Shown piece after piece: positions 1 through 64,000 of a stretch of DNA of 64,000 bases (positions within the stretch are counted from its first letter, which is position 1; each line of letters begins with the position of its first letter). The DNA comes from Phorcus lineatus. Taxonomy: Eukaryota > Mollusca > Gastropoda > Trochida > Trochidae. Position numbers and translations under genes: made by a program. Location of the stretch: positions 14,066,924-14,130,923 of the forward strand of contig OV121097.1 in assembly GCA_921293015.1 (NCBI GenBank), written 5' to 3'. Below the pieces are notes generated by a model. It did not search any database, had not been told where the DNA came from, and was given only the letters and a program-made list of their open reading frames with translations.

Positions 1-1619
1 TTTTGGCCAAACTGAATATATTCAAAATATTTTTTTCATAAACAGAACGATGATCATGTAAAGTAACCAAAATGAAATCTAACATCATTAGAAATACAAA
101 ATTTCAACTCATTTCTTATTAATACTACAAGAAGATTATAAACGGAGTTTGTTGACTTTGAGTTCATTAATAAACTTTGTTTACCTTCACAAGATTTTTT
201 AACACAAACCAGGGTACAGAGTTGAGTAAAAAAAAAATTTTCTACTTAACCTGAGGTAACATTTTGATCAGTATGTAAAGGTTGTTTTTATATGTACAAG
301 CGTCTATCTAGGCTTGTTAGAAGCGTTGAATTGAGAGAATTGTTCTGTGTTGTTACCGCTAATAAGTTAATCAACTGATCAACTAAGTCAAAGAAGATGA
401 GTAGGTAAGATGGAAGAATTACATTTCAGTGTAATATTGTTGTTTTACAGCTGAAAGTTTACTTAACTAATCGTTTTGTTATCTTAAATATGCTACTTAA
501 CATGTCCCCCCCGAAAAAAGGCATTAGGTTTCTAAATACACATCAACGAAGTTTTATTGATATTCTAACAATTATCGAGTTATTTTGTGCTGACATACAT
601 GTTCTAATATGTTATCTCCAGAGGACTAAATTATTCATGTTGTTATTGCTTATTCAAATTTGATAGTGAAACTGTCATTTCTTATACAAATTTGATAGTG
701 AAACTGTCATTGCTTATTGTAAAATATTATCATATTTCATTGTATGAGAATATGCAATATGTGTAATCATATAATGGTTAGTAAGTATAATACTATGATT
801 TAAACAGTATTTCATTTCCATAAAACATGTGCTACACAAAATTCAGAATATATAATTATACAAAAAGTAAAAAGGATGAACAAATGCCTATATACATTCT
901 TTTCCTGAAACAAACATAAAATGATTAAGATATCAAGTACATTGATGGAAATATACATTTGCAATTATTCTTACTAAACTCAAATTCATATTAAGCTTTG
1001 GTACAAATTTTAGGAAAGAGCTTTAAAAATCGTTTGATATTATTTATGAAATGATAAACAGATATTATTAGGAATTCGTCAACACTCTGTGACAAAGATT
1101 GGTCGGCGTTAAGATAGATTTAGTATATTGATATGATTTACTAGGGAATATTCAAGCCCTAAGTTGGCACTATTGGAAAATATCTAAAATGTTGGTGAAC
1201 CAGACTTTGGTAATAGGAACTTTTAATTTCCAAGTCGCCAAGTAGATAAACAAGATAATAATTTGTTAAAACAACATGGGCTTATGGTGTCTCCATATGT
1301 TGTTTTAGCCTAACACTACCTACGGGGGGCAAATTGGTCGGCTCCCAACACGCCGACGCTTCATTTCGCAGACACTTTAACGGTTCAGTAAACAAGTTAA
1401 TTAGCTCCTGTGACCCCTACTAGAATAGTGGAATAGACCCAATATATATATTTATTCGATAACAACATGAGTGGTATAGATATAATTATTTTATTTTATT
1501 AACAACTTTGGCGTTGTTAGCACTAGTCTTTTGCTTTTCTAGTTGATGACATCGATATATTTGTTTGATAATTAGTTAGCACTAGTTAGCACTGATTTTT
1601 AGAATCTCAAGTTCAGAGT

Positions 1620-2697
1620 TTATCCCAGCTTCACCAAGTGGGAGACGGCATCAAGAAACTCGAGCGGTGTCTTCTCTCCGTTGCGTAGGGCTTCCTTCAG
1701 TCTGGCGATTCTGTTGTCAATGTCTCTGTATACTCTCTTCCGGCTTGGGGGGGCAGCTCCTCTGTCTGCCATCTCATTCCTCCTGATGACCTCGACAAAC
1801 CTGAAGATGTTTGGGTGGCGATGTGGAAGGGTTCTGTTGAGCCTGTTGTGGAAACCTTCCAAGTTGTTGTTGGTCCTTGGTCCCTGGTTGTCATGGTGGT
1901 TCACCAGCGATCGAGGGAAGCGAGCGTCGTAGTCTACCAATGTCGCTGTGATGTAATCTTTGAAGTCCTCGATGCGGTTGGTGGCTGGGGCGGCGTCCAT
2001 AACATCTATCCATGGTATCTTGAACTTCGTCCTGGGGAAGCAAGGCAAGGGCAGCTGCTCTCCTGACGAACTGCGTTACAGCTGGGGAGAGGACAAACAC
2101 CAAGGGATAAGACACAGAGTTCGAACGACAATGAATGATGTATACCTGATCCCAGAGATCAGGACACGCAGTAAAAGTTCCATCCATGTAGATGACGTCA
2201 GCGTTCTGCAAGGCCTGGAGCTGTTCCGTAGTAGAGAACACTAGAATCTTGTCTTCGTCACCATCAGAGAGAAGTAGGAACCGCCGGCCATCACTCGTCT
2301 CTGTCCACTTGTCTTCCAAGTTGACATCGCTGCGGCTTGCAGGTAACGCTGGAATTGTCTTGCGACGATGTCTGTAGAGAACGCTGCTGTTACTGGAGTA
2401 GGATGGGAAGATGGGGTGGTTCTCGTCGTCCTCGGCCGCTAGCTGCTCTTCGTACAGGGTCTGCATCGGCGTTGTCTCCTCACGGGCGTGGTTGTGCTCT
2501 GTCTGTGTCCTGATGAAGTCGCCGACTGTTGAGCATCTTCCTGTACAGGTCTTGGTGATGCATCTCCAGTGTGTGCAGGTCTGTCTGATCTTGTTCCGAG
2601 TGTTGACATATCCATCTAGAATGATCTGAGGGGCTCCTTTCTGCGACACAAGATACTCAACTCTCCGTAGTGCAGCCATAGTGATGGTGATGACCAT
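1620..2697 (-). pseudogene. FLYWCH zinc finger-MULE transposase, copy 1 (frameshifted, core deleted)
   Basis: The family cuts and pastes Mutator-like elements in the nucleus. Residues about 10-70 form a FLYWCH-type zinc finger: a YLVSQKG start, DGY, WRC, a second Cys group (CTGRC) and a final HNH. Residues about 165-225 are the start of a MULE domain with MDGTF (first catalytic Asp) and YPLVFVL. The region carrying the second Asp, the Cys/His stretch and the catalytic Glu is missing: sequence jumps to the C-terminal part of the domain (FVRRAAALALLP, then RTNNNLEGFH). One extra G near 2014 shifts the frame, so the C-terminus (1620-2048) is read in another phase and ends in a normal stop. Of two possible starts, Met7 has the better context (G at +4). 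FLYWCH-containing MULEs are known in animals as Phantom; that placement is inference. Confidence 0.8.
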
Positions 2698-2711
2698 GTT
2701 CTGTTTACCAT

Positions 2712-2719
2712 TTTATATA
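2712..2719 (-). promoter_or_regulatory. TATA box of transposase copy 1
   Basis: On the minus strand this reads TATATAAA and lies 14 bases before the first in-frame ATG. With usual TATA spacing, transcription would begin at or just inside that ATG, which favours Met7 as the working start. The same box is at 61143-61150 in copy 2. Confidence 0.45.
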
Positions 2720-3721
2720 CCTTGTGGGTTTTCAAACCTTTTGATAATCAATTAAAATCCGACAATAAATGAATGTAAACGCAGTGCTAAGAAGAGAGGA
2801 CAGATTATCACAAAGTTTTATATAAACACAACTTAATGTCATTGTGGACCAATATACTCTAATCCGACAATAACTGAATGTAAACTCAATGTCATGAAGC
2901 ATTTTCATTTTCATTAAATTTTGTACAAACATAATCTACCATGGTTATTGTTTCATAATTTGCTCGTTAAAGATTGAGCTTTGTTATAATCACATATGTC
3001 CAAACTTTTCAAAAATGAACCTGACCCAGGCTTCATCTACTCTAGTGGACCATTCTATTATGTCTGTGGGGTTGATGTTAATTGAGCCCTCATTAATTGT
3101 CGGCGAATTACTGCGTCAGCAATGAGTGTCTGGATCTTGTGACACAACCGGCAAATTGGTGCCCAATCATTCGTCCTCTGTCATGCCAAGCTGTCACATT
3201 AACACATTCAGTGTATTCAGTGCTGGATTGTAACGATGGAGAGTACATTAATTATAGAAGGTTTTTGGATGGATTATTCATTTCTTTGTATCAGGTACGT
3301 TTTTAAAAAATATATATTCTTAAAAAAGCAATTTATCACTAGTGTTGTTAAACTTGGATCTGTATTAGAATAACTTCATATCTTTGTTTGTTAAAAGTTT
3401 ATACCACCTTTTTTGAAAGAAACAAATATGTCTCTGTGAAATGTGGAGCCGCTTGGTTTCTCTCTATATATTGATCTGATTTTGTTATGTGGCTTAACCA
3501 ATGTGATTCAATCAGTTATTAAATGGGACTTTGAATAATTGTTTGAGTAGTGTTGAATCGTTCGTACTCGATAACAGATGAAACCGAGTCTGAAAGTGAA
3601 GTAAATGAACATCAAATCAAATTTTCTTCGTAGATGTGAAAAGAATAGAACAAAATTATCTAAAAACATGTTTGACTGACACAATTCATTATAAAATATG
3701 AATATTATTAACATGTTTTAG
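2720..3721. other. Non-coding interior of the MULE element
   Basis: This 1-kb stretch lies between the transposase promoter and the right terminal repeat. It is AT-rich with no credible coding region. It is nearly the same in copy 2, except that copy 2 keeps about 54 extra bases (around 61888-61942) that are absent here near 3467. Confidence 0.6.
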
Positions 3722-3821
3722 TATCACCCGACCCATCTCAAGATGGGACGTCCCAACTTGGAATCCCAAGTTGGGATGCGTCCCATCTTAAGATCGGGCA
3801 GATCCGCAGTTGGGATGATTC
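3722..3821. repeat. Right terminal inverted repeat with nested palindromes (copy 1)
   Basis: This 100-bp segment is built from short palindromes: CCCATCTCAAGATGGG, TCCCAAGTTGGGA and CCCATCTTAAGAT. Read as reverse complement it starts GAATCATCCCAACTGCGG and matches the left end of copy 2 (56192 on), which starts GTATCATCCCAACTTGGG. Copy 2 lacks about 32 bp of the palindrome cluster here, a loss between short GATG repeats. Confidence 0.7.
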
Positions 3822-3827
3822 ATTATT

Positions 3828-5235
3828 ACCCAAAAAACATACAGCAAATTTGGGTATCCTATTCTAAAAAGTTTCCAAGAAAAGTCCTTTTGAAGACACT
3901 GTCAAACCGAACACAGAATAAGGTAAAAAACTCCGATTCTTCTTTTCGAAATCCATCAAGTTATTGATAACCTGAAGACAGACACCAATTTTGAGTATTC
4001 TATCTTAAATAGTGTCTGAGAAAAATGTCTCCTGTGTAGATACCCTCGAAACGATTCCAAAAACACGGAACAAGGGAAATAACTTCCTATAGATTTATAG
4101 CGCGGTTCTTATTTTCCAACTTATCAAGGTATTGATACCATCGTAATAGGAGTTTTCAAGTACAGACATTTTTTATGACTGCGACCTCACGGGTGGGGAG
4201 TGTACTGTGTTATTCACGCAACGGCATTCGGTATAGGTTCTTGTTTTAGTATTACTTCGTGTATTTACAAAACAAATAACGCGAACGTGAAACATTCGCC
4301 ACAACGTAACTGTGATACAGCTTTCTATGTTACACCGGGTCGGGAAATAGGTTACCCGGCACACATGGTGAGTTTTAGCGTCTAATTTCAACCATGTATG
4401 GCAAACAGACTGAATGTGATCGCTTTTTATAATACTCCACTGAACAGGTAATGTAATTCCATCTGTTATTTATTCACGTGATAACATAAGATAGTTGTAA
4501 TTACTGATGACATGTGTCTTCTGTCAATTCATAATTAATATGTGTTGTGAATGAATCAATAATCGGAGACAGAATATATACATACTGGTAACCTGTTCTT
4601 ATTAAATACTTTCCGCAAATATGATGTTGGAATGTTTTTCAATTTAAATTGAAGGTTCTTTGTTGACTTGACTAAATACTTAACACATCATCTATTCATA
4701 ATTAAAATATGTTACGAATGAAAAGGTAGAGGTAGAATATATATATAGCTAACTTGTTTTGATTAAAATACACGCAGTTATTAGTGTTATTCGAATATAA
4801 ATTGAAGGTTCTTTGTTCACTTAACTAAATATATTACATCCCTATATGTTTGACTCAAGGTAAGTGCGCAAATTTCAATGTTGGAAAGTTATTGATTAAA
4901 ATACAAGCAGGGATGTTATTCGAATATAAATTGAAGGTTCTTTGTTCACTTAACTAAATATATTACATCCCTATATGTTTGATTCAAGGTAAGTGCGCAA
5001 ATTTCAATGTTGGAAAGTTATTCAAATTTAATTTGATATCTAAATACTTCATATTCCTGTCTGCTTGGGTCCACATACATATATACAGCTAATTACCCGA
5101 ATACCTGAAACGAGCCCTAAAATTCTTAATTACCTATCCGCGTGAGTCATGGTATGCACCCGAATATAGAACCCTAAAATCTTGACAATTCTAGGCCTCA
5201 CCTCTATTGTTCCACTCTGGGGTGTCTTTGTCATG
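3828..5235. other. AT-rich flank shared with copy 2
   Basis: No gene is visible. The sequence is almost identical to 62273-63680, so the two long blocks are alike beyond the apparent transposon end. It contains the 133-bp tandem duplication described separately. Confidence 0.6.
4760..5025. repeat. Tandem duplication, 133-bp unit, two copies
   Basis: The segment starting TGATTAAAATACACGCAG at 4760 recurs at 4893 with few changes, through GAAGGTTCTTTGTTCACT to TTCAATGTTGGAAAGTTAT. A more diverged third relative begins near 4640. Copy 2 has the same duplication near 63205-63475. Confidence 0.8.
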
Positions 5236-5716
5236 GAATGGAATGCTTCTATTATAGAATGGAATGCTTCTGTTATAGAATGGAATGCTTCTGTTATAGA
5301 ATGGAATGTTATAGAATGGAATGCTTCTGTTATAGAATGGAAACTTTTATTATAGAATGGAATGCTTCTGTTATAGAATGGAATGCTTCTGTTATAGAAT
5401 GGAATGCTTCTGTTATAGAATGGAATGCTTCTGTTATAGAATGGGATGCTTTTGTTATAGAATGGGATGCTTTTGTTATAGAATGGAATGCTTCTGTTAT
5501 AGAATGGAATGCTTTTGTTATAGAATGGAATGCTTCTGTTATAGAATGGAATGCTTCTGTTATAGAATGGAATGCTTCTGTTATAGAATGGAATGCTTTT
5601 GTTATAGAATGGAATGCTTTTGTTATAGAATGGAATGCTTCTGTTATAGAATGGAATGCTTCTGTTATAGAATGGAATGCTTATAGAATGAAAAGTCTTT
5701 GCTATAAAACGGAATG
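5236..5716. repeat. 21-bp minisatellite, about 21 units
   Basis: The unit is TATAGAATGGAATGCTTCTG plus T, repeated head to tail with C/T and A/G variants (TTCTG or TTTTG, GGAATG or GGGATG). The 21-bp period is a multiple of three and the unit has no stop in two frames, so long open frames appear by chance. The array adjoins the duplicated block; its other copy begins at 63680 with a different order of unit variants. Confidence 0.95.
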
Positions 5717-5750
5717 TCTTTATATATATATATATATGAATAAATAAATG

Positions 5751-5793
<43 letters not shown>
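5717..5793. repeat. (AT)n microsatellite
   Basis: Two runs of alternating A and T, separated by GAATAAATAAATGAAT, join the minisatellite to the diverged transposon fragment. Confidence 0.95.
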
Positions 5794-5799
<6 letters not shown>

Positions 5800-5801
5800 C
5801 A

Positions 5802-8692
5802 ATCCCAACTTGGGATGTTTATAATATCCTTATTCTAATGTTGAATTTAGTAATAACATGATAACATGTATCATTTAGATAAGCGCTTCAAGAACATCGA
5901 AAGATATTTTGATTTTATGTTGATTTTCATGACTTATTGGCTATATATATCTCTCATCGCCAGTCTTTCATCATAGCCCAATACGATTTCAAAAGTAATT
6001 CTTAAACAAAGTCTTATTATTTTATTATTTCATTATATTCTTAAATATTTTTAATTATGAAAGCATGTTAAGCAAATAAAAAAAGAATTTATATTCAATT
6101 ATACACTCAAAACCTACTCTAAGTGAATACCAAGAATGCTAATCTAATGCCTTGTAATCAGTTCAATTTCTGACACATAAACCGTTCCGTTAAGCAAGAT
6201 TCCAATGTACTTATTGTGTTTGATAGTCGAATCTAAAAGTGTATGTATGTATGTAACATAATTCACAAACACTAACCTATAAGTGGTGTTCCGTCAATGC
6301 TTATAAGGTGTCCAGTAAATAAATCCAGTTTTGCTCCTCATATTATCCGATCGAACCTGATCTGATCAGTGTCGTGATGCAAATGGCAAACATACCTGCT
6401 TGGTAGTTCAGAGATGGGTGTGGGTTGGGTGGAGGGGGGGGGGGGGATGTCCGAAAGAAGGGATTTTGGTAAACATCCGGTTCGGTTATGACACTAATAC
6501 CTGTGTGTCACCTTCCAACTAGTGACAAGAATGGGTACCAATTGTACATGAGCATGCTTGTAACACTACAAAGGTACACGCCGAGCGTTTGTTGTTTTAG
6601 TCAATGACCATTATTCATTTTTATCAAGGCATTTGCCCCTATCGGCAATATCTCTGATAGGTGGAAGCAGACGTGATCAAACCCTAACCAAAAACAACAA
6701 CAAATGTTATGTATAGTGTTATTGTATTGATATTCGATGAAAGTTGTTTTGCCACACTAAATATATTCAAAATATTTTTTTCATTAACAGAACGATTATC
6801 ATGTCAAGTAACCAAAATGAAATCTAACATCATCCATTGATTAATTATGGGGAAATAGCACGCTTTTCAATAGATTTTTAAAAAAATTGATAACTTAGTT
6901 TCCAAGATTTGCATAAGAACATTTTGGTTTAAACATATTCTTTTCATTTCTATAAAAGGAAATTAGATTTGGAGGCAAGCTGGAAGCTTATATTAATGCC
7001 GCTCCAATACAAATTATATTTTGAAACCATCCAACATACAAGACAAAGTCAAACAAATACGATGTACAGTTGCAGCACAATACGTTAAGATATTCAATAT
7101 TGCAAAGGTGATTTCTTTATGCTAATTTAGAAATGCAATATTTCAACTCATTTCTTATCAATACTACAAGAAGATTATAAACGGAGTTTGTTCACTGAAA
7201 AACTTTGTTTACCTTCACTAGATTTTTTGACACAAACCCTTGTTGAGAAAAATTATTCTACTGTTTTCTACATAGCCCGAGGTAACATATGATTTTGATC
7301 AGTATTAAAAGGTTGCTTTTTTATATGTACAAGCGTCTATCTAGGCTTGTTAGAAGCGTTGAATTGAGAGAATTGTTGTGTGTTCTTACTACTAATACGT
7401 TAATCAACTGATCCGTACATAAGTCAAATAAGATGAGTAGGTGAGGGTGAAGAATTACATTTCATTGTAACATTGTTATTTTACAGCTGAAAGTTTACTT
7501 AACTAATCGTTTTGTTATCTTTAAATATGCTACTCAACATGTCCCCCCGAAAAAAGGCATTAGGTTTGTAAATACACATCAATGAAGTTTTATTGATATA
7601 CTAAGACTTATCGAGTTATTTTGTGCTGACATACATGTACTAGCGTAATATCCTCAGAGGACTAAGTGATTCATATTGTTGTTTTTTTTTGTTTTTTTTT
7701 TATTATTCCATTTCATATCATACATTTTACATGAAAAGGCAATGTACATATCATTGAGCTTTTTTAGCTCTTACTGAATCAGGAGTACAAAAAAACTTCA
7801 TGTTCATCACAGAAAATGTTTTGATAATGTTGATACATATAATTGTATTGTGATTCATATTGTTATTGCTTATACAAATCTGATATAGAAACTGTCATTT
7901 CTTATACAAATTTGATATTGAAACTGTCATTGCTTATTGTAAAATATTGTATTTCATTGTATGAAATATGCAATATGTGTAATCATATAATGGTTAGTAA
8001 GTATATTTCTATGATTTAAACGGTATTTTATTTCAATAAAACATGTGTTACACGAATGTTCAGAATTTATATACAAAAAGAAAAAAGGATTAGCAAACAG
8101 GCAGCAAATGCTTATATAAATTCTTTTCATGAACCAAACATAAAACTATTTAGATATCAAGTACATTGGTGGAAATATACATTTGCAATTATTCTTACTA
8201 AACTCAAATTTATATTATGCTTTGTCTACCTTACATTTTTTGTACAAATTTTAGGAAAGAGCTTAAAAAAATCGATTGGTATCGTTAATGAAATGATAAA
8301 TATATATTATTAGGAAATCGTTAACACTCTGTGACAAAGATTTGTCGCCGTTAAGATAGATTTTAGTATATTGTTATGAGTTACGAGGGAATATTCAAAA
8401 CCAAAGGTTGACACTATTTGAAAATATCTTAAATGTTGGGGAACCAGACTTCGATAATAGGAACTTTTAATTATTTTTACATTTGATACAATCAACAAAG
8501 TCGCCAAGTAGATAAACAAGATAGTACTTTGTTAAAACAACATGGGGTTTTGGTGTCTCCATATATTGTTTTAGCCTAACAGTTCCTACGGTGGGCAAAT
8601 TGGTGTCCAATCTGAAGTGTCGGTTTGTACATATGATGTAAAATTTGTTTAATGTCATGTCTACCAATACTAAAATAGCAGTGTATAGACTG
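5802..8692. mobile_element. Diverged left-part fragment of the same MULE family (copy 3)
   Basis: From CAATCCCAACTTGGGATG the sequence follows the left end of copy 2: 5802-6660 matches 56192-57062, 6650-6735 matches 58363-58427, and 6736-8692 matches 1-1440. It has many substitutions (roughly one base in ten by eye) and an extra insert at about 6836-7125. The match ends just before the transposase gene, so gene and right end are lost. About 40 bases of the left palindrome cluster are missing. It is an older insertion than copies 1 and 2. Confidence 0.75.
6836..7125. other. About 290-bp insert in MULE copy 3, origin unknown
   Basis: Copies 1 and 2 run directly from the AACATCATT segment to the AATACAAAATTTCAACTC segment, whereas copy 3 has extra AT-rich sequence between them. 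I see no clear inverted repeats or coding potential. It may be an insertion here or a loss in the other copies. Confidence 0.45.
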
Positions 8693-9442
8693 ATTTAGAA
8701 ATCATATAGTTTCGATATGATGAAAAACAAAAAAGTATACCACAAATCTATGAAAACTTGACTCTGACAAAAACATTTTCATACTCAGCCTTAAGTGAAT
8801 TGATTATTTTTCAGTTAATGCAATCTCTTACCTATTAAGATATTTCCTATCCGTTATTAGTACAATCATCCTCAGTTCAGTGATTCGCGCATTAACTATC
8901 CATGGACATAACACCTAAAAGCAACGCAGGGCAGGCACGTGAATGTGCGATATGCACGGACGTACTACCGATGTGACACTTTGTGCTACCTGTGTAATTT
9001 TCTTCAAGATGAGAAAGCTTTTTCTTATAGCTGAACTTCTTTCTGCCTGGTTTAAATTGCACAACCTTTTGTTTAAATTGTTTCTCCCGTGGGGTTTATT
9101 GCCTTTGCGTGAAGACCACGTATGTTGGAAGACTTTTCACTTCCAATGAGCTTTAGAGCTCCCTTCTTTCTTTTAATATTTTATGTTTCTGTTTTGTTCG
9201 AAGCATCTCTTAAGGTAGGATGCTTCTATCGGTACAAACTGTTTTTCTTTTTTTATTTGACCACAGAAATGTTTCATTTACTCATCTCATGTACCATGTG
9301 CGGAAGTTCTTTACTTCTAAACAACAGGCTTTGACATCTGTGGTTAGTTTTCACACCAAATATAAATGCCACTATAATCTTGATGTAATTAGACGATCAT
9401 TAGTGCGAAAATCGCTAAATCTAAAGATTTCGAAAACGAAAG
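8693..9442 (+). other. Probable 5' leader of the LINE at 9443
   Basis: Homology to the MULE family ends near 8692 and the LINE endonuclease frame opens at 9443. The sequence between has only short unconvincing frames and no recognisable ORF1 protein. It is probably the LINE 5' untranslated region, possibly with older flank; I cannot place the element start. Confidence 0.35.
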
Positions 9443-10423
9443 ATGACAGATAATCTCAAAATCGTTAGCCAAAACTGCAGGGGCTTGAAAAATATTATCA
9501 AGCGCAAAAAGGTATTTCGGCTGGTTCGTAAGAAAAAAGCAAATATTTATTGTCTACAAGATGTACATTTTGAATATAAAGATATACAACTGATAAAACA
9601 ACAATGGGGATATAGCGAATGTTACTTCAGTTGTTTCAAAGAAAATGCCCGAGGTACAGCTGTTCTCTTTAACAACAACTTTGACTTTAAAGTTTTAAAG
9701 CATAAGCATGATAAAGGTGGAAAGTATGTGGCATTAAAACTCCTCATAAACGAAATAACGTATTCAATCATTACTGGTTATGCACCAAATACCGATAGTC
9801 TAGCTTTCTTCGAACATATTATGGGGATAGTACAAGATTTCGATAGTGATAAAATATCCATTTGTGGAGATTGGAACATAGTACAAAACCAACATTTAGA
9901 TACGTATAATTACAAGAAAATAAATAATCCAAAGGCTAGAGATAAGGTACTTAAATTAATGGATACTTTTGATCTTAAAGATCCATGGCGTGAACAAAAT
10001 TATGACACAAAACGATATACCTGGCGGCAACCCACACCTCTAAAACAAGCGAGACTTGACTTTTTCCTCATATCACATGATATGATACCATCAGTTAAGA
10101 ATTGTGATATCAAACCAAGTATTGAATCTGATCATTCTATAATAGAATTAACATTAACGTATGCCGAAATTTCGAGTGGCAAGGGATTCTGGAAGTTTAA
10201 TAATTCATTGCTACGTGATAAAGAATATGTAGATATAGTAAAAGATACAATTAAATCTACCCTAAATCAGTATAAAGTAGATACAAACACGTACTCTATT
10301 GATGATCAGTTACTATGGGAAACACTACTTTTATTGATAAGAGGTAAAGCAATTTACTACACATCAACTAAAAAAAAGAAAATTATTGCGAAGGAAAAGA
10401 ACTACCACACTAAACTAAACTAA
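9443..10423 (+). pseudogene. LINE endonuclease domain (N-terminal ORF2)
   Basis: This open frame of 326 codons encodes an apurinic/apyrimidinic-type endonuclease that nicks genomic DNA to prime reverse transcription. Visible family motifs are SQNCRG (Asn11), CLQDVHF (residues 37-43), GYAPN, CGDWN and ESDHS. The residue normally Glu in the LQE(T/V)H motif is Asp40 here, so catalysis may be impaired. Just after residue 320 the frame stops in a run of four ACTAA units (about 10407-10430); beyond it the same protein continues in another frame (KPLEKEEFWNKI). Expansion of that short repeat is the likely cause of the break. Confidence 0.85.
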
Positions 10424-10433
10424 ACTAAACCTT

Positions 10434-12453
10434 TAGAAAAAGAGGAGTTTTGGAATAAAATTAATGAAGTGCGAATCAATCTAGATGAAATTAACAACAG
10501 TAAGATACAGGGAATGCTAATACGATCGAACGCAAAATGGATGGAGGAGGGAGAGAAACCCACTAAATACTTTTTCAATCTAGAGGCGAGACACTTTCTG
10601 AACAAAGCTATATAGGAGATAAAAAAGAATGATGGCACAATTATAACCGATATTGCAGATATAATGAATGAAACCAAATATTTCTATAAAAAAAACTATA
10701 CTCAAAACAGGATTCATCATCAATTAACCTTCAAGAGTATTTTTCAGACATAGACATTGCCAAGATTTCCTATGAAGATGCATTTAACCTTGAAGGGGAG
10801 TTAAGTATGAATGAATTAACACAAGCGTTGAAACAAATGAAAAAACGACAAAAGTCCGGGACCTGGCGGCTTTACTACAGACTTCATTAAATTCTTTTGG
10901 AAAGATCTAGGCACTTTTCTTTGTAATTCACTTAACAACGGTTATAGAAACGGTACCTTATCCGCTTCACAAAAACAAGGAATTATTACCTGTATTCCTA
11001 AGGGAAACAAGCCCAAAAAACATCTAAAAATTGGCGTCTAATTTCTTTATTAAATACTGGCTATAAATTAGGTTCTTCTGTAATAGCAAACAGAATAAAA
11101 AGTGTACTACCAAAAATAATTAATGAAGATCAAAAAGGCTTTATTACAGGAAGGTACATTGGTGAAGTTACTAGAACCATTTATGATATACATAAGGAAA
11201 AAAGTTAAGCACCCCCAAGTTTTTCACCAGTAAGTTTTGTCTGAGAAATAAAGAGGACCACATTGCAGTAAAGGTAATTGTATGATATGATAGAATCATA
11301 ATTTTGCAATTTAAGAACGTAATTTAATTAAAATTTCATTTCGGATATTTTGAATAATTGCAGTTATAGAAATTGGTAATTTTGAGATCAAAAGGTGAAT
11401 ATGTTCAGAAATTGTTTTAATGTGTATTATTCCATTATTCCTATTCCACTGATCAAACTTTATTATGGATCTCTTAAGCAAAAGTCACTAGTTACAGTAG
11501 TATGGACCTCCAACATATCATGTTTTGGAAAATGACCCTTTCATAAAAAGGGACTAAATGGGGCAGTCTTAACCGTAACAACGACTATAAAGCAAAAAGA
11601 AGTATAGGGTTACTGAGTCAAAGTGAAAGAAGACCACCTTTATTCCAAAATCGTCTGGTTATGGCCATTTTCTAAAAATTATCGAAAATTCTTATCAAAT
11701 TTTAAAACCCAATTATCTCCTTATTGTGAAGGATACGTGTTTTTTTAAAGTGTAAATTTGTACCCTATAACAAAAATTAACAAAATTGTTGTTCATGACA
11801 ACTAACATCAGAATCCATCGCATACTTTTGACAAACGGACGATAGTTATTTTGGGTGAAAAATCCGTACCATTACGTTTTTTATCTTAAGTTCTCAAAAT
11901 GTCATCATGTATGATGATTTTAAAGATACAAAGTCACGAAAAACTTTAGTTTCTATGTCAAGGGGATCCAATTAGTCATATTGTCGTGTTTTTCTCCACA
12001 GATGCATTTTGCAATTTTGAAAAAAGGGGGGGGGGGGAGGCTTAACTTTGTTCTCTATGTATATAATGGAATACACGGAAACTTTCCAAATTTCAGGTGT
12101 GCTTATTCTAATTGACTTTGAGAAGGCATTTGATTCAATAGACAGAAACTACTTGCTAAACGTTATGAGTTTTTTTGGCTTTGTTCCTAGCATATGTCAC
12201 TGGATAAATACGTTATATGACGATATCGAAACATGAATCATAATAAATGGCCATATCACGTCCCCATTTAAAGTAGAAAGAGGCTGCCGCCAAGGTGATC
12301 CTGTTGCTCCGTATCTTTTCTTACTTGCTGTAGAAGTTCTAAGTATAATGCTGCGTAATGACCAAAATATTAAAGGATTAACTATTGGATCCATTGAGTA
12401 CCTGGTATCTCAGTTTTCCGATGATACTACCTTAACATATTGCATTAGACGGG
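10434..12453 (+). pseudogene. LINE reverse transcriptase, split by an insertion
   Basis: Linker motifs (MLIRSNAKWMEEGEKPTKYFFNLE) run from about 10500. Reverse-transcriptase motifs then appear in shifting frames: KSPG..GF (10850), CIPKGNKP (10990), NWR.ISLLNTGYK (11030) and DQKGFITGRYIGE (11130). At 11189 an 873-bp element interrupts; the protein resumes at 12064 with LILIDFEKAFDSIDRNYL (12100), RGCRQGDPVAPYLFLLAVEVL (12280) and the active-site block FSDDTTL (12417), where most relatives have F/YADD. Stops near 10613, 12234 and 12456 and several frameshifts make it non-functional. Confidence 0.8.
11189..12061. mobile_element. 873-bp non-autonomous element with TA target duplication
   Basis: The reading frame of the host LINE shows the insertion exactly: ...TAT GAT ATA before and ATG GAA TAC after. 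The left end reads TACATAAGGAAAAAAGTTAA and the right end, reverse-complemented, TACATAGAGAACAAAGTTAA, both then running into a C-rich stretch. TA dinucleotides flank it at 11187-11188 and 12062-12063. The TA duplication and simple ends fit a Tc1/mariner-type miniature element. No transposase is visible inside. A 12-base G run lies near the right end. Confidence 0.75.
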
Positions 12454-12454
12454 A

Positions 12455-14065
12455 GTGAAAAATGCCACTATGCAGTATTGGGCATCGAAGTTGTTTGCAC
12501 GTTTTCTTTGTTTAAAGATAAACGCAGAGAAAACAAAATTAATATGGATAGGTTTCAAAAAGAGATGTAGGTACATACTGTGTAATGAGTGGAACCTGGA
12601 TTGGTCACAGACCGAATTTACTTTGCTGGGTATAAGATTTGATGTAGATTTGGAAAACATTGTCGAGATAAACTATGAAGAAAAGTTCAACTCCATTTAT
12701 AAGCATATGAGACTATGGTCTACTCGAATATTAACACCTTATGGAAAAAATACTCTGGTAAAATCTCTCTTTATTTCCAAATTGAATCATCTTTTCTCTG
12801 TATTACCAGATCCTTCAAAAGAATGTATTGATAGATTTTTAAAAAAATGTTTCAAATTTATATGGCAGAATAAACCAGATAAATGATGCTTAAGCTTGAA
12901 CATGGAGGTATAATGGAGAAATAATAACATCGCAGAAGCTGAGGTGGATCAATAGACTAAATTGTAGAAATAACAAATGGGGTTATCTGTTCATCAAACG
13001 GATAATGAATGATACTATGCTCTGACTATCTGATTAAAATTTTATTAAGAAAAACATTATACCAACTCTAACGAACGTTTTTTGGAAAGATGTACTTAAT
13101 GCCTGGTCGAAATATTTATCAAAAGTAAAAGAAAATAATTAGAACTGAAGATGATTTCAGAGCTCAGTCAGTTTGGAACAATGACGATCTGAAAATAGCA
13201 AACAAAACTGTTTTTTTACAGCTCTTGGTACAAGATGGGGGTTATTTTAATAAATGATTTTATTGGCGAAGCTGGTAATATATTCAGCCTTGACGAATTC
13301 AATAACAAATATTCACTTAATGTAAACTTTTTAACTTATGAAGGTATAAGGAGAGCTATTACGGCATACGCCCGGCGACTTGATATTCGAAAATTTACAA
13401 AAACAGAGCTTCAACCTATATACCCATTTAACATAAGGTACATTAACAATTATTTATTGAGCAAAACTGTATATACTACATTATTAAACTCCACCTTTGT
13501 GTACCTACCCTGCTACTCAAAATGGGAAAGGATTTTAAATTGTCAACTCACTGAATCGGAATGGAAAATATTTAACATAATTGGCAACAAATGCACCCCC
13601 TGCACAGTCCTTAAATGGCATCAGTACAAGATCATTCATAACATTCTTCCTACAGAACAATTTTGACACAAGTTGGGCTATATAGATTCACCCCTTTGCT
13701 CATTCTGCAGAAGTGAGGTAGAAACATGAGATCATCTGTTTTGGAAATGTGATACTATATTAAACTTGTGGAAAGAGTTAGAAGCATGGTTGCATTCTGT
13801 ACAGATTCCTATTAATCTAACTATTGAAAAGGTGATATTAGGCATCAAAGGTAAAAATAATAATCCCATAAATGCCATAATCTTACTGACCAAACAAATA
13901 ATATTCCGAAGCAGCAACAAAGGTTTTACCCCATCAACTACTTATATCAAAAATGAAATAATCAAATATTATAATATCACAAAATGTATCTACCTATCTA
14001 ACCTAAATGAAGAGAAATTCATACAATTCTGGTCAACGCTCCAACTACTTTTTCGAAACTTGTAA
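12455..14065 (+). pseudogene. LINE ORF2 C-terminal region
   Basis: Three frame-shifted blocks are recognisable. Block one (12520-12886) contains NAEKTKLIWIG, LGI.FD and LTPYGKNTLVKSL, which follow the active site in L1-group enzymes. Block two (13235-13666) ends LKWHQYKIIHNILPTEQF. Block three (13667-14065) carries the Cys/His cluster CSFCR...DHLFWKC and an alpha-helical end. A degraded stretch (12890-13230) separates the first two. No start codon belongs here; the region continues the reverse-transcriptase gene. Confidence 0.75.
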
Positions 14066-14400
14066 TCTAAGAGGTTTTTGTTGGATTTTTTTCTTTCTTG
14101 TTTTGTTGTTTTTTATTTTTTTTATTAAGGGACTCGATTCTAATGTGAATAAGTGGCTAACTCCTGTGGATTCATTTCCCAACAGTGGTATGTGTCTACA
14201 CTATTCTTGGTTTTCATATACATGTATAGTATTTAATTAGTCCTAGTTATAGCTTGATTAGATTTATGTATTAATGAACATATACTATGCATGCCGAGTT
14301 TATGTATGAGAATCAGTTTAAACAATGTACTGATATCAAGCATTTTATGTATATCATGCCTGTACCAAAAATATGGTAATAAAAAAAACAACAAAAAAAC

Positions 14401-15884
14401 CCATTAATTTTCTGATTTTAACTAATTAAATTGATAATACCAATAAATATACTTAATAGATTTAAAATCTATACTTTTATTTAAGCTAATTGGTGAAAAA
14501 TTATGTAAAAATTAATCATTTTTCCCTCCTGTTGTCGCAGCCCTGCTCAGTGTGTCTAATGTCTAACTTTTGATTTTTGCTTTGCCAGAGAAGGCTCTGG
14601 GATTTTCTCTATAAGATCACATTAACCTGGTTACTTAAATCCGGTGGATACATTAAAACAAACAGCTTGTCCCTTCAAACATATGAATTTTTAGAATAAT
14701 TTAAATTTATATAACTATGGTAGAAAGAGGATTGAAGATGTGAAGGGCTGATACAGCACAACAAACCAATATCGACCCAAAATGACAATGGTAAACGTTG
14801 TTGATCAGGATTTCTTAGCAACCATGTAATTTCGAGTCCCATGCTGAGTAAATAGAGTCTATGAAGCTTTTTTTGCTCGATTTTGATATGATTTATTGAT
14901 AAGTCATATCAATAGTGGAAGATTAGAATATGTTATCAATCAATGTTTATATAGAAGGTATAAATAGGGGTTTTGGGTCAGTAGAAGTTATTTCAACATT
15001 ACTAATACAGAGCAGAGAAAACAGCAGAGCATTTTTTGTGTAATAGTTAATGAAGAAATATTTTTTGGTTCCGTTGGTTCAAAACCTCTATTCATAACTA
15101 CTGTAGGGTCATGAAAATACCACGCTCAAATGGGAATGTCCATGAAGCAACTTACAATCCCAAGAGAAAAAACCCCGGCCCATGAAAAGTTCCTAATATG
15201 ACATTTGTAGGACAATTTAATTCCATATTACAGAATGACAATTATTTTGTCTTACCCTAATGGTCAAATGGTTCTTTTCATCTGGCATTCGATATGTGTT
15301 ATAGAAATAGACAAAAAAGCACTGGCGAAAACTTCTCTTTCAAATTTCCTACTGTGAGGAATATCGGCAATAAGGGAAATTTATCAGTTGATAATTACTT
15401 ATTATAAGGAATAACTATCAGATACAGATAATGCACAGATAATCGCGATATTATGAACAATTAGTACTAAGACATTCTACCGTGTAAGTTTTCATAGTGG
15501 AAAATATATATGTATTATAGGTATTAACATATGTCCCCAAAAAAACCGTTTTCAATGCAATTTTGCAATAAATCCGCATTAACTACGATACCGCCAGTAT
15601 GTGTCATATATAGGTCTTTTGGACATGAAAAGTTAAGATGTTTTGATTTTATATCACCACATATTACATTTAGGTTAGTATCAAAGGTAAATTATATGCT
15701 ATAAAAATCACGGAGTGGTTCTTTAAACTATGTGTACAAAAACCTTACCTGATTTGGATTCTCATTAAAGATTTTGCGACCTCGTGACCTCTTCATATTG
15801 GGCAGAGGAATCACGCCCTCAAAACCTATTTTTATCTTCTAAAGAAGCAAGAGGCCTAGAAAGATGATATCTTGTGCAGAGACC
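14401..15884. other. AT-rich non-coding DNA
   Basis: I see no gene. A segment around 15560-15730 (AATAAATCCGCATTAACTAC; ATCACGGAGTGGTTCT) recurs in diverged form near 42075-42110 and, inverted, at 42536-42600, so part of it belongs to a dispersed repeat. Confidence 0.5.
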
Positions 15885-16210
15885 ATTTAGTTGATAGTAG
15901 ACTTGGTGACCCCGTTATGCCTAATAAGGGCCAAAGAGACCATGCACGTCTTAAAAAACTATTTTCATCTTCTTCTCCCCCAGAATCAAAAGGCATAGAA
16001 AGCTTAAACTTTGTGTACGGACACCTTAGCTGTTGTCTATAGATTAGAATCCCCATCAGTTAAAGAGTATAGACAACTGCTAAGGTGTCCGTAAACAAAG
16101 TTTCAGGTTTCTAGGGCATTTGCGCCTTGAGAAGAAGATGGAAATAGGTTTTTCGGGTGTGCTCCCTGTTGCACTTATGAGGGGTAATAGGGTCACCAAG
16201 TCTATCGATT
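15885..16210. repeat. Imperfect inverted repeat, arms about 145 bp
   Basis: The left arm (about 15893-16040) and the right arm (about 16065-16207) are imperfect reverse complements. They are anchored by ACTTTGTGTACGGACACCTT on the left and AAGGTGTCCGTAAACAAAGT on the right. The spacer is about 25 bp. A 3' tail with repeated ACGG units (16296-16325) follows. This looks like a miniature inverted-repeat element or two head-to-head copies of a short interspersed repeat. Confidence 0.65.
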
Positions 16211-16339
16211 AGAATCTTAATCACCTAAGGAGTTTGTATGCAAGATTTCAGATGTCCTGAGTCAATGGTTCTGGAGGTCGTGAAATAGTAATAAGTTTAC
16301 GGACGGACGTACGGACGGACGCCGGACATGCCAGATGAG

Positions 16340-17024
16340 CTAAAATTGTAAAACTATTCAATTGGATTATATTTCATCGCGTGAGCACGTAATTCCAATG
16401 ACAAAATATCTTAAGCGACTTTTTGAGCCATACATCATTGTCAGGTTATGTTGCAAAGACATACAAACTTTCGTTTATAATCATAACCTGACAAATAATA
16501 TAATTATAACAACTGGAAATAGACTACCGAAAATATTTTAACGAAAAACAGAGAAATGTGGGATTCATGATGTAATTTATCTTGCTTATTTATCGAGATT
16601 TTAAAACATGTTTTGTAAGAAGAAAAAACTTTAAATAAGATAATGCAAGTGTTTTATAAGTTCTTTTAGGTCATATTTGATTAAATTTATGTTATTTTAC
16701 ATTTAAATACGCCGTAGAATGCTTCTGCATATCTCATCCTAGATTAACCCATTACATTCCGGAAGAAAAATTAACCAATCCAATCCAATCATTTACGCAC
16801 TGACGGATAGAAATTGTTGCCTCTCATGACATTAGCGTTTGGGATTTTTATAGATAAGACAATGGATACTGATAAAATCATATTACGCTAGAGCAAGCAA
16901 TTAATGTTTAAAGCAAATAGTGCCATGCGAAGGCATGTACAAGATCAGTCTGTACAACACGTTTCAGCTTTCTAGGACTTTTCTTCTGGGGAAGAAGGTG
17001 AGCTGATTTGAGGTCAAAGCCGTT
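16340..17024. other. AT-rich non-coding DNA
   Basis: No coding region, RNA gene or clear repeat structure is visible here. Confidence 0.5.
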
Positions 17025-17165
17025 TATAATATTATTTCTCTTATATCACGGCTGCAAATATTATTGCATATTTCAGGGAAGCCTTTGCGAGGATCGGCTG
17101 GAACTAGCGAACCATTTGAGGTACTGCGCTGAAATTCAAACCTGACTGCGTGTAGAACAGTTTTC
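17025..17165 (-). repeat. SINE fragment (body and 3' part)
   Basis: The minus strand carries the body shared with the SINE copies at 49991-50259 and 52440-52640: a GTTCTACACGCAGTCAGGTT type segment, then AGCCGTGATATAAG near its 3' end. The tRNA-like head is absent. The copy is diverged. Confidence 0.6.
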
Positions 17166-17169
17166 TACT

Positions 17170-20100
17170 GCGGGGATTTTTCTCTTTGGATTGCCTATAA
17201 AAATGTGGCCCTTCCAATTTAAGCGTATTTTTTGTCATGACCCTCCCCCAAATCATATCTACGAAAGTTCTTGAAATTGGTCTTTTGAAGATTTATGGTC
17301 GGTTTTACATTCAATTTTTTTTTGTTATTTCCAAAAAAGAAACTTCTTTAAGTAACGCTTAAAATAATGTTGAAAAAACAACTGATTTACCCTTCCATTG
17401 ATGGATTTAACATGATATCTGATAATGGTCTATAGTTTTTTTAAATCAGTTTTATTTGAACTTCTTTTTTTCATCAACTGTATATTAAAATAGGTTTTGA
17501 ATACCATTGCTTATGATACACACATTTGCTTAACATAGTGTCAATTTTTTCTTTAATTTTATCTTACTTTTAAAGGTCTTTTTTTTTTAAAATTCAAATC
17601 ACAATGTCTTTTTTATCTTTAAATAACAAAATAGGTTAGCACTGAGGAAGAGAAGGAATTATTTTTATGGATGATCAACTTCTTTATTGAATTTACGTTC
17701 AACAGAGATAAAAAGAGCTAAGATATTGCACTAGTTCAAAATTCCATCAAAATACATATATTGCCCACATTATTCCACTGAAAACTTGAAACAATGAATT
17801 CATAAATTGATTAAACCATTCAAGGACCAGGTTGGGAGATAAGCTCTTGACATAATGATTTCTTTTAAAGACGTTCCTAACGTTTGTCAGTGCGCATCTT
17901 TTCGCGCATCCGAAAAAGTGCCGCTAACATTTTGAGAAAACTAAAGTTGCGTAAACATTGTAGAAAAAATGTCACTGTATCGTTATCAATGTTCGGAAAA
18001 TAAGGAAATTTTTACTGTGGACTGCTTAGTTGTCTATTATATGATCCATGTACATATTAGTCATAGATTTTTAGAATCATATGCATTGGTCATAATCGGC
18101 AGAGGTGTTTTGACACAAATGTTCACTGAACGTGAATTCGCAATCCGTTGTTTCATAGATTATAATTAGATTGCGGTTTTCAAAAATGTACTCCAAATAT
18201 TATTTTTTAAACAGAGAAAATGTGACTGATAACATTTGTGTGTTCACATTCCGCATAAAACCGATTGTTGATGAACTAATACAAGTTATCCGTTGCAGTG
18301 TTGTGTTGAACAGTGTTGCAGTGACATCATTGACACACAATGTGCGGATAATACACTGTGCATGGAATAGTCCTCGTCATTTTTCACAATATATGACTAT
18401 TAACGGAACTTTTATGCTTTGAAAAATATTCATCCATCTTGAAAATGATGTAACTTCTAGAATAATTAGAACGGAATATTTAGTTACCCTCATTAGGCCG
18501 TAAGCAGTAGAGGTTTCTGTACGTAAAATCTCATTTCGAATAGCTTTTTTGCTGGAACATAACAAATATAAATAAACCGTTGCATTTTCATCTCAAACAA
18601 TAGATAGAAATTCATAATAAAGAATAGAAGCAAATCTTTTTTGGAAAATTTCTAGATAGATTTTTAAATGAAAAGTCAAAACGGTCATTGAGACAAAATG
18701 AGTATTTGAAAAATCAGGAATGTATCGCGGAATTTTTACAATTCGGTTTGGCTGCATTTAATTCGCAAATTAATTATATGAGCGGTAATTTTCAATCATG
18801 TACACACTTACAATTATGGGAAAACATTTATAAACATATCATTCAATGTAACATTTACCAATCAAGTAAAATTAACTACCGTGGTAAAAATATATTTGAC
18901 CGAAGTCAAAAGTCAAAAAGAAATTAAAAATATGTCCGTGGTCTGCTTGGTTCATGAAGTAAATCATATGATTTTACTTTCATCCTGGAGATAACTAAGT
19001 TATTTGTTATCAACTCAAGAGTATGACTTAAATATGAACGTAAGCACCAAATGCTTCCCGAACCGGGCCGACTTGATTGTGGTCTATTCCTCATCGTATT
19101 AGCTTCGCCGAAATTGCGGCGCTTGGATGCGGTGTTCTTTATCGCGCAATAAATAGATCTTTGAGAGGAAGTTTTGAGGTTAAATCTTAATGTTTTGTGA
19201 TGGGATTTTTACGTGCCTTCAATCCACCTAGTTATCCCACTATCTGACTCATTCATCTAGCCCCAGTACACTCAAACGCAGTTCGAAAAACTCAAATCAT
19301 TCACAAATAGAAAACATTTGTCATATTTAAAAGGTGTGTTTAAAAAAATTGCTTGTGGATACTAATACTTTGTTAACACGTGGATTTGACCAAGAGGCCA
19401 TAAATGTCTTTTGACACTTCAAATATTTCATAACACTGACCTTAGAATTTCAGGAAATACTTTGAAACGGGATAAACTGTGTACTTCAAACCATTATCAT
19501 GAATTATCATTCAAGGGAAATAAAGAGTTACCTCCCCTTATAAGTTTTTTCATAAGTAATTTTAACTTCAGCTTCAATTATCTCGGAAATTAGGCCCGTG
19601 ACATATCTTTTTTCTTTCAAATTATTTCTTTGCAATATATTTTCTTCTATTTAAAACATATTTGAACTATTTTTCATTTATTTTTATTACTGAACGCGTC
19701 TTATGAAGCTATTTTTGTAGCGATCATCATTGAACTTGTATCTTAATATTTGCAGATAAGTTTCAAAACTCAAGAAAGGAAATACAAGAATAATTATTTT
19801 ATTACATTATCATCTCATTTATTGGGAAAAAGTAAACTGAACTCTAAATGTTTTTATTTTTTTTGTTTTTAAGATAAAATTAGCCAAATTGATCTTTTCC
19901 CAATTTTTTAAAATAAACCCGTCAAAATCATCATTTGTCTGAAAAAGAAGGTCCGTGACATGCACTTTTTATTTTTGAATATCAAAGAATACATATTCAG
20001 CTTTCACCTTGCAAATTTACAGCAATTTTTCATTAATTTTGTTAATTGGTACGAACCTCTTTAGAGCAAAAAAAAAAGATTTAAAATCTATCTACAAACA

Positions 20101-21330
20101 CTTTCAGAGTATAGGACCAAACAATTAAAATGTCAAATCTTTACTTTATGGGAATTAAATTATCATATTTCATAACATTTAAACTGTTTGTGTATGAGTT
20201 TGATTAAAACAAATTTAACCGTCTACATTAAGTTTGTAGCACAAGAATAGTATTTTGAAGGTACATAACATAAGGATAATAAAGTCACATCTAGGTTTCA
20301 CAGAAATTACATTTGTTATATGTTACATAATATTCAAACAATAAAGTGTAAAACCAAAAAAGTATGGAAGCTTAAGTATGAATATAGCAAATGTTCCCAA
20401 TTTTTGGAATATATACATTGGAATTTATTTTTCTAAATATGCATTTAGATATTTTTCATAAGTATAGCTATATTAACAAATTTGCACCAATCAAGCCATC
20501 TGCTAAAGTGTTACGGTTTCATTACTTTGTATCATTGAGAACAATTAATATAATCATTCAGATATTAATAATTTGACTAGCTGTTTTAACTTTATGAGTC
20601 TATTAGTTATCAAATATGCATCTTTGTTGTATAAAAATATAGCAAACACCTGTTAACTGCTTGTATAAACTCTCAGTCCAACAGAATTACTTTTTGTTCT
20701 ACAAGAATAAAGAACAATGAATTGAACAATCAATTCATGGTGATTTCTTTTTTATATAAGCATGTGTTTTTAAGAATATAAACCAGTTTTGCTCATATTC
20801 TGGAATTTTATTTCATTTGATAAGGCTTTATGATAATGTTTCAGCCCCACTTTCAATTGCTAAAGAAGGATGGTTTTATAACTGTCTATTTCAAAATGAC
20901 TCTCCCCAACCTTTTGTATTTTTTTTCATGACCCTCCCCTGATGGCTGTATATTTTTTTCTGACCCTCCCTCCCCCCCCCCCCCGTAATAAATGACCGGT
21001 CCCTAAGGCAGTTTGTAATTACTCCATCGCCCTCTTTCTATCATGAACATGTGAGAACTTAAGCGAAAATGGGACAACGCAAGTCTATATTTGGTGATAG
21101 TTATTACCTTTAAGTATTTTTAAAAATAGAGGGATTCCTCAATGTAAAGATGATTTCTAGTTTCACTAAGACTAGTCAGATTGGATTTCCACATTTGTTT
21201 GTGAATGTCAGTTATCTTTTGGCTGTTTATCAGGCACATGTTGGGAAAGCCATACGTAACCAAAGCCGTACTCAAAAAAGAGATTTTTCACCAGAGAAGC
21301 CCAATTTACAAATGTTGGTTGAGCAAAAGA
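17170..21330. other. Long AT-rich stretch without a supported gene
   Basis: Short open frames occur (for example 17969-18169, 18171-18422, 18688-18927), but I recognise no domain, splice structure or family in them. Segments CATGACCCTCCCC near 17237 and 20930 and GTCCGTGACAT near 19600 and 19951 hint at dispersed repeats. A run of 14 C lies near 20972. I make no gene call. Confidence 0.5.
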
Positions 21331-21332
21331 GA

Positions 21333-22210
21333 TTATAGTAACAATTTATGAATGATAAATTTATATCTGTTTTTGTCACAAGATATTACCTTAAGCCAGT
21401 ATTTAACAATCCGTATCAATCTGTCGCACAGTAATGGTAATACACCTAATTCACCATAGACATATGGGGATGGAGTTGTCAATTTTACACCTAAGATCCG
21501 TTTCAGGAATTTAAGATGGACTCTTTTAATGACCTTTGCTTCCATGAAACCCCAAACTTCACAGCCATATTGTAGGATAGGTGTAATAGAAAATTTAAAA
21601 GCTGATATTTAACAGACACTTGGATATGTTTGTTATCATTAAGTATTTGGTATAAAGAAAAGAGACCTTTAGTACTTTGTTCAGCCAATCTGTTTTGGCA
21701 TTGCGAGAAGCTATCAGATGATGAAAAAACGATTCCCAAGTACTTAAAATGTGTGACAACCTTGACTTCATCTCCTTTATATGTCAAAACTTCTTTTTTC
21801 CCTAATCTACCCTTTTTCTAAATGTTTTATCAACAATGACATAAAGGCCCCCATCTATTGCCTTACTTCGAAAGGGCATTCAAACCATTTTGCAAACCTT
21901 TAACAGTATTACTAAACATGGCCATGTCCTCAGCAAAAAGCAGACGCATAAGTCGTAATTCCTCTACATTTATGCCTAGACCCGTAGAAGTTGATAAACT
22001 GTCAACAATGTCATTTATGAATAGGGAAAACAATAAGGGAGAGAGATTTTCACCCTGTCTAACTCCAAACCTTGAGCTTATACCCGATGTATATAATCTA
22101 AACCACAAAGCCTGTCTATTGATGAGATCAAAAGCCTTACGGTAGTATATGAATGCACAGTATAACTTTGAACCATTATTTAGTGAAATATTAATCAAAT
22201 AATGCAACAA
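21333..22210 (-). pseudogene. LINE reverse-transcriptase fragment
   Basis: The minus strand encodes the second half of a non-LTR retrotransposon ORF2 in three frames. From 22210 downward: AFIYYRKAFDLINRQALWF (reverse-transcriptase motif A), FGVRQGENLSPLLFSLFIND, LLFAEDMAMF (active site, usually FADD), THFKYLGIVFSS, then (21545-21333) LKFLKRILGVKL and VYGELGVLPL. A short segment between motif A and the RQGE block is deleted. It lacks an endonuclease domain and both ends, so it is a dead, truncated copy. It lies about 0.6 kb before the lectin-like gene. Confidence 0.85.
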
Positions 22211-22239
22211 AAATATACAATCTGGCGTACTATATGCTT

Positions 22240-22790
22240 ATGCTTAGAACCGACAGTGATTTAGTTTAGGTTTTGTGGTAGCAGCAAATACACTCAAGGC
22301 TAAGGTAATAATACAGATAAAGACCTAGAATGCATAACATGCAGCCTGCTAAAAGCTAAGTTAAATTTCTACTTTTTACTAAGATTATAAGAAAATAGTT
22401 CGTCGAGTTCATTGAATTCTGAAAAAATACATTTTATGTGCCGTTGTTGAAGAATTTTTTTGGAATCTAAACTTCACGTGCTGAGGATTTCCATTGGAAA
22501 CGGTTAGTATGATGTATTTTGAAAGCAAAACTAAACTAATTGATTATCTAAAATGATTATGAATAAAAAACAATTTGGTTGATACAACTTATTTTTTGTA
22601 ACATAACTTTGCAGAGAACATTAAAAGGACGATTTTAGTTAACATGATCAGAGACTAGTCTAGTGTTGAAGAAATAGATTTAGATAAAAATGTTATTCAG
22701 GAGTTCCGTTTCCTTTGTAATAAATTCTGACAGTCAGTTTGACATTTGATACTGTGTTCAGTAGTTCCTGAATTGTTCGTCTTCAGAAGG
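22240..22790. other. Upstream region of the lectin-like gene
   Basis: This AT-rich region lies between the LINE fragment and the first exon at 22791. The promoter should be here, but I see no convincing TATA box or known control site. Confidence 0.4.
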
Positions 22791-22842
22791 ATGAACCTGC
22801 TTGTGACGACACTGCTTATGATGTACGTCTCTCACATCAAAG
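22791..22842 (+). CDS. Exon 1: signal peptide
   Basis: ATG at 22791 follows AGAAGG. It encodes 17 codons rich in Leu, Met and Thr plus the first base of a Gly codon. The donor is GTTGGT, weaker than the others. The phase-1 border fits exon 2, whose first two bases complete the Gly codon. Confidence 0.7.
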
Positions 22843-25800
22843 GTTGGTTTTGTTGACCGAGTCAGTGTATAATTTCAATAATTTCAAGTTTTTGTTTGTT
22901 GCTTCCCGTTATTCCCAATACAAAGTCATAATATTCTAAGCTAAGATATATCGATATCCAGTTGATAGTAAACAATGAATTGTTAACCTTCCTTCATATA
23001 ATATACCTTGACAAAATGACTTTGAATGTTTAAGTATTTTCTTCACAGGAGACAACATAATGCTGGGCAAACCAAGTAAACAATCCAGTACCTATAATGA
23101 TAACAGTGATTATGACAGTACAAGAGCGAACGATGGTTCAATCAGCACAGTGAGCTGGACTCGATCTGAACAAAGTCCATATTGGCAGGGGGACCTGCAG
23201 GGATATTACAGAATACTCAACATCACTGTCACCCGTGGCTCTTGTAAGTTTAACTTGACATTTTGGATCAATTTTTTAAAATACATAAGGTTATGTGATG
23301 TGTTTTCACTACACAATGGATGTGCACTAAAGACGTTTGAGACTTCTGATCAGAAATAAATGATTTATATTGTAAAACGCAATAAAGTACATGTATAAAC
23401 GCTTTAAAGGATACTTTTTACAACAGATTCAAAAGGAAATCAATGTCAAACTTTTTGAAAAATATTTGAACTTGGCTAAACACTAGAAATCTGTTAAGTA
23501 TCTCTGATGAGTAATTAATAGTAGTAACATGTACATTAACGTTTCCATCCATGTGTTATAATCGTTTATATAAACTAATAGATTTGATTTCATCATGGTT
23601 TTATAGCGCTTTTCATACGGGGTGCCTACATCGGGGTCTCTGTCCTTGACGTGTCTAATCCAGACAGTGACGTCCATAAGTGTGGACAATGGCCAGACAT
23701 GTTCAGTGACTCCTCAGATTCCCTGACCTATATGTGCAGCTTCCAACAACCCGTGAGGTTTGTCAGAATTTGGCGTGAAGATGCCTACTACCATCTGGCT
23801 ATTGCCGAAGTAATTGTTGAAGCACCCTCTGAACAGGTGCCTAGAGGTAAACATGTTTTTGTTTGGCAAAACCAGCTATGTAGATTCAAATTTTTAAAAA
23901 AACGTCAACGTTGAAATTCTTAATTTTGTTATCAAAAAGCTAATAAATCTACAAAGACTAATCTTCATTTGGTGAACAATTAAACAAGATTTTAAATTTG
24001 ATTTTCTTCCAAACTTTCCAGTTTATAAAAGCTCCATAGCTTAACAAACAGTGTTACAATGATTAATCCCCCACTTAACGAGCCATTCCACTACCTTAAC
24101 TCATGCCGTTCATTAATTCATACACATACAGGGCATTTCTAACATCCTTCATTCTTCAACTTAAAGTCATTATCTAATCTTGGCAAGGCAAACAATGAAG
24201 TTTCAGTGATGGTCAAAAGCGCTTTAGGACATAGGCCTACCAAATTAATCACAAAAATTGTGGAAAATGAAGAGTATAGTACGTTTTTGGTTACACGTCA
24301 TTATTTTATACTTACCGTAGACAAATACCTATGCCTATTTATTAGCTATATAATAATAACGACTCCGTCCCACTGTTATATTTATAGAATTGAGACTCGT
24401 GAGAGTTACCTGCCCACGGGTGATACGTCACTTCCGAAAGCTCATTAGCAATTCTAGTCGCCTCACCCGGTAATATCTGCATAGCGTGGATGAGGCCGGA
24501 CTCATGAAGGTGATTGTCTACGGTAAGTATAAAATAATTACGTTTAACCAAAAACATACTATTATTTACAACTTACCTCCAACAATCACCTATGCCGAAT
24601 GCCACTGTTGGCCGGCGGGTCGGATACAGACATCCGTGGGGCAGCCCTGAATTGTCCAGTCTAGTGGCGACCAATGAATGCGACTAATTACCTATGCGGT
24701 AGAGGCCCCCCTCAACCTCATCGTCAAATCTCAATGGTCGACGGCCACATAAGCATTAAAATGAACAACACAACAACGAGTAGGTTGAAACAATATATTT
24801 TATTCTTGATAAAACACACAAGAAGGATTGGAAGATGGCAACCCCGACCAGACGGGTCGTGTCTTACCCCGACTGGGAACGCCCCCTTCCGGGGCCTCCC
24901 CCGCCAGACGTGCGCTGCTGTGTGAACACTTTTACTCCTAGTCTCGCAACTCCCTCCATATCATCCAAAGATAAGTCGCGTAAGTAATGGTTGGCGAATA
25001 CAAAGCCCGACTTCCAAAAGCAGCTGGCCATGATGTCCGCTCACGCTAGGTTACTATGCAGAGCCATAGTCGCCGATATGGCCCTGATTTCATTCGGATT
25101 GGTCCGCGTGGGTGGGGGGAGATCCGCCGCCTTGTAGGCGTCCAAAACCGCTGACCTAAGGTAAACCCCAAGTTGCCTCTTGTCAATCTCCTTCCAACTC
25201 GTCTGTGAGTGAGGAAGGAAGAGCCTGCGTCCCAATTGTTTTGTCAGATCCGAGGACAACCTTATAAGGTGTCTGCAATCCCTCTCTCGAACATGTATAT
25301 TTAGAGCAACCTGCAGAGACCTGGGTCGGAGTCTCCCCCTCTTTGTATAAACTTGGCACAATGTCAGGAACCCCGGGCGGCGCTGCCACTGCTGCAGAGG
25401 CAGAGGCTCCCGCTGCTCCTGCTCTACATCGAGAACTGCACATCGTGTCTGTGCAGGTATTGGACGATGGGTTTGGTCACCCGATTGAAGAGCCACGGGG
25501 CTGTTGGGATTCCAAATGGCAGGACGTTCCACTGGAAGTGTCGCCCTGCCAAGACAAACCGGAGGGATCTGCGGTCCGCGGGGCAGATTGGAATGTGCAG
25601 ATACGCATCCTGAAGGTTCAGAGAAACCCTGCAATCCGACGGTTGCAGTAACTGCATGACAGATCGCACGGTCAACAGTCGAAAATATGGCGTCCGCTCA
25701 AGGAACGAGCGGTTGAACCACTTCGTGTCGTGTATCAGCCGCCAATTTTTCAGCTCTCTTTTTGGTCTTATGAAAACTGGGGAGTAATATCCGGGTTTCA

Positions 25801-28800
25801 AATTCTCGAGTGAAAGTTCGACCACCGCTCCTTTGGAGACTAGAATCTCTACCTGTTCGAGAGTGAGTGCAAGCCGTTCCGGCTCCAACGAGTGCTCTAC
25901 TAGCGAACAGGTCAAACGGGGGCGGAAAAAAACGCGAATATGAAACCCCGCTCCAGAATCTGGCATACATATTCGTCAAGGCACAATTGCCTACAGTTGG
26001 CCAAAAAATGAGAAAGCTGGCCTCCCACTGGCCCGTCTAAATTGCTCACAATCAGCAGGGGCAGGTGTAGAGGCTCCCAGAAGTCACTGCTTCTTGGGAG
26101 TTCCAGCGTACCCGCGCCCTCCGGCATGCTGGAACTTCTTGGGCGTCCTTTTGGAAGAAGGGCCAGCGTTGTAGTCGCTGCGACCCTTACCTGACCGGCC
26201 CTCCCCCACGAAAGGACACACCACCGAACTAGAAAGCGACTGGAGACGCCGTGGTGGTACCCTTGCGCTTGGTGAGCAGTTGGTGAGCTCCTGCTGGTGC
26301 GTCTCCTGTGCCCATCGAAGAGGGGAGGAGAGGAGCTTGGAGCATTTCTGAGGCGTGTGCACATCTCCATCGGGAGATTAGTGCGTGCTAAAAACTCATC
26401 GCGCCTCAGATTGATCTGAGCCAAATTCCCGGCCACAGAGACAAACCCCTGATAGAGTGCTTTGGCGCCTGACTCCATCCCAGCCTCATTAGCAAAGGCG
26501 ACCATGGCTTGGCATGCGTGTGCCAAGGAGTTGGATATGCCAAGGATACTCCTGGCCTCCTTGTCCAGATGGGACAGATGGGCATGCGACACAGAGTGTG
26601 CCACAGCTGGGGACGCTACCCTCCGGACGTCGTCGTACAAGGCAAGAGGGTTGAGGCCAATAGGGGGTTTTGCCACCGGGAGTGCGGCTCTCTGGCGATC
26701 CTAAATCACCAGAGGGGGAAGTATACGTTCTGGAGACTACCTACGCTGGAGCGGTGAAGAGCGGAAAGCTAGCAGACGACGCTCGGGAGTGTAACATCGT
26801 GATCAGGAACCTGCAAGAAGAGCCTAAGGAACTACAGGACAGCGCAATCACTAAAGGTAAGTCCTCGGACTCGTCAGAGATGAACTTTAACTCAAAGATG
26901 TGTAAGCTGTGAGAAAAGAGAATCGCGGAACTGGGAAATACCCTGGTGTAGTCATAGCAACTCTTAGTTCATCTGAACAAGTGTTTACGAACAAATCTAA
27001 TCTGAAAAAAGCAAACATTGTGATGAGGTGTACATCGAGAATGACATAGAAGCCGAAAAATTGGAAGCTAACTTTAGAACACTTCTCCGAGAAATGTGCA
27101 AGCACAAAACGTACACCGAAAGGGGAGGTAAAGTGATGAAAGTCAACCCCAGGCATCATAAACATTAGAGGTGTGCCCGTCTAGGATTCTGGAACGTGGG
27201 TGGATTTTCAATTAAAGACAATGCTAATTCATATTTTAGAAAATCTGTTATTGAATCATGTGATTATGATGTGTTTGATGTGTGTGAAACTTCTTAAATC
27301 TTAATGATGTTTTAACTTGTGAAGGTTATCAATGGTACGGTAATAACAGATATACCCATGGGAAGAGGGGGGTCTGGCGGTGTTGGTGTTTTTGTAAAAT
27401 ATGACTTATTGCTTTAATGTAAATGTGTTAGATAATAATGTCGATGGTATTTTATGGCTTACATTTTCATCTAAAACCTCTGATTTTGCATTCTGTATCT
27501 GTGTGTGCTACCTGCCCCCTAGGAAGGTCGATCCGACCTTGTAGCTCAGAGGAGTTCTTCAACACTTTGCAAGAGCATGTGTGTCAATATCAAAATATAG
27601 GTCGGCTGTACTTATGTTGTGACTTCAACGCAAGATGTTCAAGCAGCACGGACTTCATCGCGGGGGTGGATCACGTGACCCCACGTGGTGTAATCGACTA
27701 CGCTGACAACGGTCACGGTAACCTTTTGATTGACTTCAAACAAACATACAAACATGTTGAACGGCAGAGTTGGTACGGAAGACTTTACTCATGTGTCATA
27801 TCGAGGCAAATCAGTTGTTGACTACGTATTAGTACCATATGAACAGGTGGCATTTTGTGAGGATTTTAACGTTCGGCTCGTTTCTGATGTTCAGTTATCT
27901 TTCAATCTGCAAGCATGTGAAAAGACACCGGGCCACAGTTTACTAGAATGGACTATTGATTTAGACTATATGAGTGAGAAACTGAACTTGTGTGAGAGTG
28001 ATGGAAAAAGTGTGAACATTCAATATGTAACGTCGGATATTCCTGAATCTTTCCTTAACGACACAAATGCTGCAGTTAATGTGGACAGGGCAGTGGGACT
28101 AATAGAGTCAGCCTCAGTAAGTGGGGATATAAACATAACCTATGGTCACTTCACTCAGCTACTGGAGTCTGAAATGAAAGACAAGTTGCCAAGCAAACTT
28201 ATCTCAAACGGACCATTTTGTCTGGGCAAAGCGCTGTAAAACCAAACCTTACTGGAATGAACTTAGTTCAAGTTTTTCCTAAGTAACAGCGAAAGAGAGG
28301 GCTTGGGTTAGATTTAAAGGATCAAAGCAGGTAAAGGAAAGATTCAAACGTGGTTTCTGTTATGAAAGAAAGAATTTTAACAAAACTCTTAGGCAAGCTA
28401 AGCGGCGGTTCCAGCAGTTGAAAAGGACAATCTTTCGGAGATGTTACAGAACTCATCACGTGATTTCTGGAAGGAACTCGGAAAGCTCGGAACAGCTAAC
28501 GACCGGAAGACAGACATACCCATGGCAGTAGTGAATAGTGACGATAGTGTGAGCACCGATACAGATTCCATCCCGCATGGATAGGAGACTGACTACAGAC
28601 GCTTGTATCAAGCACAGAATCGCAGCTCAGGATTCGATGTGGGACACCTCAAGTATATCAAGGAAGAAATGAGCAATATTCCATTCAATACTTCTTATAA
28701 CTCTGTTTTTCTTACAATCTATGAAGTAAGAAATGCGATTGAGCGAGCTAACTTGAACAAATCAGCTGGTTTAGATAATATCCCATCTTCTGTGTTGAAG

Positions 28801-31800
28801 GACGAAACTTGCATCAAACTTCTGTACATGATGATTAACTTTAGCTTCAACAATGGTTGAATCCCAGCGATAAGGAGCCGTTGAACAATAGAACCTATCC
28901 TAAAGTCAAGCAAGCACACCGACCCGAGAAACACCTATAGTTCAGGCCGATAACAGTTTTATCTATCCCTTCCAAGATTTACGGCGATGTTATCATTCAT
29001 AGACTTTTTACATTTTTAGAGTGTGAAAATTTATTAGTGGACGAACAAAATGGATTCCAAAAGGGACGATCGTGCCTCGACAATTTGTATAAACTTCATA
29101 GTATTGTTAATAACAGGAAAAATACCAAAAGAGAACTTGTTAATGTTTTATTGATTTTAGAAAATCTTTTGATTCAATCAACCGAGACTTATTATGGTTC
29201 AAATTGGCGGAATATGGAGTCACAAGAAATGTATTAGCAGCAATACTATCCCGCTATGACAACGTTACGTGTTCAGTCAAAGTTAACCAGTGTTTCCAGT
29301 AGACTCAGGTGTTAAGCAAGGCTGTGTGCCTTCACCGACCTTATTCTCCATCTACATCAACGTACTAACTAATGAACTGAAATTAGCCAACTGTGGTATA
29401 CAAGTAGATGATCAGCTGTAGCTGTACTATTATATGCTGATGACATTGTCCTGTTATCACCTGATGCACAGGGATTGCAAAACACTTTTAGATATTTTAT
29501 ATGCTTTGACTTCGAAGTGGAGACTGAAGATAAACCGGGAGAAAACTAAAGTTTTACTCTTCAGACCGAAAAATGCACTTACACGTCATCAAGTTTTGCG
29601 GGGGGGACGAGGATGAGATAGACTAAACTGAAAGTTATAGATACCTGGGGATATGGCTAAATGAACACAGTGATATGAGACTAGCTGTGAAAGAACTCAT
29701 CAAAGCAGCTTCCAGGGCACTAGGATTTCCTCTCCATAAGTACAACACATGCACTACAGCGTCCTCACTCGACTTTTCGAGAGCCTTGTACGGTTTTATC
29801 CTATTGTTCAGGAATATTCGGGAGTTAACATGTACATAGATTTGTATACTACATAGTGCAGAGCAGCGAGAGCGTTCCTGTGGGTCTCACGGAACACACA
29901 CAACATCGCTGTCAGAGGGGACATGGGCGGGCCTGACAACACAAGTAGTATCTTGAGGTAGCTCGTTTGTGGTGTCGGATAGAGAGACAACCACAAGGAT
30001 CACTCACAGCTTCGGTACAGGAAGGGAAAGCGGAGGAAGTGACTCGTGGTAACTCCCTCAACTTCTTCCTCCGCTCGTTCCGTCGTCGGAGGGCTCGGTG
30101 GGAGCCGGCTTCAGTGCCTCAGTGTCAGCAAGTGGGAGCAGTTAGGGTTAGACCCGTCTGTTTGTCGGATATTGCGTCAGGGCTTCCGCATTCCGGTCTC
30201 GTCTTCTCCTACTCTTACTTGTGCTCCAAGGGAGCGTCCCTTGTCACGGGACCGGCTCCAACTAACGTTGGAACAGTTGGAGATATTAATCTCCAAGGGG
30301 GAGGAACAGGAGGTCATGACCCCGCTTCTAACGCCGGGGTTTTACTCCCCAGTGTTTGTCATACCGGAAAGGAACTAAAAATCACGGTGGCTTATTCACG
30401 ACTTCAAGGTATTCAACAGCTCCTACCTCGTTTGGCCACCATATTTTCGACTCTTTACCCTTCCCTCTGTAATGCGATCTCTGGAGCGCTCCGACTGCAT
30501 GGTGTCTCTCGATCTCCAGAATGCGTACCTGAACATCATTCTGGACGGGAGACATTTTCAATCGTGCGTTCTCCCTTTCGGGATTTCATCCGCCCCCTGG
30601 CTTTTCACTCCAGTGAGCCTATCGTCTAATTTTTACATGAATGCGACATTCAGTGTCTAATGTATGTGGACAATGGGCTCGCTAACGACCGTTCTACCGT
30701 CATTCTCGAGGTACAGCTCAGGTTCACGATAGACCTGTTCCGTCGTCTGGGATGATTAGTGAAGAGAAGTCGGACCCTCAGGTCTTCTGCCTTCACGCTT
30801 GGTTTGTATTAAGAGAGGGTTAAGGAGCAGTGGTTACTGGGGGCCTTACATTCTCTATTCCGGCACTGGGGTTTGAACCGGGAGAGATAGATTTCTCTCC
30901 GTGTCCGGTTAGGGCGTTGAGGGTTTACGTGCAGCGTACACGCAGACTGAAGGATGGCAGGCGTCGTCTGTTCTTGCCTCAGTCGCCGAGGAGCACGAAG
31001 ATCTGGACAAGCGAGTGTTGGGGGTATACCTTAGGTCAGCAGTCATCCACGCATACTAGGTGCCACGCCCGTCACGTTCCAACCCGCGTGCGATCCGAGC
31101 AGTCTTAGCCACGATGGCTTACCACTGTAACATTGCAGTCTCGGACGCCATGGCCATGGCGGGGTGTTTTGGCTTCCTTCGGATGTCTTCACCAATCATT
31201 ACCTACGAGATCTCTCCACAGCAGATCTCGAAGGCATCTCTAAGCTGGGTCCGCAGGTTTTCGCTCAGGCGAAGGTGGTCCCCCCGACGAGACCGAGAAG
31301 GGGACAGTCCTCTTAGGAGGAGGGTCTCGTGTGTCTTTCGATGCTCCTTGCAAAAAACTTCTGTTCGCATCGTTTGTTCTTTGCCGGTTGTTCTTATTTA
31401 CACTTCCACCCCCATAGGGGTCGGGGACAGTGTGTTAATCAGGAGTTGAGTGGCTTGGTTGTCTCTTCGATCCGCTTAGCGGTAGAGATAGTGTCTCCCG
31501 GGCTGTACCTTGTCCTCACCACTGGGTGGAGGACTCGTACTCGTAGGTTAGCTTAAACTCAGGGCTTGTCGCTGGTCTCGTCTCTCCCATATATCTACTG
31601 ACCCACCTCCGTGCAGTGGGATTCTAGGCATAATAGGTCTAGTCAACAGATATGTATTTAAATAATAGTACGTTTTTGATTAAACGTAATGATTTATACT
31701 TACCCGTTGACTAGACCTACGCACTAGTCCAGCCCATCCCCCTCTTGGTCTGTCTTGCCTTTATGGGCCTGTTCAGAGAGTGAAGGCTTCTGGGAGTGAC

Positions 31801-32460
31801 GTCACGAGACTTACCGCCCTTGGAGGGGGATTTTACGCATCCGTTACTCCACTGTTTGAAGTTTCGTCTGTGATAATAAGGTTGAAATAAAGCATGCCTA
31901 GAGGAGTCAGGCATAGTAAGTCTAGTCAACAGGTAAGTATAAATAATTACGTTAAATCAAAAACGTACTAAAATATATGATGAGAGCAAAATATTATTTG
32001 GGTTATGAGCATACCTGCCTTAGCCTATAGAATTTTTTATCAGCAATTATCCTTGGAAAATGTTTTAAAAGAAAATATGTAATTATTGGAACCAAAGTCT
32101 TCATGCAATTATGGAATTTTTCATAACTTCGATGTTTTTAAAAACGTAAATTATTAGTATAAAGTTCTGGTCAATTTACGTTCAACATTGTTTTTATTAG
32201 CTTGTAACTATGTCACCGAGATGTCAAAAAAGCTGACTACAGCAGGAAAATCTGTCACAGTTGCCTTGTCAACTGAATGTGGAACTCTCTGCCACAAGGA
32301 TCAGACTTGCCATGCCTTCAGCTTCCGTAAAGGGGGACAACTCAACTGCCTCTTGGGGATCCCTGGAAACTTGGACTCTGACAGCGACTGGCGTACCTAC
32401 ATCATCAAGGACTGCTACACCCCAACAACCTGTCCTGGCGTCAACGATACACGCAATTAA
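22791..32460 (+). CDS. Secreted lectin-like protein, F5/8-type-C plus PAN/apple domains (four exons)
   Basis: Exons 22791-22842, 23049-23243, 23607-23846 and 32201-32460 join with every intron in phase 1 and canonical GT/AG borders. They give 747 bases, or 248 residues plus stop. Residues 1-17 are a hydrophobic signal peptide. Residues about 20-160 resemble a discoidin/fucolectin-type domain: LGKPSKQSSTY near the start, YWQGDLQGYYRI in the middle, RFVRIW and AIAEVIVEA at the end. Residues about 163-240 are a Cys-rich PAN/apple-like domain with CGTLCHKDQTCHAFSF and NCLLG. Proteins of this type are secreted and bind carbohydrate or protein; fucose binding is not shown, since the usual His/Arg ligand motif is not obvious. 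The third intron is 8,354 bp and full of retrotransposons. There is no frame break in the joined reading frame. I see no clear AATAAA soon after the stop. Confidence 0.8.
23049..23243 (+). CDS. Exon 2: N-terminal half of the F5/8-type-C-like domain
   Basis: The acceptor CTTCACAG precedes it and GTAAGT follows. It carries GKPSKQSSTY, the ANDG turn and SPYWQGDLQGYYRI, the typical first half of a discoidin/fucolectin fold. It ends in phase 1. Confidence 0.85.
23607..23846 (+). CDS. Exon 3: C-terminal half of the F5/8-type-C-like domain
   Basis: The acceptor is GTTTTATAG and the donor GTAAAC. The exon encodes RGAYIGVSVLD, CGQWPD, MCSFQQPVRFVRIW and HLAIAEVIVEA, the closing strands of the domain with two Cys. 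It ends in phase 1 after a short linker (SEQVPR). Confidence 0.85.
23847..24275 (+). other. Intron 3, unique 5' part
   Basis: AT-rich intron sequence lies between the exon 3 donor and the terminal repeat of the first DIRS element. I see no gene or regulatory site in it. Confidence 0.5.
24276..24335 (-). repeat. DIRS 3' inverted terminal repeat (first copy)
   Basis: It begins ATAGTACGTTTTTGGTTACA and ends ACTTACCGTAGACAAATACC plus ATGCC. On the minus strand this includes GGTAAGTAT, a strong splice-donor-like word. It is the mirror of 31910-31970 at the far side of the intron cluster. Confidence 0.75.
24509..24590 (-). repeat. 82-bp internal palindrome of the first DIRS copy (ICR-like)
   Basis: The arms GGTGATTGTCTACGGTAAGT and ACTTACCTCCAACAATCACC flank a central AT-rich loop that contains the terminal-repeat core (GTTTAACCAAAAACATACT). 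It lies about 175 bp inside the 3' terminal repeat. In DIRS elements an internal complementary region in this position is thought to guide circle formation. Confidence 0.7.
24864..25330 (-). pseudogene. DIRS tyrosine recombinase, C-terminal half
   Basis: The enzyme inserts the circular DNA copy without an integrase. On the minus strand the frame shows RRLFLPHSQTSWKEIDKRQL, then PNEIRAISATMALHSNLA, a stop near 25036, and the continuation ADIMASCFWKS...FANHYLRDLSL. The final Tyr lies in the expected HYLRDL setting. The frame ends in a Gly/Arg-rich tail at 24866. The N-terminal half is absent and one stop interrupts it, so it is inactive. Confidence 0.75.
25424..25966 (-). pseudogene. DIRS reverse transcriptase fragment
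   Basis: The minus-strand frame encodes LTLEQVEILVSKGAV, GYYSPVFIRPKRELKNWRLI, RVSLNLQDAYLHIPI (motif A region; the usual SxDLKDAYFHIPI has Asn where the catalytic Asp is common), LRFVLAGRHFQWNVLPFGI (motif B) and then ends. The YxDD-type active-site block does not follow, consistent with an internal deletion running into the recombinase. Confidence 0.75.
25912..26676 (-). pseudogene. DIRS gag-like region
   Basis: The 254-codon frame starts MAKPPIGLNPLALYDDVRR and shows a helical region with HLSHLDKEARSILGISNSL. Around 26084-26362 the better gag-like sequence (basic, with GGRGYAGTPKK) is in a different frame, so two compensating shifts are likely. The end (GGQLSHFLANCRQL, DEYVCQILERGF) matches the start of the second DIRS copy near 30100 and leads into the reverse transcriptase. 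Confidence 0.6.
26760..29990 (+). pseudogene. LINE with ORF1, endonuclease and reverse transcriptase remnants
   Basis: It starts with an ORF1-like segment (ECNIVIRNLQEEPKELQDS, 26790-26850), followed by a degraded stretch. The endonuclease region opens with GFWNVGGFS (27188) and continues FRKSVIESCDYDVFDVCET, GYQWYGNNRY and CYLPPR (27505). Reverse-transcriptase motifs are NLNKSAGLDNIPSSVLK (28750), DEQNGFQKGRSCLDNLY (29040), SGVKQGCVPSPTLFSIYIN (29308), YADDIVLLSPDAQGLQN (29432) and a YRYLGIW segment (29637). The C-terminal part (RAARAFLWVS, GDMGG, 29860-29935) runs up to the second DIRS copy. Many stops and shifts make it dead. The clade is uncertain. Confidence 0.8.
30046..30660 (+). pseudogene. 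DIRS gag end and reverse transcriptase (second copy)
   Basis: The first frame (30046-30378) reads GGLGGSRLQCLSVSKWEQLG, LTLEQLEILISKGEE and LTPGFYSPVFVIPERN. The next block (30472-30660) reads SLERSDCMVSLDLQNAYLNI (here Asp is kept in motif A), GRHFQSCVLPFGISSAPWLF. A following MYVDNG near 30661 may be a remnant of the YxDD active site. Stops and shifts interrupt it. Confidence 0.75.
30830..31330 (+). pseudogene. DIRS tyrosine recombinase (second copy)
   Basis: Blocks FSPCPVRALRVYVQRTRRLK, GRRRLFLPQSP and then, in another frame, RSNPRAIRAVLATMAYHCNI and GCFGFLRMSSPIITYEIS are collinear with the recombinase of the first copy and extend the C-terminal half. The RAIRA block holds one of the conserved Arg residues and the Tyr in TYEIS is a candidate nucleophile. 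Frameshifts near 31060-31100 break it. Confidence 0.7.
31636..31717 (+). repeat. 82-bp internal palindrome of the second DIRS copy (ICR-like)
   Basis: The arms GGTCTAGTCAAC and GTTGACTAGACC enclose the loop with ATAGTACGTTTTTGATTAAA. It has exactly the length of 24509-24590 and the same loop core, but the stem sequence is different and still self-complementary. Confidence 0.75.
31910..31970 (+). repeat. DIRS 3' inverted terminal repeat (second copy)
   Basis: It reads GGCATAGTAAGTCTAGTCAA, then CAGGTAAGTAT (31930-31940), then ends AATCAAAAACGTACTA. The first part repeats one stem of the internal palindrome. The reverse complement of its end is the start of the repeat at 24276. Confidence 0.75.
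31971..32200 (+). other. Intron 3, unique 3' part
   Basis: AT-rich intron end with a pyrimidine-rich TTTTTATTAG acceptor. Nothing else is visible. Confidence 0.5.
32201..32460 (+). CDS. Exon 4: PAN/apple-like domain and stop
   Basis: The acceptor TTTTTATTAG ends at 32200. The base left over from exon 3 plus CT gives an Ala codon, followed by CNYVTEM, and the frame stays open to TAA at 32458-32460. Cys spacing (CGTLCHKDQTCHAFSF, NCLLG, KDCYTPTTC) fits a PAN/apple module. It lies 8.35 kb from exon 3, so gene prediction may easily miss it or call it a separate gene. Confidence 0.75.
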
Positions 32461-33002
32461 CTTATTTTCTTATCGTGCAAATACTTCAAATAGTTTAAAA
32501 TGACCAATGTTCATACTGTTTTCTTGATACAATATTTCAAAAAGTTTACGAAAAGAAGATCAGCCTATAGTGTTTGTAAATCAGAGGATGCACCACTGCT
32601 TAGCCCTCCTCACTTTTTTTCGAAATGTTTTTTTTTCAAAATGACTATTTTCCCCTTTCTACTACATATTTCCCAATAACTGGTCTAGTATTGTTACATG
32701 ACTATAATTAGTCCTTGTCAGTAACATCTTTTGTACTTTCCGATTCAACTTGATCAGATTTGTTTTCTTGTTTGTTTTTGTCAAGAATTTAAGAATTGAG
32801 GACTGCGCTTTCGACAATGACATTTTGTTTACATCAAGACAACACGTGTGACAGACGTGAGGCCCGAAGACTCGGTTGCTATACGACGATCGTAGAATTA
32901 CCGAGGTTATACACGCGACAAACGAGTTCTCACGGAAAAATCTTTGTTCATTGTCAAACACCAGTAATTCTTGAACCTCTCAATCGGAAAAAAAGATATT
33001 GC
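32461..33002. other. Downstream flank of the lectin-like gene
   Basis: It should contain the 3' untranslated region. I see no standard polyadenylation signal close to the stop. A minus-strand frame (32662-32961) has a stretch MSLSKAQSSILKFL, but I recognise no family. Confidence 0.4.
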
Positions 33003-33003
33003 C

Positions 33004-33020
33004 CCATTATTATTATTATA

Positions 33021-33074
<54 letters not shown>

Positions 33075-33075
33075 T
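33004..33075. repeat. (ATT)n microsatellite
   Basis: About 24 ATT units with one ATA interruption near the start. Confidence 0.95.
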
Positions 33076-33283
33076 GTGCCTGTAGGTTTATGATTAATGA
33101 TGATCTTCTTTTGAAATTGTCAAGCAAGATTTTAATTTCGTTAATTGTTTTCAGAAAGTTGAACTTAAAACTAGTTATCTCGAAAACAGAAAAATATAAA
33201 ACTTAAATGTGAAATTGCCGAACTATAAGACCAGGTACGTTTCACTATTTACCAGCAGCGTGCACTATACCAACCTCGGCGTT

Positions 33284-33308
33284 ATACCAACCTCGCCGAG
33301 GTTGGTAT
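33284..33308. repeat. Perfect 12-bp hairpin with one-base loop
   Basis: ATACCAACCTCG is followed by one C and its exact reverse complement. A direct copy of the left arm precedes it at 33267. GC-rich compared with its surroundings. Confidence 0.8.
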
Positions 33309-33552
33309 TTCACAACATGATACTGCCTCCTGTAACGTTTTAGGAGTAGACAATCTACGTTGCATTTAGTTTACTGTACACAATTTGGCAATCTTTATTT
33401 TAGAGTTAATTGTTTTCTTACTTAATAAGATTCTCACCTTCTACAAAAGCAACTGCATTAAGCTCTCTCCTTTCGATCCACTACTTAACGTGATGTTATA
33501 ATATTACTAGAACATTGATTTTGTGAAAATTAATTTCACTAGAAAAAGGCTA

Positions 33553-34040
33553 ATTAGTCCATTCACTGCTAGCGTTATTTTGGACTTGTATAAAATTATT
33601 TTCTTTAGACACAGTATAATTGGTCCGTTCACTGCTAATGTTATTTTGGACTTCTGCTACGTTATTTTCACTTGGTAAAGGAAAACTGGTCCGTTCATTG
33701 CTGGTATTTAAGACTTAAATAGCATTATCATTCTTAGACAAAGTATTGGTCCTTTAAATTTTAATGTCATTTTGGACTTATGTGACATTATTTTCTTTAG
33801 ACAAAGGATAATTGGTCCGTTCACTGCTAACGTTATTTTTTACTTATTTTACATTATTTTCTTCAGACACAGTATAACGATCCGTTCACTGCTAATGTTT
33901 TTTTTTTTATTAATATAATATAATTTTAGTTACACAAAGGATAATTGGTTCTTTCACTTTCATTTTAGTTTGGACCTATGTAACATTATTTTCATTTGAC
34001 ACAGGATAACTCATCTGTTAACTACAAATATTGTTAATTT
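33553..34040. repeat. Diverged tandem repeat, about 66-bp unit, eight copies
   Basis: The unit begins near ATTGGTCCGTTCACTGCTAA and continues with TTATTTTGGACTTATG and TTTCTTTAGACA. Starts lie near 33553, 33619, 33685, 33744, 33811, 33877, 33952 and 34008. Copies differ by substitutions and small indels. Confidence 0.8.
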
Positions 34041-34884
34041 TGCGATAAATCCACACAAGGCGCCTATTATTATTTTATTGAAACATTTTTGTGTTTGTTT
34101 TCAAAATGTTTATGTAATTTTCTAATTCGCTCGTATTTGATTTTTTAGTTATATAACTTATCATTAGATATATTTTCAAGATACAGCTGCTTCGGATTAA
34201 AACATCACTCAAGGATTTAAAAAGTTAAGTTTGGATTTTTTCAAAATGATTTTTGAGTGTGATTAGGGATGCACATTTTATCCACAATCTTTAATCTTCT
34301 GTAATCTCTTTGTTTTTACCTATAACTTAAAGCATGTGCAATATATTATTCAAGGGCCATATGCTTCTGTATGCAGCTTTTAAATATAAATGTATTACTC
34401 TTAGTTATATTCTCGATTTGCTTGAGTGATACTTTCTTCATTAGATAATTTCCTGTAGTAAAATCAAAATCAATATGCACATGCATTCTTCTGTGAACAC
34501 TTTGAATTGATGACTTTTTAATTACTTAAATCCGATTGCTTATATGACATTCTTCATTGGACAATAGTCCCTTTTTTAAAGAACATAATTCTACGTCGTT
34601 GTGATTTTTCTCTCTACAACAAAATCTGATTGTGATGTTGTCTGCATAAGTGTTTTTAAAGTTAAATATTCTTTTTTCATCTCTCACTAACGTTCGAGAT
34701 TATATAGTGGTTCCAACGAGTCTGTTCGTCTGTCAGTCATAAACTTTTGTCCAACGTATTTCAGAAAAAAATTATTTATCAAAGACTTTACAATTAAATT
34801 GAATTAATGCACATGTTTTCTACCCTATTTGCAGAAGTTCAGTGCGAATATACAAACTATTTTGTGTTATTCAAAAGGACTAAT
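34041..34884. other. AT-rich non-coding DNA
   Basis: No gene or clear repeat is visible between the tandem repeat and the old repeat block at 34885. Confidence 0.45.
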
Positions 34885-35189
34885 ATTCATTCTTTTCTTC
34901 ATTTCCCTGAGATCCAAATTTTTCTGACATCTTGCATAAAATCTGTTCAACACACGCTCTTTAAATTTTGGACATGTGACCTGCACTTGCCGAAAAGATG
35001 CAGCTGCAGTGTGGTTATGATGGATTTGTGTTGACCAATCAGAACTGATTACTGCTAATAGTGATAGTCAAATTGGTCTTGGGTCCGTGGCCAGGAGTAT
35101 GAGAGAATGATATCTTTTCGTCTTGTTAATACTGTTTTCTTAAGTATACCTTCCTGTATTAGCTTGTAATCGACGACTGTCTCTCTTGG

Positions 35190-35370
35190 TTGATTGTTAA
35201 AAGTTCGTTACTACTAATGTTATCTATTTACATAAATACATTTCTTGGATTTCTAGATGATTTTATAGATATGTGATAATTGATTGTTAAAAGTTCGTTA
35301 CTACTAATGTTATCTATCTACATAAATATATTTATTGGATTTCCTAGATGATTTTATAGATATGTGATAA
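35190..35370. repeat. Tandem duplication, 90-bp unit, two copies
   Basis: The segment starting TTGATTGTTAAAAGTTCGTT at 35190 recurs at 35280 with few changes. The corresponding place in copy B (about 49845) has one unit only. Confidence 0.85.
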
Positions 35371-35879
35371 TTGATTGAATCTGTTATCTACAGGTATATT
35401 TTTTTTTATTTCTTTGAGGTAACAGCTTCTCTAGTTCAGTTTATAGCTACTTTGAAAAGGAGGAAGCACGTTTTTTATGGAAATAGGGGCATCTTACGTA
35501 AAGGGAAATATGTTACCAAATGTAGACACAAATTCCAATCAATTGAGTTTTTAAAGTTAATTTAGACAAAACGAATTCATGTAAAGTTTGTTCACACTAT
35601 AATAACCACTAAAGTTTTCGCTTCATACGTGACACCTCCTTTTGTCTGTTGGTAACTTATTTGATAAAAGGAACTTTGCATAACTAATATTCAATGGAGC
35701 AATAAACAATTGAAACATAAAAGACGTGCTACAGCCCCCTCTTATTGTTGATTTCGTTGTTCCTGGTGTTAATTGAAATCTGATTGCTTGTAAAAAAATA
35801 TATTTATTGCTACGCTTATTATTCGTTTTGATGTTTAAACACCCTTTTAGTGATAAATGCAACATTAATGTAAATGATC

Positions 35880-36250
35880 AAATGTTTCTCAATTGAAATT
35901 AATTAATCGTGATATTTTTGTTCAGTCGTTATGCTAAAAATCTTCAGTAGACATTTGACTTTTTAGTTTTGCTATTGGATGTTATTGGTATCCAACATGT
36001 ATTTACTTTTGAGGCTATTCTATGTAACTTTGAATAAACAAAAATCAAACACGAATGTGAAAATGATCACATAATTTTTTATTGAAATTAATTCATCTAA
36101 ATATTTTCTGTATTTACTACGATCGTTTTGTTAACATTTTTCAGGAGATGTTTTACTTTGGAATTTTACTGTTGATTGTTACTGGTACTAAACATGTATT
36201 AACTTTTAAGGCTGTTCTATGTAATTATTTGTAATTTTCATAAGTTTACC
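35880..36250. repeat. Diverged tandem duplication, about 190-bp unit
   Basis: TTGAAATTAATT...ATTTACTTTTGAGGCTATTC (35893-36020) is repeated as TTGAAATTAATT...ATTAACTTTTAAGGCTGTTC (36083-36215). Both end near CTATGTAA. Confidence 0.7.
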
Positions 36251-36898
36251 AAATTATGCCTTTTGATACGTGTTAATAGTTTGCTTACAGTTGCTTACAA
36301 TAAACTCTTGATTTAACTATAATAAGTTTGTTGTGAGTGAATGTCACGCTAAATCTGATTTGATGAACGGGTATTCAATACACAGCTTATGCATCACTGT
36401 AATCGATAATACGTCAACTTATGCGGATGTGTTCTATTCAGTTATTGGTACACAGATCCACGGCAATTGTGAAAAGCATACCACGATGAGATAATTCAAG
36501 AAGCGCCAGTAAAATCTTAAACAGTTGATAATGATGCTGCCGTAAAATGGTGATCGAGACAAATTACTTTGAATTTCATTAATGTTTATTCAAGTAAATA
36601 TGGCAACATAAGGTAAGGTTTGATATAATGGAAAATAGTGAATCGAATAATTTTGTACAATCAAATTACTCTTTGAAAAAAGGAGATGAGAATGATAAAA
36701 GGAACTGTTTTGAAGTGTTATTCATTTCAGTTGATTATGTCATAAAAGAGCTTTCAATGGTTGAATGGAAAAGGATATACACTTTTATACATGATACACA
36801 TTAATCTATTATATAAGATACCCACGGCATTAAAACAATGGCGAACAATGGGACCGACGATGTGCTTTATTTGACGATACAACCATGCGCGATGTTAA

Positions 36899-36932
36899 TG
36901 ACGTCATTTCAGTAACGTTACATATGACGTCA
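36899..36932 (+). promoter_or_regulatory. Two perfect CRE palindromes
   Basis: TGACGTCA occurs at 36899-36906 and 36925-36932, 26 bp apart. This octamer is the full binding site of CREB/ATF factors. They lie 47-80 bp before the ATG at 36979 and could form a promoter, but no downstream gene is proven. Confidence 0.4.
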
Positions 36933-36978
36933 TATTGGTGAAGTCCATTGATCAAACTTGAGGGGGCTATTGTCCATC

Positions 36979-37095
36979 ATGGCTGACTCGGCGTCTGTCG
37001 ATTCGAAACCAAAAGGAGAGGTGTGGGTTTGCAGAGAAAGAAAAGCACGGATTAGAGACGTAACGTATCCCCTGGGGACATTTTCAAATTCATAT
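36979..37095 (+). other. Possible first coding exon, unproven
   Basis: ATGGCTGACTCG, preceded by TCCATC and with G at +4, opens a frame of 38 codons (MADSASVDSKPKGEVWVCRE and on) before a stop near 37098. GTAACG near 37060 could be a splice donor. The base composition is more balanced than nearby and two CRE sites lie upstream. I recognise no protein family and no second exon. It may equally be a chance frame. Confidence 0.25.
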
Positions 37096-37099
37096 TGAT

Positions 37100-39847
37100 T
37101 GTTCAATAAATTTGATTCTATTTATATTGGAGAGCCCACCCCTATACATGATAATGCACTCGTCCGAATATGTTCGACGGCGAGAGGCATCACTGTTTTC
37201 AAAATATTTTTGTTAAAAATACCATAATTTTTCAACTATTTTGATATATAAAGCAAGTAATTGTAAAGGGTATCCCTTCGTGTTTTATGCTCCCTGCTAT
37301 GTTTTATTCAACGATAGATGCACACCAACTCGTCTTCTATTTCTTAAATAATCTCCGAGCTCAGTTATTATATGTTGTGAAATATAACGACGACCATTAT
37401 TTGCATGTAAAAACTATGGCACAGAATCATATGCGCCAACTCAATTTTTAGATTTATGTATATACAAAATCATTTATTACAATAATCAACGTAATGATAT
37501 CAAACATGTATATTTCTACAAGTTACAGTAAATCTGTTTCAAAAAGTAAACCTACATAGTACTTTATTTTCTAGGAAATACCCATTTTTACTGAAAATTG
37601 AAGTCTATCTACTACACATTTACAAAACATGATAAGTTGACACGTTACGATGAAAAAACAATGTTATTGTCACCATATTGCAAAAAATCATTTATCTTTA
37701 TGTTCGGAAAGATTTGCAGCATTTCCAAAGTTTTTTTATCACTTTTATTAGACAGCAAAGATACAAAAATTGCTATTCTCGTATCTTCGTTGTTAATTTC
37801 TCTAGAAAGTGCAAAATATGATGCTTAGTAGTATATAGTTAAAATGGGAAATGATTTATCTTCCATATTTGTATTTTGATATTTTCTCTCTTTAACTGAT
37901 AAAGGATTGGGTATTTTACACATGATACGTAAATATGTAAATATTTGTGTTGAATTTGAAAACAATTTGAAGTACATTAAAACGTCCTAGTCGTGGTTGC
38001 AGCTTTTGTCTACTTGTGAGATATTTGCCTATCCAGGATATATTTTCATATCAGGTATATGGTAAATCAGGTATATCATGTCTGGTATATCACTGGTAAT
38101 GTTGACAATATAAGAAAGACGAATTGCATGTTATGAACATTCTTGAGTCCTGTTGCTCGAGTTGTGTGAAAAACCATGGAATGGTTTTATAGGACAAATA
38201 AAAATGCAATAGGTAACTTTGTTATTCAAAAATATGTTGCAACATATAGCATAATTGTAATGTAAGTTTTCTAAATTGATTTCTTAATTTTCATTGCTCA
38301 TGATTTTACAACGTTGAGATTGCTTTAAAAGAACAAACACGAGGCTACAAAGACTTGTTATAAGTTGAATAATTAGATGGTACCATCAGGGAACCAGTAA
38401 TGTCTAGCTCCAGACAGCCAGTATCTGCTCCGTGACGTCACTAATATACTCGCTGCCATCAGAAGGCACAGAACACAGAACACAGCAACAAACGATTGCT
38501 GTCACTCTCTAAAAGTGAAGCTCCTAACTCATAGGATTCGCAATGAAACTCCGAACAAAGATTAAAGAAACGAGTAGGCAAACGAAACTTTTTGTTATAT
38601 TATTAAGTTTTCTTTGAATTTTTTAAGCATAACAAATTGTCCACCATATACTCCCCAAAAAAATTATACTTGAAGCAAATTTCAACAAATTTGGTAATAT
38701 TCACAAAATTTCATACACTTAACGTTTAACACATATTCTCGAACCAATTTATTTGTTTGTAAACTAACAATTTGGTTCGAGATTATCGATGATGTCAATT
38801 CCTAGTGTTGTCAAGATTCTTAACAACAATGCCCCCGCAAGGGAAGGCAGGTCAATTACCGTAGAGGTACTCGAAGGGAGGCGCCCTGACTTGGAGGCTG
38901 CAGTCATGTCTCATGCAGGTTCCCTTGAGCGCAGCCCTAACGAGTCATGTCAGTAATCAGCGGTGTAAAAGAAAAAGAAGCGATTAGAATCCCACATTAA
39001 CAATTGGTGTAGGTATAAATTATGTTGTAACATCAAGGGTAACAATGCCAGCATATTTTCTAAACATACTGTTGATGCCAGGAAATAACCATGTTCCATC
39101 GGTTAATTTGACACAGCTTATCAAATATAAATATGTATTATACATATGTTATGTAATCCGATACCATACTTTTTATGTCATAAGTATCTAATTCTTGTAA
39201 GATTTTTGGCAGGTTGCCACCATTTGAAAAGATGTAATAATTTTTATTTTAACCTTGTAAGTGTAAATTGGCAAAAAAGGCTGCAATGCCCTTTTTTATC
39301 TAAGATATATACATCTCCATGTCAATATATCAATAATAAGTGTAACCTGGCCCAGATTCCGACAGGTATTCTCCACCATTTACAAACTACTGTTGATAAG
39401 ATAGTATTTCTAACCAACTTCTAGGTACAAAGAATCGTGATATTTCATGATATTCCTTGGCGGCCTCCTGTTGAAACCTTTGATAGAAATCCTTTTTTCT
39501 ATTGAATAATAGATTGGAAATGAAGTTGATCTTCTTTGGAAAACTGGTCACACAGAGACATGGCACTAAAACATTAATCATCTTACCTTAAGCTATTTCA
39601 CATATACAAAGGTAGAATTCGAACCCACTATAGTCGCTTGAAGGAATGGAATATGTGGAAATGTAAGAATAATACATGACTAAACTCGCTCTAAAACACC
39701 GTATTGATATCCATAAACATAGCAGAAAGTCAAACAAACTCTGATAAGTTTAGTCTAGGGCCCCCTGCTGATAACTACGACCACGAGACAACGGTAATGG
39801 ATTGCGTTGGTGACATGGAAATTATGATTTATTAATCGCCATCGTCA
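37100..39847. other. AT-rich stretch without a supported gene
   Basis: Only short, family-less open frames occur (37598-37828, 39146-39424, and 39387-39581 on the minus strand). A 46-bp hairpin lies at 38737-38782. A short GC-richer stretch (38820-38945) looks different from its surroundings, but I cannot identify it. Confidence 0.45.
38737..38782. repeat. Hairpin, 11-bp stem
   Basis: TCTCGAACCAA and TTGGTTCGAGA flank a 24-base loop. Confidence 0.7.
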
Positions 39848-39849
39848 TA

Positions 39850-40470
39850 CAGCTGCATACCAAAAGTTTGTTCACATACCTGCGTATCGTAGTGTAAATA
39901 TCATGTAATTTGGCATGTGTTTGAGGCTCATAGCATCGCGAAAAAGAAACGGATATTTTGAATTTTCAATACAGAAGTGAGGACCCATTGCACCTTGACA
40001 CAATCGTATGCCATACCCATCAGATAACCGTATTAGATTTTGGCAGGCCACTGAAGTGACCAGGGGTCAAATTTTCGAAAAAAGTAAATTTTATTTTTCC
40101 CTACAAAATCCTTTATAAGTGATCAACTGCTTTAAAAGCAAGTCATGTTTGTTCGTTTGCATCAAGCTTGCTTATATGATTTTGCTGCTTGTTTTCTCAG
40201 AAAGTCGAAAGGGAATTTTAAATCAAAATTTCAGGGAATTTTTTAAATGTAACCCCTTTTGTCTTTTTAATCATGCCAAAATTCGAATTTTAGCACGACA
40301 GACAAGACAATCCCACAATAAGTTTTCAAATGATTTTTTTACAGATTGACAATTGAAGAACCTCTGTCAGTTCTGCTGAAGTTGTTTTATTGATGTTCAA
40401 ACCAAACCCAAATTAGATGATATTTGCACTAAGATACAGTGTAAGTGAACAAACTTTTGATATGCAGCTG
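39850..40470. mobile_element. 621-bp miniature element, Tc1/mariner-like ends
   Basis: The left end CAGCTGCATACCAAAAGTTT and the right end (reverse complement CAGCTGCATATCAAAAGTTT) match over about 26 bp, continuing TGTTCAC. TA is present on both sides (39848-39849 and 40471-40472). Tc1/mariner elements duplicate TA and often begin CAG. There is no transposase inside; the 76-codon frame at 40119-40349 has no family. Inner sequence recurs inverted at 48765-48905. Confidence 0.75.
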
Positions 40471-40767
40471 TATATATGCACGGCAACCATCTAAGTGAAA
40501 TTAATAAAATCTCAAACGAAAGATTCTATAACCAATATTTCTAAGCGTACTACAGTTATCAATTTATAATAAACTGCCTTCAGCATCAATATTCGTTGTT
40601 TAATCTTCGAAATTACATGCATCAATATATGATCATATGGTCTTTCAGAGCAGTAATTATTTTAACAATGTACACGTAATGCAGGTTCAATTATAGTGTA
40701 ATAATTTCAGCGTCCTGTTTTAAGAATATATTGTACAGTCGATTTCAAGCACAAAGGGAGAGTATTC

Positions 40768-40830
40768 AATCAATCAATCTTTATTCTGGTACTTAAGAGG
40801 CCATAGGCCTATAGTACATGAAATACATTG
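40768..40830 (-). repeat. LINE 3' tail remnant
   Basis: The segment AATCAATCAATCTTTATTCT followed by GGCCATAGGCCTATAGTACATG is, on the minus strand, a retrotransposon 3' end with short TTGATTGA-type units. Relatives occur at 48243-48300 and 57326-57370. Confidence 0.5.
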
Positions 40831-41211
40831 CATACATTCGATTTCAAGTAACAACATGCGTTCTATGTACAAATGCATAATATATATACATGGACAGATT
40901 TTTTAGTTCTCGAGTGCTCGTGCTGTTTAATAATTCCTTAAATTTACATTTATTAGGATTGAGAGGAGAGTATTCATATTTGCGATCACTGAAATTTGAA
41001 ACAACTGATATCCATGGTTAAAATTTTAATCATGTTGTAATGGTTTCTAGGGTTCCGATTATCTCAACGATAACATTTTTATAAACCCTTTACAATTTAA
41101 GAATCTCTTATTGCAAAGTAAGCATTATCACTAACTCATAACTTAGTCACTCAAATATCATAATGTATCTATAATTATAATTAGTAATAGTCGATGTTAG
41201 TAAATGTCGAT

Positions 41212-41292
41212 GCTTGGTGGTCGAGTATTAAAGCAATGATATATTCAGTGCCGTCGTGTAACCTGACTCTCAGGATGTAGGTTAGAACCTCG
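41212..41292 (+). repeat. tRNA-like sequence, probably a decayed SINE head
   Basis: GCTTGGTGGTCGAGTATTAA resembles the A-box of a class-II tRNA (TGGTCGAGTGG type), and GTAGGTTAGAACCTCGC resembles the B-box and T arm. The acceptor stem does not close well, so I do not call a working tRNA gene. Confidence 0.35.
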
Positions 41293-41364
41293 CAAGGTAA
41301 CAGTGGTCTTAAAGTTATTTAGAAAACCTATCCCAGCGTGTAGTTATAAATTGCTATAGCTATA

Positions 41365-41640
41365 TGTCGTCCCACAGGGTTCTCTTTAAGCCCACTTTTG
41401 TTCACGATCTATATAAATGATTTGTCGTTATCCTTAGTAACATAAGATGAGCCGACGATACATCCATCTATGTAATAATTGAAGATTGAAACAATGGCTT
41501 GATAAAGATAGCAAATTTGGCCAAAATATGGAAAGTTTATTTCAATTAATCCAAAACAGTCTTATTTGATAGAAAACCTAATCCAACTCAGCTTCTAAGT
41601 TTATTTTTTAATGATTTCAGGAATCAACTCGAAATTGATT
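41365..41640 (+). pseudogene. LINE reverse-transcriptase fragment
   Basis: VPQGSLLSPLLFTIYINDLSLSL (reverse-transcriptase motif B to C) is read from 41368, after which the frame shifts. The YADD block is lost or degraded (DEPTIHLCNN region). A following WKVYFNPSKT...FDRKPNPTQL type segment (41530-41600) is typical of jockey/CR1-like elements. It is a short dead fragment. Confidence 0.7.
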
Positions 41641-43050
41641 ATCAGTTTTGTAAAGAGACAATAAGGAGGTCAAAGTAGTGATTCGTGATCGAAAACCGGA
41701 CAGTGGCCAACGACCCAAACATAATTTGGAAACATAATTTAATGCACAGCTACAAATATAGATTGGTAATTGGTATTTCATTTAACTTATATACATGTAA
41801 ATGGAACGCAGAATTTTGTACAATTAAAATAAAGAAAATATAATTATGTTGACAAAGTCTGAGCAGATAAAGATGTCACTTTAGAAAGGTGATTTGAATT
41901 AAACGCACTAGTGCACACCAATATTTCTTTAACACAACGAATGCACAGATACTGCACATCTCTCGATATTATTCAAGATCCTGACTCAAGTAATCTACCT
42001 CGTAAGTCATTTAACGAATATTTACGTATTCAGGTAGTAAAGTTGATTTTTAAAGACCGGAAGTATTTAATGTTACGTTACAATAAATCCGCATGAACTA
42101 CAATATCGGAAATATTAAGATTTTGCCGCTTTGGTCAATCTAATAGCAATGCTACTGCTGTGTTATTAAATCGGTTTATTTACAACATTGCTTTCATAAA
42201 ACATAATTCATTATTTGTTCTCAGTTCAGAGTTTAGGTAAATTCAACAGCTGCACATAATAATAGTTCAGCCGCTTTCAACTGTCTATAATGTATCCGTT
42301 TTGTTCACAGCTAACCTTAGATTTGTTATATGTCCAAGCCGACAGCGGCTGTCTAAAATTTTTCATTGTTGATTGCAGGTCAATTGTAGAGAATTTTAAG
42401 TATATCATTGCATCGATAGAAAGCTTAAGTGATTGCATAAGTCCTCTTAAACCTTAAAATAGCCAATTTAAACCGTAAAAGCGTGCACTAGTGCCTTTAA
42501 AGTCAGGTCATATGGTATTTCGATTCTTATTTCAAGAGCCACTCCGTGATTTTGATAACATATTTTTTATTTACCTTTGCTACGAACCTAAATGTCGTAT
42601 GTGGTGATGTCCAAAAGACACACACACACACACACACCCACACACACAAATCGTTGCATCTCCCAGTCTCTCGTCTATCCGCTGCATTGACGTTGCATTC
42701 GGAAAGACACTCGTCGTAACTTAACCAAGGCAGGCAACAGAGCCCCCGGCTTCGGTTAACTAGCCTCCCCCACAAGAGGCACTGCAAACAGACTAGCTTT
42801 CCCAGCCAAGCCAGCTACACACGTCTAAAGGATAAAATTCGCTGGAATTGATATTCACGATTAATTCGCCAAAACGTAGAGAACGACAATCACTGACATA
42901 CAGTTTACAGTTCTTGTTGCAATGTTTATAGCGGAAGCGCCATTTCATGTCCTCACGTCACAGTATATAACAGTTACACCCTGACAAAATCAGGTAAATC
43001 CTCTCACGTGGGTCAAAAATGCTGCGGTAGCTGTATATACATATATTTGA
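41641..43050. other. Non-coding DNA with dispersed repeats
   Basis: No gene is supported. 42075-42110 and 42536-42600 are related to 15560-15730. A (CA)n tract follows at 42618-42650. The minus-strand frame over 42527-42787 reads through the (CA)n tract and is not convincing. Confidence 0.45.
42618..42650. repeat. (CA)n microsatellite
   Basis: About 16 CA units with one CCC interruption. Confidence 0.9.
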
Positions 43051-43764
43051 CACGAAAACTAGAATGCAAATACTGCTTTGATATGATTGGTTACCATAAT
43101 CAATTTTTGAGTGATTATTTCGCGCACGATTACAAATTCCATTCGCTGAAATTACTGTTTTCGTCGCGTTACAGACAACAGCAAAATGAATTTTAAATTA
43201 TTTCCATACAGACATTAAGGATACCGTATTTTTTAAGAAGATAAATCCATTCTGTTGTATTTTCTTTTGTCGAAGTAGTTTATTTTTTAATCACTACATT
43301 TAATTTCAATTCTTATTGTAACGCGAGGTAATATTAATAGTGATTTGTCAAGTGAACAGATGGGATCGACTTACGTTATTCTTCAACTTTACAAACCCCT
43401 CCCCTTACCTCCCTCTCACATTTCTAAACAATGTATGCAACCATGATAAATTATAAATCTGCCTTGATCGTTCTTTCAATCAGAACACATCTTGCGTGAG
43501 GTAGCTGAGTAAACTTAGCTTGATTACGTTCTCTCTAGTCGTTTCCACTACATCAGAGCTAAGACGCACCCCTATAGACGGCAGTGGAGGAAATCCTTTG
43601 TCGCACTTTCGCGCATCTGTTACGACTTTCGCGCACGAAAAAACTACATCAACGCTTTCTTTACACTAATACCTTAAAGTTTGCACCTTTTTTGTAATAA
43701 AAAAATTCAGAGAAAAGTATTTATTAGCAGTCAAACAACTCAGTCGATCTCTGGCGATCGGTCG

Positions 43765-43786
43765 CCGCCATTTTGAGTCACGTGAC
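43765..43786. promoter_or_regulatory. Promoter-like words in the left arm (GCCGCCATTTTG and CACGTG)
   Basis: A YY1-like GCCGCCATTTTG is followed by GTCACGTGAC, which contains an E-box. The right arm keeps GGTCACGTGA and GTGGCGGCGACC at about 45200-45228. Function is inference only. Confidence 0.3.
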
Positions 43787-45422
43787 CTATGACACATCGG
43801 GGATTCCCTCCCCAAAATAGTGACACACGTGCGATGGCTCCGATGCTTGTTTACAATTTGTTTCCCTTGTTATTTAGTTTAGTTTTCATCGGTGCAAACA
43901 TTCTCAGCCAATAAACGCAGAGGTATGGCGAGATTTCAATCCTAAATTGACTGACAACCCCTGCTCATTTCAAAGGAAAAACAGGTGAGTTTTCAATGTT
44001 CTCCAGGTCACTTCTATGTAATAGATCACTGTATATTATCATTTTGTATAATAGCTAAATATTTATTTTAATAGTATTCAAGCGTGAATTTGTATCACAA
44101 TTAAATTCATGAATTATGTAACAAGCTAATAAGGTTTTTATTCTCACAAAAAATATGATTTTCTTGTTTATCGAACTGCCTCAAATATTGTTATGGTAAA
44201 GTTTATTATTAGTGTCAAGCAATTCCATCTGAAATATCCCAACAAATTTGTTTTGTTTTTATGAAAAATATTTTAATTCTTGTAATTTTTATAATGGTCT
44301 TTACATTCAAATAAACTTTAATTAACGTGCTAGAGATTTGTTTGTTTTGAAATAAACAAATCTTCCTTTTATGCACACTTTAGTAACGTATTTGGCTAGG
44401 AAGATATTATCAGATATTGTCATGGAACAATGTCCAGTTCGAAAGACATATGAGATATCTTATCCAAGACCAGATACAACATATGTAAGAAGGGCAAGTA
44501 TTTATTTATGTAAAATGATCAATTTGATGTACATCATGTCAATATTCATATTTACACAAAGCTGAAGAGACATATAAGAGGTAACAATTACAAGAGCTTG
44601 TGTAAAATCATACATAATTGTCATGTAAAAACTATATTTTACTAGGCCAAGCTTTAAGAGTGAATAATAATTTATTTGGAATATCTACCATATCCAATAA
44701 CATTCGTGACAATACAAATGTCAGGGACTTCCTAAACCAAGTGCCAAGAATGCCCATGGAGTACTTGAGCATTGTTCATCTTTTAAATCAAATTCCATAT
44801 CATACTTAAATTTGACTTCAGAAATAGTAGTTTAATCTTGTTCATTCTATCTGCAATTTAAGATGGTTAAAAAATTCCTCTAAATTTGTAATAAGAATGA
44901 CAAAACAACTCACTAATGTCGTGATGTTTGACAAAACATTAATATCATTTATTATAAAAAAAAAGAAAAAAAGCTTGTTTGCCAGACTTTCTTTGCTATC
45001 AATGACTGAAAGATTTTGTTTCAAGGCTAAAAATCTCGTTAATTTATCAACCTCATCAATTATGTTTAAAATTTACAATCTATATTACTATTTACAGAAA
45101 CGGTAAAAGGACTCATAAAGTGATCTATTACATAGAACTGGCCTGGACAGCATTGAAAACTCGCCAGTATTTTGGGGAGGGAATCCCCGATGTGTCATTG
45201 GTCACGTGATTCAAAGTGGCGGCGACCATCGCGAGAGATCGACTGAGTTGTTTTACTGCTTATAAATACTTATCTCTGATTTTTTTTATTTTAAAAAAGG
45301 TGCGGACATAGAGATATAAGTGTAAAGAAAGCATTGATATAGTTTTTTCGTGCGTGAAAGTCGTAACAGATGCGCGAAAGTGCGACAAAGGATTTCCTCC
45401 ACTGTCGTCTATAGAGGTGATT

Positions 45423-45449
45423 CATAGCCCCGCTGCTAGCGGGGCTATG
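45423..45449. repeat. GC-rich perfect hairpin, 12-bp stem
   Basis: CATAGCCCCGCT, loop GCT, then AGCGGGGCTATG. It lies just outside the inner part of the foldback, in a segment with no partner in the left arm. Confidence 0.85.
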
Positions 45450-45969
45450 TATCTTAGCTAGCGTGAGGAGGAGTTGGCGCTAGCACTCAATAACTACTTT
45501 TAGAGTAACGTCCCTTGATTTGGTCAGTGCTTGTCGGTATTGTACGGGTGATAGGCGTCCTGTATTTACGTGAAAAACGTAACTCTGACAGGATTAAAAA
45601 AATCTGAAAAAATGTGGTCACATATGAAAGTTTGTCAGTTTGAAGAATAATGTACGTCTCCTAAGTTCACTTGACGAATCGCTTTATTACCGCGCGTTCT
45701 GATACGAAGTGAGCTCGGTTTAAAATCAAGTTTAAAATTACGACAAAAAGGATTTATCTTCTTAATTTCATTTTAAAAAATACGGTACTCTCAATGTATG
45801 TATAGAATTGATTTTAAATTAATTAAACTGTTGTCTGTAAGGCGATGAAAACAGTAAGTTTAGCGTATAAATGTGCATCGGTCGTAGGGGTGATTATTAG
45901 CGAAATAAATCACTCCAAAATTGATTTGGGTAACCAATCAGAAATCAGTATTTTCATTCTAGTTTTCGT

Positions 45970-48240
45970 TTCATGTTAGAATATCTCATTATTAGACCCG
46001 ATCATCCGTAGTCATAGAGGAAATGTTCAATTATTGAAGCAAAAACCACTTTTCACCTTTTTTCTGTGAAACCCATTGATCCTTCGAGGTAGGACAGTGG
46101 ATTCACAATGCTTGAACAATCATGGCACTATCGTTTAAATAATTCTTCTTTTGATTAAAGAGCATTGTCTTGCAATTGGAAACGTTTATGTTTCTTTTCA
46201 TGAGATCACTTTTAGGGTTGAAACGGTTTACCGCTGTGTATTTGTATTTATTGAAGGTTCGGGGCACTGAAAATTGAAAATATTGCTGTCATAAACGCTA
46301 AAAATGTCAAATAAAACTCATCCTTATCTGATATATTTAATTAAATATTAACCCAAAGTTAAAACGTCATCCAAACGTACTGACGATCTATCTTCCTTCT
46401 CCGTAAAATGTTTACAAGACAGCGTAGTAACGGTAGATAGGTATGTCAGCAAAATAGATTTAAAGATTGGACAAGATTCATCAATTAAAAGCTTTCAAAC
46501 GAAAACCAAAGGGATATTTAAACAGCTTTCATAATATTTAATTTGTAACTAATTTCATACTTAAAGACATAATATTCTTCCAATGACTTCCATCTACACA
46601 GGTTTGGCGCTCACACGCTACCTGCTTTGTAAATCGATAAGTGAAGCGATTCATGCGTGGCTTGGGCACGTGCACCAATGAAGTTGCAGAAAGCTCCAAG
46701 CTGCATGGTGACATACGATTAGCCGTTCTCGTGAGAATTTCCGAAAATGATAACGTAATCCATTAATACGTTACCAAAAAAATAGAGAGAAATACAAATT
46801 AATTTATTGTTTCTGACATGTTTGAAGTGATTTATTTAATACAGTAGTCGTGTAATGAATATGCGCGATGGGAGTGAGATTCAGTTTGTTTTGACATTTC
46901 TGAAACGAGCTATTTTTTCTACGACTTTAATCAAAACGAAAGTACTTTTCTTCGAACTAATAATCATTGAAATCAACACGTGGTCGATAGATTCTAGAGT
47001 TGCATTGCTTTATTAAGTGACCAGTGAATATATATTATGTGTGTATGAACAGCGATTGATTTATATAAAGTAATAAAACTAAATAAAGTATCATATTTTG
47101 AAAATAAGTTTAATACTTTGTTCTTTGAGTATTCTGTTCACTGTTTAGGGCTACACTAGCTCTCTCTTCAGTGTTTACAAGTCAGACATTAACTTGTTTC
47201 AAGTTGTTCTTTGATTGTTCACCCGAAAGACCACACTAGCTCTTTTTATTAATGCTTTTAAGTCAGATATTTGAGTCTTTTTGAAGAGTTCTTCCACAAT
47301 TAAAGTTTTTGTGCAGTTCATACCTCAGATCTCTTTAATATCTATTTTTACAGAATAATTTTGAAATGTTGCTGGACCGAACCGAAAATTACAAAACCGA
47401 GAGCTCTGTATCGCAATACGAAATGAACCTTGGCATAGCCGTACCGTTTCACCCTAATCACTTTCCTTTTTATGTTATACAATGGTCGCCTTTGAACATC
47501 ATGAAAGTAAATTTACGGATGGTTTCACTAAAGAAACTTAACATAACACAGCATAAGTACCAACCTGATAATTGCACTAGCGCTACCTCAATAACTGAAT
47601 TATTCAAGTGATTATCTTGGCTGATTTTTGCGTTTTTTTCTTTATGTCAATTTATCCTTAGTAGCACTAACAGAATTTTAAAACAAAAGTCAACCTAGTA
47701 TCCATGACATGAAATGACATTATTCAGGATGCCAATGGACGTTTTGTCATGTTACGTTTCTTTTATGTCATCTGTGACAGCCTTTTACAAATTCTTTTTC
47801 AAGGAACCGCCCAATACTGGTTAAGGATAGGGAAATATTAAGTTGAAGGAGTTACTTACATTTTATTATGCTCTTTGAAGCAAACATTGTCAAAAGTTAT
47901 AATGTTTTGCAAAGAGGGTTGGCTTATATTTGTGTGGAGGCGAATAATATACATTCAACAGCTAGAAAGTTTATAAATATTACCATACATTCGACTTATT
48001 GTAAAAGTTCCACACTTCTGAAAAGACTGTTAACAATTCGAAATGCGAACACGCCAGTCATTTAAATGAAACCTACCGCATATATATATATATCCGATAT
48101 AACATCGGATGGTTTGACAAATTAAAGTATACACATATTTATAAAGGAACAAAACCTTTTTTCATGCATGTGAAGTAAATCATAACCAGGGATCAAAGAT
48201 TTATTAAACATTCCTTCTTAGATATTCAACGAGAGGAGTG
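45970..48240. other. AT-rich stretch without a supported gene
   Basis: Short frames (47366-47611, 47868-48065) have no recognisable family or splice context. The only structure I see is the tandem duplication at 47118-47300 and an (AT)n run with a small ATCCGATATAACATCGGAT palindrome near 48090. Confidence 0.45.
47118..47300. repeat. Diverged tandem duplication, about 95-bp unit
   Basis: TTCTTTGAG...CACACTAGCTCT...AAGTCAGA...is present twice (CTACACTAGCTCT at 47151; CCACACTAGCTCT at 47231). Confidence 0.6.
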
Positions 48241-48242
48241 TT

Positions 48243-48300
48243 GATTTGATTTAAAGATCAATAGTTTATTTCCATAATGAGAGGCCACAGGCCTGTAGTA
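48243..48300 (-). repeat. LINE 3' tail remnant
   Basis: GAGAGGCCACAGGCCTGTAGTACAT resembles the end at 40795-40822, preceded by ATTGATTTGATT-type units. It belongs to the same tail family on the minus strand. Confidence 0.45.
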
Positions 48301-48440
48301 CATATTACATAGTTATACAATAATAGGTAGTAACACATTCTTTATAAACATAAACGCTTTGTGTATATAAATAGATGAATTTATTAAATGAGATTTACTT
48401 TGGTTATTCATAAGAGATATAAACTTGATAATATTGATTC

Positions 48441-48608
48441 ATGCAAGATGTACATATTTTGTGCGGAGGAGACTTTATTGCTCATACAGGTACAGATCTA
48501 AACTTTGTTGAAGATGATATCATTGAATTCACAGAGGATGGGGAAAGCTCAATGTGGGACTTTCTTTTAGATCATTTTCACAACAAGATATCTAAAGATA
48601 AGCATTGA
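48441..48608 (+). pseudogene. LINE endonuclease fragment
   Basis: A 55-codon frame reads QDVHILCGGDFIAHTGTDLN, then EDDIIEF...DFLLDHFHNKIS and SKDKH. This matches the endonuclease core of non-LTR retrotransposons (ILCGDFNARTG block followed by the R(S/T)SxDK block). Asn of GDFN is Ile here. No further LINE sequence is visible next to it. Confidence 0.6.
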
Positions 48609-48764
48609 GTATTATAGCAAAAACATACCCAATACAAGTCACGACATTGAAATGTTACTGTTTCGTAGGATCTCCAAATGGCCACTGGTAAAGATAACCA
48701 GACGATGTGTGGTAAAAATTATTGATATGGTTCCTATTCAGTGTTCTGTTTTTTGAAATGAGGA

Positions 48765-48905
48765 CAGTGCAAATGAACAAACATGACTTGTCTTCAAATT
48801 TGGTAATCACTTATAAAGATTTTTTTGAGAGAAAAAAATGACTGTTTTCGATTTTTGACTCCTAATCACTTCAGTGACCTGCCAAAAAATATTACGGTTA
48901 ACTAT
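48765..48905 (-). repeat. Partial relative of the 621-bp miniature element
   Basis: CATGACTTGTCTTCAAATTT, AATCACTTATAAAGATTTT and TCACTTCAGTGACCTGCCAA are the reverse complement of 40020-40150 inside the element at 39850-40470. The CAG terminal repeats are not seen. Confidence 0.6.
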
Positions 48906-48909
48906 GTAC

Positions 48910-49259
48910 AATGAAATATGATTGCGTTAAAGATGTTCGCTCCTCAGTCACAGTTACAAAATTCAAATAACATTTAATCATCATGTTCTAATATGATCAA
49001 TCAAAATGAATCAGTAATTTCTCAATTTTGATAATTACTGACTAAATATTCATCTAAGTAAAGAAACGGAGTATTCTTTGATTCCACTTGCACCTATCGA
49101 GGTGAACATGGACATTTTGCTTAATCATTGAAGGGATATTTTAAATCAATTATGTTCGAGGATCTATTGCTTTCTAAACCGTTTATAGATCATTTATAAA
49201 TGTTCGTTAGGTTATGTGCAGTGCTAATTTTCAGGCAATTTTGTATTTTTTAAAAATAC
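48910..49259. other. AT-rich non-coding DNA
   Basis: Nothing recognisable lies between the partial miniature element and the old repeat block. Confidence 0.45.
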
Positions 49260-49388
49260 ATAAATTTTGTCATATCTCCGAGATCCAAATTGTCCTGACA
49301 TTTTGCAATTAAAATGTTTAACATCTCCTCTCAAACACTTGCCCATGTGTCCTACACTTGAAAAAAGCTGCAGTGGCAATGTCGTTTT

Positions 49389-49677
49389 CATCCTAGTGCC
49401 ACAATCAAAATTTTTGTTACACAATCAAAATTTTTGTTTGTTCTAATTAGATATATATTATATATATAATATATATTAGAGATAACTTAGTCCTTCTTAA
49501 GACAAAGCTAATTCCCAATTAGTTGATACTTTCTCGTGATTAGGTGATAATTGGCTCCTAATTAGGTGATAACTATCTCCAAATTGGTATGTCCTAATCC
49601 AGCAATAATTAAGTTCTAATTAGGTAATGGTAAATCATAATTAGGGGATAAAAATGTTTTACTGTGGCACTAGGATG
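49389..49677. mobile_element. 289-bp miniature inverted-repeat element with inner repeats
   Basis: CATCCTAGTGCCACA at the left and its exact reverse complement TGTGGCACTAGGATG at the right bound it, with a weaker continuation (ATCAAAATTTTT; AAAAATGTTTTAC). The inside has an (AT) palindrome (49448-49480) and four to five units of CTAATTAGGTGATAA type (49500-49650). Confidence 0.7.
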
Positions 49678-49990
49678 CTTCCGTAGAAAACTGCTTGTAT
49701 TTTTATTAAAACTGGCAAGGCGTGCACGTTTGGTTGGATTTAAATTTTGAGCTACCATCACTTTAGTCATGTTTATCGGTTTTTTCTCTGTAAACGTTGT
49801 TGTTAACCTGTGTGTTATTCTTGCACGAGACGACTGCCTCTTTTGGTTGATTATTGTATAATTGTGTGTAATGAATTTCTGTATTTACATAAACAAATGT
49901 ATTTGTAGATGACTTTATACATTCGTGATTATTTATTGTCACTCTATATATTTTTGAGATAACAGCAGTTTGGGGTTTAACTGTGCTATA

Positions 49991-50259
49991 GTGATTATTT
50001 GACTTATATCGCGGCTGCTAGTATTATTGTAGGGAGAAAGCCTGCAACACTACTATAACTATGCATTGCGGTGAAACCTTCGAGAAACGGCTTGAACGGC
50101 GAACCAAGGACGGCACTCAATGACATACAGTGCAGCATTGCATCCAAACCTTACTGTGTGTAGAACAGTTCTCTGGTGCATACAAAGTTGCATGGTGGGA
50201 TTCGAATCCAAGACCACTTGCTGCAAAGCCGAACGTTAACTGCTGCGCTATCCCGGCCC
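49991..50259 (-). repeat. tRNA-headed SINE, nearly complete
   Basis: On the minus strand it opens GGGCCGGGATAGCGCAGCAG and TTAACG, with an A-box-like TAGCGCAGCAGTTAACG. A B-box-like GGATTCGAATCC lies about 40 bases on. These are RNA polymerase III signals inherited from a tRNA. The body follows with GAACTGTTCTACACACAGT and ends AGCAGCCGCGATATAAGT. The same body is found at 17025, 52440 and 53040. The head makes this the most complete copy here. Confidence 0.75.
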
Positions 50260-50674
50260 AAACAGCCTATTTTGTTTAGAATTGAATCAAATTGAAGTAA
50301 TTAAAGTAACAAAGTAAGTATTTAAATGATCAATTGATTCGTCAATAGAAAGAGTTGGTTTTCCGTATCTGCTTCGATTGTTTCCCTTAAATTTTTCAGT
50401 CAACTTTTAATTTTGTAGTTTTAAATACTGATGTTACATTTTTATGATGATTGTGTATTCGAAATAGTTTTACTTTTATATATGTTTTTTGTGTGTCAAT
50501 TTTGGTAAATGTCATAGATTTTATTACTTAACATTGTACTTTTTAAAATGTTTTAATGGTTTTCTTACATTTGCTTACAATAAACACTTAATTCAATTCT
50601 GGTTTGTGCTTTTAATGTGCAAGCATATAAATTGTCTAATTGCATGTACACGCAAATAATACACTACATATAAC

Positions 50675-50887
50675 CACAGGCCCTCGGATCATTAAAAAAA
50701 ATTGTAAATTGAAATTTCAATTTTTTTACAGCACCCCCTAAAGCGAATTGTACCTCTGTTGATAGTATATGGACTGATAACAGAGGTACAATTAGATTCC
50801 GTGGGTGCTCTAAAAAAATATGTTAAAATTTAAAAAAAAATATTAAAATTTAATAAAAACAACAGTTTACTGGTCCGAGGGCCTGTG
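50675..50887. mobile_element. 213-bp palindromic miniature element
   Basis: The ends CACAGGCCCTCGGA and TCCGAGGGCCTGTG are exact reverse complements. Inside, GTACCTCTGTT and AACAGAGGTACAATT, and AGCACCCCC and GGGTGCTCT, continue the symmetry, so most of the element can fold back. It has no coding capacity. Target duplication is unclear. Confidence 0.75.
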
Positions 50888-51429
50888 CTTTTAACGACAT
50901 CTAATCGATTATGTGTCAGCTTGTGTGATCTATATTTAAACGTAAAAATGCTTTACCTTCACCCGGACTCTCTTAAAGATTTTGTCCGAACATAGAATAA
51001 TATTAAGTTTTTTATGACGATGTTCTATTTAGTTAATGGCACATAAGCCCCTTGTATATTGAGGACATGATTACACTACATGAAAAGCCAAAATGCGCCC
51101 GTATCATCTTGAACAGTGGATAATGAAACTACCATAAAATGATGTTGGTGATGAGACTTAATTATTCACCATGCATGTCTATGTCAAAACCGAACCAGTA
51201 GGTATACATCTTGACGGCTTGTATATAGTGCAATAATCAAGATTCATTTAATACATCAATTCATAACGACAACGTAATCTGATTGGCGGCGTAACAATCA
51301 TAATGAAAGGCTGATAAATTCATGTATGTTATTGAGGTTTGTTCGCGTATAGACAAGTTCCAGGTGCCAAGATATCAAATTCAGACCGAGTAGAGGTTTG
51401 TTTGTGACAAAACCTAATCGTATTTATCT

Positions 51430-51785
51430 TGTCGAAAACGCATTTCTCATGGAAGTGTTTGTACCATAATTCGTGAGCACTTGCACATGTACAAGGTGTC
51501 TGCAATGCGGATGCCACGAAACTTAAATGCACAAGATCGACAGCAGACACTTTAATGAAGTCATGATCACGGACATTGGACATCTATAGTGCTGATCCTG
51601 ATGACTTTATGCCCGTGTGGTTACAGAGGATGCAATATGGCTTCATCACTGGGTTCCTGTCGCCAAGCAAGAATCACTGCAATGGAAGCATAAGCACTTT
51701 CCTGCACACAAGAAGTTCAGAACTCAGCCTTCTGCTGGAAAGATCCTGGCGACCATTTTCTGGGATTCTAGGGGTTAGTTTACCT
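51430..51785 (+). pseudogene. mariner-type transposase remnant
   Basis: Fragments in several frames are collinear with mariner transposases. RKRISHGSVCTIIREHLHMY and KVSAMRMPRNLNAQDR (51433-51550) correspond to the end of the DNA-binding region and the WVPRxL linker. SADPDDF (51591) and VVTEDAIWLHHW (51617-51655) correspond to the first catalytic Asp block (usually VTGDESWxHHW). LQWKHKHFPAHKKFRTQPSA and GKILATIFWDSRG (51680-51775) correspond to the second catalytic Asp block (FWDxxG). Stops and frameshifts, and a missing C-terminus, show it is long dead. I saw no terminal repeats. Confidence 0.8.
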
Positions 51786-51839
51786 TACAACTTATTATCA
51801 ATCAAATGTCATTGTTAATCGTCTATATCATGATATTTA

Positions 51840-52439
51840 CAAATCTCCCATTTACAATTTTGTTCAAGTTCTTTTTTTTTTTACATATGTATTACTTTTA
51901 TTTCACAGAAAGCAAAACATAAGGGCAGCAATGTCCTTGTTACACTAACTTAGCAATTGTCCTTGATTTCTAATCATTAAAAACAACTTCTTAAGTTCAG
52001 AATTGATTTCAAGATGTGAACAGTCCTTTTTTTCAAATGCTAGACATAAATTGTATTTCGATCATTGGTAAACTTTGTATATGAAAGTTTCTCCAACTAT
52101 CCTTGCTTAGCTATGTATCCGTAATGTGCAATCCAGTTTTCTCAACGATTACGGGATAAGTTCTAATCTTATTTTGTAAAAGAAAATTCATACCAAACTT
52201 TCATTGCAACCAATCAGAATACAGTAGATTAGACAAGAAAAATATAAACTTGTAACAGAAGCCACGAGGGAAAATTACTTGAGTAACCATTGTGTGTTGA
52301 GAATGCTGTATCAAATTGATTTTAGCTCGTCTAAGGAACGTGACATATGTTTAAACCAAATAATTTAGAGCACAATACATAATTATCAGTTAATTGAGAC
52401 TCTCGTTTGAACAAACGCCGCCATCCTCGGCAACTTTGT
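51840..52439. other. AT-rich non-coding DNA
   Basis: No gene or repeat structure is visible between the mariner remnant and the next SINE. Confidence 0.45.
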
Positions 52440-52640
52440 CTGTAGTAGAGAGCTGTTCTACACACAGTCAGGTTTGGATGCAATGCTACACTGAATTTCA
52501 GTGCAGTACCGCCTATGGATCGCTAGTTCCAGTCGATTGCGGGTTTTCTCCCTGCAATGGTACTAGCAGCCGCGATAAAAGTGAAATTATCTTGAAAGCG
52601 GCGTTAAAAACCAACACACCTCACCTCACCTCGAACAAAA
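52440..52640 (+). repeat. SINE copy without its tRNA head
   Basis: The body AGAGCTGTTCTACACACAGT, GTTTGGATGCAATGCTACAC and the end AGCAGCCGCGATAAAAGTGA, followed by GAAAGCGGCGTTAAA, match the copy at 49991-50259 but extend further 3'. It ends in short CACCT units (52613-52630), a possible simple tail. Confidence 0.75.
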
Positions 52641-53039
52641 GGTAATAATCTAGGCCAGCTGTTCGAATAAAAGATTGATAAATGTATATCAATCTCAATA
52701 TATGTCTGTAATTTGAAGATTTGGAATCTAGACGGGTTTTTTTCAAAGGAAATTTTGATTGGAATATCGGTAAATATACCCAAATCAATCGTGTTATCAT
52801 CTTATCAACTTATTTGAAGGATAGGCAGATTATTTCATTTGTTGGTATTCTCCGGAACAGACCATCTAGAAAGCACTGACTCCATATAAATATCCAAATT
52901 GTCCCTTTACTATTCATTTACACCATTATGTATAAAGACCTTTTATCAACTGAGGTAGAGCAATTAACAGATCATCATATGCTTGTTTAAAACCCCTTCT
53001 TTTGATTTAAAAAAACCTTTCTATTGCAATTTGAAACAT

Positions 53040-53870
53040 TGCAGTAGAGAACTGATCTACAGACTGTAAGGTTTGGGTGCAAGGCTACACTGAATTCCAG
53101 CGCACTTGTGGTTGGCTAATTTGATTGAAAAACATTCTCCGCCTATTTGAAACAGTTATTTTCGTTGTCTTGATTTCACTTTATAAAGCTAACGTGCGTG
53201 CTACTACCCCTTAAATATGCAATTACAACAATTTAATGTCATAAAACTACCAAGTATAAAGAACATACAGGGACACTGCTTCTTCTCCATTAAGATTTTC
53301 AATTTACACAGGGCTTAGTTAGAGCAATGTAACATAAATACATGTATAATTCATCGTAGCCCATCAAATTGTGAATTAAAACTTACCAATTATGAAAATT
53401 ATGTCTGTCTTAATTTGAAGATTTGAAGTATAGTTCTATGTAGAAAGAAAACACCTTAAGGAATAACGTTTAAAAATGTCTTTGTGGAAACGAATTTCAA
53501 GAGGCCATTTCTGTTTTCACATATTTTTCATTTAAACAAGATTAGTTCAAAATTCATAATGATTAGTACTTTTGTTTCAAAAGAATATACATTTTAACAA
53601 TGAATGGAGTCGTTCGAAATTACTTAAAGGGAAAATATTGGGTATAGAAGCTAAGGAATATGAGTCATTAGTGTTTTCCTTATTCATTTTTGGATAATGT
53701 ATCGTTATTTTACTGCTACATCTATGGTATGTTTGTTTTCTTTCAAACTTGGTCAAAATAAACGAATATTTAGATATCCCTGCGACAATACTAGCAGCCG
53801 CGATTTAGGTGAAATACTTTTGAAAGAGGCATTAAACCCAAAATCACCTCACTTCGCAAATAGTTGGAGT
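53040..53870 (+). repeat. SINE split by an insert of about 660 bp
   Basis: The 5' body (GCAGTAGAGAACTGATCTAC to CTGAATTCCAGCGCA) lies at 53040-53115. The matching 3' part (ACTAGCAGCCGCGATTTAGG, then GGCATTAAACC and CACCTCAC) lies at 53777-53870. In the unbroken copy at 52440 these parts are only about 70 bases apart. The sequence between has no gene and no clear inverted ends. Confidence 0.5.
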
Positions 53871-54050
53871 TTTACACCAAGTTATAAAGAGTGAATGTAT
53901 CATTTGGGATACTTGTTGGGACACATCGTTCTGTTTATCTGTGTTTTTGTAGACCAACAACCACTGGTGCGGATCGTATGAGTGATCCATTTCATGTTGA
54001 TTCATGTTGCCGTTTACAACTGAGACATAACGATTTTAACAACCGCTTAT

Positions 54051-55240
54051 AGAATCACACTTTTTGCATTGTTGTATGCTGATGATACGTTTCTTATATC
54101 CGCAGACCTCAATGATTTGCAAAGTATGTTAGATATTTTTAGTAATCATTGCAATAAATGGAAGCTAAAAATTATTACCTCAAAATCCAAAATTTTCGTT
54201 TTCGATGGATCCAAAAAAATAATATAAAAGTACCTTGAAAATGTTGTCATACTTAAACAATAGTAAATTTACTTAAACCTAACATTCACTGGTTGAAAAG
54301 GCAACAAAAGCTATGTTTTTATATTAGACCAGGGAAGAAAATTAAACCTCTCCATTAATTGTCACTTAAAAATGTTTGATTGTATGGTTTCCGCAATTCT
54401 ATTATATGAATGTGAAATCTGGGGTTCTAAAACACATCACTTTGTTTTCTCAAATATTTAACATCGCTTCGGAAATGTTCACCCAACTATATGGTCTAAG
54501 GTGAATTAGGTAGTTTCCCACTTGTTAATGTTATCAAAACCAGAATGGTGAGATTTTGGGCGAAACTTATAACTGGAAAATCGTCAAATTTGTAATCCTT
54601 GATTTATGAATTAATATTCAACGATTTCAACTTGGCACATAAATATGTACATAAATAGATAAATTACCTTCAGAAACTTTTCGACGAACTTGGATTGAGT
54701 TTTATTTGAAAATTTCAAAAATTCAAAAGTATCCTCTGGCTAAGATCAGTTGTTAAAAGTAAATTAAAAGATACCTTTCAGCAAACATGGATTTCTTCAA
54801 AGTAACTGTTTATAGTATATTAAAAAATCCATCTCTCAACTTTGAACAATATCTAACTTCCCCACATTACATAAATCTTTTGAAATCCTATAGAGACAGG
54901 TAGGTGGCGACAAATCCCTGTAAATGATAGGAAATGTACAATCTGTAATTTAAATGAAAATGGGGGATGAGTTTCATTTGTTATTTTTATGTCCGAGTTT
55001 AGAATTTGAAGAGAAAAATACATTCACAAATTTTATCATATCAGACCAAATGTATTCAAAATGAACATCATTTTTAATACAAATAAGCTAGGAACTTTAA
55101 GGAAACTGTCAATGTTTTGTAAAATTATTGTGTCTTTATTGAAGAGATAGTGTCCATAAGTTCGAAATACGTCTCTATGCAATCAACTCAATGAATATTA
55201 TATTTGTATTGCATTGTATTTCACATATGATAAATGTAAC
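54051..55240 (+). pseudogene. LINE reverse transcriptase, C-terminal part
   Basis: It starts at RITLFALLYADDTFLISADL (active site YADD intact), then DLQSMLDIFSNHCNKWKLKI and KSKIFVFDGSKK. Later blocks are LKMFDCMVSAILLYECEIWG (54365) and RWRQIPVNDRKCTICNLNEN (54900), the Cys-containing end. The last 200 bases lead to a probable 3' end near 55240. Stops and shifts lie throughout. The region before the active site is missing, which suggests 5' truncation. Confidence 0.8.
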
Positions 55241-55249
55241 ATTCGATTT

Positions 55250-56185
55250 ACTACAAAACTAAGAACCAAATAAAAAGATTAATCTTTCCGCCAATTATGA
55301 AGAGGATATTACTAGATTTAGAATATTTGTAAATATTTTTTTTCACGATAAAGATAATGATAGTTGAATGTAATGTTCACATTATTCCAAAATAAATTAA
55401 CTTGCATGATATCTAAGGATTTATTGAAATATTCTTTTGCCATAGTGTCTAAATTTACCAACTAAATATCAATGCCCGGTAAAACTAATACGAGGTATTT
55501 TTTTTACCAAAATTGTTTTTCTATAGTTTTGCAAATGCTTTATCAAATCTGAATATAAACCTATATTGCATTTAATTTCTCTTGATGATAATATTTAGGA
55601 CAGTTGTCCAGCTATTTTTAAAAAATCAACAATGTGTAAACTTTAATAATTTCGATGAAATTATACATGTATAATAGTAAGACCCATGATCCAAGGGACC
55701 TCCTTCATACTTTCCCTTTAACAATAAAAGGAGCACATTCATATGTAAAATATTTCCTAAAACAGGTCCCAATAACCCAAAAAACTTCATTATCGTGCCC
55801 TTAGCATTTTTAAACTCAATCTTCTTGATTGAAAGATTCGCAAAACTAAACTTCATTGTAATCTTATCAAACAGATCACTTTCAATGGGCGCGGCCATTT
55901 TGATTTTATCACAAATGACAATGCGAGGCCGATATGCCATGGTAAGGGAGGTAACTAGAGATTACTAAAATCGCCAGAGGGGGCGCTGGTACCAGACCAG
56001 AAAAGTCTTAGGTCGGCAGCAAGGGTTAACTTGGACTCGCGACTGGCGATAGTTGAGCTTTGAGTAGGAAGATGCAACATACCCCGCCAAATTATTTGTC
56101 ATTATAGCTCCCAACATTTTCATACATGGACCATAACTCTGTAATATATTATTGCATACATCTAACCCACGAACTCCATCAAGGT
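55250..56185. other. Non-coding DNA with one doubtful minus-strand frame
   Basis: A minus-strand frame (55626-55940, 104 codons, start MAYRPRIVICDKIKMAAPIE) contains a hydrophobic stretch and a good start context (AAAATGGCCGCG) at its second Met. No family is recognised and no promoter element is certain. GC-richer sequence lies upstream at 55960-56060. I do not call a gene. Confidence 0.3.
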
Positions 56186-56191
56186 ATTATT

Positions 56192-56236
56192 GTATCATCC
56201 CAACTTGGGATCGCGTCCCATCTTAAGATGGGACGG
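56192..56236. repeat. Left terminal inverted repeat of MULE copy 2
   Basis: It contains two palindromes: ATCCCAACTTGGGAT and the 20-bp GTCCCATCTTAAGATGGGAC. It pairs with 62221-62266. Confidence 0.75.
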
Positions 56237-57062
56237 CGAATACTTCAACATGTTCATAATATTCTTATTCTAATGTTGAATTTAGTAATAACATGATAAC
56301 ATGTATCATTTAGATAAGACCCTCGAAAGATATTTTGATTTTATGTTGATTTTCATCACTTATTGGCTATATCTATCTCTCATCGCATACGAGTCTTTCA
56401 TCATAGTACAATGCGATTTCAAAAGTAATTCTTATACAAAATTTTATAAATTTTTTCATTGTATTCTTAAAAATGTTTGATTGTGACAGCATGTTAAGCA
56501 AATAAAAAAGAAAGAAATATACACTCAAAACCCACTCTTAGTGAATACCATGAATGCTAATGCCTTCTAATCAGTTCAAATTTTTACACATAAACCGTTC
56601 CGTTAAGCATGATTTCAATGTACTCATTGTGTTTGATAGTCGAATCTAAGACTTTATGTTTCTAAAACATAATTTACTAACACTAACCTATCAGTGATGG
56701 TCCGTCAATGCTTATAAGATGTCCAGTGAATAAATCCAGTTATGCCTCCCCATATTTCCGATCGAACATGATCTGATCAGTGTCGTGGTGCAAATGGCAA
56801 ACATACCTGCTTGTTAGTTCAAAGAAGGGTGTGGGGTGGGTGGAGGGGGGGAGAGGGGTCCGAAAGAAGGTATTTTGGTAAACATCCGGTTCGGTTATGA
56901 CACTAATACCTGTGTGTCACCTTCCAATTAGTGACAAGAATGGGTACCAATTGTACATGAGCATGTTTGTAACACTAAGGTACACGCCGAGCGTTTGATG
57001 TTTTAGTCAATGATTTTCATTCTTATTTATCAAGGCATTGGCACCTATCGGCAATATCACTG

Positions 57063-58353
57063 GCATCATTCCCCTAGCCCCCGTTCCTCTAGCCCCCTGT
57101 TGTTACAAGCCACTAGTTAGTACCGCTAGCCCCTCGACTGGCTGTTCCATTCACTGTGTTCTCTCCCCTCAGTCGGATTAGCTGATACTGTTAATTAACC
57201 AGCAGCTGAAGAGTTCATTAGCTGAGATAACGATGCGAGTGTCTTTGGTGATTGTCTTTGGACTACCTGATGTTGTTTTTACTGTTACTTTACTGAGTAG
57301 AGTCGAGGTGATTGTCTTTGGTGTTCAATCAATCTTTATTTCATAATAACCACTCACCGTGGTACATGAAAAATTACACATAACATATATGACATATATC
57401 GTCCCCAACAGTTTGTTGATTACAAGTCAAGTCAAGAGAGTTTATTAGGTTAAAAACCAATACAAATTAAATTCATTATTTTCTTTGCACATGGCGGGGT
57501 ACATATCCTTACAATGATAACATAGTAAATAGTACACAATAAATGCCCAAGAGCGTTGGTAAAGGTATTCAAATCACACAAAGTTGGCTTTGTTTCTTTC
57601 GTTTAAGATATAATAGATACATTTTGCGGCGTTAAACGTTTCAATATTGTTTTCACATTTTAACATATCAATAAATTTAAACATGCTTACATTTTCTAAT
57701 AGATTGTTAGTGAGATAGTGTTTACTTAAATGGTGATACTTTGGACAGATCAAGAGCACGTGGTACTCATAAGAAAATTATATATCACAACGGAATTTTA
57801 TTATGGTTGATATTGGTAGCTATATTAAACCAGAATGAAATAATTTGTTTTTTTGATATATATTGCTGTAGGTAATCTTCCGGTCTCCCCGTACAGCATG
57901 TAGGATGGTGTGCTCTTCGGTAGTTTAAGAATTGATTTCATAAATAGTCTATGGACGTTTTCTAAAATGTTTAAATTTGAGAAACCCCAAACCTCACATC
58001 CATAGAGCAGAATTGGTAGTTTGTTTTATACGATAGGAAGTCGCATCTGAGTAGACCTTGAGTAGGAAAGAGTTGTTTAGTGGATATCAAGTTTTACATA
58101 TACCAAAATGACCATGTTACTCAAAGTTCAACGTGAATCAGTATTTGTTGTTTTGTTAAACGGTTTCAGTTCTGACACCTTAGCTAATGAACCTAACTAC
58201 CAATAGCCTATCAACATGTACAGCAATGGTAACCTATCCAGTTACAGGGGAGTGAACACAGTGAATGGAACAGCCAGTCGAGGGGCTAGAGGAACTAATT
58301 AGTGGCTTGTAACAACAGGGGGCTAGAGGAACGGGGGCTAGAGGGGTGGAGTC
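57063..58353. mobile_element. 1,291-bp inverted-repeat element nested in the MULE
   Basis: ATATCACTG is present on both sides (57054-57062 and 58354-58362), and the uninterrupted relative at 6640-6660 shows a single site. The ends pair over about 95 bp (CCCCCGTTCCTCTAGCCCCC and CTGTTGTTACAAGCCACTA mirrored on the right), with weaker pairing for a further 80 bp (GTTCATTAGCT). A 9-bp duplication fits a Mutator-type element, 8 bp would fit hAT. No transposase is visible. The interior is filled by a LINE fragment. Confidence 0.8.
57420..58040 (-). pseudogene. LINE ORF2 C-terminal fragment and 3' end
   Basis: On the minus strand it opens with ILLYGCEVWGFSNLNILENV (about 58020), continues LPKSTPSYMLYGE, and ends with LLICPKYHHLSKHYL and the C-terminal helix (57759-57574). 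The 3' untranslated part ends with a tail near 57428. A second LINE-type tail (AATCAATCTTTATTTC, 57326-57341) follows. It is truncated at its 5' end. CTGAGTAGA occurs on both sides (57292 and 58046) and may be its target duplication. Confidence 0.75.
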
Positions 58354-60035
58354 ATATCACTGATAGGCAGCAGACGTGATCAAATGTTTATGTTTATTGT
58401 TATTGTATTGTTATTCGATGAAAGTTTTTTGGCCAAACTGAATATATTCAAAATATTTTTTTCATAAACAGAACGATGATCATGTAAAGTAACCAAAATG
58501 AAATCTAACATCATTAGAAATACAAAATTTCAACTCATTTCTTATTAATACTACAAGAAGATTATAAACGGAGTTTGTTGACTTTGAGTTCATTAATAAA
58601 CTTTGTTTACCTTCACAAGATTTTTTAACACAAACCAGGGTACAGAGTTGAGTAAAAAAATTTTTTTTCTACTTAACCTGAGGTAACATTTTGATCAGTA
58701 TGTAAAGGTTGTTTTTATATGTACAAGCGTCTATCTAGGCTTGTTAGAAGCGTTGAATTGAGAGAATTGTTCTGTGTTGTTACCGCTAATAAGTTAATCA
58801 ACTGATCAACTAAGTCAAAGAAGATGAGTAGGTAAGATGGAAGAATTACATTTCAGTGTAATATTGTTGTTTTACAGCTGAAAGTTTACTTAACTAATCG
58901 TTTTGTTATCTTAAATATGCTACTTAACATGTCCCCCCCGAAAAAAGGCATTAGGTTTCTAAATACACATCAACGAAGTTTTATTGATATTCTAACAATT
59001 ATCGAGTTATTTTGTGCTGACATACATGTTCTAATATGTTATCTCCAGAGGACTAAATTATTCATGTTGTTATTGCTTATTCAAATTTGATAGTGAAACT
59101 GTCATTTCTTATACAAATTTGATAGTGAAACTGTCATTGCTTATTGTAAAATATTATCATATTTCATTGTATGATAATATGCAATATGTGTAATCATATA
59201 ATGGTTAGTAAGTATAATACTATGATTTAAACAGTATTTCATTTCCATAAAACATGTGCTACACAAAATTCAGAATATATAATTATACAAAAAGTAAAAA
59301 GGATGAACAAATGCCTATATACATTCTTTTCCTGAAACAAACATAAAATGATTAAGATATCAAGTACATTGATGGAAATATACATTTGCAATTATTCTTA
59401 CTAAACTCAAATTCATATTAAGCTTTGGTACAAAGCTTTAAAAATCGTTTGATATCATTTATGAAATGATAAACAGATATTATTAGGAATTCGTCAACAC
59501 TCTGTGACAAAGATTTGTCGGCGTTAAGATAGATTTAGTATATTGATATGATTTACTAGGGAATATTCAAGCCCTAAGTTGGCACTATTGGAAAATATCT
59601 AAAATGTTGGTGAACCAGACTTTGGTAATAGGAACTTTTAAATTCCAAGTCGCCAAGTAGATAAACAAGATAATAATTTGTTAAAACAACATGGGCTTAT
59701 GGTGTCTCCATATGTTGTTTTAGCCTAACACTACCTACGGGGGGCAAATTGGTCGGCTCCCAACACGCCGACGCTTCATTTCGCAGACATCTCAACGGTT
59801 CAGTAAACAAGTTAATTAGCTCCTGTGACCCCTACTAGAATAGTGGAATAGACGCAATATATATATTTATTCGATAACAACATGAGTGGTATAGATATAA
59901 TTATTTTATTTTATTAACAACTTTGGCGTTGTTAGCACTAGTCTTTTGCTCTTCTAGTTGATGACATCGATATATTTGTTTGATAATTAGTTAGCACTAG
60001 TTAGCACTAATTTTTAGAATCTCAAGTTCAGAGTG

Positions 60036-61128
60036 TATCCCAGCTTCACCAAGTGGGAGACGGCATCAAGAAACTCGAGCGGTGTCTTCTCTCCGTTGCG
60101 TAGGGCTTCCTTCAGTCTTGCGATTCTGTTGTCAATGTCTCTGTATACTCTCTTCCGGCTTGGGGGGGGGGGGGGGGGGGGGGGGCAGCTCCTCTGTCTG
60201 CCATCTCAATCCTCCTGATGACCTCGACAAACCTGAAGATGTTTGGGTGGCGATGTGGAAGGGTTCTGTTGAGCCTGTTGTGGAAACCTTCCAAGTTGTT
60301 GTTGGTCCTTGGTCCCTGGTTGTCATGGTGGTTCAACAGCGATCGAGGGAAGCGAGCGTCGTAGTCTACCCATGTCGCTGTGATGTAATCTTTGAAGTCC
60401 TCGATGCGGTTGGTGGCTGGGGCGGCGTCCATAACATCTATCCATGTATCTTGAACTTCGTCCTGGGGAAGCAAGGCAAGGGCAGCTGCTCTCCTGACGA
60501 ACTGCGTTACAGCTGGCAGGAGGACAAACACCAAGGGATAAGACACAGAGTTCGAACGACAATGAATGATGTATACCTGATCCCAGAGATCAGGACACGC
60601 AGTAAAAGTTCCATCCATGTAGATGACGTCAGCGTTCTGCAAGGCCTGGAGCTGTTCCGTAGTAGAGAACACTAGAATCTTGTCTTCGTCACCATCAGAG
60701 AGAAGTAGGAACCGCCGGCCATCACTCGTCTCTGTCCACTTGTCTTCCAAGTTGACATCGCTGCGGCTTGCAGGTAACGCTGGAATTGTCTTGCGACGAT
60801 GTCTGTAGAGAACGCTGCTGACACTGGAGTAGGATGGGAAGATGGGGTGGTTCTCGTCGTCCTCGGCCGCTAGCTGCTCTTCGTACAGGGTCTGCATCGG
60901 CGTTGTCTCCTCACGGGCGTGGTTGTGCTCTGTCTGTGTCCTGATGAAGTCGCCGACTGTTGAGCATCTTCCTGTACAGGTCTTGGTGATGCATCTCCAG
61001 TGTGTGCAGGTCTGTCTGATCTTGTTCCGAGTGTTGACATATCCATCTAGAATGATCTGAGGGGCTCCTTTCTGCGACACAAGATACTCAACTCTCCGTA
61101 GTGCAGCCATAGTGATGGTGATGACCAT
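60036..61128 (-). pseudogene. FLYWCH zinc finger-MULE transposase, copy 2 (core deleted, poly-G frameshift)
   Basis: The 338-codon frame (60112-61128) spans the FLYWCH finger (residues 12-70), the start of the MULE domain with MDGTF (about residue 175) and, after the same internal deletion as copy 1, the C-terminal domain with TWIDVMD, RTNNNLEGFH and HPNIFRFVEV. Here the frame is open across the point where copy 1 is shifted. A run of 24 G (60162-60185), only 7 in copy 1, puts eight Pro in the protein and shifts the end out of frame, so it stops early at 60112. The original stop codon is also changed (G at 60035). It is unlikely to be active, since the second Asp and the Glu are missing. Confidence 0.85.
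60162..60185. repeat. Expanded poly-G tract in the transposase gene
   Basis: It has 24 G against 7 at 1747-1753. The difference of 17 is not a multiple of three, so it shifts the reading frame. Confidence 0.85.
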
Positions 61129-61142
61129 GTTCTGTTTACCAT

Positions 61143-61150
61143 TTTATATA
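61143..61150 (-). promoter_or_regulatory. TATA box of transposase copy 2
   Basis: TATATAAA on the minus strand, 14 bases before the first ATG, identical in context to copy 1. Confidence 0.45.
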
Positions 61151-62198
61151 CCTTGTGGGTTTTCAAACCTTTTGATAATCAATTAAAATCCGACAATAAA
61201 TGAATGTAAACGCAGTGCTAAGGAGAGAAGACAGATTATCACAAAGTTTTATATAAACACAACTTAATGTCATTGTGGACCAATATACTCTAATCCGACA
61301 ATAACTGAATGTAAACTCAATGTCATGTAATTTCATTAAATTTTGTACAAACATAATCTACCATGGTTATTGTTTCATAATTTGCTCGTTAAAGATTGAG
61401 CTTTGTTATAATCACATATGTCCAAACTTTTCAAAAATGAACCTGACCCAGGCTTCATCTACTCTAGTGGACCATTCTATTATGTCTGTGGGGTTGATGT
61501 TAATTGAGCCCTCATTAATTGTCGGCGAATTACTGCGTCAGCAATGAGTGTCTGGATCTTGTGACACAACCGGCAAATTGGTGCCCAATCATTCGTCCTC
61601 TGTCATGCCAAGCTGTCACATTAACACATTCAGTGTATTCAGTGCTGGATTGTAACGATGGAGAGTACATTAATTATAGAAGGTTTTTGGATGGATTATT
61701 CATTTCTTTGTATCAGGTACGTTTTTAAAAAATATATATTCTTAAAAAAGCAATTTATCACTAGTGTTGTTAAACTTGGATCTGTATTAGAATAACTTCA
61801 TATCTTTGTTTGTTAAAAGTTTATACCACCTTTTTTGAAAGAAACAAATATGTCTCTGTGAAATGTGGAGCCGCTTGGTTTCTCTCTGTTTACAGCTGTT
61901 CGATCTACGCATGTGCTGAAAACTATTATCTAAATATAAATCTATATATTGATCTGATTTTGTTATGTGGCTTAACCAATGTGATTCAATCAGTTATTAA
62001 ATGGGACTTTGAATAATTGTTTGAGTAGTGTTGAATCGTTCGTACTCGATAACAGATGAAACCGAGTCTGAAAGTGAAGTAAATGAACATCAAATCAAAT
62101 TTTCTTCGTAGATGTGAAAAGAATAGAACAAAATTATCTAAAAACATGTTTGACTGACACAATTCATTATAAAATATGAATATTATTAACATGTTTTA

Positions 62199-62266
62199 GT
62201 ATCACCCGACCCATCTCAAGATGCGTCCCATCTTAAGATCGGGCGGATCCGCAGTTGGGATGATAC
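62199..62266. repeat. Right terminal inverted repeat of MULE copy 2
   Basis: It is shorter than in copy 1 (about 32 bp of palindromes lost). It ends GGGATGATAC and is followed by ATTATT. Confidence 0.75.
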
Positions 62267-62272
62267 ATTATT

Positions 62273-63679
62273 ACCCAAAAAACATACAGCAAATTTGGGT
62301 ATCCTATTCTAAAAAGTTTCCAAGAAAAGTCCTTTTGAAGACACTGTCAAACCGAACACAGAATAAGGTAAAAAACTCCGATTCTTCTTTTCAAAATCCA
62401 TCAAGTTATTGATAACCTGAAGACAGACACCAATTTTGAGTATTCTATCTTAAATAGTTTCTGAGAAAAATGTCTCCTGTGTAGATACCCTCGAAACGAT
62501 TCCAAAAACACGGAACAAGCGAAATAACTTCCTATAGATTTATAGCGCGGTTCTTATTTTCCAACTTATCAAGGTATTGATACCATCGTAATAGGAGTTT
62601 TCAAGTACAGACATTCCTTTTTATGACTGCGACCTCACGGGTGGGGAGTGTACTGTGTTATTCACGCAACGCAATTCGGTATAGGTTCTTGTTTTAGTAT
62701 TATTTCGTGTTTTTACAAAACAAATAACGCGAACGTGAAACATTCGCCACAACGTAACTGTGAGACAGCTTTCTATGTTACACCGGGTCGGGAAATAGGT
62801 TACCCGGCACACATGGTGAGTTTTAGCGTCTAATTTCAACCATGTATGGCAAACAGACTGAATGTGATCGCTTTTTATAATACTCCACTGAACAGGTAAT
62901 GTAATTCCATCTGTTATTTATTCACGTGATAACATAAGATAGTTGTAATTACTGATGACATGTGTCTTCTGTCAATTCATAATTAATATGTGTTGTGAAT
63001 GAATCAATAACCGGAGACAGAATATATACATACTGGTAACCTGTTCTTATTAAATACTTTCCGCAAATATGATGTTGGAATGTTTTTCAATTTAAATTGA
63101 AGGTTCTTTGTTGACTTGACTAAATACTTAACACATCATCTATTCATAATTAAAATATGTTACGAATGAAAAGGTAGAGGTAGAATATATATATAGCTAA
63201 CTTGTTTTGATTAAAATACACGCAGTTATTAGTATTATTCGAATATAAATTGAAGGTTCTTTGTTCACTTAACTAAATATATTACATCCCTATATGTTTG
63301 ACTCAAGGTAAGTGCGCAAATTTCAATGTTGGAAAGTTATTGATTAAAATACAAGCAGGGATGTTATTCGAATATAAATTGAAGGTTCTTTGTTCACTTA
63401 ACTAAATATATTACATCCCTATATGTTTGACTCAAGGTAAGTGCGCAAATTTCAATGTTGGAAAGTTATTCAAATTTAATTTGATATCTAAATACTTCAT
63501 ATTCCTGTCTGCTTGGGTCCACATACATATATACAGCTAATTACCCGAATACCTGAAACGAGCCCTAAAATTCTTAATTACCTATCCGCGTGAGTCATGG
63601 TATGCACCCGAATATAGAACCCTAAAATCTTGACAATTCTAGGCCTCACCTCTATTGTTCCACTCTGGGGTGTCTTTGT
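62273..63679. other. AT-rich flank duplicated from 3828-5235
   Basis: No gene is visible. It matches the flank of copy 1 almost base for base, including the 133-bp tandem duplication. Confidence 0.65.
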
Positions 63680-64000
63680 CATGGAATGGAATGCTTCTAT
63701 TATAGAATGGAATGCTTCTATTATAGAATGGAATGCTTCTGTTATAGAATGGAATGCTTCTGTTATAGAATGGAATGCTTCTGTTATAGAATGGAATGCT
63801 TCTGTTATAGAATGGAAACTTTTATTATAGAATGGAATGCTTCTGTTATAGAATGGAATGCTTCTGTTATAGAATGGAATGCTTTTGTTATAGAATGGAA
63901 TGCTTCTGTTATAGAATGGGATGCTTCTGTTATAGAATGGGATGCTTCTGTTATAGAATGGAATGCTTCTGTTATAGAATGGAATGCTTTTATTATAGAA
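63680..64000. repeat. 21-bp minisatellite, second array (runs off the window)
   Basis: Same unit as 5236-5716 (TATAGAATGGAATGCTTCTG plus T), about 15 units visible. The first units differ in number and order from the first array, while GGAAACTTTTATTATAG occurs in both near the start. Confidence 0.95.

Follow-up and report, generated by a model that had tools for sequence, protein, structure and literature searches.

A 64,000-nucleotide stretch of Phorcus lineatus DNA (hereafter the window) contains two 82-bp palindromes, at positions 24509–24590 and 31636–31717. The best interpretation is that they are internal complementary regions (ICRs), each belonging to a different, truncated retrotransposon of the DIRS1-like type. 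An initial annotation of this DNA had placed the palindromes at these positions, where both are indeed present. From their sequence and that of the element ends, it is very likely that each palindrome is a DIRS ICR linked by copying to the ends of its element, and that its stems are tied to the ends of the family to which the element belongs. The joint change of the stems would then reflect copying between these sites, and not selection for pairing.

Two truncated DIRS1-like elements

Only two elements were compared. They are in opposite orientation, copy 1 lying on the minus strand, with its end near position 24276, and copy 2 on the plus strand, with its end near position 31970. In both, reverse transcriptase (RT) pieces are followed by recombinase-like pieces, in the order expected for DIRS. 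The RT fragment of copy 1 (25424–25975, minus strand) matches the Pfam family RVT_1 (E 6.3e-10) and Ty3-type RT structures in the PDB (E 9.4e-7 and 3e-6), and its frame is overlapped by an upstream open reading frame (25912–26700, minus strand) in which no domain was found. In copy 2, RT fragments occur in two frames (30043–30660, plus strand), with an RVT_1 match below the Pfam cut-off (E 0.0013). Both RTs are of Ty3/DIRS type, that of copy 1 by its Pfam and PDB matches and that of copy 2 through its similarity to copy 1.

The initial annotation had described these as two DIRS copies. Both are DIRS1-like, but because their RT pieces are only 53–56% identical as protein (70.7% as DNA, over 205 bp), they represent two diverged families rather than two copies of one. 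Downstream (3′) of the RT, protein comparison identified conserved blocks in both elements. Those of copy 1 (24867–25040, minus strand) are 50% identical to copy 2 over 48 amino acids (E 4.7e-15), and those of copy 2 (30913–31313, plus strand) show 50–70% identity to their copy 1 counterparts, across 20–48 amino acids. The pieces scanned, namely 24870–25040 in copy 1 and 31060–31449 and 31131–31313 in copy 2, gave no Pfam match; from their position and from motifs characteristic of DIRS, I take these blocks to be putative tyrosine recombinase fragments, that of copy 1 corresponding to the C-terminal part.

No RNase H or methyltransferase was matched in Pfam, for either copy, in the pieces scanned, which covered part of the frames. 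There is little space between the RT and the recombinase-like blocks in both copies, and these two domains have probably been deleted from both. The elements are apparently not only truncated but internally deleted as well; both are decayed, and some of the differences described below are probably mutations that followed insertion. Between the DIRS pieces, with approximate limits 26700–29960 on the plus strand, are further RT remains, with an RVT_1 match at 28941–29237 (E 5.1e-6, below the Pfam cut-off). This stretch is presumably a degraded non-LTR retrotransposon, judging from its motifs, and self-comparison of the window revealed no other match to it at E 1e-3.

The palindromes and the right ends of the elements

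In copy 1, the palindrome comprises a right ICR at 24508–24562 and a left ICR at about 24561–24596, both on the minus strand; in copy 2 the corresponding regions, on the plus strand, are 31666–31720 and about 31626–31666. The palindromes are 177 and 195 nt inside the terminal arms; the initial annotation had given about 175–190 bp. Self-comparison of the window also bore out that they have a common core, 91.5% identical over 47 bp. Out of 41 possible Watson–Crick pairs, they form 25 (copy 1) and 23 (copy 2) when centred; the mean for the window is 11.3 (standard deviation 3.0). As had been noted, the outer stems differ between the copies, yet each pairs perfectly within itself, at 9/9 positions in copy 1 and 12/12 in copy 2; exchanging arms between the copies leaves only three of the first 12 positions paired. 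The core had been called a loop. It is alike in both copies, but it is not wholly unpaired, as the DNA folds predicted for the element strand give it an inner hairpin of 7 bp. Within it, the arms of the motif TACGTTT-N6-AAACGTA pair at 7/7 positions in the copy 2 ICR and 6/7 in the copy 1 ICR, and at the termini they pair at 5/7 (copy 1) and 6/7 (copy 2).

Palindromes as such are not rare in the window. Among its 63,918 start positions, three have a higher score than copy 1 and 23 a higher score than copy 2, including those at 16014 and 50729 and AT-rich repeats. The features that do exceed chance are the core common to both copies and the match of each palindrome to its own end. The core pattern is found four times in the window at up to three mismatches, and in none of 100 shuffled sequences. 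A comparison of the window with Rfam gave no matches.

In each palindrome, the right half is reverse-complementary to the right terminus of its own element (outer part of the right inverted terminal repeat, or ITR, plus right extension), located at 24276–24330 on the minus strand in copy 1 and at 31916–31970 on the plus strand in copy 2. The two sequences match at 50 of 55 nt in copy 1 and 51 of 55 in copy 2 (BLAST E 1e-15 and 2e-17). The initial annotation had proposed comparing the stems with the sequence at the ends of each element, and on the right side the own terminus is the best match in the window, outside the palindrome half itself, for both elements. Matches to the sites of the other copy reach 35–38 of 55, and the best sites outside the family reach 31 and 30 of 55. 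With gaps allowed, the whole stretch is identical at 44–46 of 58 positions across the copies.

The distinction between own and other end is sharpest in the stem. In the 14 nt preceding the shared GTAAGTAT, aligned in the register of the core, 12 positions match the own terminus in both copies, and 3–5 match across copies. Without gaps, and in a register that differs from that of the core, the first 15 nt match the own terminus at 13 and 14 positions and the other copy at three. A one-base shift raises the cross-copy matches to 6–8 of the 14 nt, and the stem words of the two families may thus be distantly related. Within each copy, the stem is common to the left arm, the right arm and the right terminus, the terminus departing from it at 2/9 positions in copy 1 and 1/12 in copy 2.

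Positions where the two arms of a palindrome disagree indicate which arm the terminus follows. Copy 1 has eight of these; its terminus carries the right-arm base at seven, the left-arm base at none and neither of the two at one. Copy 2 adds little to this test, its four substitutions being split two and two, with an additional 2-nt indel that sides with the right arm.

Neither self-comparison nor scans with the left halves of the palindromes found a left terminus of either copy in the 64-kb window; the only hits of these scans above background were the right terminus of the same copy and, in the case of copy 1, the palindrome itself. In copy 2, the left arm together with the 10 nt beyond the palindrome (31626–31657) is 88% identical, in direct orientation, to the right ITR at 31909–31940, as would follow from left and right ITRs that form an inverted repeat. 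Taken as a proxy for the left ITR, the left arm is thus related to the right ITR in the way predicted for inverted terminal repeats, which the elements may have. The trinucleotide AAT occurs near the ICR centre and the right ends read CTATA and CTAAA, with no clear instance of the expected end trinucleotide ATT in either copy; I read this mismatch as decay or as uncertainty in the position of the ends.

Origin of the coordinated stem changes

These observations fit the anatomy of DIRS1-like elements, for which PMC3266345 describes two ICRs that overlap at a 3-bp circular junction, each being complementary to one end. The right half of the ICR is reverse-complementary to the right terminus, and the left half, presumably, to the left terminus. 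Terminal repeats in inverted orientation to one another would necessarily yield a near-palindromic junction when joined, which would account for the shape of the ICR. The RNA would lack the outermost ends, and the ICR would serve as the template for these; PMC5633606 has missing terminal sequences rebuilt on the ICR, in a model presented as not fully proven. I infer the direction of copying in the present elements from this model, as well as the subsequent step, in which the completed cDNA would close into a circle and be inserted by the tyrosine recombinase. The initial annotation had suggested, as one option, that each stem is re-templated from the ends of its own element. The link to the own end is supported, as the 55-nt match of the right half to its terminus extends to bases left out of pairing in the predicted fold, but in the published model it is the ICR that templates the ends, and not the reverse.

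The other option raised there was that compensatory change points to selection on structure, with the palindrome maintained because it folds into a hairpin, either as RNA or as single-stranded cDNA, the stem differences then being compensatory mutations. The palindromes do fold strongly, with z-scores of −5.95 to −7.44 as DNA (four folds) and −7.16 and −6.75 as RNA, and in each fold none of 200 shuffled sequences folded as well; the perfect pairing of the outer stems and the small inner hairpin of the core would also suit this explanation. However, selection for pairing alone predicts neither the recurrence of the same words at each right terminus nor an equally good match to the terminus at bases that the predicted fold leaves unpaired. 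The unpaired bases match at 15/15 positions in copy 1 and 11/12 in copy 2, and the paired bases at 34/39 and 37/40. On the strength of this match at unpaired bases, structural selection was rejected as the main cause, and I regard it as very improbable; the compensatory-change argument is not needed to explain the stems. Nor can covariation be demonstrated from one sequence of each of two families. Still less credible, to the point of being negligible, is that two unrelated palindromic insertions, such as MITEs, came to lie in similar places by chance, which the initial annotation had named as an outcome that would overturn its interpretation. The window does contain other palindromes of this size, at the two positions given above, but the 47-bp core, with its four occurrences against none in the shuffled sequences, is shared by the two elements, and the palindromes have the same place relative to the RT, the recombinase-like pieces and the right end, besides matching their own termini. 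This explanation was rejected on the shared core.

A further proposal is a refinement of the templating explanation and not an alternative to it. The outer stem might be a word of free sequence, serving only as homology, that is kept the same in both ITRs and both ICRs since cDNA synthesis jumps between templates there, and that drifts between families. I consider this a tentative possibility. It is consistent with a stem common to three sites within each copy and poorly matched across copies in the core register, next to a core that is closely alike in both, and PMC3266345 describes a word of at least 10 nt common to both ITRs and both ICRs and proposes that it may act in circle formation. 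Against it, the higher cross-family match at a one-base shift suggests that the words may be related and partly constrained, the terminus departs from the stem at the few positions given above, and no left ITR is seen in the window. Somewhat more doubtful is the combined suggestion that the outer stem is such a template-switch word, agreeing at all four sites, while the conserved inner TACGTTT-N6-AAACGTA of the right extension is a recombinase-binding site. This extends, by inference, what PMC3266345 already suggests. If true, the DIRS end would divide into a part that drifts in concert and a part that is held by a protein.

The templating explanation has a practical implication, in that an apparent signal of compensatory change can arise without structural selection, the DIRS palindrome copying the ends and the stems following. 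Genome screens for covarying hairpins should accordingly mask DIRS ICRs. Literature searches of a more general wording brought up no account of stems that differ from one family to another.

Relatives and known DIRS anatomy

Relatives of the copy 1 RT were sought in several sequence collections. Ten stretches in viral contigs and 62 in genome contigs fitted the search pattern, none of which was confirmed, and the searches of the plasmid and phage collections gave none. This is expected, as the collections consist of viruses, prokaryotes and plasmids. The terminal pattern had no match in viral contigs. A 19-base core pattern was found in seven stretches of genome contigs, all in named bacterial records; these are taken as chance, since by my own arithmetic about four are expected in 257 billion bases on both strands at even base composition.

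The feature described here is the standard ICR of DIRS1-like elements, ordinary for the family and already known. The initial annotation named the elements as DIRS, and did not recognise the palindrome as their standard ICR. A 1985 paper by Cappello reportedly mentions an "internal circle junction sequence" in its title. The ICR is shown for DIRS1 in a figure legend of PMC2685390, and the same anatomy is described for Xenopus in PMC9210276.

As in the Dictyostelium DIRS-1 and the mollusc AcaDIRS and LgDIRS (PMC3266345), the 3′ order in both copies is RT, recombinase-like pieces, ICR, and right ITR plus right extension. Likewise, the right ICR is complementary to the right end in both copies, and a short word is common to the right ITR and both ICR halves. 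That source also gives DIRS1 a right extension and a divergent part of the ITR that is constrained by the ICR. The left ICR of copy 2, at about 41 nt, falls within the published mollusc range of 39–46 nt (PMC3266345). The right extension, estimated from the sequence with the left ITR deduced from the left ICR, is about 23–25 nt, compared with 46–49 nt in the five mollusc elements listed in PMC3266345 and 24–28 nt in its rows for Dictyostelium, lizard and fish. The right ICR is also shorter, at 55–62 nt, than the 67–88 nt of these five mollusc elements. Unlike DIRS-1, AcaDIRS and LgDIRS, both copies are truncated; the window yielded no left terminus for either, and their end trinucleotide is not clear. 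Ngaro and PAT elements also combine an RT with a tyrosine recombinase, as DIRS1-like elements do, but their repeats are of the split direct type (PMC3266345, PMC2685390 and PMC9210276), whereas here the ICR is complementary to the right end.

Layout of the two DIRS pieces and their surroundings

The two truncated DIRS1-like pieces (24276–26700 and 29949–31970) are arranged head-to-head, and reverse-transcriptase remains belonging to another element lie between them. I searched for a left terminus of either piece across the window, and none was found; the RNase H/methyltransferase part is apparently missing from both. Directly downstream of the second copy, a PAN-domain-like stretch is present at positions 32158–32460 of the window (E-value 3.1e-4, slightly short of the Pfam cut-off), and the DIRS pieces may be located in the intron of a host gene. 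Elsewhere, the ORF at 9425–10423 encodes an endonuclease/exonuclease/phosphatase domain, and likely corresponds to a non-LTR retrotransposon.

Palindromes and inverted repeats

The right extension, the outermost part of each copy's right terminus, and its copy in the internal complementary region (ICR) both keep a small inverted repeat, TACGTTT-N6-AAACGTA, a candidate recombinase-binding site. Pattern scanning of the window and arm pairing place it at 24280–24306, 24532–24558, 31669–31695 and 31941–31967.

Two further palindromes, at 16014–16095 and 50729–50810, possess 29/41 and 30/41 centred pairs respectively, above both reported ICR palindromes. A pattern of the DIRS core, which the ICR palindromes share, was scanned over the window and gave no match at either; these are possibly short inverted-repeat transposons. 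A 208-nt inverted repeat (43551–43758 and 45228–45435), with arms 88% complementary and 1469 nt apart, is possibly a DNA transposon.

Duplication of the window ends

The sequence of positions 1–5800 is found again at 58427–64000, with nine blocks of 241–300 nt each matching between window start and end at 98–100% identity and a spacing of 58,415–58,478. This repeat is a large recent duplication or an assembly duplicate. The duplicated stretch includes an ORF, whose copy at 60112–61143 possesses a FLYWCH domain, and a minisatellite array with a 21-bp unit (5229–5682 and 63677–64000).
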